A stretch of 64,000 nt of DNA from Chloroflexota bacterium. Its GTDB lineage: Bacteria > Chloroflexota > Anaerolineae > Anaerolineales > Villigracilaceae. Positions 1-64,000 of this stretch are shown piece after piece. The position numbers were made by a program, and so were the translations under genes. Each line of letters starts with the position of its first letter. Within the stretch, counting starts at the first letter, position 1. The notes beneath the pieces are model-generated. The model was not told the origin of the DNA. It saw only the letters and a program-made list of their open reading frames with translations, and searched no databases. Location of the stretch: contig JAJYLQ010000008.1 of NCBI GenBank assembly GCA_021787595.1, positions 62,001 through 126,000 on the forward strand, written 5' to 3'.

Positions 1-1077
1 TTTCTTGGCCTCGGACTGAACGGTTATACTCCATATCGCATTGTGCCGTTCCTCGTCATCGCGGCGATGATTTTGTTCGCGCTGCATATTCGATCCAAAA
101 CGTCGACGCGTGACGCGCTGGTCTGGCTGGCAGTTGTCGGGCTTGTTTCGTTCTTCATCTTTTTGCCGCTGATGCGTTACGCCACCGAAAATCCCGGCAC
201 ATTTTCGTATCGCGCTTTTTCGCGGCTCGGAGAAGGGCAAGCCATTCCCGGCCCGGTGCTGAGTGTTTTCTTCTCGAACGTATGGAATGCGTTCAAGATG
301 TTCAACTGGGACAACGGCAACATCTGGGTCAATTCGCTGCCGCATCGTCCCGCGCTGGATATTGTTTCGGGCGCGCTGTTCTTGATTGGGATCGTGTTGC
401 TGGTTGCGCGTTACATTCAAAAACGCAACTGGCTGGACTTGTTCCTTTTGCTCTCGATCCCGATCCTTTTGCTGCCCTCGATTCTTTCGCTCGGTTTCCC
501 GGATGAGAATCCGGCTCTGAACCGCGCCAGCGGCGCGTTCGTGCCGGTGTTCATCGTCGCAGCGATGGCGCTCGATGGTTTCATCTCCGCTTTCGGGTCC
601 GAAAAGAGGCGGGTGGTTTTGGCATCGCTGGTGACCGGCTTCCTGTTGATCTGGTCGTCTTCGCAAAACTTCGATATCGTCTTCCATCAATTCGATGCGA
701 ACTACCGCCTCGGCGCGTGGAACTCGTCGGAAATGGGCGCCGTCATCAGGGAGTTCGGCCTGGTCTACGGCGAGACGAACACGGTTTGGATCGTGCCGTT
801 CCCGTATTGGGTGGACACGCGCCTGCCCGGAGTTTGGGCCGGGATCCCGAACCGCGACTTTGCCATGCCGTCCGACCAACTGGCAGGCACGGCGCAAATC
901 GCGGGACCGAAGTTGTTCATCGTGAAAGCGAGCCTGAGCAACCCGGAAGCAAATGATCAAAAGAGTCTTGATACGCTGAAGCAGTTGTATCCGCAAGGGA
1001 CGCTGAGCTTGCACAAATCGTCTGTGCCCGATCATGATTTTTGGATTTATTTTGTGCCTGCGCCAACTACGCCATAG
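1..1077 (+). CDS. GT-C type membrane protein, 3' part
   Basis: The reading frame is open from the first base of the window, so this is the C-terminal part of a longer gene; the GTG at 43 is only an internal codon. The visible part has several hydrophobic segments (around window positions 50-115, 350-415, 430-500 and 600-660) followed by a soluble tail of about 130 residues ending in a predicted beta-rich stretch. The pattern of helices plus a C-terminal soluble domain fits glycosyltransferase family 39 / ArnT-like proteins of the GT-C fold, which transfer sugars from polyprenyl-phosphate carriers on the outer face of the membrane. The adjacent DUF2298 genes support that reading. The catalytic Asp-rich first loop would be upstream of the window, so family assignment is inferred from architecture and neighbours. 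Confidence 0.6.
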   Translation, partial: FLGLGLNGYTPYRIVPFLVIAAMILFALHIRSKTSTRDALVWLAVVGLVSFFIFLPLMRYATENPGTFSYRAFSRLGEGQAIPGPVLSVFFSNVWNAFKMFNWDNGNIWVNSLPHRPALDIVSGALFLIGIVLLVARYIQKRNWLDLFLLLSIPILLLPSILSLGFPDENPALNRASGAFVPVFIVAAMALDGFISAFGSEKRRVVLASLVTGFLLIWSSSQNFDIVFHQFDANYRLGAWNSSEMGAVIREFGLVYGETNTVWIVPFPYWVDTRLPGVWAGIPNRDFAMPSDQLAGTAQIAGPKLFIVKASLSNPEANDQKSLDTLKQLYPQGTLSLHKSSVPDHDFWIYFVPAPTTP

Positions 1078-1251
1078 AAAACTTTGCTCGAGGCGGTGTC
1101 GCATGGCGCCATGGATGAGCCATGTCCCGCCGCCGAGGACACTCAAAGAACGAAGTGCAGGCGGCGGCTCAAGCAACGATTAGCTTAAATTCGTGGACGG
1201 AAAAGTATACTTAGCGCGGATTAAGTTTTTCATGATAAATTGTTATCCGCT

Positions 1252-4200
1252 ATGACGAACGAAAAACACGCCTGGGTTTATGACCTGCTCCTGATCCTTG
1301 TACTGGCCATCGGGACTTATCTACGCGTCATCGGTTTGAACTGGGACGATAACCAGCATCTGCATCCCGACGAACGATTCATGACGATGGTGGAAAGCGC
1401 GCTGCAAGTCAGGAAGTGCGCGGCCCCGAACACTACTTTGCAGAATTGTCCCCCCGATCAAGTGCAATGGCTTGGACTGGGCGATTATTTCAACACAGCC
1501 ACCTCGACGCTCAACCCGGAGAATCAAGGTTACGCGTTTTTCGTTTATGGCGATTTGCCGACGATCGTGGTGCGCTACCTGGCCGAGTGGACCGGGCAGG
1601 TTGGCTACGATCAGGTATACCTGATCGGACGGCAAGTCTCCGCGCTCGCGGACCTGCTGACGATCTTATTGCTCTACATCATCGTGGCGCGTTTGTATAA
1701 CCGCCGCGTGGCTTTGCTCTCCGCGGCGTTCTCCGCGCTGGCCGTCCTGCAGATTCAGCAATCGCATTTCTTTACGGTGGATACGTTTGGCATCATGTTT
1801 ATGTACCTGGCAATTTATTTTGCGGTGGAAATCCTCATCCGCCAGGAACCCACCTTCGACGCTCGCTATTTAATGGACGAAGGCCGGGCATCGAACGCCG
1901 AATCCCGGATCGCGAAGTACGTTTCACGCCTTGTCAGGGATCCCTTCTTTCTCCTGAGCCTCGGCTTCGGCGTTTCGCTGGGGGTGGCAACAGCCTCCAA
2001 GCTGGACGCGGCTCCGCTCGCGATCGTCCTGCCGGGCGCGTTCCTCGTGCGCTACCTGACCATAGATCGCAAAGCGATGGCCGGTGAACATGATCCATCA
2101 TCCACTGCGCGCCCACCGCTGTCCACGGATTACTGGACGCTGATTTTTGTTTACCTGGCTGCCGGCGCGGTTGCTTCGATCCTCTCTTTCCGCGTTTTCA
2201 TGCCATACGCCTTTCGCGGGCTTGGGCTGAGTCCTTCCTGGATCTCCACCATGCAGCAGTTGATCGCCCAATCCAGCGGCGATGCAGACGTTCCGTTCGC
2301 GCTGCAATGGGCGCGGCGCACGCACCTTTATTCGTTCACGAACCTGACGGTCTGGGGGCTTGGACTGCCGCTCGGCATCCTTGCCTGGCTGGGCTTTCTG
2401 TGGATGGCGTGGCGCATCTTCAAAGGCGAACTCCGTCACGCGCTGCTGTGGGGCTGGACGGCGATCTTCTTCACGTGGCAGTCGCTGGCTTTCAATCCGA
2501 CCATGCGCTATCAACTGCCGATCTATCCGCTGCTGGGCATGATGGCGGGATGGTTCGTGATTCATCTTTGGGATCAAGCCAAGGCCGTAGACCGCAGACT
2601 ATTGACCGTGGTCTATCGTGTGTCGTCCGTTGTCATTGGTGTTACGGTTCTCATCTTGGCTTTAGCTTGGGCTTACGCTTTCACGCGCATCTACACCCGG
2701 CCTGTGACGCGCGTCGCCGCGACCTATTGGATTTATCAGAATGTTCCTGCCGCGATCAACCTGCGAATCCAAACCGCGGGGGGATCCGTCTATCAACAGC
2801 CGCTGCCGTTCCCAGCCGGCGGGATCATTCAGAGCAACGCGCCGTATGACGTTCCATTCACGGCCAACGCCAGCGGCGCGTTGAACCAGATTTATTTTCC
2901 GCATATCGCCGCGAAGGGCGATGCGGCCTCCCAGACTTTCGGCGTTTCCGTGACGCCTCAAAGCGGTTTGGCTCCCGGGCAAGAGCTTGCATCAGCTTCG
3001 CTCACATCTGACTTTGTGCCGTCCACGGATCCGCGCGGGAAGGAATTTACACTCCAACTTGACCGCGCGGTGATGATCCAAAAGGGCCAAACATATCTTT
3101 TGCATATCACGACCACCGGCGCGGTGACGATGGTCGGCGCGGCGCCGATCAACGAATCGGACTGGGACGATGGCCTGCCTCTGCGCCTCGGCCCGCAAGG
3201 TTACGACGGCTACGGCGGCTTGTACCAGAGCGGACTCAATCTGCAAATTTATTTCGATGATAATGCCGATAAGCTGACGCGTTTTGTCAGCACGTTGGGT
3301 CAGGGCGATTACATTTTCATGTCATCCAACCGCCAATGGGCTTCGGTGACGCGTCTGCCTGAACGTTATCCACTGACCACCGCATATTACCGCGCGCTCG
3401 TGGGCTGCCCGCCGGATAAAGATGTGATCTGGTGTTACAACGTTGCCACGCCGGGCATGTTCCAGGGCCAGCTCGGATACAAACTGGTCGCGGTCTTTGA
3501 ATCGTTTCCAACGCTGAACATTCCCGGCATCGGGACATGGCAGATCAACGATCAGTCTGCGGAAGAGGCTTTCACGGTTTACGATCATCCGAAGGTGCTG
3601 ATCTTCCAGAAACAGCCGGATTTCAGCGCGGCCAAAGTCCAGGCCATTCTCGGCGCGGTGGATATCAGCAACGTTGTCCATCTCACGCCCAAGCAGGCCA
3701 GCAGTTACAAATCGTTAATGCTCCCGCCGACCGCGCTCGCCCAGCAGCAGGCGGGCGGAACGTGGTCGCGGTTGTTCAACTACAACTGGATTCAAAATCA
3801 ATATCCGGCCGTTGGATTGATCATTTGGTATCTGTTCATTTTTATTCTCGGCGTCATCACGTATCCAATTGTTCGATTTGCATTTCCCGGCCTGGGCGTG
3901 AACGGCTATCCCATTTCGCGCGCGCTTGGATTGGTGATTCTCGGTTATCTTGCGTGGCTCGGAGGCTCCGTCGGCGTGCCTTATACGCGGACAACTATCG
4001 CTGTGATCTTTGTCGTTTTAGCGGGAGCCGGTTTGGGTCTGGGTTGGATGCGGCGAAAAGAATTGGCCGAAGAATGGAAGTCGCACAAGACATTCTTCCT
4101 GATGGTGGAAGGCTTGTTCCTTGCGTTCTTCCTTTTCGATCTGCTGATTCGAATCGGCAATCCTGATCTGTGGCATCCGGCAAAGGGCGGCGAGCGCCCG

Positions 4201-6192
4201 ATGGACTTCTCGTTCTTCAGCGCGATTTTGAAAAGCACAACGTTCCCGCCGTATGATCCGTGGTTCGCGGGCGGCTACATCAATTATTACTATTACGGAT
4301 TCGTGCTGGTGGCAACGCCGGTGAAACTGCTTGGCATCGTCCCGACGATTGCGTACAACTTTATTTTGCCGACGCTCTTCTCGATCGTGGCGATGGGCGC
4401 GTTCTGCGTGGGATGGAATTTGATAGACGGTAGACGGTCGACCGTAGACGGTCAACGGTCCATCGTCGACGGTCGTTTTGTGGCCGGTTTACTCGCCGCG
4501 TTATTAATGGTCGTGCTTGGCAACCTCGGCACGATGCGGATGTTGTATCAGGGCTTCGAGCGCATGGCCGCGCCGGGCGGAAATATTGATAATGTCAGTA
4601 TCCCGCAGCGCTGGGTTTGGGCATCGGAAGGTTTTATAAAATCTTTGACAGGCCAGCCGCTTCCGTACGGACAGGGCGATTGGTACTGGGACCCAAGCCG
4701 CATCATCCCGCCGGGACCCGGCAACGAGATCACCGAATTCCCGTTCTTCACTTTCCTTTACAGCGACCTGCACGCGCACATGCTGGCGATGCCGCTGGCG
4801 CTGCTGGCATTGGCGTGGGCGCTGGCGGTTATCAAAAGCCGGCGCGTTTCTCTATTCCAGCTTTTGATCGGCGCGCTGGTTATCGGTGCGTTGTATCCCA
4901 CCAACCTTTCGGATATTTACACATACCTGCCGATTGGAATTGTCGCGGTCGGGTATGTCCTCTGGCGTTCGGACGCTTCGACCCGCTGGAAGATCGAACT
5001 GCCCGACGCCGCCAAGAAATTGATTTTGATCCTCGGCAGCGCGGCGTTCCTGGCCCTGTTCTCGTACGTTTTGTATTGGCCGTATCACGCCGCGTACAGT
5101 CAGGGCTACAGCGCCCTCGATCCGTGGACCGCTTCGCAGACGCCGATCTGGTCGTATCTGGCGCATTGGGGCGTGTTCCTCTTCATCATCACCTGCTGGC
5201 TGGCGTGGGAGACTCACGAATGGATGGCGTCCACGCCGGTTTCATCGTTGAACAAACTACGCCCGTATCAAGTCCTGATCGAAGCGGGCATCGCCTTCTT
5301 CCTCGTGGCTTTGCTTTACCTGATGTATCGTCAGGTGGAGATCGGTTGGGTGGCGCTTCCGCTGGCAGTCTGGGCCGGCCTGCTTATTTTGAGACCGGAT
5401 CAATCCGACGTTAAACGATTCGTGTTGTTTCTCGTCGGCACGTCCATGCTCATCACGATTGTTGTTGAGATTGTCGTGGTACGCGGCGACATCGGACGCA
5501 TGAACACGATCTTCAAATTTTATCTGCAGGCGTGGGCCATGCTTTCCGTTTCCGCGGGCGCGGCGTTTGTGTGGACGCTGGCTGACGTTCACAAGTGGCG
5601 TCCGGCCTGGCGCAATATTTTCCAGGGCGGCGTGACTCTTTTGCTGGCGGGCGCGGCGATGTACACTGTTTCCGCGACGCTGGATAAAATCGGCGACCGC
5701 ATGGCACCGAACGTCCCGCTCACGCTCGACAGCATCACGTACATGAAATACGCGCAGTACGCCGATTTCGGCGTGACGATGAATCTGAATCAGGATTATC
5801 AGGCCATCCGCTGGATGCAGGATAACGTTCAGGGTTCGCCGGTCATCGTCGAAGCGAACTGTCCCGAATATCATTGGTGCACGCGCTTCACGATTTATAC
5901 CGGCCTGCCCGGCGTGGTCGGCTGGAACTGGCACGAGCGCCAGCAGCGCACGCTGACTCCGCAGCTGGTCGAGAATCGAATCGCCGAGATCGCGGCGTTC
6001 TATACCACCACCGATCCGCAGGCCGCGGTCAGCTTCTTGAAAAAATATAACGTTCAATACATCATTGTCGGTCAGCTCGAACGCGCCGAATATCCCGGTC
6101 CCGGCCTCGACAAATTCGATCAATACAACGGGCAGTTGTGGGATTCGGTTTATCGTCAGGGCAGCACGGCAATCTATAAGGTGAATCCATGA
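1252..6192 (+). CDS. GT-C membrane protein fused to DUF2298 (Chlor_Arch_YYY) domain
   Basis: A giant polytopic membrane protein of 1646 residues. The N-terminal half looks like a GT-C glycosyltransferase: a first helix, then a periplasmic loop with an HPDERF motif near residues 38-43, where ArnT/PMT enzymes carry their acidic catalytic motif, then about ten helices and a soluble beta-rich region (about 500-850). The C-terminal half is a DUF2298 domain: GGERPMDFSFF near 979, the tyrosine run INYYYYGF near 1009 and MNTIFKFY near 1416, the last also present in the gene at 7156. I chose the ATG at 1252; a TTG at 1240 is in frame but adds only four residues. It is coupled to the next gene by an ATGA overlap. 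Residues about 1058-1076 encode a DNA repeat (see repeat entry). DUF2298 has no established reaction; a role in cell-surface glycan or lipid glycosylation is inference. Confidence 0.82.
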   Translation: MTNEKHAWVYDLLLILVLAIGTYLRVIGLNWDDNQHLHPDERFMTMVESALQVRKCAAPNTTLQNCPPDQVQWLGLGDYFNTATSTLNPENQGYAFFVYGDLPTIVVRYLAEWTGQVGYDQVYLIGRQVSALADLLTILLLYIIVARLYNRRVALLSAAFSALAVLQIQQSHFFTVDTFGIMFMYLAIYFAVEILIRQEPTFDARYLMDEGRASNAESRIAKYVSRLVRDPFFLLSLGFGVSLGVATASKLDAAPLAIVLPGAFLVRYLTIDRKAMAGEHDPSSTARPPLSTDYWTLIFVYLAAGAVASILSFRVFMPYAFRGLGLSPSWISTMQQLIAQSSGDADVPFALQWARRTHLYSFTNLTVWGLGLPLGILAWLGFLWMAWRIFKGELRHALLWGWTAIFFTWQSLAFNPTMRYQLPIYPLLGMMAGWFVIHLWDQAKAVDRRLLTVVYRVSSVVIGVTVLILALAWAYAFTRIYTRPVTRVAATYWIYQNVPAAINLRIQTAGGSVYQQPLPFPAGGIIQSNAPYDVPFTANASGALNQIYFPHIAAKGDAASQTFGVSVTPQSGLAPGQELASASLTSDFVPSTDPRGKEFTLQLDRAVMIQKGQTYLLHITTTGAVTMVGAAPINESDWDDGLPLRLGPQGYDGYGGLYQSGLNLQIYFDDNADKLTRFVSTLGQGDYIFMSSNRQWASVTRLPERYPLTTAYYRALVGCPPDKDVIWCYNVATPGMFQGQLGYKLVAVFESFPTLNIPGIGTWQINDQSAEEAFTVYDHPKVLIFQKQPDFSAAKVQAILGAVDISNVVHLTPKQASSYKSLMLPPTALAQQQAGGTWSRLFNYNWIQNQYPAVGLIIWYLFIFILGVITYPIVRFAFPGLGVNGYPISRALGLVILGYLAWLGGSVGVPYTRTTIAVIFVVLAGAGLGLGWMRRKELAEEWKSHKTFFLMVEGLFLAFFLFDLLIRIGNPDLWHPAKGGERPMDFSFFSAILKSTTFPPYDPWFAGGYINYYYYGFVLVATPVKLLGIVPTIAYNFILPTLFSIVAMGAFCVGWNLIDGRRSTVDGQRSIVDGRFVAGLLAALLMVVLGNLGTMRMLYQGFERMAAPGGNIDNVSIPQRWVWASEGFIKSLTGQPLPYGQGDWYWDPSRIIPPGPGNEITEFPFFTFLYSDLHAHMLAMPLALLALAWALAVIKSRRVSLFQLLIGALVIGALYPTNLSDIYTYLPIGIVAVGYVLWRSDASTRWKIELPDAAKKLILILGSAAFLALFSYVLYWPYHAAYSQGYSALDPWTASQTPIWSYLAHWGVFLFIITCWLAWETHEWMASTPVSSLNKLRPYQVLIEAGIAFFLVALLYLMYRQVEIGWVALPLAVWAGLLILRPDQSDVKRFVLFLVGTSMLITIVVEIVVVRGDIGRMNTIFKFYLQAWAMLSVSAGAAFVWTLADVHKWRPAWRNIFQGGVTLLLAGAAMYTVSATLDKIGDRMAPNVPLTLDSITYMKYAQYADFGVTMNLNQDYQAIRWMQDNVQGSPVIVEANCPEYHWCTRFTIYTGLPGVVGWNWHERQQRTLTPQLVENRIAEIAAFYTTTDPQAAVSFLKKYNVQYIIVGQLERAEYPGPGLDKFDQYNGQLWDSVYRQGSTAIYKVNP
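4423..4478 (+). repeat. in-frame GTAGACGGTC-type repeat inside DUF2298 gene
   Basis: Five near-copies of a GTAGACGGTC/GTCAACGGTC motif lie head to tail and read through in frame as a low-complexity loop of the type VDGRRSTVDGQ. The same word family occurs in mutS2 (58508-58558) and, more degenerate, at 2587-2625 and 7810-7866. It sits between two predicted helices. Confidence 0.7.
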
Positions 6193-6554
6193 ATCTTATT
6201 TTGCATATCACATCCCGCAAAGCCTGGTCCGACGCGCAGAAGGCCGGTGCATATACCGCGCCGAGTCTGTCATCCGAAGGATTTATCCATTGCTCGACTT
6301 CGACTCAGGTTTCATCCGTTGCCGAAAAATTTTACAAAGGACAGACCGGACTCGTGCTTCTCGTGATTGACCCAGCGCGTCTTTCCTCCGACTTGAAGTG
6401 GGAGCCGCCATTTGACGGCGCGCCTCCGCCTGGAGTTGATTCCTCCGAACTGTTCCCGCACATTTATGGCCCGATCAATCTCGATGCCGTCGTCCGCGCC
6501 GTGGACTTCGAGCCGTCCGCGGATGGAAAGTTTGTCCTGCCCGCGCTGGCATGA
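6189..6554 (+). CDS. DUF952 family protein
   Basis: A 121-residue cytoplasmic protein. It begins with LILHITSRKAW and continues through an AYTAPSL stretch and EGFIHCS, which together are the signature of the DUF952 family (small alpha/beta proteins, no proven function; structural similarity to ADP-ribosyltransferases has been proposed for the family). Length is normal and the protein looks intact. Its ATG overlaps the stop of the giant membrane protein by four bases (ATGA), and its own stop overlaps the next start in the same way, so it is translated as part of a coupled operon. Nothing visible ties it chemically to the membrane proteins around it. Confidence 0.8.
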   Translation: MNLILHITSRKAWSDAQKAGAYTAPSLSSEGFIHCSTSTQVSSVAEKFYKGQTGLVLLVIDPARLSSDLKWEPPFDGAPPPGVDSSELFPHIYGPINLDAVVRAVDFEPSADGKFVLPALA

Positions 6555-7159
6555 CTTCGCGCGTCTCGATCCGTCCCGCGCGGCCCGACGACGCGAGGAT
6601 CGCCGCGTCGCTGATCCGCCTCACCATGGGCAAGTCCGCGGATTTGTTTGCGGATGTCGAATCGGGATGGACTTCTGAAAAACTTATTTCCACATTATTT
6701 GCTTGCAGCAGCGGACGATTTAGTTATCAGGTCGGAACAATGATCGAAGTGGATAATTCAGCTATCGGATTATTGATGTCATATCCCGCGTCAAAGATGA
6801 TAGTGCTTGATCTGATCACTGGTCGCAATTTGCTTTCCATCCTTGGCATCCGTGCAATGATTCATTTCACAAAAAGAATGTCGCCAATGATGAATGTTCA
6901 TGAAGTGGAACGCGGCGAGTATTACATCAGCAATGTTAGCGTCCTGCCCGATTTTCAAGGAAACGGTTACGGCACGCGCCTTTTGACTTTTGCCGAAGGG
7001 CAGGCCCGAAAATCGAATTTGAAGAAATGTTCGCTCATCGTGGATGAACATAATGACGGCGCGATCCGGCTTTATCAACGACTTGGTTATAAGATTGTTT
7101 TTAGCGGCAAACTTAACGGTGAAAGCGGTTATCATCGCATGGTCAAGGAATTGGCGTGA
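6551..7159 (+). CDS. GNAT family N-acetyltransferase
   Basis: A 202-residue protein with the GNAT layout: beta strands, then YYISNVSVLPDFQGNGYGTRLL (motif A; the acetyl-CoA pyrophosphate loop is the Q-G-N-G-Y-G segment near residues 138-143), then the C-terminal motif with DEHNDGAIRLYQRLGYKIV. These enzymes move an acetyl group from acetyl-CoA to a primary amine; the substrate cannot be read from sequence. It overlaps DUF952 upstream and the second DUF2298 gene downstream by four bases each, so all are one transcription unit. Its middle part is visibly less GC-rich than its neighbours, which may hint at a separate origin. Confidence 0.85.
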   Translation: MTSRVSIRPARPDDARIAASLIRLTMGKSADLFADVESGWTSEKLISTLFACSSGRFSYQVGTMIEVDNSAIGLLMSYPASKMIVLDLITGRNLLSILGIRAMIHFTKRMSPMMNVHEVERGEYYISNVSVLPDFQGNGYGTRLLTFAEGQARKSNLKKCSLIVDEHNDGAIRLYQRLGYKIVFSGKLNGESGYHRMVKELA

Positions 7160-9696
7160 ATTCCATTCTCGCATTTCTTTCGTGGTACATCATCATCACT
7201 TTGCTGGGATTATTGACCTTCCCGCTGGTCTATCTTCTTTTCCCCGCGCTGGCTGACCGCGGGTACAGCCTTTCACGCGTCGCTGGTTTGTTGATTTGGG
7301 GTTACGTTTTCTGGCTGTTCACTTCGCTTGGATTGACGCGCAATACCGTCGGCGGGATTTTATTCGCATTATGTGTTTTGATTGGTCTAAGTGTGTGGGC
7401 TTTTGTGACAATAGACCGCGGACGACAGACCACGAACCATGCTTCATCATCCATGATCCAGTGGTTGAAATCCAATCTCCGCCTCGTTATCACAGTCGAA
7501 GTTCTATTTTTCACTGCTTTTGCTTTTCTCGCTCTTCTCCGCGCGGGCAACCCCGAATTGGATGGCACGGAACGCCCGATGGAATTGATGTTCATCAACT
7601 CCATCCTGCGCTCGCCGACTTTTCCTCCGCACGACTCGTGGCTGTCGGGTTACGCCATTTCCTATTATTACTTTGGCTACGTGATGACGGCCATGCTTGC
7701 CAAGCTGACCGGTCTCATTGGCAGTGTGGCACATAATCTAATGACGGCATTGATCTTCGGGCTGGCCGCGATTGGCGCGTACGGGATTTTGTACAACCTG
7801 TTGGCTCTGCTGCCAGACCGTAGCCGGCAGACCGTGGACCGTCCATCGTCCTCGGTCTACGGCCTGCCTCTCCTCGCGCCATTCTTTCTATTGCTTGTCA
7901 GCAACCTCGGCGGCTTTCTCGAAGTCCTGCACACGCGCGGCATATTCTGGAATTCCAATCCATCCAACTTTTGGACGTGGCTGGGAATCCAGGAATTGAA
8001 TCAGCCTCCAGCACAGCCTTATCAATGGATTCCAGATCGTTATTTGTGGTGGTGGCGCGCTTCGCGCGTGATTTCTGATTTTGATCTCACACATCATTTC
8101 CAGGAAGTGATTGACGAATTCCCATTTTTCTCTTTTCTCCTTGGAGATCTTCATCCGCACGTGCTGGCAATTCCATTTAATTTGCTGGCGGTTGCCATCG
8201 CGTTGAATGTTTTCCTCGGCGGCTGGCGCGGCGAAATTGACTTGTTCGGCTACCGGCTGCATATCAGCAAGATCGGATTCTTCGCCGCCGCGTTGACGTT
8301 GGGCGGACTCGCCTTCCTCAACACGTGGGACATCCTCGTCGGCGCGGCGCTGATCGTGGGCGCGTATATTCTTTTTCGCGTCCGCGAGGACGGCTGGTCG
8401 TGGTCGCGTCTCGAAGATGTTTTCGTCCTCGGCGTACCTCTCGGCTTATCCGCTTTCATACTTTATCTTCCATTCTATTTTGGATTTTCATCGCAGGCGG
8501 GCGGCATCCTTCCCAATCTCATCAACCCGACACGCGGTGCGCAATTATGGGTCATGTTCGCGCCGTTCTTCATCCCGGTGCTGGCATATTTCGGCTATCT
8601 GATTTTCAAACAGAAACAAGCTGGCAATTGGGCGTTATCGCTTGTGTTAGTGATCGGCTTCATCATTCTGCTTTGGGCCTTCTCGTGGACAATGGGCTGG
8701 TTTGCCTTCCTGAAAGACCCGGCCTTTGCACAGCAATATCTCGCCTCGCAGGGTGTGGCGGATGTCAGCGCGTTTTTCGACGCAGCGATGTCGCGCCGCT
8801 TCGTTTCCATTGGCGGGTTGCTGACGCTGGTCATTATCCTCATACCGGCGGTTGCGTTTCTAACCACAGACCCCAAACGACAGACTACCGACGAGCCATC
8901 ATCCTCCATCCTCCATCCTCCATCCTCCATCCTCCATCCTCCATCCTCCGTCTCCCATCCTCCATCCTCCATCTCCCATTCTCCACCTTTCATCTTTCTT
9001 CTTATCGCTCTTGCATCCATTCTCGTCATCGCCCCCGAATTCGTTTACCTCCGCGACCAGTTTGGCACGCGCATGAATACGATTTTCAAGTTCTATTATC
9101 AGGCGTGGCTGTTGTGGAGCATCGCCGCCGCATTTGGGACCGCGGTTCTTTTGCAAAACCTGCGCGGCGCGTGGGATTGGATCTTCCGCGTTGGCCTTGT
9201 CGTTCTACTGTTCATGTCCTTGACGTATCCCGCGCTGGCCATTCCAAACAAGACGAATAATTTCAATCCGCCTCTTGGCTGGACGCTGAATGATTTCACG
9301 CGCATTCAGCGTTCCGATCCAAATGAGGCCGCGGCGATTGAATGGCTGCGATCCGCGCCGTATGGCATCGTTGCCGAAGCTGTGGGCGGAGGCTACACGA
9401 GCTACGGACGCATTTCCACGTACACCGGCCTGCCCACCGTACTGGATTGGTATGACCATGAAACGCAATGGCGCGGCACGAGCGCGCCGCAGGGCACGCG
9501 TGAAGCGGACATTAAATTACTCTACAGCACATCCAACTGGCAGACGGCCCTCGGTATTTTGAAACGATATAATATTCGTTATGTGTATATCGGCGCTCTC
9601 GAACGTTCGACGTATCCGGTTCAGGAAGAAAAATTCCGAAACAACCTCGTTCGGGTTTTTCAACAAGGCGTCGTGACGATCTATGAGGTTCCATGA
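7156..9696 (+). CDS. DUF2298 (Chlor_Arch_YYY) membrane protein
   Basis: A stand-alone DUF2298 protein of 846 residues with many predicted helices. Family landmarks repeat those of the C-terminal half of the fused gene upstream: GTERPMELMF near residue 137, ISYYYFGY near 168, FPFFSFLLGDLHPHVLAIP near 320-340 and FGTRMNTIFKFYYQAW near 637-652, with a soluble C-terminal tail. Translation starts at a GTG that overlaps the GNAT stop (GTGA). Three low-complexity stretches are DNA repeats read in frame: about residues 86-101, 219-237 and 571-612, the last a TCCATCCTCCA minisatellite. All fall between predicted helices, where they would be tolerated. Function is unproven; cell-envelope glycosylation is suggested by the GT-C neighbours. 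Confidence 0.85.
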   Translation: MNSILAFLSWYIIITLLGLLTFPLVYLLFPALADRGYSLSRVAGLLIWGYVFWLFTSLGLTRNTVGGILFALCVLIGLSVWAFVTIDRGRQTTNHASSSMIQWLKSNLRLVITVEVLFFTAFAFLALLRAGNPELDGTERPMELMFINSILRSPTFPPHDSWLSGYAISYYYFGYVMTAMLAKLTGLIGSVAHNLMTALIFGLAAIGAYGILYNLLALLPDRSRQTVDRPSSSVYGLPLLAPFFLLLVSNLGGFLEVLHTRGIFWNSNPSNFWTWLGIQELNQPPAQPYQWIPDRYLWWWRASRVISDFDLTHHFQEVIDEFPFFSFLLGDLHPHVLAIPFNLLAVAIALNVFLGGWRGEIDLFGYRLHISKIGFFAAALTLGGLAFLNTWDILVGAALIVGAYILFRVREDGWSWSRLEDVFVLGVPLGLSAFILYLPFYFGFSSQAGGILPNLINPTRGAQLWVMFAPFFIPVLAYFGYLIFKQKQAGNWALSLVLVIGFIILLWAFSWTMGWFAFLKDPAFAQQYLASQGVADVSAFFDAAMSRRFVSIGGLLTLVIILIPAVAFLTTDPKRQTTDEPSSSILHPPSSILHPPSSVSHPPSSISHSPPFIFLLIALASILVIAPEFVYLRDQFGTRMNTIFKFYYQAWLLWSIAAAFGTAVLLQNLRGAWDWIFRVGLVVLLFMSLTYPALAIPNKTNNFNPPLGWTLNDFTRIQRSDPNEAAAIEWLRSAPYGIVAEAVGGGYTSYGRISTYTGLPTVLDWYDHETQWRGTSAPQGTREADIKLLYSTSNWQTALGILKRYNIRYVYIGALERSTYPVQEEKFRNNLVRVFQQGVVTIYEVP
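8893..8990 (+). repeat. intragenic minisatellite, CATCCTCCATC-type
   Basis: A tandem array of an 8-11 base unit (variants of CCATCCTC) inside the DUF2298 gene at 7156. It stays in frame and encodes a Ser/His/Pro-rich linker (SSILHPP repeats). The upstream 40 bases also hold a degenerate CAGAC repeat. Slippage here could change the linker length. Confidence 0.85.
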
Positions 9697-9743
9697 ACGC
9701 GTTGCTTGCGCCGGGGACGGCGCTTGAGCAAGAGGTTCCATGA
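9685..9743 (+). repeat. hairpin insertion flanked by 12-bp direct repeats
   Basis: GAGGTTCCATGA occurs at 9685-9696, over the stop codon of the DUF2298 gene, and again at 9732-9743. The 35 bases between them hold an imperfect hairpin (TTGCT..GCGCC / GGCGC..AGCAA). This is the footprint expected of a small REP-like element that duplicated its target on insertion, leaving the stop codon intact. Confidence 0.5.
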
Positions 9744-9748
9744 GATAC

Positions 9749-9821
9749 TGCAGACTAAAGTTGCAGACTGAAGTCTGCGCTCCGCTTGTTCTTTCTCTTC
9801 GGATTGCGGACTTTAGTCCGC
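9749..9821 (+). repeat. pair of REP-like palindromes
   Basis: Two related short palindromes, GCAGACTGAAGTCTGC (9763-9778) and GCGGACTTTAGTCCGC (9806-9821), with a half copy GCAGACTAAAG at 9750. They fill the gap between two membrane-protein genes and resemble dispersed intergenic palindromes. A transcript through them could fold. Confidence 0.65.
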
Positions 9822-9845
9822 ATGAAGAACTACTGCCGCATCAAG

Positions 9846-9851
9846 TAAAAT
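9846..9851 (+). promoter_or_regulatory. -10 box (TAAAAT) of the gene at 9859
   Basis: TAAAAT lies 7 bases before the ATG at 9859, so transcription would begin at or next to the start codon. No clear -35 box is visible. Confidence 0.4.
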
Positions 9852-9858
9852 AGTAACG

Positions 9859-11556
9859 ATGAAATCATTCCGCCGCGAATCCCTCCTGTATTTATTTGCT
9901 TTCATCATCGCGCTGGCCGTCCGTCTGACCAAACTGGGCGCGACGCCGCTGACCGATGCCGAAGCGCGCTGGGCGCTGCAGGCGCTCGGCGTCGCGCAGG
10001 GGACTCATCCTGCAAGCGCAGCGAATGGCTCGCAGCCCGCGTACATTCTTTTGACCTCCATTTTGTTTTTTGCCTACGGCGGCGGGACGAATTTTTTGGC
10101 GCGATTGATTCCTGCATTGACCGGGAGCGCGCTGGTCCTCGTTCCGTATTTATTTCGCGAGCGCCTCAAACCCCGGCCAAGCCTGATCCTCGCCTTTTTC
10201 CTTGCACTCGACCCGGGTCTGGTTGCGCTATCGCGCCAGGCCGGGAGTCCGATCCTCGCGCTGACGTTTCTTTTCCTCGCGTGGGGACTCTGGGATCACA
10301 GACATTCGCGTTGGGCCGGAGTCTTCGCGGGCATGGCATTGCTTTCCGGTTCATCGTTGTGGGAAGGCCTGCTCGGCTTGGGATTGACGTGGCTGATCCG
10401 TCAGGGTATGGAACACGGCTTGAAAACGGAATCCGCTGAACATCCAACGCGGAGCGAATGGCTGAACGCGTTATGGTTCGGCCTCGGAACGATCATCGTC
10501 GTCGGCACATTATTTTTCCTGGCTCCAAACGGATTGAGCGCGTGGTTATCGTCATTGCCCGAATATCTGCGCGGGTGGGGCCGGCCATCCGGCGTATCTT
10601 CGGGCATGATATTGTTCTCGCTGGCCGCGTATCAACCGCTGGCCGTGATCCTGGGACTGATCGCATTGGCGCGCGGCTGGATCTATCGAAGCCGGCGCGC
10701 GGTGCGTTTGAGTTTGTGGATGCTGGTGGCTTTATTGGTCGCATTGTTTTATCCCGCGCATCAGGTCAGCGACCTGGCGTGGATGCTGATTCCGCTGTGG
10801 TCGCTGGCCGCGTTGGAATTGGCGCGCAGCCTGCAGGTCTTCCCGGAGGAACGCCGCGAAGTGTTGGGTGTGGTCGCGCTGTGCGTGCTGATCCTCGTTT
10901 TCATGTGGCTCGATTTCACATCGCTGCTTCAGACGGCTGGCGCAGCCGACCAGGCAGCGCTGCGTTCGTGGCTCTTGTTTGGTTCTTTCTTTCTGCTGGT
11001 CATCAGCATTTTGTTGGTGGCCGTTGGATGGTCCATCAGTTCGGCGAAGCTGGGAGCGGTGTGGGGATTGGTGGCGGCGCTGGGAATTTATTCGTTCAGC
11101 GCGATGACCGGCGCGGCGGGATTGCGCATTTTCCCCACGGCTGAAATGTGGAGTCCCGGAAGCGCCGTGCCTCAAGCCAATCTGTTGCTGACGACGGTTG
11201 ATCAGATGTCGGATTGGAGCGACAAAAACATCGATTCGCAATCCGTGATGATTGACGGGATCAGCTCGCCCGCGCTGCAATGGCTCTTGCGCGGGCATCC
11301 AGTGGACGTGGCAGACGGGTTGGACGCTTCGGCTTCGCCGCCGATCGTTGTTACCGCAAATCAGAATAATCCAAAGCTGGCTGCGGGCTATCGCGGCCAA
11401 AGTTTCGTCTGGCGGCAGACGCCGTTGTGGAATCAGGCCCAATTGATTGATTGGATGAACTGGCTGGCGTACCGCCGGATGCCGCAAAACTCGGAGACGA
11501 TCATCGTCTGGGTGCGGGATGATTTGTTCCTCGACTCGGCAACGCCCAAGCCGTGA
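9859..11556 (+). CDS. GT-C / ArnT-like membrane protein
   Basis: A 565-residue polytopic membrane protein with about eleven hydrophobic segments. The first helix is followed by a loop with TPLTDAEARWAL (residues about 30-41), the position and acidic character of the GT-C catalytic loop in family-39 glycosyltransferases. The C-terminal 130 residues are a soluble extracytoplasmic domain. It would use a lipid-linked sugar donor on the outer membrane leaflet, but no substrate can be read. It follows the DUF2298 operon after 162 bases of palindromic repeats, so it is probably transcribed separately, and it ends just before a strong terminator. Confidence is lower for the enzyme class than for the gene itself. 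Confidence 0.7.
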   Translation: MKSFRRESLLYLFAFIIALAVRLTKLGATPLTDAEARWALQALGVAQGTHPASAANGSQPAYILLTSILFFAYGGGTNFLARLIPALTGSALVLVPYLFRERLKPRPSLILAFFLALDPGLVALSRQAGSPILALTFLFLAWGLWDHRHSRWAGVFAGMALLSGSSLWEGLLGLGLTWLIRQGMEHGLKTESAEHPTRSEWLNALWFGLGTIIVVGTLFFLAPNGLSAWLSSLPEYLRGWGRPSGVSSGMILFSLAAYQPLAVILGLIALARGWIYRSRRAVRLSLWMLVALLVALFYPAHQVSDLAWMLIPLWSLAALELARSLQVFPEERREVLGVVALCVLILVFMWLDFTSLLQTAGAADQAALRSWLLFGSFFLLVISILLVAVGWSISSAKLGAVWGLVAALGIYSFSAMTGAAGLRIFPTAEMWSPGSAVPQANLLLTTVDQMSDWSDKNIDSQSVMIDGISSPALQWLLRGHPVDVADGLDASASPPIVVTANQNNPKLAAGYRGQSFVWRQTPLWNQAQLIDWMNWLAYRRMPQNSETIIVWVRDDLFLDSATPKP

Positions 11557-11567
11557 TATAAATGGAC

Positions 11568-11599
11568 AAACGGAGATGAAGGAAAGTCTCCGTTTATCT
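11568..11599 (+). terminator. Rho-independent terminator
   Basis: AAACGGAGA (11568-11576), a ten-base loop, then TCTCCGTTT (11587-11595) and further T residues form a nine-pair stem with a U-rich tail. It closes the transcription unit of the membrane protein at 9859 and separates it from cmk. Confidence 0.85.
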
Positions 11600-11623
11600 T
11601 TGTAATACCGGCGGATTCATTTC

Positions 11624-12304
11624 ATGGCAAAACCCAAACCCAACATCATCGCAATTGACGGGCCGGCGGCATCGGGCAAATCCACGCTTGGACGGCGGCT
11701 GGCCGATTCTCTCGGTTATTTGTTTTTCGACACCGGCGTGATGTACCGCGCCGTTACTTTATTGACGCTTCAACGCGGAATCGATATCCGGGACGAGGCG
11801 GCGGTCACCGCTTTGGCCGAAGCGACAACGATTGACGTTTTGCCCGCGTCCAAATCCGATGGACGCGCGTACGATGTGATTGTCGAAGGCAGGGATATTA
11901 CGTGGGAGATTCGCCGTCCCAAAGTGGATGCAAATGTTTCGATTGTTTCGGCTTATCGTGGTGTTCGCCGCGCCATGAGCGGGCAGCAGCGGCGCATCGG
12001 CCAGCGCGGAAAAGTCGTGATGGTGGGGCGCGACATCGGCACAGTCGTTTTGCCCGAAGCGGATTTGAAGATCTATCTCGATGCGTCCGCGGAGGAACGC
12101 GCGCACCGCCGCCACGATGAGATCGAAGCGCGCGGCGAAACGGCAAATTATGATGACGTTCTGACGAAGGTGATCGAGCGCGACCGGATCGATTCGACGC
12201 GCGATGTCGCGCCGCTCAAAGTCGCGGCCGATGCGGTGGTCATCGATTCGGATCGCTTGAATGCCGACGAGGTTTTCGAACGCGCCAGGAAGTTATGTGA
12301 ATAA
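11624..12304 (+). CDS. cmk: cytidylate kinase
   Basis: Cytidylate kinase phosphorylates CMP and dCMP with ATP, feeding CTP and dCTP pools. The 226-residue length is typical. The P-loop GPAASGKST is at residues about 13-21, followed by the CMP-binding region DTGVMYRAVTLL, the VMVGRDIGTVVLPEADLKIYLDAS segment near 130-150 and the LID region with RRHDEIEARGE. All expected landmarks are present and no damage is seen. It follows a terminator, so it should have its own promoter, possibly TGTAAT at 11601-11606. The acyltransferase downstream starts inside its last codons, a pairing (cmk-plsC) found in many bacteria. Confidence 0.95.
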   Translation: MAKPKPNIIAIDGPAASGKSTLGRRLADSLGYLFFDTGVMYRAVTLLTLQRGIDIRDEAAVTALAEATTIDVLPASKSDGRAYDVIVEGRDITWEIRRPKVDANVSIVSAYRGVRRAMSGQQRRIGQRGKVVMVGRDIGTVVLPEADLKIYLDASAEERAHRRHDEIEARGETANYDDVLTKVIERDRIDSTRDVAPLKVAADAVVIDSDRLNADEVFERARKLCE

Positions 12305-12992
12305 GCAGGCATATCATCCCTCCGTGCTTCTGAAATTACAGCGCCGGATGCTGAACACGGCGGCGCGTTTGATATTTCTGCTGGGCGGGCGGGTCAAAAT
12401 CAGCGGGCTTGAAAATATTCCGCGCGGCCAGGTTTACGTTGTCGCGGCCAATCACATTTCGATTTTCGATCCGCCGCTGATCCTGTCATTTTGGCCCGAA
12501 AGTTTGGAAGCCATTGGCGCCACGGATATGTTCAATCGTCCGGGCTTTGGTCAATTGTTGAGAATGTTCGGGGCGGTTCCAGTTCATCGCGGCGAATATG
12601 ACCGCGAATTGCTTGAGACGATTCTGGCAATGCTGCGTTCGGATCATCGGCTGTTGATCGCGCCCGAAGGCGGGCGTTCGCACGCGGTCGCCATGCGGCG
12701 CGCCAAGCCGGGCATCGCTTACATTCTCGACGAAGCCCGCGTGCCGGTCATACCAGTGGGTATCGTTGGCACGACCGACGATCTGCTGGAAAAAGGTCTG
12801 CGCTTCGAGCGCCCGACGGTCGAAATCCGCATCGGGAAACCGATTCGCCTGCCGCCAATCGAAGGCCGGGGCGAAGAGCGGCGCGAGGTGCGCCAGCGCG
12901 GCGCGGACCGGATCATGAGTCACATTGCCGGGCTTCTTCCGCCGGAATACCGCGGCGTTTACGCGGATTCCGCGATTTTTCCAATTCAGTAA
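12297..12992 (+). CDS. 1-acyl-glycerol-3-phosphate acyltransferase (PlsC family)
   Basis: A lysophospholipid acyltransferase of about 231 residues that would acylate lysophosphatidate in phospholipid synthesis at the membrane. The catalytic NHISIFD (HX4D) motif is near residue 52, the substrate-binding segment FGAVPVHRGEYD near 90-101 and the EGGRSH motif (EGxR block) near 121. I chose the GTG at 12297, which overlaps the cmk stop by eight bases; the ATG at 12261 would add twelve residues read in another frame of cmk and shows no family similarity. It is co-transcribed with cmk. The last 60 residues are variable in this family. Confidence 0.88.
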   Translation: MNKQAYHPSVLLKLQRRMLNTAARLIFLLGGRVKISGLENIPRGQVYVVAANHISIFDPPLILSFWPESLEAIGATDMFNRPGFGQLLRMFGAVPVHRGEYDRELLETILAMLRSDHRLLIAPEGGRSHAVAMRRAKPGIAYILDEARVPVIPVGIVGTTDDLLEKGLRFERPTVEIRIGKPIRLPPIEGRGEERREVRQRGADRIMSHIAGLLPPEYRGVYADSAIFPIQ

Positions 12993-13403
12993 ACGATTTA
13001 GTATTACCGCGCAAGGTCGAGCAATCGTTCCCTGCCAATTCTCCCTCACCCTAATCGCCTTCGGCGTGCTTCGCGACCTCTCCCAAAGGGAGAGGAGACT
13101 CCCTTCCCCATTCGGGGGAAGGGTTGGGGATGAGGGCGAAAACGGTAGAAAAGCCATGAGCAGAACCCTCAATGCTCTAACTTTGCGCTGTAATGTTAGT
13201 CTCCCCGTTTTTACGGAAGGACCTTCCTAACTCGGACAAGCTGGAACTAAAAAGGATTTAACCACGAAGGCACACAAAGGAAAACCGTTTCAAACCTTCG
13301 TGTTTGAGCGCTTTCCTGCCAAACATGGGAGAACCACAATTTGAATATCCGGCTTTCCATCTTGTAAAGTCGTTGTCGTTTAAGTGCTTCCGATAGGTTG
13401 GGC
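12993..13403. other. intergenic region with dispersed repeats
   Basis: About 410 bases between plsC and a histidine kinase. No convincing gene is present. It holds the nested palindrome at 13041-13137, a GGAAGGACCTTCC dyad at about 13214-13226, a copy of the ACCACGAAGGCACACAAAGG-type repeat at 13261-13280, and the -10 box of the next gene at its right end. Confidence 0.7.
13041..13137 (+). repeat. nested palindromic repeat (CCCTCACCC family)
   Basis: CCCTCACCC at 13043-13051 pairs with GGGGATGAGGG at 13126-13136; inside are two smaller hairpins, TCTCCC/GGGAGA and CCCTTCCCC/GGGGAAGGG. A shorter member of the same family lies in frame inside the amidohydrolase gene at 30697-30746. Confidence 0.75.
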
Positions 13404-13409
13404 TATAAT
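13404..13409 (+). promoter_or_regulatory. -10 box (TATAAT) of the sensor kinase gene
   Basis: A perfect TATAAT ends 12 bases before the ATG at 13422, so the 5' leader would be only a few bases long. No good -35 match is seen at the usual distance. Confidence 0.55.
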
Positions 13410-13421
13410 CGAAGAGCGATC

Positions 13422-16400
13422 ATGAGTTTCATCTTTACTCTTTTGGCGGGATTTCCCTACCCCATTCTGCCAACGCTGGCGGGATGGCTGGTTTGGCTTC
13501 TCCTGCTGAGCCTGGTCATTTTTTTGTTGTACCGCGGGCGTCGAAGCCAATCGGCGTGGAAAGCCCGCGAATGGGGAATTTTTGTTATCTTGCTGATCGC
13601 CGTTCCATTTGCCAGTTTATTCATTGGGATTCAACTGCCAGCCGGTTCGGCTTTGCCTCTGCCCAATTTTCCATCGGATCACGCGCCTGGTTCCTCGCTG
13701 ATGCTCTTTTCCGCGATCCCGTGGATGCTGGCGGGCGGCCTGCTCGGACCGCTGGGCGCAGCGCTGGTCGGCGCTCTCGCGGGACTTTTGCGCGGCGTCT
13801 GGGATACCTATAACTTTTTCACGCTCCTGGAATTTTCCCTGCTGGGCGTGTTGTTTTCGATCAGCGTTCGCCAGCGATTTCGCACGACGATTTATCAGAT
13901 TACGCGCCAGCCAGTCGTCAGCGCGTTGATTTTGATCCCGGCGCACGTCATCCTGTATGTGATCGCGGAATTTTTCAGCACGACGGCCTCCGTCCCGGCC
14001 GCGGCGCGCCTGGATTTTGCCATCAGCAACGCGGGCATTTCCGCGCTGGCGTTTAGCGGCGAAATGATCCTCGCCGGGATCGTTGCCCAATTAGCGGCAG
14101 CCGCCTTCCCGTCCGCGTGGGGAGCGAAGGAGCAATTGCAGCCGTCGCCAACGGAACAAAGTCTCGAGACGCGATTCCTTTTTGGAACCGGCTCGTTCAT
14201 CATGATCCTGCTCCTGGTTTTGTTGATCGGCGATTGGATCGTGGCCGGCAACAAAGCCAGCGACATGATCGAAAAGCGATTGAGCAGCACGGCAGAATCC
14301 GCCGCGCAGACCGTGCCGTTCTTTCTCGAAACGGGACAAAACCTGGCCGCGCAAACCGCGGCGGAACCGCGCCTTTTGCAGGCCGCCGGCCCGGAACTTT
14401 CCGCGATCCTCGGCCAGCACATGCAGGCCGCGCCGTATTTCGACCAGCTTCTTGTTTTGGATACAGCAACCGGTTCATTATTGGGCGCGTATCCGGCATC
14501 CGCGCGCCAGGGGTTTTTACTGTATCCGCAGGAAAGCACCGGGATGCAGCTGGCGGCCAGCGGGGTGCTGACTCAGATTTATTCGATCCCATCCCTGTCA
14601 CCGGATGGCTCCGCGCATGTTTCATTCATGATCGGAATCGTCGGCCCTGCCGGACACGTCCAGCGCGTGTTGATCGGGCGGACGACGCTGTTGACCAATC
14701 CGCTCACTCAGCCATTGATCAAGAGTCTTCAAAGCATCAGCGATTTGAACGGCACTGGAATGCTGCTCGACGAGAATCGCCAGATCCTCTACGCGTTCTC
14801 GAAGACCAATGTCCCGTCCGCTTATGATGGTCCCGGCGGCGACACGCCAGTCTTTTATTCGGCCACCGCGTCGGACGGCACGCGCCAACTGGTTTATTTC
14901 CGGCCGGTGGTGGCGCGTCCGTGGTCCATCGTGATGACCGTGCCCGCGCAGCAAACGCAGCAGCTTGCGCTCGACATTGCCATGCCGTTGTTCATGATGA
15001 TCATCGTGCTGGCGGTCATCGCGTTGATCTCTTTGCGATTCGGTTTGCGCGTCATCACGCGCTCGCTGCAAAATCTGGCGGTGGAAGCCAACCGCATCGC
15101 GCAGGGCAAGCTCGATCATCCGCTGCAAGTAACCGGCGTGGACGAAGTCGGACAACTGCGGCGCGCCTTCGAGCAGATGCGAATCAGTTTGGCGGCGCGG
15201 CTCGATGAATTGAATCGGCTGCTGGTGGTGAGTCAGGGCGTGGCATCCAGCCTCGAAATGCAGGACACGGTCAAGCCGGTGCTCGAGGCGGTGATGACCA
15301 GCGGAGCCAACGCGGTACGCGTCGTTTTGCTGCCCGCGATTCTTCCCGAGACGCCCATCGAATTGCCGACTCGATTCGCGGTCGGCCCGGCGAAGGATGC
15401 GTACGCGTATCTCGATGAACAAATCCTGAATATGGCGCAGCGCCAGGAGCGCATCGTTTTCCCGAATCTTTCCCGGACCCGCGAGCTGACCTTCGACCCG
15501 AAGCGTCCGCAGCCTGGAGCTTTGCTGGCGGTCGCCCTGCGTCACGAGAATCGTTATTACGGCGCGGTGTGGGCCGCGTACGAACAGGCGCGTAATTTCT
15601 CCGAATCGGATGTGCGCTTTGTGACGACGCTGGCTGGTCAGGCCGCGCTGGCGGTTGCCAACGCGCGCCTGTATTTGAACGTGGAAGTGGCGCGCCGCCA
15701 ATTGGAGGCGATCCTCGATTCGACTCCCGACCCGGTGCTGGTCATTGACCAGCATAACCGCGTCCTGCTGGCAAACCCCGCCGCAGGGCAGTCCCTCGAT
15801 ATTGACGTTTATAAAGCAGGCGGACAATCCATTGAAAAAATTGTCCATCAGAAACCGTTGCTCGATTTATTGCAGGCATCCGGCGAAAAGAAATCGGTCG
15901 AAGTAATATTGCCGGATAAACGGACTTATCTTGCCACGGCGTCGTCGGTGATCGCCGAGGGACATCTCTTTGGAAGAGTCTGCATCTTGCGCGACGTGAC
16001 CAGCTTCAAAGAACTCGACACGATGAAATCCGAGTTCGTCGCCACGGTCAGCCATGATTTGCGCTCGCCGCTGACGCTGATGCGCGGTTACGCCACGATG
16101 CTCGAAATGGTCGGCGAATTGAACGAGCAGCAGCAAAGCTACGTGAAGAAGATCGTGACCGGCGTCGAGAACATGACGCGGCTGGTCAACACGCTGCTCG
16201 ATCTGGGGCGCATCGAACTGGGCGTCGGCCTGCAGGTCGAAAATGTGTCGGTGCTGGATATTTTGGAACGCGTGACCAGCGCGCTGCAATTGCAGGCCAG
16301 CCAGAAGAATATCGTTTTCGATCTTGAGATTCCCAAAGACATGCCGCACGCCATTGAGGCGGATCAGGCTTTATTGCATCAGGCGATTTATAATCTTGTC

Positions 16401-16724
16401 GAGAATGCCATCAAGTACACGCCGGAAAAGGGCAGTGTCACCGTCCGAACGCGGACCGGGAAGAATGATTTGATCTTCGAAATTCAGGATACCGGCATTG
16501 GCATCGAGCCGGATGATATGCCGCGCCTGTTCGAAAAATTCTATCGAGGCAAGCAGCGTGAAGCGCGTGCCCAGCACGGCTCCGGGCTTGGACTCGCCAT
16601 CGTCCGTTCGATTGCGGAAAGTCACGGCGGGCGCGTCTGGGTGGAGAGTCAGCCTGGAAAGGGCAGCACATTCCATTTGTTGATTCCGCTCACGCAGCCG
16701 AAGGAAAACAAAGCTGCGGCCTGA
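13422..16724 (+). CDS. membrane sensor histidine kinase (TM-Cache-HAMP-GAF-PAS-HisKA-HATPase)
   Basis: A 1100-residue hybrid-length sensor kinase. Residues 1-240 hold about six membrane segments; a further helix near 251-275 and one near 520-543 bracket an extracytoplasmic Cache-like sensor of about 240 residues. HAMP follows (about 545-595), then a GAF domain (600-755), a PAS domain (765-865, VLVIDQHNRVLLANPAA), the dimerisation domain with the phospho-accepting His of SHDLRSP at about 878, and the ATPase domain with N box NAIKYTPEKG near 996, G1 DTGIGI near 1024 and G2 GSGLGLAI near 1053. It should autophosphorylate in response to an external and a cytoplasmic cue. No response regulator is adjacent. 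The ATG at 13422 fits the -10 box; the upstream TTG at 13398 lies in the promoter and is unlikely. Confidence 0.9.
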   Translation: MSFIFTLLAGFPYPILPTLAGWLVWLLLLSLVIFLLYRGRRSQSAWKAREWGIFVILLIAVPFASLFIGIQLPAGSALPLPNFPSDHAPGSSLMLFSAIPWMLAGGLLGPLGAALVGALAGLLRGVWDTYNFFTLLEFSLLGVLFSISVRQRFRTTIYQITRQPVVSALILIPAHVILYVIAEFFSTTASVPAAARLDFAISNAGISALAFSGEMILAGIVAQLAAAAFPSAWGAKEQLQPSPTEQSLETRFLFGTGSFIMILLLVLLIGDWIVAGNKASDMIEKRLSSTAESAAQTVPFFLETGQNLAAQTAAEPRLLQAAGPELSAILGQHMQAAPYFDQLLVLDTATGSLLGAYPASARQGFLLYPQESTGMQLAASGVLTQIYSIPSLSPDGSAHVSFMIGIVGPAGHVQRVLIGRTTLLTNPLTQPLIKSLQSISDLNGTGMLLDENRQILYAFSKTNVPSAYDGPGGDTPVFYSATASDGTRQLVYFRPVVARPWSIVMTVPAQQTQQLALDIAMPLFMMIIVLAVIALISLRFGLRVITRSLQNLAVEANRIAQGKLDHPLQVTGVDEVGQLRRAFEQMRISLAARLDELNRLLVVSQGVASSLEMQDTVKPVLEAVMTSGANAVRVVLLPAILPETPIELPTRFAVGPAKDAYAYLDEQILNMAQRQERIVFPNLSRTRELTFDPKRPQPGALLAVALRHENRYYGAVWAAYEQARNFSESDVRFVTTLAGQAALAVANARLYLNVEVARRQLEAILDSTPDPVLVIDQHNRVLLANPAAGQSLDIDVYKAGGQSIEKIVHQKPLLDLLQASGEKKSVEVILPDKRTYLATASSVIAEGHLFGRVCILRDVTSFKELDTMKSEFVATVSHDLRSPLTLMRGYATMLEMVGELNEQQQSYVKKIVTGVENMTRLVNTLLDLGRIELGVGLQVENVSVLDILERVTSALQLQASQKNIVFDLEIPKDMPHAIEADQALLHQAIYNLVENAIKYTPEKGSVTVRTRTGKNDLIFEIQDTGIGIEPDDMPRLFEKFYRGKQREARAQHGSGLGLAIVRSIAESHGGRVWVESQPGKGSTFHLLIPLTQPKENKAAA

Positions 16725-16763
16725 GTTGGGAGCGCCGCGGCGTTCTGTCGAAAGCAATCGTGG

Positions 16764-16769
16764 TATGAT
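16764..16769 (+). promoter_or_regulatory. -10 box (TATGAT) of the gene at 16797
   Basis: TGGTATGATT is an extended -10 box; 27 bases separate it from the ATG, with an AAGGGAAG ribosome site between. Confidence 0.45.
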
Positions 16770-16796
16770 TGCCACCTTGTCCAAAGGGAAGTTGCC

Positions 16797-17912
16797 ATGA
16801 ATGAGAGCATGCAAATACACGATCGTTCTGATGCGCGCTTCGATGCGTTGAATGAAGAGCATCGGCAACAACAGGCGTTGTTCAACGCGCAGCCGCTCAT
16901 CGTCCAGCGCTTTCTCGAGACGCAGGCGCGGCAGATCGCGGAGGCTTACGTCGAGCGCGCTCACCGTCTCCGCTTTACTTTGCCTGACCGCGTCGTTTGC
17001 AAAGCGGACGGCGCGGCGCAGCCTGCCCCGGTTCCGCAGACCCAGCGCGAACAACATATCGGCACGTTGATGGATCGGGCAGGCGGGCGGGATGTCCACA
17101 TGCTGCTGCGTCAGCGGCTGGCCGAGCTGGATCAATCCAATGAACCGGCCATCGCCGCGAGTTCGAGTCTGATCCGTTATTCCGCGGCCGCGCACATGAT
17201 CTACAACATGCTGCCGTCGGGACGGCACGTCAATTATGTCGCGGCTGAAGATGAAGATATTCCAACGATTCCCGCCAGCGACGGAATGGAACCCGAGTCT
17301 GCGATCACGGCGACAACGGATGCGATTGCGGAGGAAGGCGGGGCCGAAGAGGGCCGCGGCGATCTGCTCGTCCCGTATGTTCCCGCGGCGCGCAGGTTCT
17401 ACCTGCCGCAATGGGTCGCGTTCGATGACAAGGATAAATTGCTGGTCAATTCCGTGAACGAAGCCGAAGCGCACATCAAGTCCATGCAGCGATTCATGAA
17501 CGTGTTGTTTGCAGCGCGTTCGCTAGCGCCGTACATGGTCGCGGATGATGAATACGAGATCAAACGTTATGGAATGCTCGGCCAGTTGATCAATCAGGGA
17601 CGCTCACTGGCGCGCTTTATGACCGCCGATATTATCCAGACAGTCAGGGCGCGCGCCGAGGCGCAAAGTTTGAATCGCGGTTTGAGCCTGCGCCTTCCCT
17701 ATTTTGACGATCAGGACCTTGCCGTTGTGAATCACAATTTTGTGGTCATCCCTGCCGGGCGCATCATGTTCGTCCCGGCTTTTGTGGTGCGCGCTGCGCG
17801 TGAAGAACAGGCGAAGATTGCCCAGGATACGCGTTTCAGTTCCTCCACGCGCAAACACTTATTGAACGAACTTCAAATGCTGGAGGAAGCTTTCAAGACT
17901 TCCGAAGAATAA
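16797..17912 (+). CDS. hypothetical soluble protein
   Basis: A 371-residue protein I do not recognise. It has no signal peptide or membrane segment. The N-terminal 180 residues are predicted largely helical (QQQALFNAQPLIVQRFLETQARQIAEAYV) and a Glu/Ala-rich acidic linker spans about 175-195. The C-terminal part alternates helix and strand, with PYVPAARRFYLPQWVAFDDKDKLLVNS near 198-224. The start is supported by an AAGGGAAG ribosome site. It sits between a sensor kinase and the cation-transport module, 20 bases before the permease gene, so it may share a transcript with that gene. Codon use looks like that of the neighbours. Confidence 0.75.
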   Translation: MNESMQIHDRSDARFDALNEEHRQQQALFNAQPLIVQRFLETQARQIAEAYVERAHRLRFTLPDRVVCKADGAAQPAPVPQTQREQHIGTLMDRAGGRDVHMLLRQRLAELDQSNEPAIAASSSLIRYSAAAHMIYNMLPSGRHVNYVAAEDEDIPTIPASDGMEPESAITATTDAIAEEGGAEEGRGDLLVPYVPAARRFYLPQWVAFDDKDKLLVNSVNEAEAHIKSMQRFMNVLFAARSLAPYMVADDEYEIKRYGMLGQLINQGRSLARFMTADIIQTVRARAEAQSLNRGLSLRLPYFDDQDLAVVNHNFVVIPAGRIMFVPAFVVRAAREEQAKIAQDTRFSSSTRKHLLNELQMLEEAFKTSEE

Positions 17913-17932
17913 TTTTCCCCTCAGGTAAGAAA

Positions 17933-19780
17933 ATGCTGTTTTCGATTGGTTTGCTGCTGGTTATTATTTATGTTTCCTTCAAGATCGCGCCGGTTGAGAA
18001 GGCGGAGCACGCGCACATCCACGGTGCAGGACAGATCGGCTTGCTGGCCGCGCTGGCGCTTTTCGGCGTGGACTACTTTACTTCCTATTACTATGCCACA
18101 GGCGAGTTGATGAGCGCCCTGCATCCGTATGGCTTGCAGGATAAAGCCTGGATCGTTGTCATCATCATCGCTTTTACAAATGCTGTGTTTGGATTCCTGT
18201 ACATGTATTCGCTGGGGATCTTCAACGAGGGCGGCGGCTCGTACACAGCTTCCATGCGCTATCTTTCCCCGGGACTCAGTTTGGTTGTGGCAGTTGTCCT
18301 CATCCAGGATTATATCTTCACCATTGTTGTCTCCAGCCTGTCTGGCGTGGACCAATTACTTTCCATTACCAGTGCCTACAATACTTTATGGGTTTGGCGT
18401 TTCGTACTGGGCGCTTTGCTGGCCGCGGTCACCTGGTACTTGACCATTCGCGGACGCGGAGAGTCGGCCAGGGTGGTGTTCACCGGACTGGGCATTTTTG
18501 GCTTCATGACGCTTGTGATGACCATTGGCCTGTTCATTGCGAAGATAAAGGGGGTTCCCCCTGTGCCTTATACCGAACCGGTGCAGTCCGCCACGATTTG
18601 GCAGGCCGTATATCACATGTTGACGGCTTCCATGAAGGGCCTGGTAGCTCTTACCGGTTTGGAGGCAATGTCCAATGGCATCCAGTTCGTGATCAACGAA
18701 GATGCCGGGATCGTCAAATGGGGAAAGGCACATTTGCCGAGATTACAAGGGGTTTGGAATTTCTACAGTGGAAAGGCGGGAATTGGGCGCTTTGTTCAAA
18801 CTTCCTTTTTGTTCTACGGCGGGGTCACAACCGCTTTGCTGGCTTACTTTGCCGCGCATTTCAATGTCTTCGACGGAACGCTGGGGCGATCGCTGGTGGC
18901 CAACTTGTCTTACATTGGCTTTACGCAAGTACCTGGGGGAGAAATATTGTATTGGGTATATCAGGTTCTGGCTGTCGGCCTGCTGGCTGCCGCTTCGATG
19001 ACTGCTTTTCAAGATCTGCAAGCGACCGAGTGGCGTGATGTTGCAATCGGCGAACTGCCCGAGATTATTGTCTATCGCAACTCGCAGGGAACATTTACCC
19101 GCTCGATCACCATTGGTTTTATCGTCACAGTGATCATTCAACTGCTCGTGCGCGCTAATACGAGCGCAGCGGTTCCATTTTATGGCGTGGGCGTATTCAT
19201 GCCGATCATGGTAATGGGCTTCGCCATTCGCAAACATATCCTGGAAACTTTCAAGGGCGCGGCGCGAAAATGGGGCGCCTTTGCCGCCGGATTTGCCGGC
19301 GTGCTTTCGGGGATTGTTTTTATCGGCCAGATCGTGGGCAAATGGACGGAAGGCGGCTGGGTGGTGTTGATTTCTTTCAGCATTCTGGTGATCGCAGCCA
19401 ATACCCTGCTGATTTCTCCAGTGGGATATCGCGAGCCTAAACAGATCCACCGGATCGTGCGCGAAAAGGCGCGCGTTCAGGGTTCGATGGCCTCCATTGT
19501 GGAATGGCAGTCTCTGCGTATGCAGGAATATCGGCACTCATTACGCGGGCAAGTTCTGATGCGCGTAAGCCAGTTCTTTGAGCTGTTCGGCGTGCGCCGA
19601 CCGATTCGTTATGAACCAGAACCGATTCCTGCCGGGGATTACAACGGCGCTTTGCACGTGGACCACCCGGACGCTCCATCGCTTCTCGAACAATATCTCG
19701 AAAGCAAGCCGCGCCAGCCCAAGGCGGGCGGCGCGCCCAAAGAGACTGCACCCGGGAACGAAGAGGGCCGCGAAGAATAA
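17933..19780 (+). CDS. APC-superfamily permease, KimA/KUP-like
   Basis: A 615-residue polytopic permease with about twelve membrane segments and a C-terminal cytoplasmic tail. Landmarks that align with the KimA-type potassium importers of the APC superfamily are GGGSY near residue 101, the following VVAVVLIQDYIFTIVVSSLSG, LTGLEAMSNGI near 240 and FYGVGVFMPIMVMGF near 418. Amino-acid/polyamine APC transporters share this fold, so the substrate is not certain. The neighbourhood, a cation ATPase and two RCK regulatory proteins, argues for potassium or another cation. It is 20 bases downstream of the unknown protein at 16797 and followed at once by a terminator. The start ATG lies after a weak ribosome site. 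Confidence 0.75.
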   Translation: MLFSIGLLLVIIYVSFKIAPVEKAEHAHIHGAGQIGLLAALALFGVDYFTSYYYATGELMSALHPYGLQDKAWIVVIIIAFTNAVFGFLYMYSLGIFNEGGGSYTASMRYLSPGLSLVVAVVLIQDYIFTIVVSSLSGVDQLLSITSAYNTLWVWRFVLGALLAAVTWYLTIRGRGESARVVFTGLGIFGFMTLVMTIGLFIAKIKGVPPVPYTEPVQSATIWQAVYHMLTASMKGLVALTGLEAMSNGIQFVINEDAGIVKWGKAHLPRLQGVWNFYSGKAGIGRFVQTSFLFYGGVTTALLAYFAAHFNVFDGTLGRSLVANLSYIGFTQVPGGEILYWVYQVLAVGLLAAASMTAFQDLQATEWRDVAIGELPEIIVYRNSQGTFTRSITIGFIVTVIIQLLVRANTSAAVPFYGVGVFMPIMVMGFAIRKHILETFKGAARKWGAFAAGFAGVLSGIVFIGQIVGKWTEGGWVVLISFSILVIAANTLLISPVGYREPKQIHRIVREKARVQGSMASIVEWQSLRMQEYRHSLRGQVLMRVSQFFELFGVRRPIRYEPEPIPAGDYNGALHVDHPDAPSLLEQYLESKPRQPKAGGAPKETAPGNEEGREE

Positions 19781-19785
19781 GCCTG

Positions 19786-19813
19786 AACGGGAGATCTACG
19801 TCTCCCGTTTTTA
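19786..19813 (+). terminator. Rho-independent terminator
   Basis: AACGGGAGA (19786-19794), loop TCTACG, TCTCCCGTT (19801-19809) and a T-run. It ends eight bases before the ATPase start codon, so ATPase expression must rely on read-through or an unseen promoter inside the permease gene. Confidence 0.88.
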
Positions 19814-19820
19814 TGCAGTC

Positions 19821-22625
19821 ATGGGCACCACACCGATTTACAGCTTGCGCGCCGCAGATGTTTACAAGGCCCTCGAGACTTCGCCCGAGGGTCTTTCCAG
19901 TTCAGAGGCTGAAGCGCGGCGTTCCTTATACGGCCTCAACCTGCTCTCCGAACAAAAACGAGTTTCGGTATTGGAGAGATTGGCCGTCCAGCTCATTCAT
20001 CCTCTGGCGCTGGTTTTGATCGCCGCGGGCGCGCTCATGTTCTTTTCCGGCGATCCGGTCCTGGGAATCGTCATTTGGATTCTGGTGCTGGCCAATCTTG
20101 GATTTTCATTCTGGCGCGAATACCGCGCGGAACAGGCAATCGAAAAACTGCGGCAAATCCTCCCAGCTTACGCCCGCGTCGTTCGGGACGGGAAGGATGT
20201 GCATCTGCCTGCGAGTGAGCTCGTCCCCGGTGACGTTTTGATCCTGGCCGAGGGCGATAACATTTCCGCGGATGCGCGCGTGGTGGAGGAATTCGGGTTA
20301 CGCGCCAACAACGCGACGTTGACAGGCGAAGCCGTCCCCGCGCGCAAGACATCCGATCCTTCGATTCCAACCGGGATGAGCGACCTGGAACGCCCCAATT
20401 TGATTTTTGCCGGCACCTCGGTCGCATCCGGGACAGGACGCGCGGTAATTTACGCGACCGGCATGTTGACCCAGTTCGGGCGCATCGCACAGTTGACGCA
20501 AACCGTCCAGGAAGAATCAACGCCGTTTCAAATCGAGTTGACGCGTCTCAGCCGCCGGACAACGATATTGGCATTGGGCATCGGCGCCGTGGTCGCCGCG
20601 GTTGGATTCTTCCAGATGCACATGAATTATCGGGCGTTGATCTTTCTCACGCTGGGAATCATCGTGGCGGCCATCCCGGAAGGCTTGCAGGCCACGTTGA
20701 CGCTTTCGATGGCGATGGCCGTTCAACGTCTCGCGCAGAGAAACGTGCTGGCGAAAAAACTGTCCATCGTGGAGACACTGGGTTCGGTCTCGGTCGTCTG
20801 CACCGATAAAAGCGGAACGCTGACGCAGAATCAAATGACCGTCCGCGAAATTTGGGCAGCGCGCCAGCGCATCAAAGTGTCTGGCGCCGGCTATGAGCCG
20901 AGAGGTGATTTTTCGCCTTCGCCCTTGGACCAGCCGTATCGAGAAGACTGGACGCAATTATTGCAGGCCGCTTTTTCCTGCAACAACGCCCGCATCAACC
21001 CGCCTTCGCCCGAACATCCGCATTGGACCAGTTTGGGCGATCAGACCGAGGCCGCGATGAAAGCTGCCGCATTGAAGGCGGGATTGAAGGAAAACGATTT
21101 ATCGAGCGCGTGCCCGCGCATCCATGAAATCCCCTTCGATGCGCGCCGAAAACGCATGACAACGATCCATCGGTTGGCGGATCACGAGGTGGCTTTTGTC
21201 AAGGGCGCGCCGCGCGAAATTCTCCAGCTTTGTTCGCAAATTTCGATCAATGGAAATATCATTCCGCTCGATGACGCACTGCGCGCGGAAATCCTTTCGG
21301 CCAATGACGATTATGCGCGCGGCGCGCTGCGCGTGCTGGCTTTGGCGCGCCGCGAACTGCCTCTGCGTTCAGGCCCATACACTATCGAGAATGTGGAACG
21401 CGATCTGACATTTCTCGGCCTGATGGCGATGATGGACCCGCCGCGCCCCGAAGTCGAGAAGGCCATCCAGGTTTGCCGTCAGGCGGGCATCCGCATCGCG
21501 ATGATCACCGGCGATTACGGCTTGACCGCCGAATCCATCGCGCGGCGCGTGGGCATGATCTCCACGCCCAATCCGGTCATTTTGACCGGCGCTGAACTGG
21601 ATGCCATGAACGATGCTGAATTACAAAGGCTCCTTCAGCAGGAAGTTATTTTCGCGCGCATGGCCCCTGAACATAAACTGCGGCTGGTCTCCGCGTTCCA
21701 ATCCCGCGGCGACGTGGTGGCGGTAACCGGTGACGGCGTCAATGACGCGCCCGCGCTCCGCAAAGCAGACGTGGGAATCTCGATGGGCATGATTGGAACG
21801 GATGTCGCCAAAGAGGCCGCGGATATTATCCTGACGACCGATAATTTCGGTGCGATCATCGCCGCCATCGAAGAGGGCCGCGCGGTCTTCGATAACATCC
21901 GAAAATTCATCACCTACATCTTTTCGAGCAACATCCCCGAAATCCTTCCGTTCCTTGTGACGGCTTCGGTTCCGACGATTCCACCCGCGCTGACCGTCCG
22001 GCAGATTCTTGCGATTGACCTCGGCACCGATCTTTTTCCCGCTCTTGCGCTCGGCATGGAAAGACCCGAACCGGATGTGATGCAGCGCAAACCCCGCCCG
22101 CGCAGCAAGCCGCTGCTGGATCGCGGCGTGCTCGGGCGTGCCCTCTGGCTGGGATCCATCGAAGCCGCGCTTTGTTATGCCGGCTTCTTCGCGGTCTATT
22201 TGTTCTCGGGGAATGCCGCGGTCCTGCAAATGCCGCTCCTGGCTTCCATCTCGGTGCCTTCAGCCCTGAGTTTTATCCTTGGGCCTGACCGGGTTTATGG
22301 AGTCGCGATCACAGTCTTTCATGCCGGTGTGGTCATGTCGCAGGTCGGCAACGCGTTCGCCTGCCGCTCTTCGAAAATACGAAGCTCACATCTGGGATGG
22401 CTCAAGAATCGTGATCTCCTGCTGGGAGTCTTGATCGAAATTCTGGGAATCCTTGTGCTGATCTATGTTCCATTTCTTGCGCACGCGTTCAATCATGTTC
22501 CACTGCCGCCGCGTTACTGGCTGGGATTCCTTTTGTATCCGCTCGTGCTATACTCGCTGGAGTGGATACGTAAAGCAATCGGCCGTCGTATGGATCGTGT
22601 GCGCGGAGACCCGCCGCGCGGATAA
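19821..22625 (+). CDS. P2-type cation-transporting ATPase
   Basis: A 934-residue P-type ATPase that would couple ATP hydrolysis to cation movement across the membrane. Order of landmarks: N-terminal cation-ATPase domain (YKALETSPEGLSSSEAEARRSLYGLN), actuator motif TLTGEA near 167, M4 motif IPEGLQATLTL near 285, phosphorylation site DKSGTLTQN with Asp at about 329, nucleotide domain with KGAPREIL near 463, and hinge motif TGDGVNDAPAL near 637. The C-terminal helices are those of P2 (Ca2+ or Na+/K+-like) pumps. The phosphorylation motif reads DKSGT instead of the usual DKTGT. The frame is open far upstream inside the permease gene, but similarity begins at the ATG at 19821. Transported ion is not resolved. 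Confidence 0.88.
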   Translation: MGTTPIYSLRAADVYKALETSPEGLSSSEAEARRSLYGLNLLSEQKRVSVLERLAVQLIHPLALVLIAAGALMFFSGDPVLGIVIWILVLANLGFSFWREYRAEQAIEKLRQILPAYARVVRDGKDVHLPASELVPGDVLILAEGDNISADARVVEEFGLRANNATLTGEAVPARKTSDPSIPTGMSDLERPNLIFAGTSVASGTGRAVIYATGMLTQFGRIAQLTQTVQEESTPFQIELTRLSRRTTILALGIGAVVAAVGFFQMHMNYRALIFLTLGIIVAAIPEGLQATLTLSMAMAVQRLAQRNVLAKKLSIVETLGSVSVVCTDKSGTLTQNQMTVREIWAARQRIKVSGAGYEPRGDFSPSPLDQPYREDWTQLLQAAFSCNNARINPPSPEHPHWTSLGDQTEAAMKAAALKAGLKENDLSSACPRIHEIPFDARRKRMTTIHRLADHEVAFVKGAPREILQLCSQISINGNIIPLDDALRAEILSANDDYARGALRVLALARRELPLRSGPYTIENVERDLTFLGLMAMMDPPRPEVEKAIQVCRQAGIRIAMITGDYGLTAESIARRVGMISTPNPVILTGAELDAMNDAELQRLLQQEVIFARMAPEHKLRLVSAFQSRGDVVAVTGDGVNDAPALRKADVGISMGMIGTDVAKEAADIILTTDNFGAIIAAIEEGRAVFDNIRKFITYIFSSNIPEILPFLVTASVPTIPPALTVRQILAIDLGTDLFPALALGMERPEPDVMQRKPRPRSKPLLDRGVLGRALWLGSIEAALCYAGFFAVYLFSGNAAVLQMPLLASISVPSALSFILGPDRVYGVAITVFHAGVVMSQVGNAFACRSSKIRSSHLGWLKNRDLLLGVLIEILGILVLIYVPFLAHAFNHVPLPPRYWLGFLLYPLVLYSLEWIRKAIGRRMDRVRGDPPRG

Positions 22626-22646
22626 CTTTGAGAGGAGGTGTGTGAT

Positions 22647-23306
22647 ATGAGAGTCATAGTGATGGGCTGCGGGCGCGTCGGGCTTCAGGTGAGCCGGATG
22701 CTGGTGAGCCAGGGCCATGACGTGACCGTGATTGATCACGATGCCAATGCCATCGCCAAGCTGGGCCCGAACTTCAAAGGGAAGGTGGTGCGCGGACTTG
22801 GGTTCGATCGCAGTGTCCTGACGGAGGCGGGGGTCGAAAAAGCGGAGGGTTTCGTCGCAGCCAGTTCCTCCGATAACGCCAACATCGTCGCGGCGCGGAT
22901 TGCGCGCAAAATTTTCCACGTGCCGCGCGTGGTGGCGCGTCTGTATGATCCGCCGCGCGCCGAAATTTATCAGCGGCTTGGCCTGATCACGGTCTCGACC
23001 ACGAATTGGGGGGCGGAGCGCATCTGCGAAGTGGTCGCGCACACCGACCTGGATGTGATTTACACGTTTGGCCGCGGCGAAGCTTCGCTGGTCGTGATCG
23101 AAGCGCCGCCGCAACTGGCCGGGCGTACTGCGAATCACTTGAATGTTCCGGGCGAGATTTCGGTGGTAAGCATCGTCCGCGATGGCCAGGCGTTCATCCC
23201 GGTGACCGGGTCGGCATTTCAGGATGGCGACCGCATCTATCTTTCTGTGGTTTCCTCGGCGATGGAACGCCTCGAGCAAATGATCGGCATGGAAGGGAGG
23301 ATGTAG
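22647..23306 (+). CDS. TrkA-family RCK protein (TrkA-N/TrkA-C), first copy
   Basis: A 219-residue regulatory subunit of the RCK type. The Rossmann motif GCGRVG (about residues 7-12) and the acidic end of strand 2 (VTVIDHD) form a nucleotide-binding TrkA-N domain; residues about 135-215 form a TrkA-C domain (TANHLNVPGEISVVSIVRDG). Such proteins bind NAD(H), ATP/ADP or cyclic di-AMP and gate a potassium transporter. The ATG at 22647 is preceded by an ideal AGGAGGTG ribosome site at 22632-22639. It is followed two bases later by a second RCK gene. No TrkH/KtrB channel subunit is nearby; the KimA-like permease upstream is the only candidate partner in view. Confidence 0.9.
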   Translation: MRVIVMGCGRVGLQVSRMLVSQGHDVTVIDHDANAIAKLGPNFKGKVVRGLGFDRSVLTEAGVEKAEGFVAASSSDNANIVAARIARKIFHVPRVVARLYDPPRAEIYQRLGLITVSTTNWGAERICEVVAHTDLDVIYTFGRGEASLVVIEAPPQLAGRTANHLNVPGEISVVSIVRDGQAFIPVTGSAFQDGDRIYLSVVSSAMERLEQMIGMEGRM

Positions 23307-23308
23307 CC

Positions 23309-24013
23309 ATGATCGTGATCGTCGTTGGAGGCGGAAATACCGGTTCCCACCTTGCCAGGGTTTTGCTGGATGCCGGGCACCAGGTCAAAGTGATCGAAGA
23401 ACGCGCTACCCTGCTCGAAAAGCTCAAGCAGGAATTACCGGCGGAATCGATTATCGAAGGCGATGGCAGTTCGCCAACTGTCTTGGAGAAAGCGGGAGTT
23501 ATGCAGGCCAACGCGCTGGCGGCCGTAACCGGCTCGGACGATACCAATCTGGTCATTACCTCGCTGGCGCGTTTCGAGTTCAATGTCCCGCGCGTGATCG
23601 CGCGTGTCAATAATCCGAAGAACGCCTGGTTGTTCAATGCGGAAATGGGTGTGGACGTGTTTCTCAATCAGGCCGAGATTCTCGCGCAGCTGGTCGCGGA
23701 GGAAATGTCGCTGGGCGACATGATGACGCTGCTCAAACTTCGCCGCGGCAACTATTCGGTTGTCGAGGAAAAGATCCCGCCGGGCGCCAAGGGCATCGGC
23801 ATGGCGTTGAAAGACATCCAGTTCGAAGAACAATGCGTCATCGCCGCCATCATCCGTGACGGCAAGATGACCCTGCCGCGCGGCGACAGCATTTTCCAGG
23901 AAGGCGACGAAATTGTGGCGATTGCCAGTCCCGAAGGCGCCAAAACGCTGGCCGAATTGCTGGCGCATCCGGTTTATCCGAAGCGCGAGCTGAAGGACAA
24001 GCCGCCGATCTAA
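23309..24013 (+). CDS. TrkA-family RCK protein (TrkA-N/TrkA-C), second copy
   Basis: A 234-residue paralogue of the preceding protein. The Rossmann motif is VGGGNTG (residues 5-11), and strand 2 ends in VIEE, with Glu in place of Asp, the residue that contacts the ribose and often separates NAD- from ATP-preferring RCK domains. TrkA-C covers about 140-222 (KGIGMALKDIQFEEQCVIAAIIRDG). The ATG sits two bases after the stop of the first RCK gene with a GGAAGGGAGG ribosome site, so the two are co-translated and probably form a hetero-oligomeric gating ring; that last point is inference. The gene ends just before the rpmH promoter. Confidence 0.9.
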   Translation: MIVIVVGGGNTGSHLARVLLDAGHQVKVIEERATLLEKLKQELPAESIIEGDGSSPTVLEKAGVMQANALAAVTGSDDTNLVITSLARFEFNVPRVIARVNNPKNAWLFNAEMGVDVFLNQAEILAQLVAEEMSLGDMMTLLKLRRGNYSVVEEKIPPGAKGIGMALKDIQFEEQCVIAAIIRDGKMTLPRGDSIFQEGDEIVAIASPEGAKTLAELLAHPVYPKRELKDKPPI

Positions 24014-24015
24014 AA

Positions 24016-24045
24016 TTGACCGAATCCAAATCTTTACGGTATAAT
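24016..24045 (+). promoter_or_regulatory. sigma-70 type promoter of the rpmH operon
   Basis: TTGACC (24016-24021), an 18-base spacer and TATAAT (24040-24045). The -10 box lies inside a perfect dyad ACGGTAT-A-ATACCGT (24036-24050), which could be an operator or chance. Confidence 0.75.
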
Positions 24046-24142
24046 ACCGTGCTTCTCTAATTCGACAGCCGGTTCCCCAAAATGGATTTCATCAGCAGCA
24101 ATGGAACTTGCAATCATCAACAGTAAGTGAGGAACGATCATC

Positions 24143-24313
24143 ATGACCAAGCGAACGTATCAACCCAAGATCCGCCGCCGCGTGCGTGTGCATGGCTTTC
24201 GGGCGCGCATGGCAACCGCCGACGGACGCGCGGTGCTGAAGCGCCGCCGCCTGCGCGGGCGCTACAAGCTGACCACCAGGTCGAACGAGCACGTGAAGCG
24301 GACTCGCTGGTAA
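24143..24313 (+). CDS. rpmH: 50S ribosomal protein L34
   Basis: A 56-residue, very Arg/Lys-rich protein: [19 protein letters not shown], then RARMAT and KRRRLRGR, and it ends KRTRW. The KRTYQP start and HGFRARM block are the L34 signature; L34 sits in the large ribosomal subunit. Length is slightly above the usual 44-47 because of a C-terminal extension after the RGR motif. It heads the conserved rpmH-rnpA-yidD-yidC-jag cluster, about 95 bases downstream of a good promoter and after a GTGAGGAACG ribosome site. In many bacteria this cluster neighbours dnaA and the origin; dnaA is not next to it here. Confidence 0.95.
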
Positions 24314-24365
24314 GCCTTGAGCGGTGTGACGAAATACGCGGACTTCCTTTCCCAACGAGGTACGG

Positions 24366-24716
24366 GTGCAGCGCAAATTCCGCCTGACCCGGTCGGAAGA
24401 TTTCAAGCGGGTGCGGCGTTTTGGCAAGTCTTATGCCCACCCGCTTGTCGTGTTGATAGCTCAGACGAATGACGAAGCTCAACTGCGCGTGGGCGTGGCC
24501 GCCGGCCGGACGGTGGGAACGGCTGTGAAACGGAACCGCGCCAAACGTCTGATGCGCGAAGCGATGCGGCCTCTCGTCCCAAACATCGCCTCCGGCTGGG
24601 ACCTGGTCCTGATCGCCCGTCCCGTGCTTTTATCTTCCACTTTGACCGAAATCCGCGAGGCCCTGCTGATTCTTTTGCGCCGCGCCAAACTGGTTTCCCC
24701 GACCGATGCAGCCTGA
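24366..24716 (+). CDS. rnpA: ribonuclease P protein component
   Basis: The protein subunit of RNase P, which binds the catalytic RNA and helps it process the 5' ends of pre-tRNAs. The 116-residue length is typical. It starts with RKFRLTRSEDFKRVRRFGKSY, contains the RNR motif as VKRNRAKRLMREAMR near residues 56-70, and ends with the helix of LTEIREALLILLRRA. Translation starts at GTG 24366, supported by alignment of the RLTR start with the family. It lies 52 bases after rpmH, and the next gene yidD starts inside its last four codons. Confidence 0.95.
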   Translation: MQRKFRLTRSEDFKRVRRFGKSYAHPLVVLIAQTNDEAQLRVGVAAGRTVGTAVKRNRAKRLMREAMRPLVPNIASGWDLVLIARPVLLSSTLTEIREALLILLRRAKLVSPTDAA

Positions 24717-24999
24717 ATTTTATTTGCCGCATGAATATCCAAGTGAACCGCGCCTGCGGGATTTGCCGCGTACGCCGCAGAACTGGCTCCGCATTTCACT
24801 GCTGGCTTTGATCCGTTTCTATCAAATGACGCTTTCGCACGCCATGCCTGAAGGCACGTGCCGTTTTTATCCGTCGTGTTCCCATTATGGATATCAGGCG
24901 ATCTATAAACACGGCGCATTCAGGGGTTCGTTCATGGCGGCCTGGCGTGTGCTTCGTTGTAATCCATTCAATCCCGGGGGATACGACCCCGTTCCATAG
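24706..24999 (+). CDS. yidD: membrane protein insertion efficiency factor YidD
   Basis: A 97-residue member of the YidD family, small proteins that help YidC-dependent insertion of membrane proteins. The family core runs from ALIRFYQMTLSHAMP through CRFYPSCSHYGYQAI to CNPFNPGGYDPVP, including the three conserved Cys positions. A helix-like N-terminal segment precedes it (NWLRISLLALIRFYQ). The N-terminal 25 residues are an extension beyond the usual start. It overlaps rnpA by eleven bases. Position between rnpA and yidC is the classical one, although here a lipoprotein gene separates yidD from yidC. Confidence 0.93.
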   Translation: MQPEFYLPHEYPSEPRLRDLPRTPQNWLRISLLALIRFYQMTLSHAMPEGTCRFYPSCSHYGYQAIYKHGAFRGSFMAAWRVLRCNPFNPGGYDPVP

Positions 25000-25016
25000 G
25001 AGCTTGAATTCTTTCG

Positions 25017-26087
25017 ATGAAACGTTTTGCTTTGATCTCTCTTGTTTTGCTTGGCGGAATCCTTTTGAGCGCGTGTTCGGCTGCCGCCCAAAGCATCAGT
25101 TGGCCCGGCTTGTCCGCGGACGCCAATCACGCGTACCTCGCCAAAGGCCAGTTCGTGTACGCTGTTCGCTTGAGCGATGGCTCGAAGGTTTGGCAGTATC
25201 CGGCTTCGGGCGGTTCGCAGGTCTTCGATGCCAGCCCGGTTCTTACACCAGACGGACAATTGCTGGCTGGAAGCGCGGGCAGCGATAACGGCTTGTACAG
25301 CATCGATCCGGCCACCGGAAAAGACAAATGGAGCGCGCCCTTTACCGGCCCGGATCATTGGATCGCTTCCCCTTTGGTGCTTCAGAATACGATCTACGCG
25401 CCCAACAACAATGGGACGCTTTATGCGCTCAACCTTGCCACAGGCGGGAAGCGATGGTCTTTGCCGCTGGGTCATTCGCTGTGGGGCACGCCGGCCACAG
25501 ACGGCAAACTGATCTTCGTCCCGTCATTGGATCATTTCCTCTATGCGGTGGATCCTCAAGCCCAAAAGATTGCATGGAAAGCCGACCTCGGCGGCGCGGC
25601 GGCCGGCTCGCCCGTCGTCAGCGCAGATGGGAAGACCGTCTACGTGAGTTCGTCTGCAAAGAAGCTGTTCGCGTTGGATACGACGACCGGCTCGATCCAA
25701 TGGACGGCGAATACTACCGATTGGGTTTGGAACGCGCCCGCTCTCAGCGGCGACACGCTTTTCGCTTCGGATATCAGCGGCAATGTTTACTCCATTGGCG
25801 CGGTCAATGGCAAGAATGCCTGGCCGGTCGTCCAGCCGGATGGGCCGGTCACGGGAAGCCCGCTTGCGATTCAAAATGGCGTGGCGGTCGCGACCGAATC
25901 TGGATTCGTTTATGCGTTTGATCCGCATGGCGCCTCGTTGTGGAATATCGGCGTGGGCGGAAACATTTATACGTCGCCGGTCGCATCGGGCAATCTGATC
26001 CTTGTCGCGCCGTTGAACGCCGATTTCATGCTTGCCGGCGTGTCCAACGATGGCAAGCAGATCCTTTGGAAGTTTACAGGCAAATAA
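25017..26087 (+). CDS. PQQ-like beta-propeller lipoprotein
   Basis: A 356-residue exported lipoprotein. Residues 1-20 are a lipoprotein signal peptide ending in the lipobox LLSAC, so the mature N-terminus is a lipid-modified Cys. The rest is a series of about seven propeller blades with the PQQ-repeat pattern (YAVRLSDGSKVWQYPA, LYSIDPATGKDKWSAP, LYALNLATGGKRWSLP, LFALDTTTGSIQWTAN). Such propellers bind partner proteins rather than PQQ in proteins like BamB. Its placement inside the rnpA-yidC operon is not standard and suggests, as inference, a role in envelope protein biogenesis. Ribosome site TAGGAG precedes the ATG; yidC follows after 11 bases. Confidence 0.88.
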   Translation: MKRFALISLVLLGGILLSACSAAAQSISWPGLSADANHAYLAKGQFVYAVRLSDGSKVWQYPASGGSQVFDASPVLTPDGQLLAGSAGSDNGLYSIDPATGKDKWSAPFTGPDHWIASPLVLQNTIYAPNNNGTLYALNLATGGKRWSLPLGHSLWGTPATDGKLIFVPSLDHFLYAVDPQAQKIAWKADLGGAAAGSPVVSADGKTVYVSSSAKKLFALDTTTGSIQWTANTTDWVWNAPALSGDTLFASDISGNVYSIGAVNGKNAWPVVQPDGPVTGSPLAIQNGVAVATESGFVYAFDPHGASLWNIGVGGNIYTSPVASGNLILVAPLNADFMLAGVSNDGKQILWKFTGK

Positions 26088-26098
26088 AGGAAGCAACT

Positions 26099-26935
26099 AT
26101 GGGAGCTATCTGGGATCAATTTGTCAGTCTGTTTACCAATGTCCTGCTTTTGATTTACAACTTTCTTGGCCACGGCGGAAACGCGTTCGGCGTTTCGATC
26201 ATTTTATTCACGATGCTGATCCGCGGTATTACATGGCCGCTCAACGCCCAGCAATTGAAAGGCGCCAAAGCCATGCAGGATCTGCAGAACGATAAAGAGT
26301 GGCAGGACATCCAGAAGAAATATGCCAAGGACCGCGAGAAACTGGCACAGGAACAAATGCGGATCTACAAGGACCGCGGCATCAATCCATTCGCATCCTG
26401 CCTGCCCACTTTGATTCAATTCCCGATCATCATCGGCTTGTATCAAAGCATCATCCGCGCGCTGGCCGCCTCTCCGCTTGGACTGCTTCAACTGGCGCGC
26501 AGTGTGTATCAGGTTTCGTGGCTGAGCCCGTTCCTGAACATCGCGACATTGATCCCGCTCAACAGCAGATTCCTGTGGATGGATCTCGGCCGCCCCGAAG
26601 GCATTCCGTTCCCGGGCGGGTTCACACTTTCTTTTTTGCCGTATGGCTTTCCAACACTGGCGATCATCGTTGCGTTGACCACTTATCTTCAAACCAAGCT
26701 GACGATGCCGCCCTCCACCAATCCCGGCGACCAGACCGCGGCCATGAACAGCATGATGAGCATCTACATGCCATTGTTCCTCGGATGGCTGGTGCTCAAT
26801 TACGCATCGGGACTGGCGGTTTACTTCGTCACCAGCAACGTGCTGGGCATCGTGCAATATGCCATGATGGGGCGCGTCAACTGGCGCAATGTTTTGCCGG
26901 GAGGCGGGAAACCCGCTCCGGCAAAGAAGAAATAA
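26099..26935 (+). CDS. yidC: membrane protein insertase YidC (Oxa1 family)
   Basis: A 278-residue YidC of the short type without the large periplasmic domain found in proteobacteria. It has a first helix (FTNVLLLIYNFLG), then GNAFGVSIILFTMLIRGITWPLNAQQLKGAKAM with the conserved positively charged Arg of the hydrophilic groove in LLIR/ITWP near 42, a basic cytoplasmic hairpin (KKYAKDREKLAQEQMRIYKDRGINPFASCLPTLIQFPI) and three further helices. It inserts and folds membrane proteins with or without SecYEG. The ATG at 26099 is chosen because similarity begins there, after an AAGGAAG ribosome site; the frame is open further upstream inside the lipoprotein gene. jag follows after 16 bases. Confidence 0.93.
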   Translation: MGAIWDQFVSLFTNVLLLIYNFLGHGGNAFGVSIILFTMLIRGITWPLNAQQLKGAKAMQDLQNDKEWQDIQKKYAKDREKLAQEQMRIYKDRGINPFASCLPTLIQFPIIIGLYQSIIRALAASPLGLLQLARSVYQVSWLSPFLNIATLIPLNSRFLWMDLGRPEGIPFPGGFTLSFLPYGFPTLAIIVALTTYLQTKLTMPPSTNPGDQTAAMNSMMSIYMPLFLGWLVLNYASGLAVYFVTSNVLGIVQYAMMGRVNWRNVLPGGGKPAPAKKK

Positions 26936-26951
26936 ATTCAGGGAGGTCTCC

Positions 26952-27752
26952 ATGACCGAACGAACGACGTTGGAAATCATCGCTCCAACTGTGGAAGAAG
27001 CATTGGCTCAGGGACTGGCCCAGCTTGGCCTGCCCGCGGAAGCGGTATCGGTCGAAGTGCTGGACGCCGGCAACAAAGGTTTGTTCGGCCTGGGCGGACG
27101 CCAGGTGCGCGTGCGATTGACGGTGAATGTTCCCGGCGAGGAACCAGCCAAACCGGCCGCGCCCGCTTCAAAGCGGGAGAAAGAGGCGGCTCCCGTTTCG
27201 AAAGCGGAACCTGTCGGGAAGCCTGAACCCATCAAAAAAATAGAGCCTGCCAAAAGGGCGGATTCGCCATCCGTTCCCGATGGACACGATCCGGTCCTCG
27301 ACAAAACCGAAGCCATTATTTCGAAACTGCTTTTTCACATGGGCATGCAGGCCCAGGTCTCGGCGCATTATGGCGAAGCGCGCGAAGACCGCCGCCCGAT
27401 CATGGTGGATATTCGCGGCGGCGACCTTGGCGTTTTGATTGGCCGGCGCGGCGAAACGTTGAACGCTTTTCAATATGTCGCATCTCTGATGGTTGGCAAA
27501 GAGACGAATCAATTTGCTCAATTGATCGTGGACGTGGAGGGCCACCGCGACCGCCGCGAGCGCCAACTGCGGCAGCTTGCGCGGCGCATGGCCGAACAGG
27601 TGACCAAATCGGGCCGTAAGCTGACGCTCGAGCCGATGCCTGCCGCGGAGCGCCGCATCATCCACATGGAATTGCGCGACCATCCCGCGGTGACCACGCA
27701 AAGCACGGGCGATGAGCCGCATCGCAAAGTCACGATTTTGCCGAAAGAATAG
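26952..27752 (+). CDS. jag: RNA-binding protein Jag/KhpB
   Basis: A 266-residue RNA-binding protein with the three Jag domains. The Jag-N domain occupies residues 1-55 (TLEIIAPTVEEALAQGLAQLGLP, GLFGLGGRQVRVRL). A charged Lys/Glu/Pro linker runs about 65-115. A KH-II domain follows (DIRGGDLGVLIGRRGETLNAFQYVASLM near 155-185) and an R3H domain closes it (RRIIHMELRDHPAVTTQSTGDEPHRKV). KhpB proteins bind RNA and affect cell elongation and division in Firmicutes; the role here is inferred by homology. The ATG is preceded by GGGAGGT. It is the last gene of the rpmH operon and is followed by a terminator. Confidence 0.93.
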   Translation: MTERTTLEIIAPTVEEALAQGLAQLGLPAEAVSVEVLDAGNKGLFGLGGRQVRVRLTVNVPGEEPAKPAAPASKREKEAAPVSKAEPVGKPEPIKKIEPAKRADSPSVPDGHDPVLDKTEAIISKLLFHMGMQAQVSAHYGEAREDRRPIMVDIRGGDLGVLIGRRGETLNAFQYVASLMVGKETNQFAQLIVDVEGHRDRRERQLRQLARRMAEQVTKSGRKLTLEPMPAAERRIIHMELRDHPAVTTQSTGDEPHRKVTILPKE

Positions 27753-27759
27753 TATGCTC

Positions 27760-27793
27760 GTAAGGGCGGGTCTGAGACCTGCCCTTACTTTTT
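27760..27793 (+). terminator. Rho-independent terminator of the rpmH-jag operon
   Basis: GTAAGGGCGGGT (27760-27771), loop CTGAG, ACCTGCCCTTAC (27777-27788) and five T residues; one pair is a G-U wobble. It abuts the promoter of the next gene. Confidence 0.88.
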
Positions 27794-27800
27794 ATCACGG

Positions 27801-27806
27801 TATAAT
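27801..27806 (+). promoter_or_regulatory. -10 box (TATAAT) of the PfkB-family gene
   Basis: CGGTATAAT ends six bases before the ATG at 27813, so transcription should start at the A of the start codon. The -35 region falls in the terminator stem and T-run. Confidence 0.6.
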
Positions 27807-27812
27807 CTGCTC

Positions 27813-28661
27813 ATGTTTGACCTCGCGCATCCTGAGCCTGTGGATTATCTGGTCATCGGCCATATCACGGAAGACATCACGCCCGCCGGTCCGCGGCCCG
27901 GAGGCACGGCGACGTTCTCATCGCTGACCGCGCGCGCGTTGGGAATGCGCGTGGGAGTCGTCACGGCGGTGGGCAATAAAACTTCATTGAAAGTTTTGGA
28001 GGGGATTTCGGTTGTAAACATTCCTTCGCAGCACACCACAACATTTGAAAATATTCATGCGGATGATGGACGAAAACAAATCCTTCACCATCGAGCCGCG
28101 GTGATTTCATTCGAAAATGTGCCGGATGTCTGGCGCAAAGCGTCCATCGTTCATCTCGGCCCGGTGGCGCAGGAAATCAGCGGCGAATTGCCGAAGGATT
28201 TTTCCGGTTCGATGATCGGGATCACGCCTCAAGGCTGGATGCGAACGTGGAATCGAGATGGTCATGTCGCGCATGGCAAATGGGAATCGTCAGAAACTTT
28301 ATTGCCGCAGGCAGGCGCGGTGGTCATCAGCCGCGAAGATGCGGGCGGCGACGAGGAATTGATCGAGGAGATGGCGCGTCAGACGCGCGTTTTGGCCGTG
28401 ACCGAATCTTCAGCGGGTTCCGTGCTTTATTGGAACGGCGACCGCCGTCGTTTCCGCGCACCCGAAGTCGAAGAAGCGGACGCGACCGGCGCGGGCGACA
28501 TTTATGCCGCGGCGTTTTTCATCCGACTGTTTTCCACGCGTGATCCGTGGGAGGCGGCGCGCTTCGCAACTCAACTCGCGGCGCGTTCCGTCACACGTCC
28601 CGGCCTGGATGGGATCCCGACCCAAACCGAAATCGAAGAATGCCTCATGGAGGTTTTCTAG
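27813..28661 (+). CDS. PfkB-family carbohydrate kinase
   Basis: A 282-residue ribokinase-like sugar or nucleoside kinase. The N-terminal region has the family's substrate-binding strands (YLVIGHITEDIT, then PGGTATFSSLTARALG near 30-45). The C-terminal PfkB signature 2 is ADATGAGDIYAAAFFIRL near 225-242, with the catalytic Asp in GAGD. The lid is short and the protein is at the small end of the family, which does not allow a substrate to be named. It precedes parA with a one-base overlap, so it is co-transcribed with the chromosome-partition genes; that link is probably only positional. The mRNA appears leaderless. Confidence 0.85.
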   Translation: MFDLAHPEPVDYLVIGHITEDITPAGPRPGGTATFSSLTARALGMRVGVVTAVGNKTSLKVLEGISVVNIPSQHTTTFENIHADDGRKQILHHRAAVISFENVPDVWRKASIVHLGPVAQEISGELPKDFSGSMIGITPQGWMRTWNRDGHVAHGKWESSETLLPQAGAVVISREDAGGDEELIEEMARQTRVLAVTESSAGSVLYWNGDRRRFRAPEVEEADATGAGDIYAAAFFIRLFSTRDPWEAARFATQLAARSVTRPGLDGIPTQTEIEECLMEVF

Positions 28662-29443
28662 TGGCTCGCATTTATACGCTCGTCAATCAAAAAGGCGGCG
28701 TGGGCAAGACGACCACGGCCATCAACGTCGGTGCGTACCTCGCGCAATTCGGCCAGCGCGTTTTGGTTGTTGATCTCGATCCGCAGGCCAATGCAACTTC
28801 CTGCGTTGGCGTTGATAAAGCCACGGTCACCGGCGGAACGTACGAGGCTTTGCTCGGCGGCGCGGCACTGCCATTCGTGCTTCTGAATGAGCGTCTAAAA
28901 CTTTCGCTTTTGCCCTCGTCTCCTTCGCTGGCAGGCGCGGAAGTGGAACTGGTCGAAGAGCTGGCGCGCGAGACGCGGCTCAAGAAGGCGCTCGAACCAT
29001 TGATTGACCGCTACGATTACATTTTGGTTGACTGTCCGCCTTCCCTGGGCTTGTTGACCATCAATGGCCTGGTCGCCGCGCGGGATGGCGTGCTGGTTCC
29101 CGTTCAATGCGAATATCTCGCGCTGGAAGGACTCGGCCAGCTCACGCAGACGATCCAGCGCGTCCGCTCGGCTCTCTTCCCGGAATTGAAAGTGCGCGGC
29201 GTGATCCTGACGATGTTCGACCCGCGCACGAATCTCGCGACCGATGTGGTCAAGGAAGTCAATCGCCACTTTCCCGGACAGGTTTTCAAATCCATCGTGC
29301 CGCGCAGCGTGCGTCTCGCCGAAGCGCCCTCGTACGGACTTCCCATTTCGGTTTATGCGCCTTCGTCGGTGGGCGCGCAAGCGTATGAAGCATTGACCAG
29401 GGAATTGCTCAAAGGTGATGGCGTAAGGATTCATAGTCAATAA
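28661..29443 (+). CDS. parA: chromosome partitioning ATPase ParA/Soj
   Basis: A 260-residue ParA ATPase. The deviant Walker A KGGVGKTT with its signature Lys is at residues about 11-18, Walker A' VLVVDLDPQANAT near 36-48 and Walker B YILVDCPPSLGLLT near 117-130. It binds DNA non-specifically in its ATP form and, with ParB, moves the origin region. The chosen GTG at 28661 overlaps the stop of the kinase gene by one base and follows a TGGAGG ribosome site; the frame is open upstream but only as a shadow of the kinase gene. parB follows after a 72-base hairpin-containing gap. Confidence 0.94.
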   Translation: MARIYTLVNQKGGVGKTTTAINVGAYLAQFGQRVLVVDLDPQANATSCVGVDKATVTGGTYEALLGGAALPFVLLNERLKLSLLPSSPSLAGAEVELVEELARETRLKKALEPLIDRYDYILVDCPPSLGLLTINGLVAARDGVLVPVQCEYLALEGLGQLTQTIQRVRSALFPELKVRGVILTMFDPRTNLATDVVKEVNRHFPGQVFKSIVPRSVRLAEAPSYGLPISVYAPSSVGAQAYEALTRELLKGDGVRIHSQ

Positions 29444-29451
29444 AATGTGCA

Positions 29452-29503
29452 GGGGCACAACTAGCGAAGCATGCAAAGCGCACGCTGCGCCCCTACGGGT
29501 TAA
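29452..29503 (+). repeat. GCAGGGGC hairpin repeat between parA and parB
   Basis: GCAGGGGCAC near 29452 pairs with GCGCCCCTAC near 29494, with a GCATGCAAAGCGCACGC centre. Related GGGGC hairpins occur at 27760 and 62881. It is probably a dispersed repeat, perhaps attenuating parB. Confidence 0.5.
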
Positions 29504-29515
29504 TCAGGAGCCAAT

Positions 29516-30361
29516 ATGCCTCCACGTTCAGGACTCGGAAAGGGACTCGATGCCCTCATCCCCGGCGGATCATCTGCGGCGGGCGAAGGCGGCGCGGCGC
29601 AAGTCGCCATCGATTCGATCCAGCGCAACCCGCGCCAGCCGCGCCAAACGTTCAGGGAAGATGAACTGGATGAACTGGCCGCGTCCATTCGCGAGCATGG
29701 CGTGATCCAGCCGCTGATCGTTTCGCCCGCGTCCAACGGAACGTACACACTCGTTGCAGGAGAGCGGCGCTGGCAGGCCGCGCGCCGCGCGGGATTGAGA
29801 ACCGTTCCGGTCGTCATTCGCAGCGCCAGCGACCAGCAATTGCTCGAGCTGGCTTTGATCGAAAATGTCCAGCGCGCAGACTTGAATGCCATCGAAGAAG
29901 CCGAGGCGTTCCAGCACCTTGTCAAAGAGTTTGGGCTTTCACACGACAAGGTCGCCGCGAGCGTTGGCAAGAGCCGCGTGGCTGTGACCAACACGATTCG
30001 TCTGCTCGATGCGTCGTCCGCGGTCAAACAAGCTTTGGTGGATGGAAAAATTTCCGAAGGCCACGCGCGCGCGCTGCTTGCGCTGAATTCTGCCAAAGCC
30101 CAGGAAGCCGCGCTGCGAACGGTTGCCAATCTCGATTTGAGCGTTCGTCAAGCCGAGGCGTTGGTGCGAAAACTCGGAGGGCAGAAACTCGCGTCGAAAA
30201 AGAAGCCGGCCCGAAATCCGAACGTGAGCGACATCGAACGCCGCCTGCGCGCCAGCCTCGGCACGAAAGTCGCGTTGAAGCACGGCAGGAAAGGCGGCAC
30301 GGTCACCATCCATTATTATTCCGATGAAGAACTGGATGCGCTGCTCGAAAAACTCTTATGA
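29516..30361 (+). CDS. parB: chromosome partitioning protein ParB
   Basis: A 281-residue ParB/Spo0J protein. After a short Gly/Lys-rich start (SGLGKGLDALIPGG) comes the ParB N-terminal CTPase domain: IQRNPRQPRQTF near residues 38-49, IREHGVIQPLIV near 61-72 and the GERRWQAARRAG box near 84-95. A helix-turn-helix that reads parS follows (GLSHDKVAASVGKSRVAVTNTIRLL near 139-163), and a C-terminal dimerisation domain ends at YYSDEELDALLEKLL. It binds parS sites, slides as a CTP clamp and stimulates ParA. I found no canonical parS palindrome by eye in the window. Its stop overlaps the next start (ATGA). Confidence 0.94.
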   Translation: MPPRSGLGKGLDALIPGGSSAAGEGGAAQVAIDSIQRNPRQPRQTFREDELDELAASIREHGVIQPLIVSPASNGTYTLVAGERRWQAARRAGLRTVPVVIRSASDQQLLELALIENVQRADLNAIEEAEAFQHLVKEFGLSHDKVAASVGKSRVAVTNTIRLLDASSAVKQALVDGKISEGHARALLALNSAKAQEAALRTVANLDLSVRQAEALVRKLGGQKLASKKKPARNPNVSDIERRLRASLGTKVALKHGRKGGTVTIHYYSDEELDALLEKLL

Positions 30362-31983
30362 AGATTCTTCACAACGCAAAAATTTATACGCTCGATCAAT
30401 CGAAGCCAACTGCATCGGCCATCGCAATGGATCGCGGCGAAGTCATCGCGGTTGGCGGCGATGAACTTCTGCGCGAATTCGACCGCGCCGAAAAAGAAGA
30501 TTTGCGCGGCCGCGTGGTTCTGCCGGGCCTCACCGACGCACATTTGCATCTTCAATATTATTCGCTTGGTCTGCAAAAAATTGATTGCGAGACTGACACG
30601 CTTGATGAATGTTTGCGGCGTGTAGACGAACGCGCGCAAAAAGCCAGGCCCGGCGAATGGATTTTGGGCCACGGCTGGAATCAAAATGTCTGGTTTCCCT
30701 CGCCCCTTCGCCCCTCTCCCAGCGGGAGAGGGGTCGGGGGTGAGGGCTGGCCGAATGCAACCAACCTCGATCAAATCGCGCCGAACAATCCCGTTTATCT
30801 GACGGCGAAATCATTACATGCCGGATGGGCAAATTCCGCCGCGTTGAAACTGGCGGATGTCACCGCCTCCTCACCGGACCCGGTCAACGGCCGGCTCCAA
30901 CGCGATTCACGCGGCGCCTTGACTGGAATCCTGCTCGAGTCCGCGATGGAGTTGATTAATCGAGCGCTTCCCGCGCCAACTGTGGATGAAATTGCCTCTG
31001 CCATCGAAAAGGCTCAGCCGATTTTGTGGAAGATGGGATTGACCGGTGTCCACGATTTTGACCGCCGCGATTCGTTCATGGCTTTGCAAATTTTGCATTT
31101 ACAAAATAAATTGAAATTACGCGTGACAAAAAACCTTCCCGTTGATTTGCTCGATCAGGCGTTTGAACTCGGGCTTCGCACCGGCTTCGGCGATGATTGG
31201 CTCCGCCTTGGTTCGGTCAAAGTTTTTATGGATGGCGCGCTCGGCCCGCGCACCGCGGCGATGTTCCAGCCATACGAGGGCGAACCGGAGAACAAAGGCA
31301 TCCTCACCATGGACGCCGAACAGCTTTTTGAAGTTGGCCGCCGCGCCGCGGACGTCGGACTTGGCATGGCTGTTCATGCCATCGGCGACCGTGCCAATCA
31401 CGAAGTATTGAACGCGTACCGGCAGTTGCGCGCGTATGAAGCGGAAAAGGGCCTGCCTCATTTGCGGCACCGCATCGAACACGTGCAGGTCCTTCATCCC
31501 GACGATGCAACGCGGCTCGCGGAATTGAATGTGATCGCGTCCATGCAGCCAATCCATGCCACGTCGGATATGTTGATGGCCGACAAATATTGGGGGGCGC
31601 GTTCCTCACTGGCTTATGCCTGGCGGACTCAGCTTGATGCGGGCGGGCGCGTTGCATTTGGGTCCGATGCGCCGGTCGAATCGCCGAATCCGTTTTGGGG
31701 AATCCACGCGGCGGTCACGCGCCGGCGCGCAGATGGTTCGCCGGGACTCGGCGGCTGGCATCCCGGACAGCGACTCACGATGCAGGAAGCAATCGAAGGA
31801 TTCACAACCGGCGCGGCCTACGCGGCGTACGCAGAAAACCGTCAGGGCAGACTGGCTCCGGGCTTCCTCGCCGATTTGATCGTCCTGGAAAGCGACCCGT
31901 TCAAAACCGATCCGCAGGAAGTGAAAGATTTTCAATCTTCTGCTACAATGGTCGGTGGGGAGTGGGTTTATATCCAGAAGTGA
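30358..31983 (+). CDS. YtcJ-like metal-dependent amidohydrolase
   Basis: A 541-residue amidohydrolase-3 family enzyme of the YtcJ type, with a TIM-barrel catalytic domain that would hydrolyse C-N bonds. The metal-binding HLHLQ segment after LTDAH is near residues 61-65; further landmarks are GWNQNVW near 105, KSLHAGWANSAALKLA near 150, GVHDFDRRD near 230, VKVFMDGALGPRTA near 287, HAIGDRANH near 340, HRIEHVQ near 366 and FGSDAPVE near 438. A 17-residue insert SPLRPSPSGRGVGGEG (about 114-129) is a DNA palindromic repeat read in frame, at a loop where homologues carry only a few residues. It starts within the parB stop codon. Substrate unknown; related proteins range from formamidases to laf-type amidases. 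Confidence 0.85.
   Translation: MKILHNAKIYTLDQSKPTASAIAMDRGEVIAVGGDELLREFDRAEKEDLRGRVVLPGLTDAHLHLQYYSLGLQKIDCETDTLDECLRRVDERAQKARPGEWILGHGWNQNVWFPSPLRPSPSGRGVGGEGWPNATNLDQIAPNNPVYLTAKSLHAGWANSAALKLADVTASSPDPVNGRLQRDSRGALTGILLESAMELINRALPAPTVDEIASAIEKAQPILWKMGLTGVHDFDRRDSFMALQILHLQNKLKLRVTKNLPVDLLDQAFELGLRTGFGDDWLRLGSVKVFMDGALGPRTAAMFQPYEGEPENKGILTMDAEQLFEVGRRAADVGLGMAVHAIGDRANHEVLNAYRQLRAYEAEKGLPHLRHRIEHVQVLHPDDATRLAELNVIASMQPIHATSDMLMADKYWGARSSLAYAWRTQLDAGGRVAFGSDAPVESPNPFWGIHAAVTRRRADGSPGLGGWHPGQRLTMQEAIEGFTTGAAYAAYAENRQGRLAPGFLADLIVLESDPFKTDPQEVKDFQSSATMVGGEWVYIQK
30697..30746 (+). repeat. palindromic repeat in frame inside the amidohydrolase gene
   Basis: CCCTCGCCCC ... CCCCTCTCCC-AGC-GGGAGAGGGG ... 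GGGTGAGGG is a roughly 50-base palindrome of the same family as 13041-13137. It stays in frame and adds a Pro/Gly/Ser loop to the enzyme. Confidence 0.75.
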
Positions 31984-32028
31984 TGGATTGCGTTTTATAA
32001 GGTTGATACGGTTTGCGGAGAATGTTGT

Positions 32029-33081
32029 ATGACAAACACCAAACCCCTGCCTCACCTGACCCCTGAAATGCTCGTGCCGAGACTGGGCGAAGCGCTGGTA
32101 CGCGGCGGACATATTACTGAATTGGATTTGCAAAAAGCCCTGGCTTATCAGCAGGAACAACTTGCGCAAGGCAGGACTTATCTGCTCGGCCAGGCACTGC
32201 TGGACCTGAAGCTGCTCGACCGTTCCGCGCTGGATCAGGCAGTTACCGAACAGATCATCCAGTTGCGCTCGGCATTACAGGCAGCCAACCGTACGCTCGA
32301 ACAGCGCGTTCAGGAGCGGACCGCGGAATTACAGGAAGCGCTCGAGCGGCTTTCGGAACTCAGCCAGATGAAGGCAAATTTCGTTGCCAATATTTCCCAT
32401 GAATTACGCACGCCGTTGACACACATCAAAGGTTATCTTGAATTGATGGTGACCGAATCATTGGGGCCGCTCACTTCGGAACAGCGCCATGCGCTGCAAG
32501 TCAGCCAGAAATCATCGGATCGCCTGGAGAATTTGATCGAAGATTTGATCATGTTCTCGCTGGCCTCGCGCGGCGAAATGAGCATGAAACAGGAGGCGTT
32601 CGATATTCGCCGCCTGGCCAATCTGTCGGCCAAGTCTGCCGGCCAGAAGGCGGAGGAACGCGGCGTTACAGTGGATGTTCTCGCTGACGAGAACCTGCCT
32701 TTTGTCCAGGGCGACCCGGAGAAGATCAGCTGGGCGCTCAATCAATTGCTTGATAACGCCGTCAAGTTTACGCCATCCGGCGGGCGCGTGATCGTCAACC
32801 TGAAGGAAGAAGGCGCGAACCTCGTCATGGTTGCCATAGCGGACACCGGCATTGGCATCCCGCCCAGCCGCTTGAACGAGATCTTCGAACCATTCCACCA
32901 GCTCGACGGTTCATCCACACGAAAAGCAGGCGGCACCGGCTTGGGCCTTTCGCTGGTTCGCCAGATCATCGAGGCGCACGGCTCGCTGCTGGATGTGAAT
33001 TCCATCGAAGGCCGCGGTTCCACATTCAAGTTCCCGCTCCTGGCGGTGACAGAAGAAAAGAAGCAGAAACGGCCAACATAG
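32029..33081 (+). CDS. sensor histidine kinase with MshEN-like N-terminal domain
   Basis: A 350-residue soluble kinase. Residues about 14-80 read LTPEMLVPRLGEALVRGGHITELDLQKALAYQQ, then LLGQALLDLKLLDRSALDQAVTEQI; this double RLGxxL...L..AL..Q / LGxxL pattern resembles the MshEN (GspE N-terminal) domain, which in MshE binds cyclic di-GMP. A coiled coil (about 80-115) leads to the HisKA domain with His of SHELRTPL at about 124 and the ATPase domain (N box NQLLDNAVKFTPSGG, DTGIGI, GTGLGLSLV). It has no membrane segment. It lies at the head of a six-gene run ending in a CpaF-type ATPase, with three bases to the next kinase. The MshEN assignment is by motif only. Confidence 0.85.
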   Translation: MTNTKPLPHLTPEMLVPRLGEALVRGGHITELDLQKALAYQQEQLAQGRTYLLGQALLDLKLLDRSALDQAVTEQIIQLRSALQAANRTLEQRVQERTAELQEALERLSELSQMKANFVANISHELRTPLTHIKGYLELMVTESLGPLTSEQRHALQVSQKSSDRLENLIEDLIMFSLASRGEMSMKQEAFDIRRLANLSAKSAGQKAEERGVTVDVLADENLPFVQGDPEKISWALNQLLDNAVKFTPSGGRVIVNLKEEGANLVMVAIADTGIGIPPSRLNEIFEPFHQLDGSSTRKAGGTGLGLSLVRQIIEAHGSLLDVNSIEGRGSTFKFPLLAVTEEKKQKRPT

Positions 33082-33084
33082 ACC

Positions 33085-34272
33085 ATGTCAGTGGATCCGC
33101 AAACGCTCGATTATTTATATTCCATCCTGCAAGCCGTGAACGCAAAAGCCGATTGGAAGGCTGCCCTGGACACACTGCTGGCTTCCCTGCGTGACGAATT
33201 TGTGTATGACAACGTGGCCGTCTATATCCGTGATTCTGGCACCGGGCTGGATATTATTTATGCGCGCGCGGTCGGGCGCGGGAAAAATGCCGAGGCAGAT
33301 GTAAACTGGGGTGAGGGGGTCGCCGGTGAAGTCATCGCCAAACGGGAAATGATCCTGCGCGAGCCGGTTCATAATCCGCGCACCGACCGGCTCGACCTTC
33401 CTTATCTGATCGGTCTGCCGCTGTTCACAGCCGGGCGATTAACCGGCGCCCTGGTCTTCGTCCGATTTGGCGGGCCGGGGTATTCCACGATCCATGTCCG
33501 CATGGCGGAGTTGATCGCGATGACCGTGGGATCATTGCTGGCCTCCAAGGCTTTGCAGGAGGCGCGTACGGATTTGGAATCGGTACAGAAGCAGATGCGC
33601 CTGCAGGACGATTTTGTTTCGACCATTTCGCATGAGCTTCGCACGCCGCTTGGTTTTATCAAGGGTTACAGCACCAGCCTGCTGCGGGAAGATACCAAGT
33701 GGGACGAAAAGACGCAGCGCGAATTCCTGGCCATCATTGACGACGAAGCCGACCGTCTGACCCATCTCATCGAGAACATGCTCGAGTCGGCGCGCCTGCA
33801 AACCAAGACTCTCCAGTTCAAATTCCAGCCGCTCAGGCTCGATGCTTTGATTCGGGATGTTGCCACCCGCATCCATACGCATCATCCCGAATTGCAGGTT
33901 AACTTCGACTCTGAAAATGTTCCTCCCATCCTCGGCGATGGAGTACGCATATCGCAGGTCTTCGAAAACCTGTTCAGCAATGCCATGAAGTATGCCCCGG
34001 AATCGCCGATCAGGATCACCATCCGCCGATCCGTCAAAACATTGCGGGTGACATTTGCAGATCGCGGCCCCGGCATCCCCGAAGATTATCTTCCCTTCAT
34101 CTTCGAACGTTTCTACCGGGTCCCGGGCCAGGGCACCGTTACCGGCACCGGCCTCGGACTCTATATTTGCAGGCAGATAATTCTTGCGCATCATGGTAAG
34201 ATTTGGGCAGAGTCCATTTTGGACGAAGGCACCACCTTCTTTATCGAACTGCCCATCGAACCTGATATGTAA
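33085..34272 (+). CDS. GAF-domain sensor histidine kinase
   Basis: A 395-residue soluble kinase. A GAF domain covers about 12-155 (FVYDNVAVYIRDSGTGLDIIYARAVGRG, IGLPLFTAGRLTGALVFVRF), a short coiled coil follows, then HisKA with the phospho-accepting His of SHELRTPLG at about 183 and an HATPase domain with FENLFSNAMKYAPESP, DRGPGIPED and GTGLGLYICRQI. The ligand of the GAF domain cannot be read. The gene begins three bases after the MshEN-like kinase and precedes the response regulator by 25 bases, so the two kinases and one regulator probably form a branched phosphorelay input. No membrane segment is seen. Confidence 0.9.
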   Translation: MSVDPQTLDYLYSILQAVNAKADWKAALDTLLASLRDEFVYDNVAVYIRDSGTGLDIIYARAVGRGKNAEADVNWGEGVAGEVIAKREMILREPVHNPRTDRLDLPYLIGLPLFTAGRLTGALVFVRFGGPGYSTIHVRMAELIAMTVGSLLASKALQEARTDLESVQKQMRLQDDFVSTISHELRTPLGFIKGYSTSLLREDTKWDEKTQREFLAIIDDEADRLTHLIENMLESARLQTKTLQFKFQPLRLDALIRDVATRIHTHHPELQVNFDSENVPPILGDGVRISQVFENLFSNAMKYAPESPIRITIRRSVKTLRVTFADRGPGIPEDYLPFIFERFYRVPGQGTVTGTGLGLYICRQIILAHHGKIWAESILDEGTTFFIELPIEPDM

Positions 34273-34297
34273 CCCTGTTTTCCTTGAAGGAGGCATC

Positions 34298-34993
34298 ATG
34301 TCCAAGAAAATATTGATCGTGGATGACGAACCTCGTTACCTCCGTTTGCTGGAGGCCAATTTGAAAACAGAGGGATACACTGTTATCACCGCATCGGATG
34401 GCATTCAGGCCGTGGACACTTTCTCTGCGCAGCCCGTTGACTTGATTCTGTTGGATATCATGATGCCGCGACTGGACGGCTTTGGCGCCTGCCAGCGCAT
34501 ACGCGAGTTTTCCAATGTGCCGATCATCATGCTGACCGCCAAAGGCGAGGAACAGGACCGCGTCAAGGGCCTGGACCTCGGGGCGGATGACTACCTCGTC
34601 AAGCCTTTTTCGGCAACCGAACTTCTGGCGCGCGTGCGCGCCGTTCTGCGCCGCGCCCAGCCTCCCACCGAACATGGGCAGGAACGCTTCTTCACGCACA
34701 GCAATCTGAAGATTGATTTTGCCCGCGCCGAAGTCTGGAGGGACGACCAACCCGTTTCACTGTCTGCCACGGAATACAGGCTGCTCCTGCAATTTGCTCA
34801 CAGCGTTGGTTCGATCTTGACCTCGGAGGATTTGCTGACCAGCGTGTGGGGTCCCGAATATAAACTGGACAAGGAAATCCTGTGGGTGAGCATCGCCCGC
34901 CTGAGACAAAAACTGGAGGGCGATCCACACAACCCGCACCACATTGTCACACGTTCCGGGCTTGGCTATTTGATGCCGCCGCTCGAGTCCTGA
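34298..34993 (+). CDS. OmpR-family response regulator
   Basis: A 231-residue response regulator. The receiver domain has the acidic pair DDE near residues 8-10, the phospho-accepting Asp of LILLDIMMP at about 53, Thr of MLTAKGEE near 81 and Lys of YLVKPF near 103. The C-terminal winged-helix DNA-binding domain spans about 130-228 and ends with the wing RSGLGYLMPP. The ATG at 34298 follows an ideal AAGGAGG ribosome site. Its kinases are most likely the two genes upstream. Its targets may be the TadZ-CpaF genes directly downstream, seven bases away in the same operon; that is inference. Confidence 0.93.
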   Translation: MSKKILIVDDEPRYLRLLEANLKTEGYTVITASDGIQAVDTFSAQPVDLILLDIMMPRLDGFGACQRIREFSNVPIIMLTAKGEEQDRVKGLDLGADDYLVKPFSATELLARVRAVLRRAQPPTEHGQERFFTHSNLKIDFARAEVWRDDQPVSLSATEYRLLLQFAHSVGSILTSEDLLTSVWGPEYKLDKEILWVSIARLRQKLEGDPHNPHHIVTRSGLGYLMPPLES

Positions 34994-35000
34994 GGGATTT

Positions 35001-36152
35001 ATGGCCGGGAATACGATCCTCGTTGTTGATTCAGATGCTGCCAGTCTAAACTACGTTTCGGCAGCTCTGAGCGAAGTGGGTCATCGCGTTCTGCAGGCCG
35101 CTTCGGGCAGGGAGGGTCTGGTCGTTGCCTGGCGGGATCATCCCGACATCATCGTGATGGATCCCGTGATGGCCGATTTGAAAGGGGAGGATTTCGCCGT
35201 CCGCCTGCGATCCGATGCCCGCACATCCAAAACCCCGCTCGTCGCACTCAGCAGCGATCCCGCTCAATCGCGCTCTCATTCCTGCATGGATGCGGGATTC
35301 AATGAATACCTGGTGAAGACGGCGCAGGTGGTCCCTGTCCTAGTGGCAGCGATTGGCCGTTTGGCCAGAACGGCAGTCTCAGTTACCAAAGAGGGCGGCT
35401 TGTTGATCGTGTTCTTGAGCGCCAAAGGCGGGACTGGCACATCATCCCTGTGCGCCAATATTGCCATGAACTTTGTCGCAAACCAACCTGAGGTGCGTGT
35501 CGCCGTGGCGGACATGGTCCTGCCGATTGGCTCAATCGCTGAGATCGTCGGCTACGCAGGCGACCAAAATCTGGTGACAGTTACCGGGATGCCATCTTCA
35601 GAGACAACGCCTGATTTCTTCCGTAAAGGCCTGACCGAAATGACCAACTGGCATTTTCACTTGCTGGCGGGTTCGCCCGACCCCGAAAGCGGGAACCAGC
35701 TCAACGTCGGGAGGATCGGCGATATCGTCCATTCGCTGAAGCTCGCCTACGACTTTGTCTTTCTCGATCTGGGCCGCTCGCTTTCACGCATCAGCCTGCC
35801 ATTGATCGAAAGCGCCGACCTGATCGTGATGATCGTCAGCACGGATTTGAGCACCGTGACACTCACAAAAACAGTCTGGGATTATTTGAAGACCAAAGGT
35901 TTACAGGCTTCATCCGTTTACCCGATCTTGAATCGCGCTGTGGGTCTGGAAGGATCGACCAAGGCCGAAGCGGAAAAGATCATTGGCATCGAAATCAAAA
36001 CAGCCATGCCCTACCTCGGCGGGAACTTCGCACTGGCGAACAATCTGCATCAGCCGATCACGGTCAAATTCCCGAACGATACGGCGGCTATTGTCTTGAA
36101 AGATGCGTCACAGCAGATGGCGAATCTGGCGAGACGCCTGCATTCAGGATAG
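35001..36152 (+). CDS. REC-domain TadZ/CpaE-like ATPase
   Basis: A 383-residue protein with an N-terminal receiver domain (ILVVDSDAAS, Asp of IIVMDPVMADLKG near 50, Lys of EYLVKTAQ near 105) and a C-terminal MinD/ParA-like ATPase domain. The P-loop is KGGTGTSSL near 141-149: the signature Lys is present but the GK of the GKT box is GT, as in the atypical TadZ/CpaE group. Walker B-like FVFLDLGRSLSRI follows. TadZ localises Tad pilus machinery at the pole, and CpaE does so in Caulobacter. Its receiver residues look intact, so phosphorylation by the upstream kinases is possible. It is seven bases after the OmpR-type regulator. Confidence 0.85.
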   Translation: MAGNTILVVDSDAASLNYVSAALSEVGHRVLQAASGREGLVVAWRDHPDIIVMDPVMADLKGEDFAVRLRSDARTSKTPLVALSSDPAQSRSHSCMDAGFNEYLVKTAQVVPVLVAAIGRLARTAVSVTKEGGLLIVFLSAKGGTGTSSLCANIAMNFVANQPEVRVAVADMVLPIGSIAEIVGYAGDQNLVTVTGMPSSETTPDFFRKGLTEMTNWHFHLLAGSPDPESGNQLNVGRIGDIVHSLKLAYDFVFLDLGRSLSRISLPLIESADLIVMIVSTDLSTVTLTKTVWDYLKTKGLQASSVYPILNRAVGLEGSTKAEAEKIIGIEIKTAMPYLGGNFALANNLHQPITVKFPNDTAAIVLKDASQQMANLARRLHSG

Positions 36153-36167
36153 AAAACGAGGCGTTCC

Positions 36168-36455
36168 ATGACGATCGAATATGATGAAAAGGGAAAATTC
36201 TTCACCGACGTGGTGACCAAGATCGCGGTGAGTGCCACCATCCAGACGACAAGCCAGTTGGTGCGCGGCAAGGTCCACGTGCGGCAGGGCGAGCGTCTGA
36301 AGGATGAATTGGACCGCGATGAACTCTTCCTCGCCATGACCGGGGCGTCCATCCTGGGAGCAGACGGCCAGGTTTTGTTCACGGCCCCCTTCCTGGCGGT
36401 ACGCCGCTCTCAAATCGTGTGGGTGATGCCCAGCGACGACGAGGCGAAGGAATAA
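36168..36455 (+). CDS. small protein of unknown function between tadZ and cpaF
   Basis: A 95-residue acidic protein I do not assign. It is predicted mostly beta: FFTDVVTKIAVSATIQT, LVRGKVHVRQGERLKDELD, FLAMTGASILGADGQVLF, FLAVRRSQIVWVMP. The G-x-V-H-V-R-x-G-x-R-L-x-D-E-L pattern suggests a small barrel, perhaps SH3- or Sm-like. No signal peptide or helix pair for the membrane is present. It has a good start context (AGGCGTTCC then ATG), stops immediately before the CpaF start codon and so is translated together with it. Its position suggests it is an accessory of the TadZ-CpaF pair. Confidence 0.8.
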   Translation: MTIEYDEKGKFFTDVVTKIAVSATIQTTSQLVRGKVHVRQGERLKDELDRDELFLAMTGASILGADGQVLFTAPFLAVRRSQIVWVMPSDDEAKE

Positions 36456-37781
36456 ATGACCCAGCCCGCATCACCGAATTCCGCGCGTTTTTCCTCTTCC
36501 GACCTTGCCAAACTAAAACGTTTCCTGATCGACGCCCTTTCGCGCGGGATCGAGAGCGAAGGGATCGCATTCGACCAGCGCGCGCCTTTCATCAAACAGC
36601 ATTTGAGGGGCGTTTATGAACAGGCGCATGTGAGCCTGCCGGAGGACATTCAGCGCGCGGTCTTTCAGGATGTGTTGAACGATATGATGGGGTATGGCCC
36701 GATCCAGCCGCTGCTCGACGACCCGGATGTCAGCGAAGTGATGGTCAACGGGCCAAAGAAAGTTTATATCGAAAAGAAGGGACAATTGACGCGCACCAAT
36801 GTGACGTTCGACGACGACGCGCATGTCCTGCGGATCATTGACCGCATCATCCTGCCCCTTGGCCGGCGCGTGGACCCTGACAGCCCCACCGTTGACGCGC
36901 GCCTGCCCGACGGCTCGCGCGTCAACGCGGTCGTCCCGCCGGTGGCGATTGACGGGCCTTCGATCACCATCCGCAAATTCCGCAAGGACAAACTCCAGAT
37001 TGCCCAGCTTGTCGAATACGGTTCGCTCACGCAGAGCATGGCCGAGTTTTTGCAGGCTTGCGTGATGGCGCGTTTGAACATCGTCATTTCAGGCGGGACT
37101 GGTTCGGGCAAGACCACGCTGCTTAACGTGCTGTCCGGCTTCATCCCGGAAAACGAGCGCATCCTCACCATCGAAGACGCGGCGGAGCTGCAGCTTCAAC
37201 AGGATCACGTATTGCGACTCGAAACCAAACCAGCCAACGTGGACGGCGGCGGCGCGACGACGATCCGTGACCTGGTCCGCAACTCGCTGCGTATGCGCCC
37301 CGACCGGATTGTGGTTGGCGAATGCCGCGGCGGCGAAGCGCTGGACATGCTGCAAGCCATGAACACCGGCCATGATGGTTCGCTGACTACGCTCCATGCC
37401 AATTCCCCGCGCGACGCGCTGTCGCGTCTCGAGACGCTGGTGCTGATGGCGGGCATGGATTTGCCGATCAAAGTGGTGCGCCAGCAGATTTCATCCGCGG
37501 TGGACCTCATCGTCCAGCAGACGCGCCTCAAAGACGGTGCGCGCAAGGTGACAGCCGTCACGGAGGTCGCCGGCATGGAAGGCGATACCATCGTTTTGAC
37601 CGATGTGTTCAAGTTCGAGCAGACCGGGATCGGCGAAGGCGGCAAAGTGCTTGGCGAACTGAAAGCCACCGGCATCCGTCCCATGTTCTCGGCGCGTCTG
37701 GAAACCGCCGGTTACAAGCTTGGCGCGGAAATCTTTGGAACCTCGATTGCAGACAGGTTGAACAGCCGCCAGCGGCGGTGA
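36456..37781 (+). CDS. cpaF: CpaF/TadA-type secretion ATPase
   Basis: A 441-residue hexameric ATPase of the GspE/VirB11 superfamily. An N-terminal helical domain (about 10-90) leads to [31 protein letters not shown], the CpaF hallmark; Walker A is [13 protein letters not shown] near 211, the Asp box [12 protein letters not shown] near 233, Walker [19 protein letters not shown] near 281, and the His box [16 protein letters not shown] near 301. CpaF powers assembly of Tad/Flp pili. No TadB, TadC, secretin, prepilin or peptidase gene lies in the window, so this is an orphan with its localiser, or the rest is elsewhere. It begins one base after the stop of the small protein. Confidence 0.93.
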
Positions 37782-37797
37782 ATCAAAATCAGAAAAT

Positions 37798-37822
37798 GCA
37801 GGTCGCCCTCAGCGTGACCTGC
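37798..37822 (+). terminator. possible hairpin terminator after cpaF
   Basis: GCAGGTC (37798-37804) and GACCTGC (37816-37822) form a seven-pair stem, but no T-run follows, so it may be only an mRNA 3' end structure. Confidence 0.35.
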
Positions 37823-37975
37823 GGCTTCACAGATTGTCGTGCCGAAATCTTTTGGAGGCGGACATTCAAAGTTTTTTCCGCGTAAATTCGCGCTGTCCCG
37901 TCTTATCCGCGTACGGGATTGCGGCGGCACCCAGGGAGCCGTCAACTGCCTGCGAGGTTTATCAGCAACACGCAG

Positions 37976-37981
37976 TATAAT
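37976..37981 (+). promoter_or_regulatory. -10 box (TATAAT) of the HTH regulator gene
   Basis: CAGTATAAT ends 18 bases before the ATG at 38000. No clear -35 box is visible; the leader would be about ten bases. Confidence 0.55.
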
Positions 37982-37999
37982 TCAGCCAACGAGGCTTGC

Positions 38000-38677
38000 A
38001 TGGACACTCGCTCTCAGATCACACTTCGCACCAAAAAATTAGGCGTCCTGATCCGGGATGCCCGCCTCGCGGCGCGCCGGAACATTGATGAATGTGCCAG
38101 GGCCGTTGGCGTGACGAAAGGCGTCTTCCGTTCCTACGAAGAGGGAAACCGCGCGCCCTCGCTTCCCGAACTTGAAACGCTTGTGTATTATCTGAAACTC
38201 CCAATCCATCATTTCTGGGGCCAATCGTCCATCTCGGACGATGCGCCGCCGACCGAACCGCTCAACCTGCCGCGCCTCGTCGAGGTGCGCCAGCGCATGA
38301 TCGGCGCGCTGCTTCGTCAGGAACGCAACAACGCCAGCTTGTCCATCAAAGCGCTGACCCAGGAAACCGGAATTTCCGGCGCGCGCATCAAAGCGTATGA
38401 ATTGGGCGAACGTCCCATCCCGCTGCCTGAACTCGAAGCATTGCTCACCGCGTTGGGAGCGCGGGTTGACACCTTCTTCGATCAGAGCGGGCCGATCGGC
38501 CAATGGATGAACGACCAGAATGCCATGAAGCAGTTCCTCGATCTGCCCAAGGAATTGCAAAGCTTTGTCTGCCAGCCTGTCAATCGTCCGTACATCGAAT
38601 TGGCGGTGAAGCTCAGCTCCATGTCCACAGATAAACTTCGTTCGGTGGCCGAAGGTTTGCTCGATATCACGTTGTAA
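38000..38677 (+). CDS. XRE-family regulator with two HTH domains
   Basis: A 225-residue cytoplasmic regulator. Two Cro/CI-type helix-turn-helix units occur in tandem: LGVLIRDARLAARRNIDECARAVGVTKGVFRSYEEGNRAPSLPELETL (about residues 13-60) and LIKALTQETG-type NASLSIKALTQETGISGARIKAYELGERPIPLPELEALL (about 112-150), each followed by a phrase ending in the family's PxLxELxxL. The C-terminal 70 residues are helical and unassigned. The ATG at 38000 is chosen because it follows the -10 box by a short leader; the open frame extends upstream. It is the first gene after the TadZ-CpaF operon and precedes a TPR gene by 24 bases, so it may control the chain up to 42170. Confidence 0.85.
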   Translation: MDTRSQITLRTKKLGVLIRDARLAARRNIDECARAVGVTKGVFRSYEEGNRAPSLPELETLVYYLKLPIHHFWGQSSISDDAPPTEPLNLPRLVEVRQRMIGALLRQERNNASLSIKALTQETGISGARIKAYELGERPIPLPELEALLTALGARVDTFFDQSGPIGQWMNDQNAMKQFLDLPKELQSFVCQPVNRPYIELAVKLSSMSTDKLRSVAEGLLDITL

Positions 38678-38701
38678 ATTCTTGCGCGGCAGGAAAATTC
38701 C

Positions 38702-39232
38702 ATGACCACAGACTCTGAACTCAAAAAGTTGGCCGAAGAGGGAAAGCTTGCCTTCGAAGCTGGCAACTATGAAACCGCCGCGGACATGTTCGGAAACGCG
38801 GCAAAAGGTTATGCTTCGCTCGATGACCGCGTCAACGAAGCCGAAATGAAAAATAACCTGAGCGTCACGCTTCTGAAATTGGGGAAGCCGCAGGAGGCAC
38901 TCGACACGGTATCCGGCACCGACGCGGTATTTGCCGAAGCCAAAGATCTTAAACGCCAGGGAATGGCGGTGGGCAACCAGGCCTCCGCGCTCGAAGCTCT
39001 CAAGCGTTCCGACGAGGCGCTGGGCGCTTACGAAAGATCGGCTCAAATCTTTGCCGACGCGCATGAAGGCGATCTGCGTTCCATGGTGCTCAAATCTGCG
39101 GCGGGCATCAAACTCAAACGCGGCAAGGTTGCCGACTCCGCCGTCAAGATGGTTGGCTCGCTCGAAGCCAAGGAAAAGCCATCCATCTTCGACCGCCTCC
39201 TCAGGTTTATCGTTCGTCTCGTAGTGCGATGA
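38702..39232 (+). CDS. TPR-repeat protein
   Basis: A 176-residue soluble protein of tandem helical hairpins with the tetratricopeptide pattern: AEEGKLAFEAGNYETAADMFGNAAKGYAS (about 10-38), EAEMKNNLSVTLLKLGKPQEALDTV (about 45-70), GMAVGNQASALEALKRSDEALGAYERSAQIFAD (about 85-118). It ends in a basic helix with FDRLLRFIVRLVVR, which could bind membrane or a partner. TPR proteins are scaffolds; no partner can be named. The GNAT gene starts within its stop codon (ATGA), so the two are co-translated. Confidence 0.85.
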   Translation: MTTDSELKKLAEEGKLAFEAGNYETAADMFGNAAKGYASLDDRVNEAEMKNNLSVTLLKLGKPQEALDTVSGTDAVFAEAKDLKRQGMAVGNQASALEALKRSDEALGAYERSAQIFADAHEGDLRSMVLKSAAGIKLKRGKVADSAVKMVGSLEAKEKPSIFDRLLRFIVRLVVR

Positions 39233-40104
39233 TCTCAGTCCACCCTCCGGCGCTCAAGGCTGGTCAGCGAATCCGCCCGGCGGTCCACACGGATTATCAA
39301 CAAATTTCCGACCTGATCTTTTTCGAGGGACACGTTCATCGTCACCTCGATTGGCGCACGCCCCTCGAGTGGCTGGGATATTCACCGTATTGGGTGCTCG
39401 AAGAAGATGGACGCGTCGTGGCTGCGCTGGCCTGTCCGCCGGACCCGGAAGCAATTGCCTGGCTCCGGCTTTTTGTCCATGCCTCGCATCTTTCCGGACT
39501 CGAAGCCTGGTCGCCGTTATGGACGGCGGCGTGCAGCGAACTGACCCAACACGGCCGTGTCATTGTGGCGGCCATTGCCATGGAACGCTGGATGGATTCG
39601 CTTTTGATCGAAAGCGGATTTGCCCTGGCACATCACATTGTTTTGCTCGAATGGAATGACCAGCCTGTAACGCGTTATTCGATTCCCGCCGGTTTTAGCA
39701 TCCGAAGCATGAAGTTCGATGATCTGCCGCGCGTCGTCGAAGTGGACGCGGCGGCCTTTGATTCACTTTGGCGAAATTCATTGCCAGCGCTGAGCAAGGC
39801 ATTTTCGCAGGCGGTTTATGCTTCGGTCGTGGAAAACGCGTCGGGCATGGTCGGGTACCAGCTGGCGACGTGGAGTCCGCTTGGGGCGCACCTCGCCCGG
39901 CTTGCCGTCCGGCCTGAGGCGCAGGGTCTGGGCATCGGCGCAGTACTGGTCAATGACCTGATCGTCCGAATGCAAAACGGAGGCGCGACTCACATCACCG
40001 TCAACACGCAGGGAAACAACACTGTCTCGCTGGCCTTATATCAAAAGCTCGGCTTTCGCCGCACGGGAGAGCAATACCCGGTTTATTCGGTTCAGGTGGA
40101 GTGA
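39229..40104 (+). CDS. GNAT-family N-acetyltransferase (two GNAT-like halves)
   Basis: A 291-residue protein. The C-terminal half is a clear GNAT domain: FSIRSMKFDDLPRVVEVDAAAF near 153, then LARLAVRPEAQGLGIGAVLVNDLI near 220 with the acetyl-CoA loop Q-G-L-G-I-G, and NTQGNNTVSLALYQKLGFRRTG near 258. The N-terminal half has a similar strand pattern without a recognisable acetyl-CoA loop and is probably a degenerate second domain, as in several two-domain GNAT proteins. The substrate is unknown. It overlaps the TPR gene upstream and the V4R-like gene downstream by four bases each. Confidence 0.85.
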   Translation: MISVHPPALKAGQRIRPAVHTDYQQISDLIFFEGHVHRHLDWRTPLEWLGYSPYWVLEEDGRVVAALACPPDPEAIAWLRLFVHASHLSGLEAWSPLWTAACSELTQHGRVIVAAIAMERWMDSLLIESGFALAHHIVLLEWNDQPVTRYSIPAGFSIRSMKFDDLPRVVEVDAAAFDSLWRNSLPALSKAFSQAVYASVVENASGMVGYQLATWSPLGAHLARLAVRPEAQGLGIGAVLVNDLIVRMQNGGATHITVNTQGNNTVSLALYQKLGFRRTGEQYPVYSVQVE

Positions 40105-40733
40105 ACGTGACTCAACGGGATGACGCGGTGATTGTCAATACATTGGTGAGGCAGGCGCTGGTTTCAGCGCAGGAAGTCATGGGCGAAAATGGTTTGAATG
40201 CGGTCCTGCGCTCGAGCGGCCTGGAACGTTTTGTGGGGAACTTTCCGCCGGACGATTTGAATCCTTCAATTCAAGCCAGCCAATACGCCCGGTTCAACCA
40301 AGCCATCGAAGATTTTTACGGCCGCGGCGGACGCGGCATGTTGAGGCGCATCGGCAAGGCTTCGTTCCAATATGCGGTGCGCGAGCAGGCCGCTTTGCTG
40401 GGCATTGCAGGCGCGGCATTGAAGCTGCTGCCGGAAAAACAGCGCATCAAATTTATTTTGAACAGCATGGTCGGCGCGCTCAAGAAAACCAACGCGCAGG
40501 TGGAAGCATGGGTGGATGAAAGCGGCGGCAAAATTGCATATCTCGAGTCGACTTGCGCGATCTGCCACGGGCGCAAAAGTGCGGGACCGATTTGCCATCT
40601 CTACGTTGGTTCGATTGGCGAGGCGGTGCAATGGGCAGCCGGCAGGCCGCACGAAATCATCGAGACGCATTGCATGGCAAAAGGCGATCCTTATTGCCGC
40701 TTTGAAGTCGGCGAGGCAACAGCCGGTGAATGA
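40101..40733 (+). CDS. V4R-domain-like sensor protein, first copy
   Basis: A 210-residue soluble protein. Its C-terminal 60 residues read STCAICHGRKSAGPICHLYVGSIGEAVQWAAGRPHEIIETHCMAKGDPYCRFEV, matching the 4-vinyl reductase (V4R) small-molecule-binding domain, in which a C..C / CH..G..GE..W..G / E..C...GD..C.F pattern surrounds a ligand or metal site. Cys at about 153, 156, 164, 188 and 195 are conserved. Residues 1-140 contain a helical part with FYGRGGRGMLRRIGKASF. V4R domains occur in regulators of aromatic or bacteriochlorophyll metabolism; the ligand here is unknown. It starts at a GTG inside the GNAT stop codon and overlaps a paralogue. Confidence 0.78.
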   Translation: MNVTQRDDAVIVNTLVRQALVSAQEVMGENGLNAVLRSSGLERFVGNFPPDDLNPSIQASQYARFNQAIEDFYGRGGRGMLRRIGKASFQYAVREQAALLGIAGAALKLLPEKQRIKFILNSMVGALKKTNAQVEAWVDESGGKIAYLESTCAICHGRKSAGPICHLYVGSIGEAVQWAAGRPHEIIETHCMAKGDPYCRFEVGEATAGE

Positions 40734-41337
40734 GGCTTTTGTTCCATCCCGTTTTCTGCTCGTGTTCGTCGAAACCCTTTCGGCAGATATTGGACGGCGA
40801 AATTTGACCGCGGTGCTGGAAAAGGATGGCCTGCCAACCGATTGGACCGATCCTGCTCATTTATCTTCGCTGGATGAAGAACATTCCGCCGAAGTCTATG
40901 CCGGACTGCAATCGGCTTTGCGGACTTATTACGGGCGCGGCGCCCGCGGGACTCTCATCCGCATCGGGAGCAAGATGTGGAATCGTTTGCTGAACGATGC
41001 CGCTTTTGGCGCGAAGGCGCAAGCCGCGCTGGTGCATGGACTTCCCATGCCTGCGCGGCACAAACCTGCGCTCGAACTTCTCGCCGGCTTGATGAGCGCT
41101 CGAAAGGGAGACGTTACTGTCCATACCCTCGACCTGGATTTTTTGCTGGCGGATCACGCAAGCCCGGCAACTTTGGGCCAGAAAGATTCCACTTCGATTT
41201 GTTATGTCACACTTGGATTGATCCGTGAGGCGCTTTATTGGGCGGCGGGGAAGGAGTACGATATCGAAGAAACATCCTGCCGCGCGGCAGGCGCCCGCGA
41301 TTGCGAATTCAAAATCACTGTGGGAGGTTCATCATGA
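40726..41337 (+). CDS. V4R-domain-like sensor protein, second copy
   Basis: A 203-residue paralogue of the preceding gene. The shared scaffold shows as YYGRGARGTLIRIGSKMWNRLL near 68-89 (compare FYGRGGRGMLRRIGKASF) and a C-terminal ICYVTLGLIREALYWAAGKEYDIEETSCRAAGARDCEFKI. It keeps the last two Cys and the GL..ALYW..G block but has lost the first C..C pair and the CH of copy one, so it may bind a different ligand or none. The GTG at 40726 is chosen: it overlaps the stop of copy one by eight bases and gives a protein of matching length; the longer frame upstream is a shadow of copy one. The hydrolase gene starts within its stop codon. Confidence 0.75.
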   Translation: MNEAFVPSRFLLVFVETLSADIGRRNLTAVLEKDGLPTDWTDPAHLSSLDEEHSAEVYAGLQSALRTYYGRGARGTLIRIGSKMWNRLLNDAAFGAKAQAALVHGLPMPARHKPALELLAGLMSARKGDVTVHTLDLDFLLADHASPATLGQKDSTSICYVTLGLIREALYWAAGKEYDIEETSCRAAGARDCEFKITVGGSS

Positions 41338-42170
41338 AAACGTTCGAGTCTGGCTGGCAGAGCCGGGATGGCATAAAGTTCCATGTGCTTGGCTGGGAGC
41401 CGGATACAAAACCCAGGGCTGTCGTTTGCCTTGTTCATGGACACGGCGAACATGTGGGACGCTTTGCCCGCGTGGGAGAAGCTTTTACCAAAGCGGGTTA
41501 TGTTCTTGCCGGCTTTGATGCGCGCGGACATGGAAAGTCCGGCGGCCAGCGCGGTCACACGCCGTCCTACGATGCCTTGATGGATGACATTGCCGATTTC
41601 CTGGGGCAAATGGATGCGCGTTATCCCGGCTTGCCGCGATTTTTGTACGGTCACAGCATGGGCGGGAATGAGGTGATCAATTATGCGCTGCGCCGCAAAC
41701 CGGATTTGCCCGGCGTGATTGCCACCGGCCCGTGGCTGAAGCTGGCGTTCGAGCCGCCTGCCATGCAGGTCACGCTGGGACGCATGATGAACAACATCGC
41801 ACCGGGATTTACGCAAAAGTCCGGGTTGGAAACGGCCGCGCTTTCGCATGATCCAAATGTTGTGAAGGCCTACGAGGCTGATCCGCTGGTGCATGATAAG
41901 ATCTCGGCGCGGCTTTTCGTCGCGATGTATGAATCCGGATCGTGGGCGTTGGACCATGCCGCGGAGTTTCCGCTTCCTCTTTTGTTGATGCACGGCACAG
42001 CGGACCGCCTGACCTCGGCCGAGGCGAGCCGCCAGTTTGCAGAGCGCGGCGGAAGGAATGTCACGTGGCGTGCGTGGGACGGCCTTTATCACGAAATCCA
42101 TAACGAGCCGGAAAAGGCCGAAGTCCTCAAAGTGATGATTGACTGGATGAATGCGCGATTGAAAAAGTAA
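41334..42170 (+). CDS. alpha/beta hydrolase (monoacylglycerol lipase-like)
   Basis: A 278-residue serine hydrolase of the lysophospholipase/monoglyceride lipase type. The oxyanion region is VCLVHGHGEHVGRFARVGEAF near 31-51, with GFDARGHGKSGGQRGH near 60-75. The nucleophile elbow is GHSMGG near 108 (Ser about 110), the acid is likely Asp of HGTADRLTSAEAS near 222 and the base His of GLYHEIHNEPEK near 250. It lacks a signal peptide and should act in the cytoplasm on acyl esters. It overlaps the second V4R-like gene by four bases after a GGGAGG ribosome site, which suggests it acts with that sensor pair. Confidence 0.88.
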   Translation: MKTFESGWQSRDGIKFHVLGWEPDTKPRAVVCLVHGHGEHVGRFARVGEAFTKAGYVLAGFDARGHGKSGGQRGHTPSYDALMDDIADFLGQMDARYPGLPRFLYGHSMGGNEVINYALRRKPDLPGVIATGPWLKLAFEPPAMQVTLGRMMNNIAPGFTQKSGLETAALSHDPNVVKAYEADPLVHDKISARLFVAMYESGSWALDHAAEFPLPLLLMHGTADRLTSAEASRQFAERGGRNVTWRAWDGLYHEIHNEPEKAEVLKVMIDWMNARLKK

Positions 42171-42221
42171 AGCCCTGCATCCCGCTTCCAAATTACAGAT
42201 AAAACACAACAAGGAGATTCG

Positions 42222-43019
42222 ATGAGCAAAAAAGACCGGGAAGGCACGAGCAAGCGCCAGGAATTCCGTGAGAAACGCCGGCGCGCCGAACAACGCAACC
42301 GCCTGATTTGGATCGGCTTGATTATCGCCGGCGCGCTGCTGGTGGCGTTCTTTTTGATCTACCCGCAGATCAAACCGATCGCGGCGATCCAGCCTGCGGC
42401 AGCGGAGACGCGTCCCAGTGTGAATCGCAATTCGACGGGCGACCCGAACGCGCCCGTCAAGCTGGGGGAATTCTCCGATTTTCAATGTCCATACTGCAAA
42501 CAATTCTGGCAGACGACCGAGCCGCAGATTATTGCGGCTTACGTCAAAACGGGCAAAGTGTATTATACCGATCATTCGGCGGGCAACTTTATTAGCGATA
42601 ATGCCAACAAGGCGAACGGCGGGAACGACACCGAATCGCAGGATTCGGCGACGGCGGCCCTTTGCGCTGCGGACCAAAACAAATACTGGCAGATGCACGA
42701 TGCGCTCTTCACCAACGTGCTTGGCGAGGCGGATGGAATCTCCTTTACGGCGCGCCGTCTGCAGGCCATTGCCCAAAGCATCGGGCTGGATATGAACGCC
42801 TATAATTCCTGCTTCGACAGCCATAAATATTTGAGCCAGGTCAATCAGGATTTGAAGGATGCAGAAGCCGCAGGTATGCAGGGCACGCCTTTCTTTGTTA
42901 TCAGCTATATTCCCAAAGGCCAGACGCAGCCGGTCACGACCACGCTGGATGGTGCGCAGCCGTTCAGCGCCTTCCAGCAGGCATTCGACAAGGCTTTGAG
43001 CGCGGCGGGCGCACGATAA
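42222..43019 (+). CDS. membrane-anchored DsbA-like thioredoxin-fold protein, first copy
   Basis: A 265-residue protein with a highly charged cytoplasmic N-terminus (MSKKDREGTSKRQEFREKRRR), one membrane segment (about 27-46) and an extracytoplasmic thioredoxin-fold domain of the DsbA/thioredoxin_4 family. The active site is CPYC in FSDFQCPYCKQFW near 86-98, a helical insertion has further Cys residues (ALCAADQ, YNSCFD), and the cis-Pro loop is GTPFFVI near 220. It would oxidise or isomerise disulfides in exported proteins. A good AAGGAGA ribosome site precedes the ATG. A close paralogue lies 250 bases downstream after a terminator. Confidence 0.92.
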   Translation: MSKKDREGTSKRQEFREKRRRAEQRNRLIWIGLIIAGALLVAFFLIYPQIKPIAAIQPAAAETRPSVNRNSTGDPNAPVKLGEFSDFQCPYCKQFWQTTEPQIIAAYVKTGKVYYTDHSAGNFISDNANKANGGNDTESQDSATAALCAADQNKYWQMHDALFTNVLGEADGISFTARRLQAIAQSIGLDMNAYNSCFDSHKYLSQVNQDLKDAEAAGMQGTPFFVISYIPKGQTQPVTTTLDGAQPFSAFQQAFDKALSAAGAR

Positions 43020-43035
43020 AATACAGGGTTCAAGT

Positions 43036-43070
43036 CGAAAGGATGCAGACTTTTCTGCATCCTTTTTGAT
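43036..43070 (+). terminator. Rho-independent terminator
   Basis: GGATGCAG (43041-43048), loop ACTTTT, CTGCATCC (43055-43062) and five T residues; an outer GTCGAA/TTCGAC pair extends the stem. It separates the two DsbA-like genes. Confidence 0.88.
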
Positions 43071-43163
43071 TCGACCTCATATAAAAAGAACATAAGACTT
43101 TATATTATGTTCTGGACAAAAGGTCTCGAACATGGGAAAATCTCCCGCCAAGACCCAAACATT

Positions 43164-43253
43164 GGACCTCTTGCATAAGTGCTCTCGCTGCCGTCCCCGG
43201 CGGCGAGGATGCCGCCTCGAGCCGAGCGATTTATCGACTTTTGCAAGAAGTCT
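43164..43253 (+). mobile_element. MITE-like element between the DsbA-like genes
   Basis: A 90-base unit with terminal inverted repeats (left GGACCTCTTGCATAAGTGC, right end the reverse complement of AGACTTCTTGCAAAAGTCG, 14 of 19 positions matching) and an ATT on each side (43161-43163 and 43254-43256), as a 3-base target duplication. The interior holds a GGCGGC/GCCGCC hairpin and no gene. Confidence 0.45.
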
Positions 43254-43268
43254 ATTATGAGGTGACGA

Positions 43269-44066
43269 ATGAGCAAAAAAGACCGGGAAGGTATGAGCAA
43301 ACGTCAGGAGTTCCGTGAGAAACGACGGCGCGCTGAACAGCGCAGTCGTTTGGTTTGGATCGGGTTGATCATCATTGGAGCAGTGCTGGCCGCGTTGTTT
43401 TTGGTTTATCCGCAGCTCAAACCCGTTGCCGCGATACAATCTGCGACACCGGAGGCGCGTCCGAATGTGAACCGCAATTCCACGGGTGACCCGAACGCGC
43501 CCGTCAAACTGGTGGAGTTCTCTGATTTCCAATGTCCCTATTGCAGGCAGTATTGGCAGGATACCGAGGCGCAGGTTATTGATGCTTACGTCAAAACGGG
43601 CAAGGTGTTTTACACCGATCGTTCTGCAGGCAATTGGGTGAGCGGCAATATTGCCGCCAGCCAAGGCGGGACAGCCAGCACCGAGTCGCAGGATTCAGCC
43701 ATGGCGGCGTATTGCGCCGCCGACCAGAACAAATACTGGCAAATGCACGACGCGCTCTTTACCAATGTGATCGGCGAAGATGCCGGGTCGTTCGCGCCGC
43801 GGCGCTTGCAGGCGATTGCCCAGAGCATCGGCCTGGATATGAACGCCTATAATTCCTGTTTCAACAGCCAGAAATATTTGAACCAGGTGAATCAGGATTT
43901 CCAGGACGCACAGGCGGCGAAGATCACCGGCACGCCGTTCTTTGTCGTCACGTACACGCCCAAAGGCCAAACCCAGCCCGTCACGACCACGCTGGACGGT
44001 GCGCAGCCGTTCAGCGCTTTCCAAACGGCGCTCGATCAGGCTTTGAAAGCAGCGGGCGCGCAATAA
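43269..44066 (+). CDS. membrane-anchored DsbA-like thioredoxin-fold protein, second copy
   Basis: A 265-residue near-equal-length paralogue of the gene at 42222; the N-terminal 25 residues, the membrane segment (about 27-46), the FSDFQCPYC active site near 86 and the C-terminal TLDGAQPFSAFQ block are almost the same. Differences cluster around residues 110-135 and 165-180, the rim of the active site, which suggests divergence in substrate or partner. The charged start MSKKDREGMSKRQEFREKRRR is a family trait. The gene follows a terminator and a MITE-like element, so it must have its own promoter. A strong bidirectional terminator follows it. Confidence 0.92.
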   Translation: MSKKDREGMSKRQEFREKRRRAEQRSRLVWIGLIIIGAVLAALFLVYPQLKPVAAIQSATPEARPNVNRNSTGDPNAPVKLVEFSDFQCPYCRQYWQDTEAQVIDAYVKTGKVFYTDRSAGNWVSGNIAASQGGTASTESQDSAMAAYCAADQNKYWQMHDALFTNVIGEDAGSFAPRRLQAIAQSIGLDMNAYNSCFNSQKYLNQVNQDFQDAQAAKITGTPFFVVTYTPKGQTQPVTTTLDGAQPFSAFQTALDQALKAAGAQ

Positions 44067-44080
44067 ATTGATTTGATAAA

Positions 44081-44109
44081 AAAAGACGCGGCCCATGGCC
44101 GCGTCTTTT
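44081..44109. terminator. bidirectional Rho-independent terminator
   Basis: AAAAGACGCGGCC (44081-44093), loop CAT, GGCCGCGTCTTTT (44097-44109): a perfect 13-pair stem with A- and T-runs on both sides. It serves the second DsbA-like gene and could also stop transcripts from the minus-strand DUF554 gene. Confidence 0.92.
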
Positions 44110-44266
44110 CGTTTGACAACATGAGTATCGCCAATTTAAATTGGATGCGGATTTGCGCTGATGCAAAATAAAAATCCGCGTCCTCTGCGTTGAACGCCCT
44201 GCGCCCGCCTGCCCTGCGTTCTCCAGGGTTCAGGGTCCGCGTCCCCCGGATCGCGCGATTCTGAGG

Positions 44267-44992
44267 TCACCTTCCAAACAAAGACAAAATCCAAACGATC
44301 AACGGCGCGATGACCAGCGCGGGCAGGAAATTTCCGGCGCGGATTTTTTTGATCTCGAGCAGACTGCTGATTGCGAGTCCCATCAGGATGACGCCGCCTG
44401 CGGCGGTCATCTCGTTCATCATGGACTGTGTGACGATCGCGTTCAATTGGGCCGCCAGCAGGCTGATGCCGCCTTGATAAACCAGGATCACCAGCGACGA
44501 GAACAACACGCCCACGCCGAGCGAAGACGAAAAAGCCAGCGACGCGAAACCGTCCAACACGGACTTGACGGCCAGCAATTTGTAATCGCCGGTCAGTCCG
44601 TCCTGGATCGAGCCGAGGATGGCCAGCGGCCCGATGCAAAAGAGCAGGGACGACGTCAGGAATCCGCGCACGAATTTGCTCGAAACATTTTCGCCTGCCG
44701 ATTCTGACAAATCGTCGCTTTTTGAAAACCGTTTCTCGAGCATTTGCCCAAGCGATTGCAGGCGATCTTCGATCTTCCACCACTCGCCCAGCAACGCGCC
44801 GATCAAAAGCGCGCCCAAAACGATCAGCGAGTTTTCTGTCTTGAGGAACATCTGGATGCCGATGGCCGCGGTGAATAATCCCATGCCCGCCACGACGGTG
44901 GCTTTCAAGCGTTCGGGCACGCGCGCCCCGAAGATCAATCCCAATGTTCCTCCAAGCAATATGGTTCCAATATTGAGAAAAGTGCCGGTCAC
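44267..44992 (-). CDS. DUF554 membrane protein
   Basis: A 241-residue integral membrane protein of the DUF554 (YdfK/YqgA) family. It starts with FLNIGTILLGGTLGLIFGARVPERLK, the N-terminal hallmark, and has about six membrane segments, including GFASLAFSSSLGVGVLFSSLVILVYQGG near 160-187 and AAGGVILMGLAISSLLEIKKIRAGNFLPALVIAP near 205-238. A soluble loop lies at about 75-105. The function is unknown; a transporter role has been suggested for the family. Translation starts at GTG at the right end; the open frame upstream gives no further similarity. The 157 bases between it and the terminator hold CGCGGAT-type dispersed repeats only. Confidence 0.88.
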   Translation of the reverse strand: MTGTFLNIGTILLGGTLGLIFGARVPERLKATVVAGMGLFTAAIGIQMFLKTENSLIVLGALLIGALLGEWWKIEDRLQSLGQMLEKRFSKSDDLSESAGENVSSKFVRGFLTSSLLFCIGPLAILGSIQDGLTGDYKLLAVKSVLDGFASLAFSSSLGVGVLFSSLVILVYQGGISLLAAQLNAIVTQSMMNEMTAAGGVILMGLAISSLLEIKKIRAGNFLPALVIAPLIVWILSLFGR

Positions 44993-45012
44993 AGATTCTC
45001 CAAAAATTTATT

Positions 45013-45163
45013 TTTGCCGCGAACTCCACAAATTCACACGAAGAGGTAAAAAAATTCGGTAATGGTCAAATTGAAGTAATGTTGTCCGTGGCGCAAGATG
45101 CCATCCTGTGCCACGTCACTTATCACAATACCGCTGCCAAAAATTCGCGTAATTTGTGGCAAA
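45013..45163. repeat. imperfect inverted repeat pair, intergenic
   Basis: TTTGCCGCGAACTCCACAAA near 45013 is matched in reverse by TTTGTGGCAAAG near 45152-45163 with an ATTCGCG block between. The centre holds a second imperfect dyad, GTGGCGCAAGATG/CATCCTGTGCCAC. No gene is seen in 45030-45272; the right part carries an ACAGAG-type dispersed repeat. Confidence 0.45.
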
Positions 45164-45272
45164 GAACTTGATTAATTGAAACATCAAGCTCATGGCGGCA
45201 ACTTGGATTAAACACAAAAACCGCAAAGACAGAGAAAGGAACTTTGTGCGCTCCGTGTCTCTGTGGTGAGTT

Positions 45273-45812
45273 TCATTCCTTTGCTTTTGTGGTTTCCTTC
45301 CCCGCCGTTTGATTCTCGATCAACTCCAGCACAAACAACAGCGAAGATAGACGATTCAGGTATTGCTGCAAGGCTGGATTGGTAATTTCCTTCGCATCGA
45401 AAAGCTCGACCACGCGCCGTTCCGCACGCCGGACGACCGCGCGTGCCAGCGACAATGCCGCGCCGGAGGCGGTATCCCCCGGTAGGATGAACTCCTTTGG
45501 CATCTCGACGGTTTTGCTCAATGCGTCCGTTTCTTTTTCCAGCCATTCGATGCGCTTTGCATCGAAGTGGAACTGGTTTGCGTTGTCGGGCAAGGCTCCC
45601 ACCTCGGCCATGAGCCGGTATAAGTCCCGCTGCGCTTCGAGCAGGAGCGGCCCGCAGCGCGGATCACGCGTCGAGGCGCGCGCCGCGCCCAGCGCCGCAG
45701 ATGATTCGTCCAGCGTCCCCAGCGCTTCGATGCGGGCATGATATTTCGCCACGCGTCCTTCGCCGAGCAGTCCGGTCGTGCCGTCATCGCCTTTGCGGGT
45801 GTAGAAAGACAT
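45273..45812 (-). CDS. pduO: cob(I)alamin adenosyltransferase, PduO type
   Basis: A 179-residue corrinoid adenosyltransferase that transfers the adenosyl group of ATP to cob(I)alamin to make coenzyme B12. The N-terminal ATP-binding loop is FYTRKGDDGTTGLLG (residues 3-17), followed by RIEALGTLDESSAALGAAR near 27-45. The C-terminal part has ILPGDTASGAALSLARAVVRRAERRV near 109-134 and NPALQQYLNRLSSLLFVLE near 144-162, with the conserved Arg of RRAER. The last 20 residues are a charged tail. It is transcribed away from the cyclase gene from a shared promoter region, with the -10 box six bases before its ATG, so its mRNA is predicted leaderless. Confidence 0.93.
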   Translation of the reverse strand: MSFYTRKGDDGTTGLLGEGRVAKYHARIEALGTLDESSAALGAARASTRDPRCGPLLLEAQRDLYRLMAEVGALPDNANQFHFDAKRIEWLEKETDALSKTVEMPKEFILPGDTASGAALSLARAVVRRAERRVVELFDAKEITNPALQQYLNRLSSLLFVLELIENQTAGKETTKAKE

Positions 45813-45818
45813 GGCTGG

Positions 45819-45826
45819 ATTATAAT
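45819..45826. promoter_or_regulatory. bidirectional promoter with self-complementary -10 (ATTATAAT)
   Basis: ATTATAAT is its own reverse complement, so it presents TATAAT on the plus strand (45821-45826, 14 bases before the cyclase ATG) and TATAAT on the minus strand (45824-45819, six bases before the adenosyltransferase ATG). It lies in the 28-base gap between the two divergent genes. Confidence 0.65.
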
Positions 45827-45840
45827 TTCACCTGAGAGAG

Positions 45841-48615
45841 ATGCAAACCCCATCTGAACGCGATTGGTTATCACATGCCCCGGTGCTGTTCATCGCGGCC
45901 ATTGCCTTATTGATGCTGGCATTGACCCCGTTTTGGGCGGCACAATGGTATCGAACGCCGTTTCTGGGAATGGTGCTGGAGCCGAACAACGTGGTCAGCC
46001 AGCTCAGCGGATCGAATTGGCCGGCGCGCGATAACGGCGTGATCTTTGCCGACCAGCTTTTGACTTTGAACGGTCGGCCCATGCCCGGCGCGGACGCAGT
46101 GGAATCGTTCCTGCAGCAAAATGGAACGAAGCCGGTGCAGGTTGCGGTTTCGCGCCGTTCTGGCGGGATTTTTCGATTTACGATTACGCCGCTGGCTCAT
46201 CCGCCATTCAGCGATTTATTGACGTTCTTCATCATTCCATACCTGGTCAGCCTTGCGTTTTTGGGAATCGGAATCTGGACCTACACATTACGCAGCGATT
46301 TGCGCGCCAGCCGCGTCCTGTTGATGTTTACTTCGGGGCTGAGCATCCTGACCTCCGGGTTCCTCGACATGGATACGACGCGGCATGTGGTCCTGTTGTG
46401 GGCGCTGGCGCTCGGCGTGACCGGCGCAAGCCTGGCGCATCTTTCGCTGGTCTTTCCGCAGCCGATGCGCTTTGTTTCGAAATGGCAGCGCCTGCGTTTC
46501 GTGCCGTGGCTGATTTTCCTCCTGCTTGCGATTCCCACCACCCTGGCCATTGCCCTGCCGCCCGATCCATATTTTTACATTAACACGTGGCAGTGGGGCT
46601 ATTTATTCATTACGCTGGCGGTCATTCTTTTCCTCGGCACGTTGATCTATCGCGTCTTCAAAAGCGAGCTTCCGTTCGTCCGGCAGCAAAGCCGCATCAT
46701 CATTTTTGGCGCGATCATTGCCTTCATGCCTTCGCTGTATTACATTGCGCCGCTGGCCTTCGGGATCTTTACGCAGTTCTATGCCTGGCTGGTCTTTCCC
46801 GCGCTCGTGATCTTCCCGCTGTCCATCACGTACGCCATTCTCCGTTACCGCCTGCTCGATGTGGATCGCTTTTTCTCGCGGGCGCTGGCTTATGTCATCG
46901 CCATCGGCGCGGCGATGATTGTTTTCTATGGTTTGCTGGCCCTTTTTACCATTATTCTTCAGAAAGTCGTACGGGCCAGCGACCCGCTGGTGATCGTCGC
47001 GTATCTGATTTTGCTGGTCATTGGTTTCAATCCGCTGCGCGAATTGACCCAGCACGGCATTGACCGCCTCTTCTATCGCTCGCCTGCCGATTATCGCCGC
47101 GCCCTCTCCAGCCTTTCGCGCAGCCTCGTCATCACGCCCGATCTCACGCAGACCCTTCATACGCTCGAAGAGCAGATCACGCAGGCGCTCTCACCGGAGA
47201 AGTTCATCATCTATCTTTACAACGATGATCTGGGACAATATTTCCCGAACGCGACAAAGGATGATTCTGCGCCGGCGTATGAAGTCGAAGACCCGCTGAT
47301 TCATCTTCTCGCCTCTTCCCGGACGCCGATCTGGATTCCGTCAAACGGGCCTTTGCCGCCGCCTTTGCAGGATTCCGCTGCTTCCCATCAGCGATTGATG
47401 GGATTCACTTTTGTGCCGCTTCATTATGAAGGGAAGATGATCGGCTTCATGTCGCTTGGCCCGCGCCGTTCCGGCGATCTTTATACAAGCGATGACCTCG
47501 ATTTCCTCGCGGCGGTTGCGGCGCAATCCACGCTGGCATTGGAGAACGCGCGCCTGTTTGCGAATCTGCGCCGCACGCTCGACCAGACGATGGAAATGAA
47601 GAATCTCATGGACGATATTTTTTCGTCCGTGGCGGCGGGAATCATCACAACGGATTTGAAGCGGCGCATCACACTGTTGAATCGCGCCGCGGAAAACATT
47701 CTCGGCGTGCCGGTGAAAAAAGCCATCGGCAAGTCGCTTGCAAAAGCTGTCCCGGTGCTGGGCGAGGAGATGGCGAACGTCGCCGCGAACACGCTCAAAA
47801 AGGGAGAATCGGTTTTCAGCACCGAGCTAAGCCAAAAAGTCCCGGAGCGAGGCGATTTGTATTTGCGATTATCCGTCTCGCCACTGCGCGACGCGCATCT
47901 CAGCACAAAGGGCGCGACGTTCGTCTTCGAAGATTTGACCGAACAGCGCAAGGTCGAGGCCGAGCGCGAGCGCATCCGCCGGACGTTTGGACGCGTCGTC
48001 GCGCCGCGCGTCCGCGACCGGCTGCTGGCCGACCCCGGCAATCTCGAATTGGACGGCGTCAAAAAAGTCGTGACGATTCTCTTTGCCGACTTGAACGGCT
48101 TCACGCCGTACAGCGAGAAGCACGATCCTGAAACAACATTCAGCGTGCTCAATGAATATCTTTCATTGGCGGCGCAGGCCATTCTCGAACAGGAAGGCAC
48201 GCTGGATAAATTCATGGGCGACGCGGTGCTTGCGATCTGGAACAGCCCCGACCAGCAGGAGGATCATGCGCTGCGCGCCGCGTGCGCGGCGTGCAACATC
48301 ATCCAGCGTTCGATGGAGGCGCACAAGAGATTCAAAGACCCGGCACAGCACATGGTCTTTCGCATCGGCATTACGACCGGCCCGGCGATTGTCGGCAACG
48401 TGGGCACAGAAGAATTATTTAATTACACAGCCATTGGTGACGTTGTGAATCTTGCACAGCGTTTGCAGGCCTCCGCCGAGCGCGGACAGATTCTGATTCA
48501 CAAATCAACCTACGACATTATCGCGGATCGCGTGAAGGCGGTTCCGCTTGCGCCGATCATGGTCAAGGGCCGCGAACAGGCGGCTGAGATTTACGAACTC
48601 AAAGGGCTGAAATAA
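45841..48615 (+). CDS. PDZ-7TM-GAF-PAS class III nucleotide cyclase
   Basis: A 924-residue membrane receptor cyclase. A first helix (about 15-35) leads to an outside PDZ-like domain (about 45-115; GVIFADQLLTLNGRPM). About seven membrane segments follow (120-400), ending with AILRYRLLDVDRFFSRAL. A GAF domain covers about 430-580 and a PAS domain about 590-700 (MDDIFSSVAAGIITTDLKRRITLLNRAAENILG). The class III cyclase domain is about 740-900: VTILFADLNGFTPYSEK with metal Asp, LDKFMGDAVLAIW with Lys and second Asp, and YTAIGDVVNLAQRLQ. The Lys and the Thr-Ala-Ile-Gly-Asp context point to an adenylate rather than guanylate cyclase, but this is not certain. The next gene starts directly after its stop. 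Confidence 0.9.
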   Translation: MQTPSERDWLSHAPVLFIAAIALLMLALTPFWAAQWYRTPFLGMVLEPNNVVSQLSGSNWPARDNGVIFADQLLTLNGRPMPGADAVESFLQQNGTKPVQVAVSRRSGGIFRFTITPLAHPPFSDLLTFFIIPYLVSLAFLGIGIWTYTLRSDLRASRVLLMFTSGLSILTSGFLDMDTTRHVVLLWALALGVTGASLAHLSLVFPQPMRFVSKWQRLRFVPWLIFLLLAIPTTLAIALPPDPYFYINTWQWGYLFITLAVILFLGTLIYRVFKSELPFVRQQSRIIIFGAIIAFMPSLYYIAPLAFGIFTQFYAWLVFPALVIFPLSITYAILRYRLLDVDRFFSRALAYVIAIGAAMIVFYGLLALFTIILQKVVRASDPLVIVAYLILLVIGFNPLRELTQHGIDRLFYRSPADYRRALSSLSRSLVITPDLTQTLHTLEEQITQALSPEKFIIYLYNDDLGQYFPNATKDDSAPAYEVEDPLIHLLASSRTPIWIPSNGPLPPPLQDSAASHQRLMGFTFVPLHYEGKMIGFMSLGPRRSGDLYTSDDLDFLAAVAAQSTLALENARLFANLRRTLDQTMEMKNLMDDIFSSVAAGIITTDLKRRITLLNRAAENILGVPVKKAIGKSLAKAVPVLGEEMANVAANTLKKGESVFSTELSQKVPERGDLYLRLSVSPLRDAHLSTKGATFVFEDLTEQRKVEAERERIRRTFGRVVAPRVRDRLLADPGNLELDGVKKVVTILFADLNGFTPYSEKHDPETTFSVLNEYLSLAAQAILEQEGTLDKFMGDAVLAIWNSPDQQEDHALRAACAACNIIQRSMEAHKRFKDPAQHMVFRIGITTGPAIVGNVGTEELFNYTAIGDVVNLAQRLQASAERGQILIHKSTYDIIADRVKAVPLAPIMVKGREQAAEIYELKGLK

Positions 48616-49263
48616 ATGCTGCGTCGCATCCATGCCGAAATGCTGCGAAGCGCGGTCGGTTCGGAGTTCGGCCCGCGCGCGCTCGATGCGATCATCGCTT
48701 CCAATCTTGGACAGGACGATTTTTTGACGGGCCAGATCGGCCACGAGGAATATCATTTCGACAACAATGCTTTTGAAAAATCCCGCGCCTTCCTCGAAGA
48801 CCAGCGCGCCTTGATCGCGCCCGCTTTGGAAAACGGCGATGTCGAAACGGCATGGCGTGCTTTTGGAAAGTTGACGCACACCGCGCAGGATTTTTATTCC
48901 CACAGCAATTACGTGGATTTATGGCTGTCCTTCCAGCCCGATGGCTTGAAGCCGGCGCCGTCCGAGATCGAGCCGCTGGACGATGTGTTGATCGAGAGTC
49001 CGGCATTGCGTTCTGGAAGAATCTATTATCCGCTGGAGGCGCTGGCCTTCGTTCGCCCGTTGAGAAAACTGGTCATTCCATTCCTGCCGCGCGATTCGCA
49101 CGCGTGGATGAACCTGGATTCTGCCGAACGCGGGCCGCTGTTCGAGTATGCTTTGCGGGCCGCGACCAAACGGACGCGTTACGAATTCGATGCCACCACG
49201 CGAAGTTTCTCTCCCGGATTGCTGGCTTTGTTCCGCGATCTTTCATCCGACCATGCCGCGTAA
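48616..49263 (+). CDS. HET-C/VWA7-like or zinc phospholipase C-like protein
   Basis: A 215-residue soluble protein. The segment NGDVETAWRAFGKLTHTAQDFYSHSNYVDLW (about 76-106) matches the H-x-x-Q-D-F-Y-x-H-x-N-x-x-E/D/W motif shared by HET-C, VWA7 and bacterial zinc-dependent phospholipase C-like proteins, in which the His/Asp residues line a metal site. HEEYHFDNNAF near 43 gives further candidate ligands. No signal peptide is visible, unlike secreted phospholipases. It begins directly after the cyclase stop and overlaps the methyltransferase start by eleven bases. A membrane-lipid role is only inference from family. Confidence 0.7.
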   Translation: MLRRIHAEMLRSAVGSEFGPRALDAIIASNLGQDDFLTGQIGHEEYHFDNNAFEKSRAFLEDQRALIAPALENGDVETAWRAFGKLTHTAQDFYSHSNYVDLWLSFQPDGLKPAPSEIEPLDDVLIESPALRSGRIYYPLEALAFVRPLRKLVIPFLPRDSHAWMNLDSAERGPLFEYALRAATKRTRYEFDATTRSFSPGLLALFRDLSSDHAA

Positions 49264-50131
49264 AAAAACAAAAACGTCCTCGTTCGGTTCGCCTGGCCGC
49301 GCCGGGCATGACGCGTCGGCTTTTTATTCGATGCGCTTGTATGAAGACCAGCCGCAATCCGCGGATTTGGAATATCACGAAAATCCGATTCCCGCTGAAA
49401 CGCTGGACACGATCTTCAATACATCGTCCGAATCCATGCGCGAACTGCCGAATGACTCTGTGCATTTGATGGTCACATCGCCGCCGTATAACGTGGGCAA
49501 GGATTACGATGAAGATTTGTCGCTGGAGGAATATCTTGCCTTCCTGAAACGCGTCTGGGCGGGGACGTATCGCGTGCTTGTCCCCGGCGGGCGCGCTTGC
49601 ATCAACGTCGCGAATCTCGGACGCAAGCCCTACATTCCGCTCCACGCGTTCATCATGCGCGACATGATCGAACTTGGATTCCTGATGCGCGGCGAAATCA
49701 TTTGGGATAAAGGCGCTTCGGCGAGTCAATCCACCGCGTGGGGATCGTGGCAATCGGCATCGAATCCGACTCTGCGCGATACGCATGAATATATTTTGGT
49801 TTTCTCGAAAGGAAATTTTCGACGCGAGAAATTAGATGGAAGAAGCGATACAATCACCAAAGAAGAATTCCTTGAATTCACCAAATCCGTTTGGAACTTT
49901 GCGGCGGAATCCGCAAAGAAGATCGGACATCCCGCGCCGTTTCCAATTGAACTACCGTATCGCTTGATTCAACTTTATACCTTCTCAAATGAAATTATTC
50001 TCGATCCGTTCATGGGATCGGGTCAAACCGCGCTGGCGGCGTTGAAGGCTGGAAGGCATTATGTGGGTTATGAAACGAACGAAGAGTATTTGAAGTTGGC
50101 AAGAAGCCGTATAAACACATGGCGAGATTGA
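49253..50131 (+). CDS. beta-class DNA methyltransferase, complete copy
   Basis: A 292-residue DNA amino-methyltransferase. The catalytic motif IV is TSPPYN (about residues 74-79) and comes before the S-adenosylmethionine motif I DPFMGSGQT (about 250-258), the order of the beta class; the TSPPY form is common in N4-cytosine and some N6-adenine enzymes. Between them lie RVLVPGGRACINVANLG and RGEIIWDKGAS. The first 40 residues are a basic extension (MPRKKTKTSSF). No restriction endonuclease is adjacent, so it is an orphan enzyme. Its 3' half recurs as truncated copies at 52273-52728 and 55283-55387. It overlaps the HET-C-like gene and is followed by a strong terminator. Confidence 0.92.
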   Translation: MPRKKTKTSSFGSPGRAGHDASAFYSMRLYEDQPQSADLEYHENPIPAETLDTIFNTSSESMRELPNDSVHLMVTSPPYNVGKDYDEDLSLEEYLAFLKRVWAGTYRVLVPGGRACINVANLGRKPYIPLHAFIMRDMIELGFLMRGEIIWDKGASASQSTAWGSWQSASNPTLRDTHEYILVFSKGNFRREKLDGRSDTITKEEFLEFTKSVWNFAAESAKKIGHPAPFPIELPYRLIQLYTFSNEIILDPFMGSGQTALAALKAGRHYVGYETNEEYLKLARSRINTWRD

Positions 50132-50159
50132 TTATAACCATCAACCGAGTTATTCAATT

Positions 50160-50198
50160 AATTGAGTGCCATCAAAAGGTCATTGATGGCACTCAATT
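50160..50198. terminator. terminator after the complete methyltransferase
   Basis: AATTGAGTGCCATCAA (50160-50175), loop AAGGTCA, TTGATGGCACTCAATT (50183-50198): a perfect 16-pair stem. It stands between convergent genes and shares its outer arm AATTGAGT/ACTCAATT with the terminator at 52739. Confidence 0.85.
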
Positions 50199-50220
50199 TC
50201 TGTGCAATCGCAGAGCAATT

Positions 50221-50808
50221 CTATGGCAGAAATTGTCCGGTCACGAAGTTGAATTGCCCGGTGCCTCCGCCTTCAGTGCTGAAGAAAAGGATGTTGCCTT
50301 CAACCTTTGTCGCGGTCAAAGGCCCTTTTGAGGTAGTGTAATCAGTCATCGTTGACGGTGTCGTCGTACCAAGTCTATGGCTGGCACAGGGATCGGCAGA
50401 ATCTACCAAGACTCGGATCAATCCCTGATTTGGTTCATTGGTTGGCGCACCAACCCATATCGTATAGTAGTTCCCTCCAAATGCTGCAATCGCCTTGGTG
50501 GTAATGATGAATTCCCGCGCATCGAAAGGAGGTGCGCCAGTATCCGGACCTGGGGTAGCAACGTAGGTCGCTCCCGGACCCGGGAACGGACATGAGGCAG
50601 GCTTGGTTGCTGTTGGTAGGCTGAGATCAGATTTTGGGGCATGCGGTCCTGTTTCAGCAGTTGCTTGCAATTGTGTCTGCACGGCTTCGAATGTTTGTTT
50701 GGCAGGTGGTTCTACAAACGGCGTTGTGTTCGCGCGGGCAATGGTAAAGATGCTGACCATCGCCACTATTAATACCGATATGACCAAGATGGAAATCCGT
50801 TTATTCAT
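50221..50808 (-). CDS. exported protein of unknown function (module 1, small)
   Basis: A 195-residue protein with an N-terminal signal or anchor helix (MNKRISILVISVLIVAMVSIFTIA), then a Pro/Thr/Ser-rich linker (about 30-75) and a small C-terminal domain with FDAREFIITTKAIAAFGGNYYTIWVG near 99-124 and GPLTATKVEGNILFFSTEGGGTGQF near 163-187. I do not recognise the fold. A TAGGAG ribosome site precedes the ATG. It lies downstream of the larger exported protein at 50864-51895 in the same minus-strand unit. Its start MNKRISI resembles MNKRLSI of the lipoprotein at the equal position in module 2 (52801-53256). Base composition is lower in GC than flanking housekeeping genes. Confidence 0.8.
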   Translation of the reverse strand: MNKRISILVISVLIVAMVSIFTIARANTTPFVEPPAKQTFEAVQTQLQATAETGPHAPKSDLSLPTATKPASCPFPGPGATYVATPGPDTGAPPFDAREFIITTKAIAAFGGNYYTIWVGAPTNEPNQGLIRVLVDSADPCASHRLGTTTPSTMTDYTTSKGPLTATKVEGNILFFSTEGGGTGQFNFVTGQFLP

Positions 50809-50863
50809 AGTTTGCTCCTACTTTTGGTATTCGATTTTTGTAGCATCGTCAATTGATCCTTAG

Positions 50864-51895
50864 CTACTGACCTTGATATTTGATATTTGTGGCATAGTCA
50901 AGTGTGCCTTGACTACTGACCTGATTCCAAAGTTGCTGCCAAGCGTAAGTCGGGGTCCATGCCGTTGACGAGCCTGCACAATAAGTGCCAGTGATAGGAT
51001 CGGATTGGTTGCAGTCCGCCAGTACGCCTTTGTAAAACATATAGTATCCCAAATTCATCCAACTGTTCAAGTTACCCTGATTGTAAATTTCAGGTTGCGG
51101 ATACTCTGGCACGCCTGCACCATAGGCAACATAGTACACATCGCTGGCTATCCAACCTCTATCGTTGTATGCCAGGCATGCAGCTGGCACGTTGGCAGAA
51201 CCGTAGTCTATGAAGAGGGCGCTCGAAGGATCATTCGAATTGAAGCCATCTACAAAGTTCCGAGTTTTCGTTGGGCAATCCCACCATTTGCCAGTTGGAT
51301 CATTATAAGGTTGTTCCATATCATCACCACCCCAAGCGGTGATTTGCCATGAGTAACCACTATTCTTCAACCATGTTTGCACATCATTTACTACATTGCC
51401 CCATTGCTGAGCAGCGGCATAAGGAGTACACGTTCCTCCGGAACGGCATTGATCGTAGTTGTTGACACCAATGGTTATTTTAAGTTTTGGGCAAGTTCCT
51501 GTTTTGTTATACCATCCCGCCGCGTAATTTTCCGCGGCTTGCTCTACAACTCCATCCGAAACGAATGTGCCATTGTTGAAATCAGAGACCCCATACACTC
51601 CGCCTTGGTAATATACCTGACCGAAGTCCAGCATTACCGCGGCATTTGTACAGTTGGAGTTATCCCGGGTTCCATCGTTCTGACCGAGAGTGTACATCGA
51701 ACTCGAGTCGGGAAATTTAATGTACCAGGCATGCGCATACGGAGGGGGCGTGGTCTGTGCGGCAGAAACTGGTGTAGCATATTGGAATATTAAGATAAGT
51801 ACCAGGAGGGTTAGAATGCTGGTACTCACATAATATCCAAGCCTGCTAATTCGCTTCAGTGCCAGCGCAACAGGAAAAGTTGTTAGTCTTCTCAT
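50864..51895 (-). CDS. exported protein of unknown function (module 1, large)
   Basis: A 343-residue protein. A long N-terminal signal segment (RLGYYVSTSILTLLVLILIFQYATPVSA, about 20-47) is followed by a secreted domain rich in aromatic residues and Cys (NCTNAAVML, TGTCPKL, YDQCRSGGTC, WWDCPTKT, PAACLAYND, ADCNQSD), suggesting disulfides. Phrases such as LKITIGVNNYDQC, VVNDVQTWLKNSGYSWQITAWGGDDMEQPYND and PSSALFIDYGSA alternate strand and helix like a TIM barrel and might be a glycosidase-like fold, but no catalytic pair can be assigned. I chose the ATG at 51895 with an AAGGAG ribosome site; the longer frame begins in the promoter. It is the first gene after the LuxR operator-promoter and is AT-rich relative to the genome. 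Confidence 0.8.
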   Translation of the reverse strand: MRRLTTFPVALALKRISRLGYYVSTSILTLLVLILIFQYATPVSAAQTTPPPYAHAWYIKFPDSSSMYTLGQNDGTRDNSNCTNAAVMLDFGQVYYQGGVYGVSDFNNGTFVSDGVVEQAAENYAAGWYNKTGTCPKLKITIGVNNYDQCRSGGTCTPYAAAQQWGNVVNDVQTWLKNSGYSWQITAWGGDDMEQPYNDPTGKWWDCPTKTRNFVDGFNSNDPSSALFIDYGSANVPAACLAYNDRGWIASDVYYVAYGAGVPEYPQPEIYNQGNLNSWMNLGYYMFYKGVLADCNQSDPITGTYCAGSSTAWTPTYAWQQLWNQVSSQGTLDYATNIKYQGQ

Positions 51896-51938
51896 TTTGT
51901 ATTCTCCTTTTGAATAGAAATGTACAACCACTACTTTC

Positions 51939-51983
51939 ACTCTACACCTTTTGGAGTCATTTGTCACTGGAATTAATACCAGT
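51939..51983 (-). promoter_or_regulatory. LuxR-type operator and promoter of module 1
   Basis: On the minus strand the near-palindrome ACTGGTATTAATTCCAGT (51983-51966, 16 of 18 positions symmetric) overlaps a -35 box TGACAA (51966-51961); after 16 bases comes a -10 box TAGAGT (51944-51939). An activator site at the -35 edge is the usual LuxR-family position. The same layout recurs at 54157-54201. Confidence 0.65.
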
Positions 51984-51997
51984 TTTTTCCCTGGGAA

Positions 51998-52272
51998 TTA
52001 TTCGAGGTTGTCAGACAAATATCTATGCGCCCAAGCCGCGGCTTCCTGGCGCGAATGCACCTCTAGCTTCTTCAAAATATTGCTGACGTGATAGGAAACC
52101 GTCTTGGATGTTACATTCGTCGCTTGCGCTATATCTGCATTGCTTGATCCATCCGCTAATAGTTTCAATAATTCCCGTTCGCGCTCCGTTAGGCTTTCCA
52201 ACTTTTTCCCAGCAGTTTCTCGCCAGCGATGTACTCTTTCGAATTGCTCTTGCGTAAAGAGACATTCACCGT
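51998..52272 (-). pseudogene. 5'-truncated LuxR-family regulator
   Basis: The minus strand reads GECLFTQEQFERVHRWRETAGKKLESLTERERELLKLLADGSSNADIAQATNVTSKTVSYHVSNILKKLEVHSRQEAAAWAHRYLSDNLE from the junction to a stop, printed here only in parts: the block ESLTERERELLKLLADGSSN and the recognition helix region SKTVSYHVSNILKKLEVH are a complete LuxR helix-turn-helix. No signalling domain remains; upstream of about 52272 the sequence becomes the methyltransferase remnant and the regulator frame meets a stop near 52287. Only a TTG at 52201 could start the short form. It stops 15 bases before the operator at 51966-51983. It is probably a remnant, although a free HTH domain could still bind. Confidence 0.75.
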
Positions 52273-52728
52273 TTGCTGCGCGGCGAGATTATATGGGATA
52301 AAGGCGCTTCGGCTAGTCAATCCACCGCGTGGGGATCGTGGCAATCGGCATCGAACCCGACTCTGCGCGATACGCATGAATATATTTTGGTTTTCTCAAA
52401 GGGAAACTTTCGCCGCGAAAAAGTTGATGGCCGTGCTCCTACGATCTCCAAAGAAGAATTTTCGGAATTCACAAAATCCGTTTGGAACTTTGCGGCGGAA
52501 TCCGCAAAGAAGATCGGACATCCCGCGCCGTTTCCAATTGAACTACCGTATCGCTTGATTCAACTTTATACATTCTCGAACGAAATTGTGCTCGATCCAT
52601 TCATGGGATCGGGTCAAACCGCGCTGGCGGCGTTGAAGGCTGGAAGGCATTATGTGGATTATGAAACGAACGAAGAGTATTTGAAGCTGGCAGAGAAGCG
52701 TATAAGCGAAACGCGGGATCGATCGTAA
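52273..52728 (+). pseudogene. 5'-truncated copy of the DNA methyltransferase (3' half)
   Basis: The frame encodes about 151 residues equal to the C-terminal half of the methyltransferase at 49253: RGEIIWDKGASASQ to FMGSGQTALAAL and beyond. Motif IV TSPPY and everything upstream are missing, so it cannot methylate. A 98-base run (52474-52571) is identical to 49883-49980, while neighbouring stretches such as 52406-52446 differ clearly; this mosaic suggests gene conversion. The end differs slightly (ETRDRS against NTWRD). The left edge abuts the truncated LuxR gene head to head. A terminator with the same outer arm as that after the complete copy follows. Confidence 0.9.
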
Positions 52729-52738
52729 TTATAGAGTG

Positions 52739-52778
52739 AATTGAGTCCAGTCGGCGAGTAATTTGACTGGACTCAATT
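52739..52778. terminator. terminator after the methyltransferase remnant
   Basis: AATTGAGTCCAGTC (52739-52752), a 12-base loop and GACTGGACTCAATT (52765-52778) form a 14-pair stem between convergent genes. The outer arm equals that of 50160-50198, while the inner arm and loop differ. Confidence 0.85.
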
Positions 52779-52800
52779 ACTATGTGATCGCGTGAAACCT

Positions 52801-53256
52801 TTACGGTAGATCAACCTCTGTGCAAGCCACGCCGCCTGAGTGGATTACTTGGATCATCCAGTGTTTCATCTCAGGTGGGAGACTGTTCACCACTTCGACA
52901 TAACGGCCATTCGAGTCGGCAGTCAAGACGGGATGGCCTTCCATTCGTAGAATATGTCCATCGCTTTGTGCGCGGAGAATGTAGGTTAAATGTTCACCGG
53001 GTTGAAGCCCCGTGATCTCAAGTTGCACTGCTGTGGCTGACACAGGCTTAGCTGTTAGAGTCATGCCTTGGGGAATGGAGGTACAGATCACTGGCGTTGG
53101 CGAGGGATACAACTCTGGCGGCACCTCCTCCACCGTGATTGCTACCCTCGGCATAGATGTTGTAGTCTCTTGCCCGCCAATTCCAGCAGCCTGAGAATTG
53201 CAAGCGGACACCAAACACATTAGAAGCACGAATTCAATGCTGAGCCGTTTATTCAT
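52801..53256 (-). CDS. lipoprotein of unknown function (module 2, small)
   Basis: A 151-residue lipoprotein. The signal peptide MNKRLSIEFVLLMCLVSAC ends in lipobox LVSAC at about residue 19. A Thr/Pro-rich linker (about 30-55) leads to a domain with MTLTAKPVSATAVQLEITGLQPGEHLTYILRA near 65-96, which resembles an immunoglobulin or fibronectin-type strand pattern, and SLPPEMKHWMIQVIHSGGVAC near the end. Two Cys in the mature domain may pair. No family is recognised. It lies 47 bases downstream of the larger exported protein of module 2 on the same strand, at the position held in module 1 by the exported protein at 50221. Confidence 0.8.
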   Translation of the reverse strand: MNKRLSIEFVLLMCLVSACNSQAAGIGGQETTTSMPRVAITVEEVPPELYPSPTPVICTSIPQGMTLTAKPVSATAVQLEITGLQPGEHLTYILRAQSDGHILRMEGHPVLTADSNGRYVEVVNSLPPEMKHWMIQVIHSGGVACTEVDLP

Positions 53257-53303
53257 CTATACTCCAGAGGAGACTCGATTGCTAAACCTTGATAATACTG
53301 CGC

Positions 53304-54077
53304 TTACGGGTAGTAGGTGAAGGCTACCCCCATACTGCCATCATAGCTGTCATAGTAGTAACCATCAGAAGCAATGGTAGCAGTTAGAGGATATTCAACG
53401 GTTGGTTGCATTTGCGGCCAATTACCGTTAAAAATGTGATAGACACTTGTGTTGCCATTCCACGACGGAGTAAAGGGTCCATCTGCATAAATGTAACTGT
53501 AGTATGTGTCAGTAGTACACCTAAGCCAGCTCCCATCGCTACCCCAATGTGTGTATGCATTTTGAACCGTCCAGTTTGCATCGCTTCTTGTCCACCATTC
53601 CACAAGCTTATATGGTTGATATACGTCGCATAGAGAGTTGTAACAATACCTGTAATAATAATGTTTTGCATGCGATACAACACCACCCAAGCGAACATCT
53701 TCGCCATCGTCAGAGTATTGTCCCAGGTAGGTGCAGCCGCTTGCAGCAATATTTGTAGTGGTAGAGGTGTTCTTAATTGCACAACCATTACTTGAGGGTG
53801 GCACTGCGTCTTTAGGAGCCTTACGAATTGTTATAGTAATGGTGTGGATCTCGCCGGTATCGGGATCCTTGATCTGTTGGGTCTCCGTCCGAATAATGGG
53901 CCAATCCTTGTCCTCAAATACATGATTCTTTTCAACGGTCACTACCACCGTCGGACTTGGTGTAGCGCTTGGCGGATTTCCGCGTTGTGCCTTCGCTATT
54001 CTTGGAGTGAAACTTGCTGTAAACGCCAGCAACACCAAGATCGTGAAAAACTTGAACCATCTCAAATTGTGTTTCAT
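53304..54077 (-). CDS. exported protein of unknown function (module 2, large)
   Basis: A 257-residue exported protein. The signal peptide (KFFTILVLLAFTASFTPRIAKA, about 9-30) ends in an AKA cleavage site. A Pro/Thr/Ser linker with TPSPTVVVTV follows, then an acidic strand-rich stretch (DPDTGEIHTITITIRK near 72-87), then an aromatic, Tyr/Trp-rich domain with several Cys (NGCAIKN, SGCTYLG, YRYCYNSLCDVY, LRCTTDTYY). The C-terminal part is rich in Tyr/Asp (SDGYYYDSYDGS). I do not recognise it. An AAGGAG ribosome site precedes the ATG. It is the first gene behind the second operator-promoter copy. It shares position but no obvious sequence with the module 1 protein at 50864. Confidence 0.8.
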   Translation of the reverse strand: MKHNLRWFKFFTILVLLAFTASFTPRIAKAQRGNPPSATPSPTVVVTVEKNHVFEDKDWPIIRTETQQIKDPDTGEIHTITITIRKAPKDAVPPSSNGCAIKNTSTTTNIAASGCTYLGQYSDDGEDVRLGGVVSHAKHYYYRYCYNSLCDVYQPYKLVEWWTRSDANWTVQNAYTHWGSDGSWLRCTTDTYYSYIYADGPFTPSWNGNTSVYHIFNGNWPQMQPTVEYPLTATIASDGYYYDSYDGSMGVAFTYYP

Positions 54078-54150
54078 CGCAAACTCCTTTCGAGAGTTGA
54101 TGCCGTGGCTTTTCGTAGCCCCGACATCCTAAGTGAAATTTCCAATCGCC

Positions 54151-54242
54151 ACTTTCACTCTACTCCCTTCCGGATCATTTGTCACTGGAATTAATACCAG
54201 TTTTTTTCCTGGGAATTATTCGAGGTTGTTAGACAAGTATCT
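54151..54242 (-). repeat. 92-bp direct repeat: LuxR 3' end, operator and promoter, second copy
   Basis: This block matches 51933-52024 at 83 of 92 positions by hand count, without gaps. It carries the last eight LuxR codons (RYLSNNLE and stop), the spacer, the operator and the promoter. Similarity ends abruptly on the LuxR side at 54242, so only a scrap of the regulator remains here. Confidence 0.9.
54157..54201 (-). promoter_or_regulatory. LuxR-type operator and promoter of module 2
   Basis: The operator ACTGGTATTAATTCCAGT (54201-54184, minus strand) is identical to that of module 1; -35 TGACAA is at 54184-54179 and -10 TAGAGT at 54162-54157 with the same 16-base spacer. It drives the gene at 53304-54077. 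Confidence 0.65.
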
Positions 54243-54274
54243 CGTGCTCCTTAATAGCAGTCACCGAATCGATT

Positions 54275-54469
54275 TCATGGCGTCGGGGCAATTCCAAGCG
54301 GTAACAATGTTACCTTGATGTTTGTGGGTTCAAAACCATCAGCACCTTGTTGCAGAGTGAAAATAAGCATAGCCCCATACTCTCCCTGCGGTGTGACTAC
54401 TTCCATTGCCACTTGTACCTCGTCGCCTGACTTACTCCTCCCCGGCATAAAGGAGCCTCCTGGCAACAA
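54275..54469 (-). pseudogene. fragment of an exported or lipoprotein gene
   Basis: The minus strand encodes about 64 residues with SGDEVQVAMEVVTPQGEYGAMLIFTLQQGADGFEPTNIKVTLLPLG. The frame stays open upstream to near 54560 through a Gly-rich stretch (TDGQGDGGSGGIL) but no start codon with a ribosome site or signal peptide is found. It looks like the C-terminal end of a broken gene. It lies directly upstream of the LuxR scrap in the second 92-bp repeat. Confidence 0.45.
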
Positions 54470-54527
54470 AATTCCTCCGGATCCTCCGTCGCCCTGTCCA
54501 TCCGTAAGCGCTGGTGTAGAAGCACAA

Positions 54528-54655
54528 AATAGTTCTTTACTACAGCGAAGTTTTGAAGCTTGTTTTACTCAATTTTTGGAAATAAAGTTCTTTACTGGAG
54601 CCAGCCTCCGATTCCTTGAGAGGTTCAATTCAAAACAATAAAGTTCTTTACTGGA
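54528..54655 (+). repeat. spaced short direct repeats (AGTTCTTTAC)
   Basis: AGTTCTTTAC begins at 54531, 54586 and 54642, spaced 55 and 56 bases. The last two copies extend to AATAAAGTTCTTTACTGGA (54581-54599 and 54637-54655) and share a TCAATT six bases further left. The region 54470-54746 holds no clear gene. Confidence 0.6.
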
Positions 54656-54746
54656 CGTGGACGCAGGCCCAACATGTAGTTTGAAGATTATAAATTCGGG
54701 CGCTATGTCCACATTTTGCCATTACAATTTTGAGCGAGTACTATGC

Positions 54747-55262
54747 TCAGTAAACAACTTTATTGTGCCAGTACAAACTATATTGTTCTTCCACAGCTGG
54801 GTATTCCATAACCTCGTTTAGTTGAGGTACAGCGCCCCAGTAAAAATGCACAGGTCCGCTGAGGTCAGAGCCCTGGTAAACCCAGCACTTATAGATACCG
54901 AATCCATTTAAATCACTATATAGTGATGTAATATCCGGGTGTTGATTCATTGTCGGGTCCCGGAAGAGCCAGAGGAAAAACGTAAAGGGGCCATTTTGTA
55001 TAGTATCTCCGCCGATAATATTCGCTGGCGTGGGTTGCGGTGGAAGGGGCAGGGGGTTTGGAGTAGGCGTGTTGTGAGTAAGTAATGCGCCTGAAGTAGG
55101 AGAGGTGCGCGTCGTTGCGATCTGAGCAGATACGGTGGTTGTAAGGGATGGCGGCGTTATATTAACTTGACCACTACATGCGGCCAGCGAAAAGAATAAG
55201 ACACACGCGATGATCTGTTTGCATATTTGATGATTCGTCTTCAATCTCTTGCTCAGTGACAT
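54747..55262 (-). CDS. lipoprotein of unknown function
   Basis: A 171-residue lipoprotein. The signal peptide (QICKQIIACVLFFSLAAC, about 12-29) ends in lipobox LAAC. A Thr/Pro-rich linker with LPLPPQPTPANIIGG follows (about 45-82), then a compact domain with NGPFTFFLWLFRDP near 90 and LNGFGIYKCWVYQGSDLSGPVHFYWG near 118-143, one Cys. I do not recognise the domain. The ATG at 55262 has a CGGAGT ribosome site that lies within the scar joining it, head to head, to the third methyltransferase remnant. It has no copy of the LuxR operator upstream, so its promoter may have been lost or lies in the scar. Confidence 0.75.
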   Translation of the reverse strand: MSLSKRLKTNHQICKQIIACVLFFSLAACSGQVNITPPSLTTTVSAQIATTRTSPTSGALLTHNTPTPNPLPLPPQPTPANIIGGDTIQNGPFTFFLWLFRDPTMNQHPDITSLYSDLNGFGIYKCWVYQGSDLSGPVHFYWGAVPQLNEVMEYPAVEEQYSLYWHNKVVY

Positions 55263-55282
55263 TACACTCCGGTAAAAATTTG

Positions 55283-55387
55283 ATGGGCCAAATTGCGCTG
55301 GCGGCGTTGAAATCCGGACGGCATTATGTAGGATACGAAACGAATGAGGAGTATTTGAGGTTGGCGGAAAAACGAATTCACTCTTGA
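55283..55387 (+). pseudogene. third remnant of the DNA methyltransferase 3' end
   Basis: The plus strand reads MGQIALAALKSGRHYVGY, then ETNEEYLRLAEKRIHS and a stop: the last 35 codons of the methyltransferase family at 49253 (FMGSGQTALAALKAGRHYVGY). A six-base deletion removes Ser-Gly of motif I, which would destroy cofactor binding even if the rest were present. Third-position changes show it is older or from a more distant copy than the remnant at 52273. Its stop is one base from the stop of the convergent lipoprotein gene. Confidence 0.88.
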
Positions 55388-55388
55388 T

Positions 55389-56252
55389 TCACGGGTTGAC
55401 GATGATGGCGTCCGGCGATCCGATTTGCACGAGATACCAAGTCTTATCGCGCAAACCGAAGAAATCCACTCTGTTTTGCCACGCGGAAGGATTAAGTTCA
55501 GCGTAGCTGCAACAGCCATAGTGGGGGATCCGGTCGTATCCAAGTGGAATCTCTTGTTCATCATACCAGGCGTTGATTTTTTGGTCGCGCTTGAAAAAGT
55601 AAAACGGTCTGTCATTGATGGTTTGAAAGCCGAAGGCTTCTTCGTAACCATATTTGTCATTGAGCAGGACGCCGTCTTCCGTAATTTGGCCGCGAACAGG
55701 TTCATCGGCATTTCCTGAAACATAAGCGGTCTCCAGTACCCAATGATTATCGTATGTCCATAAGCGGCGCAAGGCATTGAGAGGGCTGCCGGCCCCGATT
55801 GCAATACGATAGATTTCCTGCCCGTCTTCCGTGACAATTACGTTGCCTTTAGTGCCATCGTTGTTATATTCTTCTCGTGCGACAAGTTCTTGGCCGCCAA
55901 AATTAACCTGTATGGAAAGCAGGGGAGAATAGCTGAATTCCGGAATGTCTGTAAAAGGTCTACCCGGTGGAAATACCAGGGAATTGGGCCGCGTGTACCA
56001 GAGTCCTTGAACAGTTTGAACCTGGAGCGGGTCAAGTTGAAGCGTTGGATCGCCTTTGATTTCATAGGTCGCGATGCTTAGCCCGGACGCTGGTTTTGTT
56101 GGGAATATAGCCGGTGTGATCGCGGGAGAGGGATTATGGACGATTGTTTGTGTAGGCGCAATAGTCGCGGGGAGGGCTGTCGTGGATGGGGCACAGGCAG
56201 CCAGCAAAAGAATCGGGAGGATAATCCTGAATCGGTTGAAATAATTCTTCAT
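55389..56252 (-). CDS. lipoprotein of unknown function
   Basis: A 287-residue lipoprotein. The signal peptide (MKNYFNRFRIILPILLLAAC) ends in lipobox LLAAC. An Ala/Thr/Pro linker follows (about 20-60), then a large strand-rich domain: LQLDPLQVQTVQGLWYTRPNSLVF near 75-98, REEYNNDGTKGNVIVTEDGQEIYRIAIGAG near 128-157, WTYDNHWVLETAYV near 165 and a C-terminal YGCCSYAELNPSAWQNRVDFFGLRDKTWYLVQIG. The alternating pattern suggests a beta-propeller or sandwich with a Cys pair. The ATG at 56252 is preferred over 56273 because the signal peptide then starts properly. A minus-strand -10 box TATGAT lies about 60 bases upstream. It belongs to a known kind of Chloroflexi lipoprotein only by composition. Confidence 0.8.
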   Translation of the reverse strand: MKNYFNRFRIILPILLLAACAPSTTALPATIAPTQTIVHNPSPAITPAIFPTKPASGLSIATYEIKGDPTLQLDPLQVQTVQGLWYTRPNSLVFPPGRPFTDIPEFSYSPLLSIQVNFGGQELVAREEYNNDGTKGNVIVTEDGQEIYRIAIGAGSPLNALRRLWTYDNHWVLETAYVSGNADEPVRGQITEDGVLLNDKYGYEEAFGFQTINDRPFYFFKRDQKINAWYDEQEIPLGYDRIPHYGCCSYAELNPSAWQNRVDFFGLRDKTWYLVQIGSPDAIIVNP

Positions 56253-56557
56253 TGGTCTTCCTCGTGTTTGCATTCCAACTTCAACTTGTTACGACACTCC
56301 TGTATCATAATCCCAAGCTTCGAAGCGTGGATTTATTTGCAGCGTAGGATGGCCTTATATCCCAGGGCCAAATGGTTATGACGAAAGTCGTTCTCGAAGA
56401 TCAATCAGTGATATTACGCGGGTCGGGAGGGCGGGTTTACTGCCTGGAAATTCCACGCCGAAAGTTTGCCGCTTCACGGCACTTCCTTTACACATAAGCC
56501 GTCACTTTATTATCGTCACTCGCATCTGTGGGGTATCTGCGTACGCCAGTGTTCATC

Positions 56558-56572
56558 TTGTGCCTGGCACAA
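56558..56572. promoter_or_regulatory. perfect dyad TTGTGCC-T-GGCACAA upstream of mutS2
   Basis: A 7-1-7 palindrome centred 29 bases before the mutS2 -10 box, covering the expected -35 region. A repressor or damage-response factor could bind here; the protein is unknown. Confidence 0.5.
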
Positions 56573-56590
56573 GGGCAGGTGTCTGTGGTT

Positions 56591-56596
56591 TATAAT
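56591..56596 (+). promoter_or_regulatory. -10 box (TATAAT) of mutS2
   Basis: TATAAT ends nine bases before the ATG at 56606, predicting a transcript with almost no leader. Confidence 0.6.
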
Positions 56597-56605
56597 TCTT
56601 TCGCA

Positions 56606-59053
56606 ATGGATTCCAGGACTCTGCGTGTTCTCGAGTACGACAAGATCCTCGCCCAGCTGGCGGGCTTTTGTGATTTCTCCGCTTCGGCGAATTTGGGGCG
56701 CGCGCTCCAGCCTTCCAACCATTTTGATGAAGTGACGCGTCTGCTTGCCGAGACGACCGAAGCGCGCTATCTGCTTTCGACTCATGACCTGACCATCGGC
56801 GGCTCGCACGACATCCGCGCCTCCGCCGACCTCGCGGCGCGCGGCGGCGTGATTGACCCGCAACAAATGCTTGAGATCAAATCCACGCTGATGGCCTGCC
56901 GCGACTTAAAGAAATCTCTCGCACATTCCGCAGAAAAAACCCCTCGCCTCGCGCAGATCGCGGTTGGACTCCCTGAATCATTCGGTATCGTTGATGCGAT
57001 CACGCGCGTGCTGTCGGAACGCGGTGAAGTCTTGGATTCAGCTTCGGATAAATTAGCAAGCATTCGCCGCGAGGTGCGTGTGGCGCGTGACCGTCTGATG
57101 TCGCGTCTGCAAAAATATTTAACGGAGTCCGCTTCCAAGTTGCAGGAGCCGATCATCACCCAACGCGATGGACGCTATGTGATTCCATTGCGTGCTGAAT
57201 TCAAAAGCAGTATTAAAGCTATTGTCCACGATCAATCGTCATCCGGTGCAACATTGTTCGTTGAACCACTGCCGGTCGTCGAACTCAACAATCAAGTCCG
57301 TGAGCTTGAACTTGCCGAACGCGATGAAGAGCGAAGAATTCTTGCTGAACTCTCTGGTCTCATCGGCGCGCACGCGGTCGAACTCAAATATGGAATCGAA
57401 AATCTTGCCATCCTTGATCTTGCATTTGCAAAGGCAAAATACGCGGAAGAGATTCATGCGAGTGAACCAGTGATGCACAAGATGGATCATGGATCATGGT
57501 TAATGGATCATGGCAAAACCATTAACCATGATCCATTAACCATCATCTTGCTTCACTCCCGCCACCCACTGCTCGATCCAAATACTGTGGTGCCAATTGA
57601 TATCAATCCAAGAGAAGGAACGCGCGCCCTCGTCATCACCGGCCCGAACACCGGCGGCAAAACGGTTTCGCTCAAAACCGTCGGTTTGCTGGCGCTCATG
57701 GCTCAAAGCGGATTGCACATCCCGGCGCAAAGCGGCTCGGAACTCCCATGCTTCCATGATGTCTTCGCCGATATTGGCGACGAACAATCCATCGAGCAAT
57801 CGCTCAGCACGTTTTCATCGCACATCACCAATATCATCCACATCTTGAAGAAAGCCGATGAGCGTTGCCTTGTCATCCTCGATGAACTCGGCGCCGGCAC
57901 GGATCCGCAGGAAGGCGCGGCGCTGGCGCGCGCTATATTGAGGCATCTCATCGAACGCGGCATCACGACGTTCGTTGCGACGCATTATCCTGAACTCAAA
58001 ACGTTCGCGCATTCGACCGAAGGCGTGGTCAATGCTTCGCTTGAATTCGATGTTCAGACTCTACGCCCGACCTATCATTTGACCATCGGATTGCCGGGAC
58101 GATCCAATGCATTAGCCATCGCTCAGCGCCTCGGCCTGGACCCGCAGCTGGTCGCCGCGGCAAAGAGCGAGATCAACCCCGACGATCTGCGCGCCGACAA
58201 ACTGCTCGACGATATCCGCAAGGAACGCAATCGCACTTCGCGCGAAAGGGAAAAATTGGAGAAAGCCCGCGCCAGACTCGAAGAACAGACTCGCAGTCTC
58301 GAAAAACGATTGGACAAAATCGAGGACGAGCGCCGCGAGGTTTTAGCCAAAGCGCGCGCCGAAGGCGAACTCGAAGTCGCGGTGCTGAAACAAAACATCG
58401 AGTCACTGAAACAACAATTGAAGAAAGCGCGCCAGCCGTTACAGGCCATCAAAGAGTTGGAAGAAAAAGTCGAGGCGATTGAAGAGAAAACGCAGATGCC
58501 AATTGAAAGACAGTTGACGGTGGACGGTGGACGGTCTACGGTCTATGGTCAACCGTCTTTAAAGTTGGGCGAGCGAGTCATCGTCGCCTCGCTAAAATCA
58601 GAGGGCATCGTGACCGCTTTGAGCGAGTCCGAGGCGGAGGTTCAGATTGGCACGTTACGCGTCAGGGCGAAGTTCAATGATTTGGAGAGAAAGGCCAGTG
58701 GTCAGTCATCAGTCAGCAGCGATCAGTTATCGGTCAGCAGTGATCAGTCACGCATCACGCATCACTCGTCACTTGCTACTCGTCACACGTCGCCGGCAAC
58801 TTCCCCCGGCATGGAAATCAGCCTGCGCGGCAAATTGGTCGAAGACGGACTCGACGAGCTGGACAAATATCTGGAGAAAGCCTATTCAGCAGGGTTGCCG
58901 TTCGTCCGCATCGTGCATGGCAAAGGGACGGGCAAGATGCGCGAAGCGGTGCGATCTGCGTTGAAAGACAGCCCGTACGTCAAATCATTCGAAGAGGCGC
59001 ATGAGAGCGAGGGCGGTGCAGGTGTGACGATTGCAAAGCTCGAAAAGGGTTAG
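56606..59053 (+). CDS. mutS2: endonuclease MutS2
   Basis: An 815-residue MutS2, a MutS-family ATPase without the mismatch-reading domain, linked to suppression of recombination and to rescue of collided ribosomes in Firmicutes. The N-terminal core and clamp region (about 1-330) has RDGRYVIPLRAEFKSSIKAIVHDQSSSGATLFVEP near 187-221; Walker A is TGPNTGGKTVSLKTVG near 344, Walker B CLVILDELGAGTDPQEGAAL near 422, followed by a coiled coil (about 535-625) and the C-terminal Smr nuclease domain (about 733-815, LRGKLVEDGLDELDKYL and IVHGKGTGKMREAV). Three low-complexity inserts encoded by DNA repeats lie at about 292-312, 634-652 and 695-731. The start ATG at 56606 follows the -10 box closely; the longer frame starts inside the promoter. 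Confidence 0.93.
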   Translation: MDSRTLRVLEYDKILAQLAGFCDFSASANLGRALQPSNHFDEVTRLLAETTEARYLLSTHDLTIGGSHDIRASADLAARGGVIDPQQMLEIKSTLMACRDLKKSLAHSAEKTPRLAQIAVGLPESFGIVDAITRVLSERGEVLDSASDKLASIRREVRVARDRLMSRLQKYLTESASKLQEPIITQRDGRYVIPLRAEFKSSIKAIVHDQSSSGATLFVEPLPVVELNNQVRELELAERDEERRILAELSGLIGAHAVELKYGIENLAILDLAFAKAKYAEEIHASEPVMHKMDHGSWLMDHGKTINHDPLTIILLHSRHPLLDPNTVVPIDINPREGTRALVITGPNTGGKTVSLKTVGLLALMAQSGLHIPAQSGSELPCFHDVFADIGDEQSIEQSLSTFSSHITNIIHILKKADERCLVILDELGAGTDPQEGAALARAILRHLIERGITTFVATHYPELKTFAHSTEGVVNASLEFDVQTLRPTYHLTIGLPGRSNALAIAQRLGLDPQLVAAAKSEINPDDLRADKLLDDIRKERNRTSREREKLEKARARLEEQTRSLEKRLDKIEDERREVLAKARAEGELEVAVLKQNIESLKQQLKKARQPLQAIKELEEKVEAIEEKTQMPIERQLTVDGGRSTVYGQPSLKLGERVIVASLKSEGIVTALSESEAEVQIGTLRVRAKFNDLERKASGQSSVSSDQLSVSSDQSRITHHSSLATRHTSPATSPGMEISLRGKLVEDGLDELDKYLEKAYSAGLPFVRIVHGKGTGKMREAVRSALKDSPYVKSFEEAHESEGGAGVTIAKLEKG
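57481..57543 (+). repeat. in-frame ATGGATCATGG-type repeat in mutS2
   Basis: Repeats of ATGGATCATGG and TTAATGGATCATGG, with an inverted ACCATGATCCATTAACCAT arm, insert about 20 residues (MDHGSWLMDHG and NHDPLTI) before the ATPase core. The inverted arms could form a stem. Confidence 0.8.
58508..58558 (+). repeat. in-frame GGTGGACGGTC-type repeat in mutS2
   Basis: GTTGACGGTGGACGGTGGAC, then GGTCTACGGTCTATGGTCAA: direct and inverted copies of a GGTCNACGGT word, encoding LTVDGGRSTVYGQPS. The same family is inside the DUF2298 gene at 4423-4478. Confidence 0.8.
58690..58800 (+). repeat. in-frame CAGTNATCAGT-type repeat in mutS2
   Basis: Runs of GTCAGTCATCAGTCAGCAG and ATCAGTTATCGGTCAGCAG, then CACGCATCACGCATCACTCG, encode a Ser/Gln/His/Thr-rich linker of about 37 residues between the coiled coil and the Smr domain. 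Such CAGTTATCAGT words are abundant dispersed repeats in some bacteria. Confidence 0.8.
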
Positions 59054-59204
59054 AAACAAACAGGATGCCTGAATGCAAGGCGAGGGAATCCAGGCCGGGC
59101 GGCGGTAAAGAAGCCCCATGGCATTGCTCCGCGAACATCATATCAACCGCGAAGATTTGTGGCGCGATATGTATATCGCTTTTGGCTGTGGAATGAATTC
59201 CGCG

Positions 59205-60851
59205 CTACGCTTTCACCAGACTGAATTTTTCCTTTCCGGCGCGGTAATTGCCGTTGTGTTTGAGCACCTGTTCCACCAAATCTTCAGGAATGTCCACAAA
59301 CGTAAATTTTTCTTCGATGTGAATCTTTCCGATCACGTGGCCGGGGATGTTCGCATGAAACGCAATCGTGCCGACGATGTCGTTCGGGCGGATGCCGTTG
59401 GCTTTGCCTTTGCTGATCTTCAAGCGGATCATTCCTTCTTCGTGCGAAACGCGGCGGGACTTCCCAAAGTCACGTTTGCCTGACCCGCGCGGATTGCGCT
59501 CGAAATCTTTCCCCGACTTGTGGGCGGCTTCCGCTTTGACGTCTGCGATCTCGGCGATGGGGCGCTGCTTCTCATCCGCGCGCGCGATCTTGAGCGCCGC
59601 GGCAGCGATGTTCAACGGATCATGCCCGGCATCAATGAGTTGCTGAACCATTTCAAGTTCGCGCTTGTAACGTCCGCGTCCCAGCCAGATTTTCATGTTC
59701 TCGACCACCTGCGCTTCGCGGTGACGAGTGATATCTTCGATGGTCGGAAGCTCCATCTTCGCGATGTTTTGCTTGGTCAGCGCTTCCACTTCACGCAGAC
59801 GGCGTTTCTCGCGCGGCGAAATCAATGTGATGGCGATGCCAGCTTTGCCTGCGCGTCCGGTTCGTCCAACGCGATGGACATACACTTCAGCATCATCAGG
59901 CAGATGATAGTTGAACACATGAGAGATATCTTCGATATCGAGTCCGCGCGCGGCGACATCGGTCGCGACCAGCACCTTGAGTTGGTTCGCTCTGAATCGC
60001 CCGAGGACGCGTTCGCGCGCCTGCTGATCCAAATCTCCGTGGATGGCTTCGGCAGGAATGCCGCGCACGACGAGTTCGTTTGCGAGTTGACTCGTCTCTG
60101 CGCGCGTGCGGGCGAAGATCAGTGCGCTGTGGATGGGTTCGATCTCGAAGAGACGCGTCAGCGCGTTGGTCTTGTCATTTTCGTGGACGAGGTAATAGCG
60201 TTGTTCGGTTGTGGTCAGGGTGAGCGTGTCTCGTTTAATGGTGACCGCTTGCGGGTCGCGCATGAAGCGGCTGGCGAGGGAGCGGATCCGCTGTGGCAAT
60301 GTCGCGCTGAATAACGCCGTTTGCCGTTCGACGGGCGTCTCGCTCAAAATCTTTTCTACATCTTCAATGAAGCCCATGTTGAGCATCTCATCGGCTTCAT
60401 CCAATACAACCGTGTGGACGTGTTTGATGTTTAGCGCGTTTCGTTCAATCAAATCCAGCAAACGTCCCGGCGTGCCAACGACAATATCCACGCCGCGATT
60501 GAGACTTGAAATTTGCGGGCCGTACGGTTGCCCGCCGTAGACGGCAAGCACGCGCACGTTGAGATGCTTTCCATATTCAGTGATGGAATCAGCAACTTGC
60601 AATGCAAGTTCACGCGTCGGTGCGAGGATCAGGCTTTGCACGTGACGTTCGTGTGTGAAGTTGTTGAGAATGGGGAGGGCGAACGCGGCGGTCTTGCCTG
60701 TGCCGGTTTGCGCCTGTCCGATCACGTCCGCACCGGTGAGCATGAGCGGAATCATGCCCGCTTGAATCGGCGTTGGCTCGGTGTAGCCAAGTTCGGTAAT
60801 GGCCTGCATCAACTCGGGACGCAGGTTGAGAGAAGTAAATTCGGTTGTCAT
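59205..60851 (-). CDS. DEAD-box RNA helicase (DeaD/DbpA-like)
   Basis: A 548-residue ATP-dependent RNA helicase. The Q motif is GYTEPTPIQ near residues 18-26, motif I AQTGTGKTAAFALP near 43-56, motif Ia PTRELALQ near 77, motif II DEADEMLNMGF near 150, motif III SATLP near 182, motif V/VI region DVAARGLDIEDISHVFNYHLPDD and HRVGRTGRAGKAG near 326-338. The C-terminal domain (about 470-545) matches the DbpA RNA-binding domain (MIRLKISKGKANGIRPNDIVGTIAF, IGKIHIEEKFTFVDIPE), which targets 23S rRNA in some homologues. A ribosome-assembly or cold-adaptation role is inferred. It is convergent with mutS2, with a 151-base gap in which I see no feature. Confidence 0.93.
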   Translation of the reverse strand: MTTEFTSLNLRPELMQAITELGYTEPTPIQAGMIPLMLTGADVIGQAQTGTGKTAAFALPILNNFTHERHVQSLILAPTRELALQVADSITEYGKHLNVRVLAVYGGQPYGPQISSLNRGVDIVVGTPGRLLDLIERNALNIKHVHTVVLDEADEMLNMGFIEDVEKILSETPVERQTALFSATLPQRIRSLASRFMRDPQAVTIKRDTLTLTTTEQRYYLVHENDKTNALTRLFEIEPIHSALIFARTRAETSQLANELVVRGIPAEAIHGDLDQQARERVLGRFRANQLKVLVATDVAARGLDIEDISHVFNYHLPDDAEVYVHRVGRTGRAGKAGIAITLISPREKRRLREVEALTKQNIAKMELPTIEDITRHREAQVVENMKIWLGRGRYKRELEMVQQLIDAGHDPLNIAAAALKIARADEKQRPIAEIADVKAEAAHKSGKDFERNPRGSGKRDFGKSRRVSHEEGMIRLKISKGKANGIRPNDIVGTIAFHANIPGHVIGKIHIEEKFTFVDIPEDLVEQVLKHNGNYRAGKEKFSLVKA

Positions 60852-60867
60852 CCTATCCTTTTATTTC

Positions 60868-60950
60868 TGTCATTGCGAGCGGGCGAAGCGAGTGTGGCAA
60901 TCTCCGATATAAGGAGATTGCTTCGGGCAAAGTACGCCCTCGCAATGACA
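60868..60950. repeat. GTCATTGCGAG palindromic repeat element
   Basis: GTCATTGCGAG (60869-60879) and CTCGCAATGAC (60939-60949) are the ends of an 80-base imperfect palindrome; the inner arms are GCAATCTCC and GGAGATTGC around GATATAA. This GTCATTGCGAG...GGAGATTGC family is a widely dispersed intergenic repeat in many bacteria and is likely spread like a MITE. Confidence 0.8.
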
Positions 60951-61027
60951 CATAGATTGTTCTGATGACTCCGCCTAACTTCCTTCTTGCCAACCAAAGT
61001 TTATCTTTGCAGATAAACCCGCCCAAC

Positions 61028-61060
61028 AAAAAAGCCCGACAAATTGCGTCGGGACTTTAT
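61028..61060 (-). terminator. hairpin terminator reading best on the minus strand
   Basis: CCCGAC (61035-61040), loop AAATTGC, GTCGGG (61048-61053). An A-run at 61028-61033 gives a T-run on the minus strand, while the plus strand has a weak ACTTTATT. Its orientation matches no annotated minus-strand gene to its right. Confidence 0.55.
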
Positions 61061-61202
61061 TCAGAGTGATCAAAACAATTTCCCAGAACACGGGCTCTTT
61101 TTCAAGAACGGATGGAGTTTACCACAATTATTCGGAACTCGGGGCGAAAATCGAAATCAGGTTGAGTGCTAAAATAAACCATCTTGCCCGGAGGAAACCA
61201 TC

Positions 61203-62876
61203 ATGCCCAGACCCCGCTTCAATAAATTCCATCGCTACGACGAACTCACAAAACTTTTGAAAGCCTATGCAAAGGAATATCCAAAGCTTTTCAAACTGGA
61301 AAGCATTGGCAAAAGCCACGAGGGCCGCGATGTTTGGCTGATCACCGCGACCAACTTCAAGTCCGGGGAGGATGCGGACAAACCTGCTTTTTGGGTGGAT
61401 GGCAACATCCACGCGTCGGAGGTCACAGCGTCTGCGGCCTGTTTGTATTTCATCCACACGCTCGCGACGAAATATGGAAAAGATAAACAAGTCACAGCCG
61501 CGCTCGACACGCGCGCGTTTTATGTCGTTCCGCGCCTCAATCCCGATGGCGCGGAATGGGCGCTGGCCGATAAGCCCAAAGTGATCCGTTCGAGCACGCG
61601 GCCTTATCCGTATGACGAAGAGCCGGTGGACGGATTGCTCGAAGAAGATGTTGACGGCGATGGGCGGATTCTCTTAATGCGCGTGCCCGATCCAAACGGG
61701 GCCTGGAAGCGGCATCCGAAGGAACCCCGTCTTCTCGTCCGACGCGACCCCGCGGAAACCGGCGGCAAATATTATCGCGTGCTGCCTGAAGGTTTTCTCA
61801 AAAATTATGATGGCGCGACGATTGAATTGCGTAGTCCAAAAGAAGGCCTGGATTTGAATCGCAATTTCCCGATTGCGTGGCGGACAGAATCAGAACAGCA
61901 AGGCGCGGGACCGTATCCATCGAGCGAGCCGGAAGTTCATAACATGATTGATTTCGTTGTCAAACATAAAAACATCACTGGATCGGTTTCGTTCCACACG
62001 TTTGCCGCGACGATCATGCGTCCGTATGATGACCGCTCCGACGATGAATTCCCTGCCGAAGATTTGTGGACGTACAAAAAAATCGGCGATGAAGGCACGA
62101 AGCTGACGGGCTATCCAAATATTTCAGTCTTTCACGATTTCAAATATCATCCCAAGTCTGTGACCACCGGCGCGTCCGACACGTGGATGTACGATCATCT
62201 TGGCATCTTCGCCTGGACGGTCGAGCTATGGAGTCCGATCGCGCGAGCGGGAATCAAAAATTATAAATACATTGATTGGTTCCGCGAGCATTCGGTCGCC
62301 GATGATTTGAAGATTCTCAAATGGAGCGATACAAAACTCAAGGGCGAAAGTTATGTGGATTGGTATGAGTTCGATCATCCGCAATTGGGCAAAGTCGAAC
62401 TGGGCGGCTGGGACTATTTGCACACGTGGACGAATCCGCCCGGCGAATTTTTGGAGAAGGAAATCAAACCATTTCCCGCCTGGTTGATCTGGCACGCGTT
62501 GATCTCACCGAAGCTGAACCTGCGCGAGCAGCGCGTAACGGATTTGGGCAAGGGCGCATATCGCATCCGAATTGTGGTTGAAAATACGGGCTGGCTTCCC
62601 AGTTATGTCACGAAGAAAGCGCTCGAGAGAAAGACGCGCGGGCTGGTCTGCGAGATCGAATTGCCGAAAGGCGCGAAGCTCGAAATGGGCAAGCCGCGCG
62701 AAGAACCCGGTCAGTTGGAAGGACGCGCATACAAGGGCGCTTTGCTGGATTCCGAGGGCACGCCGGATCGGGTGAAGGTCGAATGGATTGTCCGCGCGCC
62801 GAAAGGCGGGAAGGTAAAAATTGTCGCGCGCCACGAACGCGCTGGAACCGTGAGAACGGAATTGGAATTGAAATGA
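61203..62876 (+). CDS. M14-family zinc carboxypeptidase
   Basis: A 557-residue peptidase of the M14 (carboxypeptidase A) family. Zinc ligands are His and Glu of NIHASE near residues 69-74 and a later His, likely in SVSFHTFAATIMRPYDD near 262. Substrate binding is suggested by DLNRNFPIAW near 218-227 and by the C-terminal part of the catalytic domain with FAWTVELWSP near 340. No signal peptide is seen, so it may act in the cytoplasm or use another route. The last 140 residues form a strand-rich domain (RIRIVVENTGWLPSYVTKKAL). A GGAGGAAACC ribosome site precedes the ATG. It would remove C-terminal residues from peptides; specificity is not readable. Confidence 0.9.
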   Translation: MPRPRFNKFHRYDELTKLLKAYAKEYPKLFKLESIGKSHEGRDVWLITATNFKSGEDADKPAFWVDGNIHASEVTASAACLYFIHTLATKYGKDKQVTAALDTRAFYVVPRLNPDGAEWALADKPKVIRSSTRPYPYDEEPVDGLLEEDVDGDGRILLMRVPDPNGAWKRHPKEPRLLVRRDPAETGGKYYRVLPEGFLKNYDGATIELRSPKEGLDLNRNFPIAWRTESEQQGAGPYPSSEPEVHNMIDFVVKHKNITGSVSFHTFAATIMRPYDDRSDDEFPAEDLWTYKKIGDEGTKLTGYPNISVFHDFKYHPKSVTTGASDTWMYDHLGIFAWTVELWSPIARAGIKNYKYIDWFREHSVADDLKILKWSDTKLKGESYVDWYEFDHPQLGKVELGGWDYLHTWTNPPGEFLEKEIKPFPAWLIWHALISPKLNLREQRVTDLGKGAYRIRIVVENTGWLPSYVTKKALERKTRGLVCEIELPKGAKLEMGKPREEPGQLEGRAYKGALLDSEGTPDRVKVEWIVRAPKGGKVKIVARHERAGTVRTELELK

Positions 62877-62880
62877 ATTT

Positions 62881-62913
62881 GCAGGGGCAAGTCTCAGACG
62901 TGCCCCTGCTTTT
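62881..62913 (+). terminator. Rho-independent terminator of the carboxypeptidase gene
   Basis: GCAGGGGCA (62881-62889), 11-base loop, TGCCCCTGC (62901-62909) and TTTT. The hairpin belongs to the GCAGGGGC repeat family seen between parA and parB. Confidence 0.85.
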
Positions 62914-62990
62914 ATACATTTATCCGCCGTTTGAAATGCAACAGATGTTACAATACCTTCGCCAATGCGGTATCGGGAGCGGCGAACGTA

Positions 62991-63013
62991 GGGACAATTT
63001 GGCAAATTGTCCC
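62991..63013. repeat. perfect palindrome GGGACAATTTG-G-CAAATTGTCCC
   Basis: An 11-1-11 inverted repeat 60 bases upstream of the response-regulator promoter. The sequence type (GGGNCAATTTG) is a known kind of dispersed intergenic palindrome; an operator role is possible. Confidence 0.7.
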
Positions 63014-63033
63014 ACAAATGGCGAAAGTATTGA

Positions 63034-63050
63034 TGTTAACCTCGTGTTAA
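63034..63050 (-). promoter_or_regulatory. Pho-box-like direct repeats
   Basis: On the minus strand TTAACA occurs twice (63050-63045 and 63039-63034) with an 11-base period, the consensus and spacing of Bacillus PhoP half-sites. Only two of the usual four repeats are seen, 23 bases upstream of the -10 box of the response-regulator gene. Confidence 0.4.
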
Positions 63051-63072
63051 AAGGAATCGTGTTTGCCTCGCT

Positions 63073-63078
63073 TATAAT
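63073..63078 (+). promoter_or_regulatory. -10 box (TATAAT) of the response-regulator gene
   Basis: TATAAT lies 18 bases before the ATG at 63097, with an AGGTGGAAATAGG ribosome site between. No good -35 box, which would fit an activator-dependent promoter. Confidence 0.55.
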
Positions 63079-63096
63079 CGAACAGGTGGAAATAGG

Positions 63097-63810
63097 ATGA
63101 TGAGCGAAGTTGTTCTAGTTGTCGAAGACGAACCGTCTTTGCAGGATACGTTGACGTATAACCTGAAAAAGGAGGGTTATGCCGTCGAGGCGGTCGGCGA
63201 CGGCCGTTCCGCCCTCGAAGCGGCGCGTCGTTTGAAACCCGATCTGATCGTCCTGGACATCATGCTTCCAAAACTCGATGGCTTCGAGGTGGCCCGCATT
63301 CTCCGCAAAGAAATGACCACTGCTATCCTGATGCTGACCGCCCGCGACGATGAAATTGACCGCGTGGTCGGACTCGAAGTCGGCGCGGACGATTACCTGA
63401 CCAAACCATTTTCCATGCGTGAATTATTGGCACGCGTCAAAGCCCAATTGCGACGGACGCGTATGCTGCGCGAGGAAATGGAGAAGACGAATGCTTCTGC
63501 CCCTCCACATGAAACTCTAACATTCGATAATCTCGTCATCAATCTCACGCGCCGCGAAGTGACGTTGAACGATCAGCCGTTGCAACTCAAGCCGAAGGAA
63601 TATGAATTGCTTCTTTTTCTCGCGGAGCATCATGGTCAAATGCTTTCGCGCGAATTCGTCCTCGAACGCGTCTGGGGCTGGGATTTCATCGGCGACAGCC
63701 GCACGGTGGATGTGCATGTGAGATGGCTTAGGCAAAAAATCGAAGCCGATGCGGCGAAGCCAACGCGAATTATCACTGTGCGCGGCGGCGGATATCGGTT
63801 CGAAGGTTGA
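63097..63810 (+). CDS. OmpR/PhoB-type response regulator
   Basis: A 237-residue response regulator of the PhoB/PhoP type. The receiver domain has EDE near 10-12, phospho-accepting Asp of [10 protein letters not shown] at about 54, Thr of MLTARDDE near 83 and Lys of YLTKPFSM near 104. The winged-helix domain spans about 138-235 with [55 protein letters not shown] and the wing [14 protein letters not shown]-type end, the PhoB signature. The matching kinase is probably just outside the window to the right. The ATG at 63097 and the next ATG at 63100 are both possible. Pho-box-like repeats upstream suggest self-regulation. Confidence 0.93.
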
Positions 63811-63836
63811 AGGTTTTAGAAGGTATTCTGAAAACA

Positions 63837-63936
63837 GCCACAGATGAACGCGGATAAACGCTGATGGTTGATAAACAAGGTGAGATCACTGGCAAGTACA
63901 TCAAAAAATCTGAGTTCATCGGTGTTTATCTGTGGC
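63837..63936. repeat. long inverted repeat (GCCACAGAT family)
   Basis: The left arm (63837-63865) starts GCCACAGATGAACGCGGAT; the right arm (63908-63936) is the reverse complement of GCCACAGATAAACACCGAT and beyond. The 29-base arms match at 23 positions with a 42-base spacer. It is a dispersed CACAGATGAA-type repeat that follows the response-regulator gene; no gene is seen from 63811 to the window end. Confidence 0.7.
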
Positions 63937-64000
63937 AGATTTGAATTTAAAAACACTCTGTTGAAGGTTGCAGGTTCTGATGTCGCTCGCACTTGGCATT

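Follow-up and report, generated by a model that had tools for sequence, protein, structure and literature searches.

The methyltransferase and exported-protein array

ORFs, repeats and the sequence itself showed that, in the window (the whole stretch of 64,000 nucleotides analysed here), methyltransferase ends and operator/LuxR ends alternate with unrelated genes for exported proteins (Table 1). The first-pass annotation had described three plus-strand copies of a DNA methyltransferase gene, one intact and two truncated at the 5' end, alternating with minus-strand exported-protein genes, and this arrangement was recovered from the ORFs and repeats. The complete copy, the only one scanned, covers positions 1-219 of the 221 of the PF01555 profile, i.e. 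essentially the whole family model. The shared arms proposed for the terminators after copies 1 and 2 were also borne out: both hairpins have AATTGAGT arms and fold strongly on either strand, and pairing is kept in the inner arms although these are not alike in sequence.

Table 1. Features of the array in the window, with the basis of each assignment (RR, response regulator; HTH, helix-turn-helix)
Feature	Coordinates	Strand	Basis
Complete N6/N4-type DNA methyltransferase, copy 1	49253..50131	+	ORF; PF01555 E=2e-48; left neighbour of the slot
Terminator-like hairpin between convergent methyltransferase and cargo	50160..50200	.	Fold z -6.4 (+), -7.8 (-)
Module 1 small exported protein, 195 aa	50221..50808	-	ORF; no Pfam/NCBIfam match
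Module 1 large exported protein, 344 codons from this end	50864..51898	-	ORF; no Pfam/NCBIfam match
Module 1 operator pair, promoter-like sequence and RR 3' end	51917..52024	-	Repeat D4; alignment; HMM 51938-52010
5'-truncated RR gene, HTH domain only, without receiver	51998..52285	-	GerE E=1.2e-21; sister of C41 RR
RR::methyltransferase junction, ~8 bp in common (GCGCGGCG)	52266..52290	.	By eye
Methyltransferase 3' piece, copy 2	52273..52728	+	405/455 sites as in copy 1, with clustered differences
Terminator-like hairpin downstream of copy 2	52735..52780	.	Fold z -6.6 (+), -7.3 (-)
Module 2 small lipoprotein, 151 aa	52801..53256	-	ORF; lipobox by eye
Module 2 large exported protein, 257 aa	53304..54077	-	ORF; no Pfam/NCBIfam/PADLOC match
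Module 2 operator pair, promoter-like sequence and few RR codons	54135..54242	-	Repeat D4; HMM 54156-54228; RR homology 14 nt beyond
Probable cargo-gene remnant	54275..54469	-	64-codon ORF without own start
Lipoprotein, 171 aa	54747..55262	-	ORF; lipobox by eye
Methyltransferase 3' piece, copy 3	~55283..55387	+	Repeat D2, 77% over 102 nt
Lipoprotein, 287 aa	55389..56252	-	ORF

The two modules have the same order, as annotated, each with an operator-promoter and a LuxR end, and the copies of this last region are 87% identical. However, the LuxR ends are unequal, extending 5' of the distal operator element for ~275 nt (a complete HTH) in module 1 and for ~14 nt in module 2. Similarly, the third methyltransferase piece is present, but neither an operator nor a LuxR end lies beside it, and pattern and HMM scans identified no operator of the RR type upstream of the 287-aa lipoprotein.

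In agreement with the annotation, inspection by eye showed a signal peptide or lipobox in each of the six intact cargo proteins of the window, and all six were positive in a crude test for hydrophobic segments. The two small proteins do share the seven-residue start MNKR[IL]SI, but no other similarity between them was detectable. The flank copies are 77-96% identical and the cargo of different modules has no similarity at E<=0.01, so the claim that the cargo differs while the flanks are alike stands. The six proteins yielded no match in NCBIfam (E<=0.01) or PADLOC (E<=0.001) and a single sub-threshold match in Pfam (zf-NOSIP, E=0.035); DUF2690, a family name considered for the alpha cargo, was not supported by Pfam and was dropped. 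In a sequence search of the PDB, the large protein of module 1 gave only E values of 0.18-0.2 and the amidase-like protein of contig C41 (see below) no match. No plasmid match was found for the large protein of module 1, which is present in one of 152 family genomes, its own, and no phage match for that of module 2. Alignment-free structure predictions for these two proteins were poor (mean pLDDT 36.9 and 37.4, respectively). A search of the contigs for named relatives returned one Methylophaga record (32% identity), which was set aside.

The chromosomal slot and the regulator tail

The same genome carries a second array on contig C41 (the window array lies on C10), with an intact NarL-type RR beside gatB. 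This RR has a receiver domain (PF00072, E=3.7e-24) and an HTH domain (PF00196, E=1.3e-20) and is of the NarL/FixJ type. The RR fragment of the window is its sister (63/96 residues, support 0.955); its 67-aa ORF matches GerE over the full length, and no receiver family, as a NarL/FixJ RR would have, was listed for it. The first-pass annotation had proposed to look for modules that have different cargo but the same methyltransferase and LuxR 3' ends as boundaries; this genome itself contains one, as the C41 module has such cargo between the methyltransferase end and the RR. The gene corresponding to methyltransferase copy 1 adjoins gatB/yqeY in four relatives (G002, G005, G009 and G011), in which this ancestral slot is empty; in G003 the slot is occupied by other genes, and in G004 both contigs stop at it, the gatB side bearing other sequence. 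The two halves of the array lie on C10 and C41 with different outer neighbours (mutS2 and dnaG), and a rearrangement or a misassembly is therefore involved. As mutS2 shares a contig with gatB in G002 (at a distance of 57 kb) and in G004 (40 kb), an inversion of the segment from the slot to mutS2 was considered, but it was set aside because the genes around mutS2 also differ among G002, G004, G005 and the genome under study. Neither a close strain with a single-module form nor a flank-bounded swap between close strains was found.

The operator is a pair of CTSG-N8-CCAG elements separated by 23-24 bp, with promoter-like sequence after it, and the 3' end of the RR gene overlaps one element. The pair and a -35/-10-like sequence are conserved in 12 aligned sites, with the proviso that several elements deviate from the consensus and that the patterns used to find the sites themselves contain it. 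Among 152 family genomes, a strict operator-plus-RR-tail pattern identified these 12 sites, distributed over six genomes, with no match for the reversed-pattern controls; when 400 genomes of the order were scanned, the same 12 sites were recovered, again in six genomes. The operator HMM, run on 35 sequences (519,195 bases), detected 14 sites at E<=1e-8 (best reversed-sequence control E=0.67), but it was built from 12 of them, leaving two new ones (L134:8969-9043, 7.7e-18, and L090). With a pattern that did not require the tail (1 mismatch), 14 matches were obtained, spread over 8 of the 152 genomes, versus 8 matches for the reversed controls; 11 of the 14 were at RR ends and three had no RR or operator by HMM. 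The proximal element alone matched 22 times in 16 of 150 genomes versus 40 control matches, and 12 of the 22 were RR-end sites, whereas 10 had no operator by HMM (E>=0.015); this pattern is therefore uninformative on its own.

Arrays of the same kind, with modules bounded by RR 3' ends and containing other exported cargo, were identified at other loci in G005, G110 and G127. The G110 and G127 genomes belong to one genus. The expectation of such modules in related genomes thus holds for the RR boundary but not for the methyltransferase, which had no match at loci L085, L133 and L134. The general flank is therefore the RR 3' end, and the methyltransferase end is the neighbour of one chromosomal slot. 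Cargo families reappear in different module positions and orders at RR loci of several species, and the cargo is lower in G+C than its surroundings at all seven loci. By the crude test, the first gene after the operator encodes an N-terminal signal or transmembrane segment at 12 of 12 sites, versus 7 of 34 ORFs of the window; the signal test was failed by 8 of 43 cargo proteins, and one RR-headed operon (G127) holds ABC-transporter-like genes.

The RR gene is missing at 7 of the 14 detected sites, at which the RR homology extends 9, 14, 14, 16, 40, 219 and 275 nt upstream of the distal element. The RR tail of G005 is identical at 212 of 219 positions although the cargo is unrelated, and tails 2 and 3 of G110, which are copies of each other, have 72 nt in common upstream (59 matches). 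The annotation had regarded the conserved flanks as homology for swapping cargo. The contrast between flanks and cargo and the mosaic methyltransferase copies described below agree with this view, but the methyltransferase end belongs to the slot, and because four of the seven RR-less sites keep just 9-16 nt of the RR upstream of the operator, the RR end is better explained as an operator and promoter than as a homology arm. The RR may bind the operator pair and activate the cargo genes.

Origin of the modules

Methyltransferase copies 1 and 2 are mosaic, with a 98-bp identical run (permutation p=0.0001) within which copy 1 has 22-27 differences from four relatives; this is a pattern expected of recombining copies. 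Divergence from the complete copy is 10.5% for the remnant in the adjacent module and ~25-27% for those farther away. A third-position bias in the unpolarised counts (12,9,26 and 18,16,38 for the methyltransferase pieces; 17,18,45 for the RR fragment) would fit import of the methyltransferase and RR pieces from other strains as intact genes. However, polarised changes by codon position on the truncated methyltransferase branches are even (3,3,3 for copy 2 and 4,5,7 for the C41 piece), matching decay after truncation, and they therefore give import from another strain no support. The RR-fragment counts are unpolarised and cannot decide the question.

We suggest, as the probable explanation, that RR-controlled exported-protein operons were built by recombination at one slot, with the RR tail kept as the operator. 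The NarL-type RR probably activates the promoter heading each operon; its paired site and the 3' end of the RR gene overlap, which would make the gene tail a portable operator-promoter, and the tail would persist because the operator lies in it. Copies of the tail would head further operons, so that one intact RR, that of C41, would act on several. In the slot between the methyltransferase and gatB/yqeY, recombination would have joined methyltransferase ends, cargo and RR ends, probably through homology at one end combined with an illegitimate join at the opposite end, for which the RR::methyltransferase junction with its ~8 bp of microhomology may be an example. With each addition, an older cargo operon would remain in the array, flanked by what is left of the methyltransferase and of the RR gene, a truncated copy and a tail, respectively. 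This explanation starts from the observed anatomy, its recurrence across species, the flank/cargo contrast, the tail boundaries and the mosaic methyltransferase copies; from these we infer binding and activation by the RR, the route of recombination, the order of events and a function for the cargo, and the modules may have come from other strains or have arisen in place. More tentatively, the regulon may grow by tail copying, each copy placed before new genes enlarging the set of exported proteins under the RR, in which case the order of the modules would partly record that of their acquisition.

An old duplication in place, with the cargo later replaced or inserted by unrelated events and the operator and terminator kept alike by their function, seems unlikely, although the even codon-position changes fit it, as does the fact that the operator and promoter are the best-conserved part. 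It leaves the 98-bp identical run in methyltransferase repeats of no evident selected function, and the near-identity of the G005 tail beside unrelated cargo, to be accounted for. Plain tandem duplication of one unit followed by decay, the main alternative in the first-pass annotation, would produce the head-to-tail order and the truncated copies, but by the comparison proposed there the cargo should be as similar as the flanks, and it is unrelated while the flanks match; we rejected this explanation as barely credible.

A chimeric assembly at the repeats could account for the halves on two contigs with different outer neighbours, but repeats that are 75-92% identical are usually separated by assemblers and similar arrays occur in three other genomes, so that this origin for part of the architecture is improbable. 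Still less probable is the retention of the RR tail as a stand-alone HTH protein regulating its module: open HTH frames of ~90 codons in the window and ~80 codons in G005 would permit it, but five of the seven RR-less sites hold only 9-40 nt of the RR upstream of the distal element, without an HTH domain. An integron-like or other site-specific cassette array, with the inverted-repeat operator as the recombination site, is highly improbable. An integrase scored over the curated cut-off in five of six array genomes; by contrast, none of the 10 integrase matches of the genome under study exceeded the cut-off, the best being partial and at the end of C10, ~111 kb from the array, and no attC core sites were seen by eye. 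Three of seven operator regions fold strongly as single-stranded DNA, but the other four do not (fold z -0.38, -1.35, +0.38, -3.81, -6.05, -7.20 and -0.61), so folding is not a common property of the operators, and a general role for them as hairpin or attC sites is improbable.

Bacteria gain and lose secreted proteins quickly, but sequence seldom reveals how a regulator already present captures a new gene. In these arrays, the RR site overlaps the end of its own gene, and in several species unrelated operons for exported proteins are headed by copies of this end. The copied end of the regulator gene appears to carry the promoter of that regulator, and the related arrays suggest a way of placing new secreted proteins under an existing switch. 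If this is true, the recruitment of horizontally acquired genes into a regulon would have a route that can be tested, and such cargo, mostly without known domains, could be located by a sequence tag.

Comparison with known systems

A search of the open-access literature found no paper on this arrangement, which is not proof of its absence from print. As in integron cassettes, different cargo is separated by a repeated sequence, but here no integrase lies beside the arrays, each module comes with a promoter of its own and in many cases with several genes, and no attC was seen. Orphan NarL/FixJ response regulators have a receiver and a LuxR-type HTH, with target genes adjacent. The RR described here has the same domains and is followed immediately by co-oriented exported genes, but its operator pair overlaps its own 3' end, and further operons are headed by copies of the tail. 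The methyltransferase-gatB slot, empty in four relatives and holding other genes in G003, resembles the hotspots described in a 2017 study (PMC5635113), which, as described there, lack a repeated regulator end and promoter inside the variable region. The closest published analogue would be the type VI secretion system (T6SS) effector-immunity displacement arrays of Vibrio cholerae, in which, according to Kirchberger et al. (2017, PMC5361080), new cargo is added at a conserved anchor, older modules are displaced and partial genes are left; the same authors propose homology-facilitated illegitimate recombination and argue against duplication. Compared with the arrays as presented there, the repeat here is the RR 3' end with the operator-promoter, and locally also the methyltransferase end, the cargo consists of exported proteins without an effector or immunity match, and the piece retained is a promoter rather than an immunity gene.

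Layout of the array and its chromosomal slot

The methyltransferase copies, exported-protein genes and LuxR-type ends reported in the first-pass annotation were all found in the window, and its description of the array as a whole was confirmed. The regulator involved is a NarL-type response regulator (RR), and copies of its 3' end overlapping the operator-promoter are referred to here as RR tails. Of the six intact cargo proteins (the exported proteins of the modules), five had no Pfam match and one gave a single sub-threshold match (E=0.035); none of the six matched NCBIfam or PADLOC models. The complete methyltransferase strongly matched a type II methyltransferase model (PADLOC PDLC03350, E=1.6e-131).

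Features of the window array and of the array on contig C41 (locus L045) of the same genome
Contig	Feature	Coordinates	Strand	Domain	Position or following features
Window	Complete methyltransferase (copy 1)	49253-50131	+	PF01555 (Pfam)	
Window	Hairpin, then small and large exported proteins (module 1)		- (proteins)		Right of copy 1
Window	Operator-promoter with truncated RR gene			GerE in RR piece (Pfam)	Right of module 1 cargo
Window	Methyltransferase 3' piece (copy 2)	52273-52728	+		Then hairpin
Window	Small lipoprotein and large exported protein (module 2)		-		Right of second hairpin
Window	Operator-promoter with few RR codons				Right of module 2 cargo
Window	64-codon remnant, then lipoprotein				Between second operator-promoter and copy 3
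Window	Methyltransferase 3' piece (copy 3)	55283-55387	+		Then lipoprotein, then mutS2
C41	Cargo, first gene frameshifted	9275-10506			Then operator with RR tail
C41	Methyltransferase piece	~10637-10906			Right of operator with RR tail
C41	Cargo	10934-12085			
C41	Cargo	12228-13598		Amidase_6 (E=8.8e-8)	Then operator
C41	Intact RR	13704-14396			Then gatB/yqeY and pgpH

Three copies of a ~19-bp AATAAAGTTCTTTACTGGA-like sequence (54526-54546, 54581-54601 and ~54636-54656) are spaced 55 bp apart in the interval from the cargo remnant to the lipoprotein, and are possibly protein-binding sites or an element end. The mutS2 frame holds short palindromic or repeated sequences (57481-57547 and ~58640-58750), of the GATCATGG type with 26-nt arms, together with an SVSSDQ-type repeat in the protein, and stays unbroken.

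Contig C41 adds one more methyltransferase 3' piece and another two operator sites; behind one of these, the first cargo gene is divided over two frames (9840-10581). The methyltransferase is directly adjoined by gatB/yqeY and pgpH in the related genomes G002, G005, G009 and G011, which argues that the RR and cargo arose in that slot, now divided in this genome between C41 and the window's own contig, C10, of which the window spans 62001-126000. In G003, 5.8 kb holding other genes separates the methyltransferase from gatB/yqeY; both G004 contigs end at the slot, and the G033 contig ends just past the methyltransferase. In G004, the nearest relative, a nitroreductase-like ORF and, where the contig ends, the apparent start of a transposase gene adjoin gatB (L130, 8000-8896; by eye).

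Operator pair and regulator tails

Two CTSG-N8-CCAG elements, 23-24 bp apart, lie directly at the RR stop codon, the first (distal) one overlapping the final RR codons; after the second come TG[AT]CAAA and, ~15 nt further on, a TAGA[AG]T-like sequence. Several sites have one or two mismatches to the consensus. A strict pattern including the RR tail matched at 12 sites, all within 6 of the 152 family genomes (reversed controls, 0); a search of 400 genomes from the order gave these 12 again and no others. An operator HMM, built from 12 of the 14 sites that it recovered in the 35 sequences searched, added a third G110 site and one G021 site; the next-ranked match, a weak one, was at the G002 RR (E=2.7e-4; best reversed control, E=0.67).

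The RR gene is present at seven of the 14 sites (one cut by a contig end) and absent from the other seven: two each in the window and G110, and one each in C41, G005 and G127. RR homology upstream of the distal element extends over 275 and 14 nt in the window, 219 nt in G005, 40 nt in G127, 9 nt in C41 and 14 and 16 nt in G110, where the two tails are copies of each other (59 matches over 72 common nt). We infer that the tail is retained because the distal element sits in it, an argument limited by the presence of operator elements in the patterns and model used to find the sites. Dropping the tail from the pattern gave 11 sites, every one at an RR end, and three more with neither RR nor operator, against eight matches in reversed controls.

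The C41 RR combines a receiver with a LuxR-type HTH; the window fragment, which lacks the receiver, groups with it as sister in a small tree (support 0.955; 63/96 residues). Relatives of the RR with 42-57% identity occur in the genome's own contig C3, G002, G005 (two), G021 (three), G022, G110 and G127. By eye, most are followed by same-direction genes with signal peptides; no sizeable cargo was seen downstream in G002, and the first operon behind the G127 RR is ABC-transporter-like. In both G005 paralogues (L085 and L092) the usual phospho-acceptor aspartate is gone (ILLLG and ILLFE vs ILLLD in C41; alignment, by eye), and they may therefore act without phosphorylation. On C3 (locus L087), a repeat of ~630 bp (1684-2323 and 5452-6083; 94-100% identical in blocks) surrounds exported genes of LysM/PD40 and BNR type that follow the genome's second RR.

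Flanks, cargo and recombination

The proposal that conserved flanks serve for swapping or adding LuxR-controlled cargo was partly supported: identity between flank copies ranges from 77 to 96%, with 75% for the C41 methyltransferase piece when its whole aligned length is counted, and no window cargo protein matches another at E<=0.01 (43 distinct cargo proteins compared). Regulation by the RR and the recombination route remain candidate readings. Cargo families, designated alpha to delta, recur outside the window. Gamma occupies modules headed by RR-less operators (tail modules) in G005 and G127, lies behind an intact RR in G110, where its identity to the G127 protein is 76%, and is third in its operon in G021. 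Delta lies behind an RR in G005 and in a G110 tail module; alpha and beta lie behind an RR at the C3 locus and in G021 and G005, and in a G110 tail module (alpha match weak, E=0.003). Each of the three G110 modules thus has a cargo set of its own. The large module 1 protein was found in 1 of 152 family genomes, its own, and cargo G+C content is lower than that of the surroundings at 7/7 loci.

Of 455 sites compared between methyltransferase copies 1 and 2, 50 differ. These differences are clustered and leave a stretch of 98 identical bp (permutation p=0.0001), over which copy 1 differs from G002, G003, G005 and G011 at 22-27 positions; the pattern suggests conversion between the two copies. 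At the RR-methyltransferase junction (~52273), ~8 bp are common to both genes (by eye). From the complete gene, the adjacent piece diverges by 10.5%, the third by 26.9% and the C41 piece by 24.9%. This gradient would fit an order with the newest module next to the anchor, but polarised changes are spread evenly over codon positions, so these counts do not tell the age of the pieces from their source.

Comparison with known systems

An integron was considered and is an unlikely reading. Integron integrases scored above the curated cut-off in five of the six array-bearing genomes (G005, G021, G096, G110 and G127), and C10 of this genome begins with a partial match (C10:6-197); none lies beside an array. 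Hotspots without mobile elements, with recombination at flanking core genes, have been described (PMC5635113). The closest published case found is that of Vibrio cholerae, in which T6SS effector-immunity modules are displaced, a conserved upstream region anchoring the new modules and older parts being left behind in the arrays (PMC5361080). The putative use of a regulator tail as promoter distinguishes the present arrays from both cases as described there.
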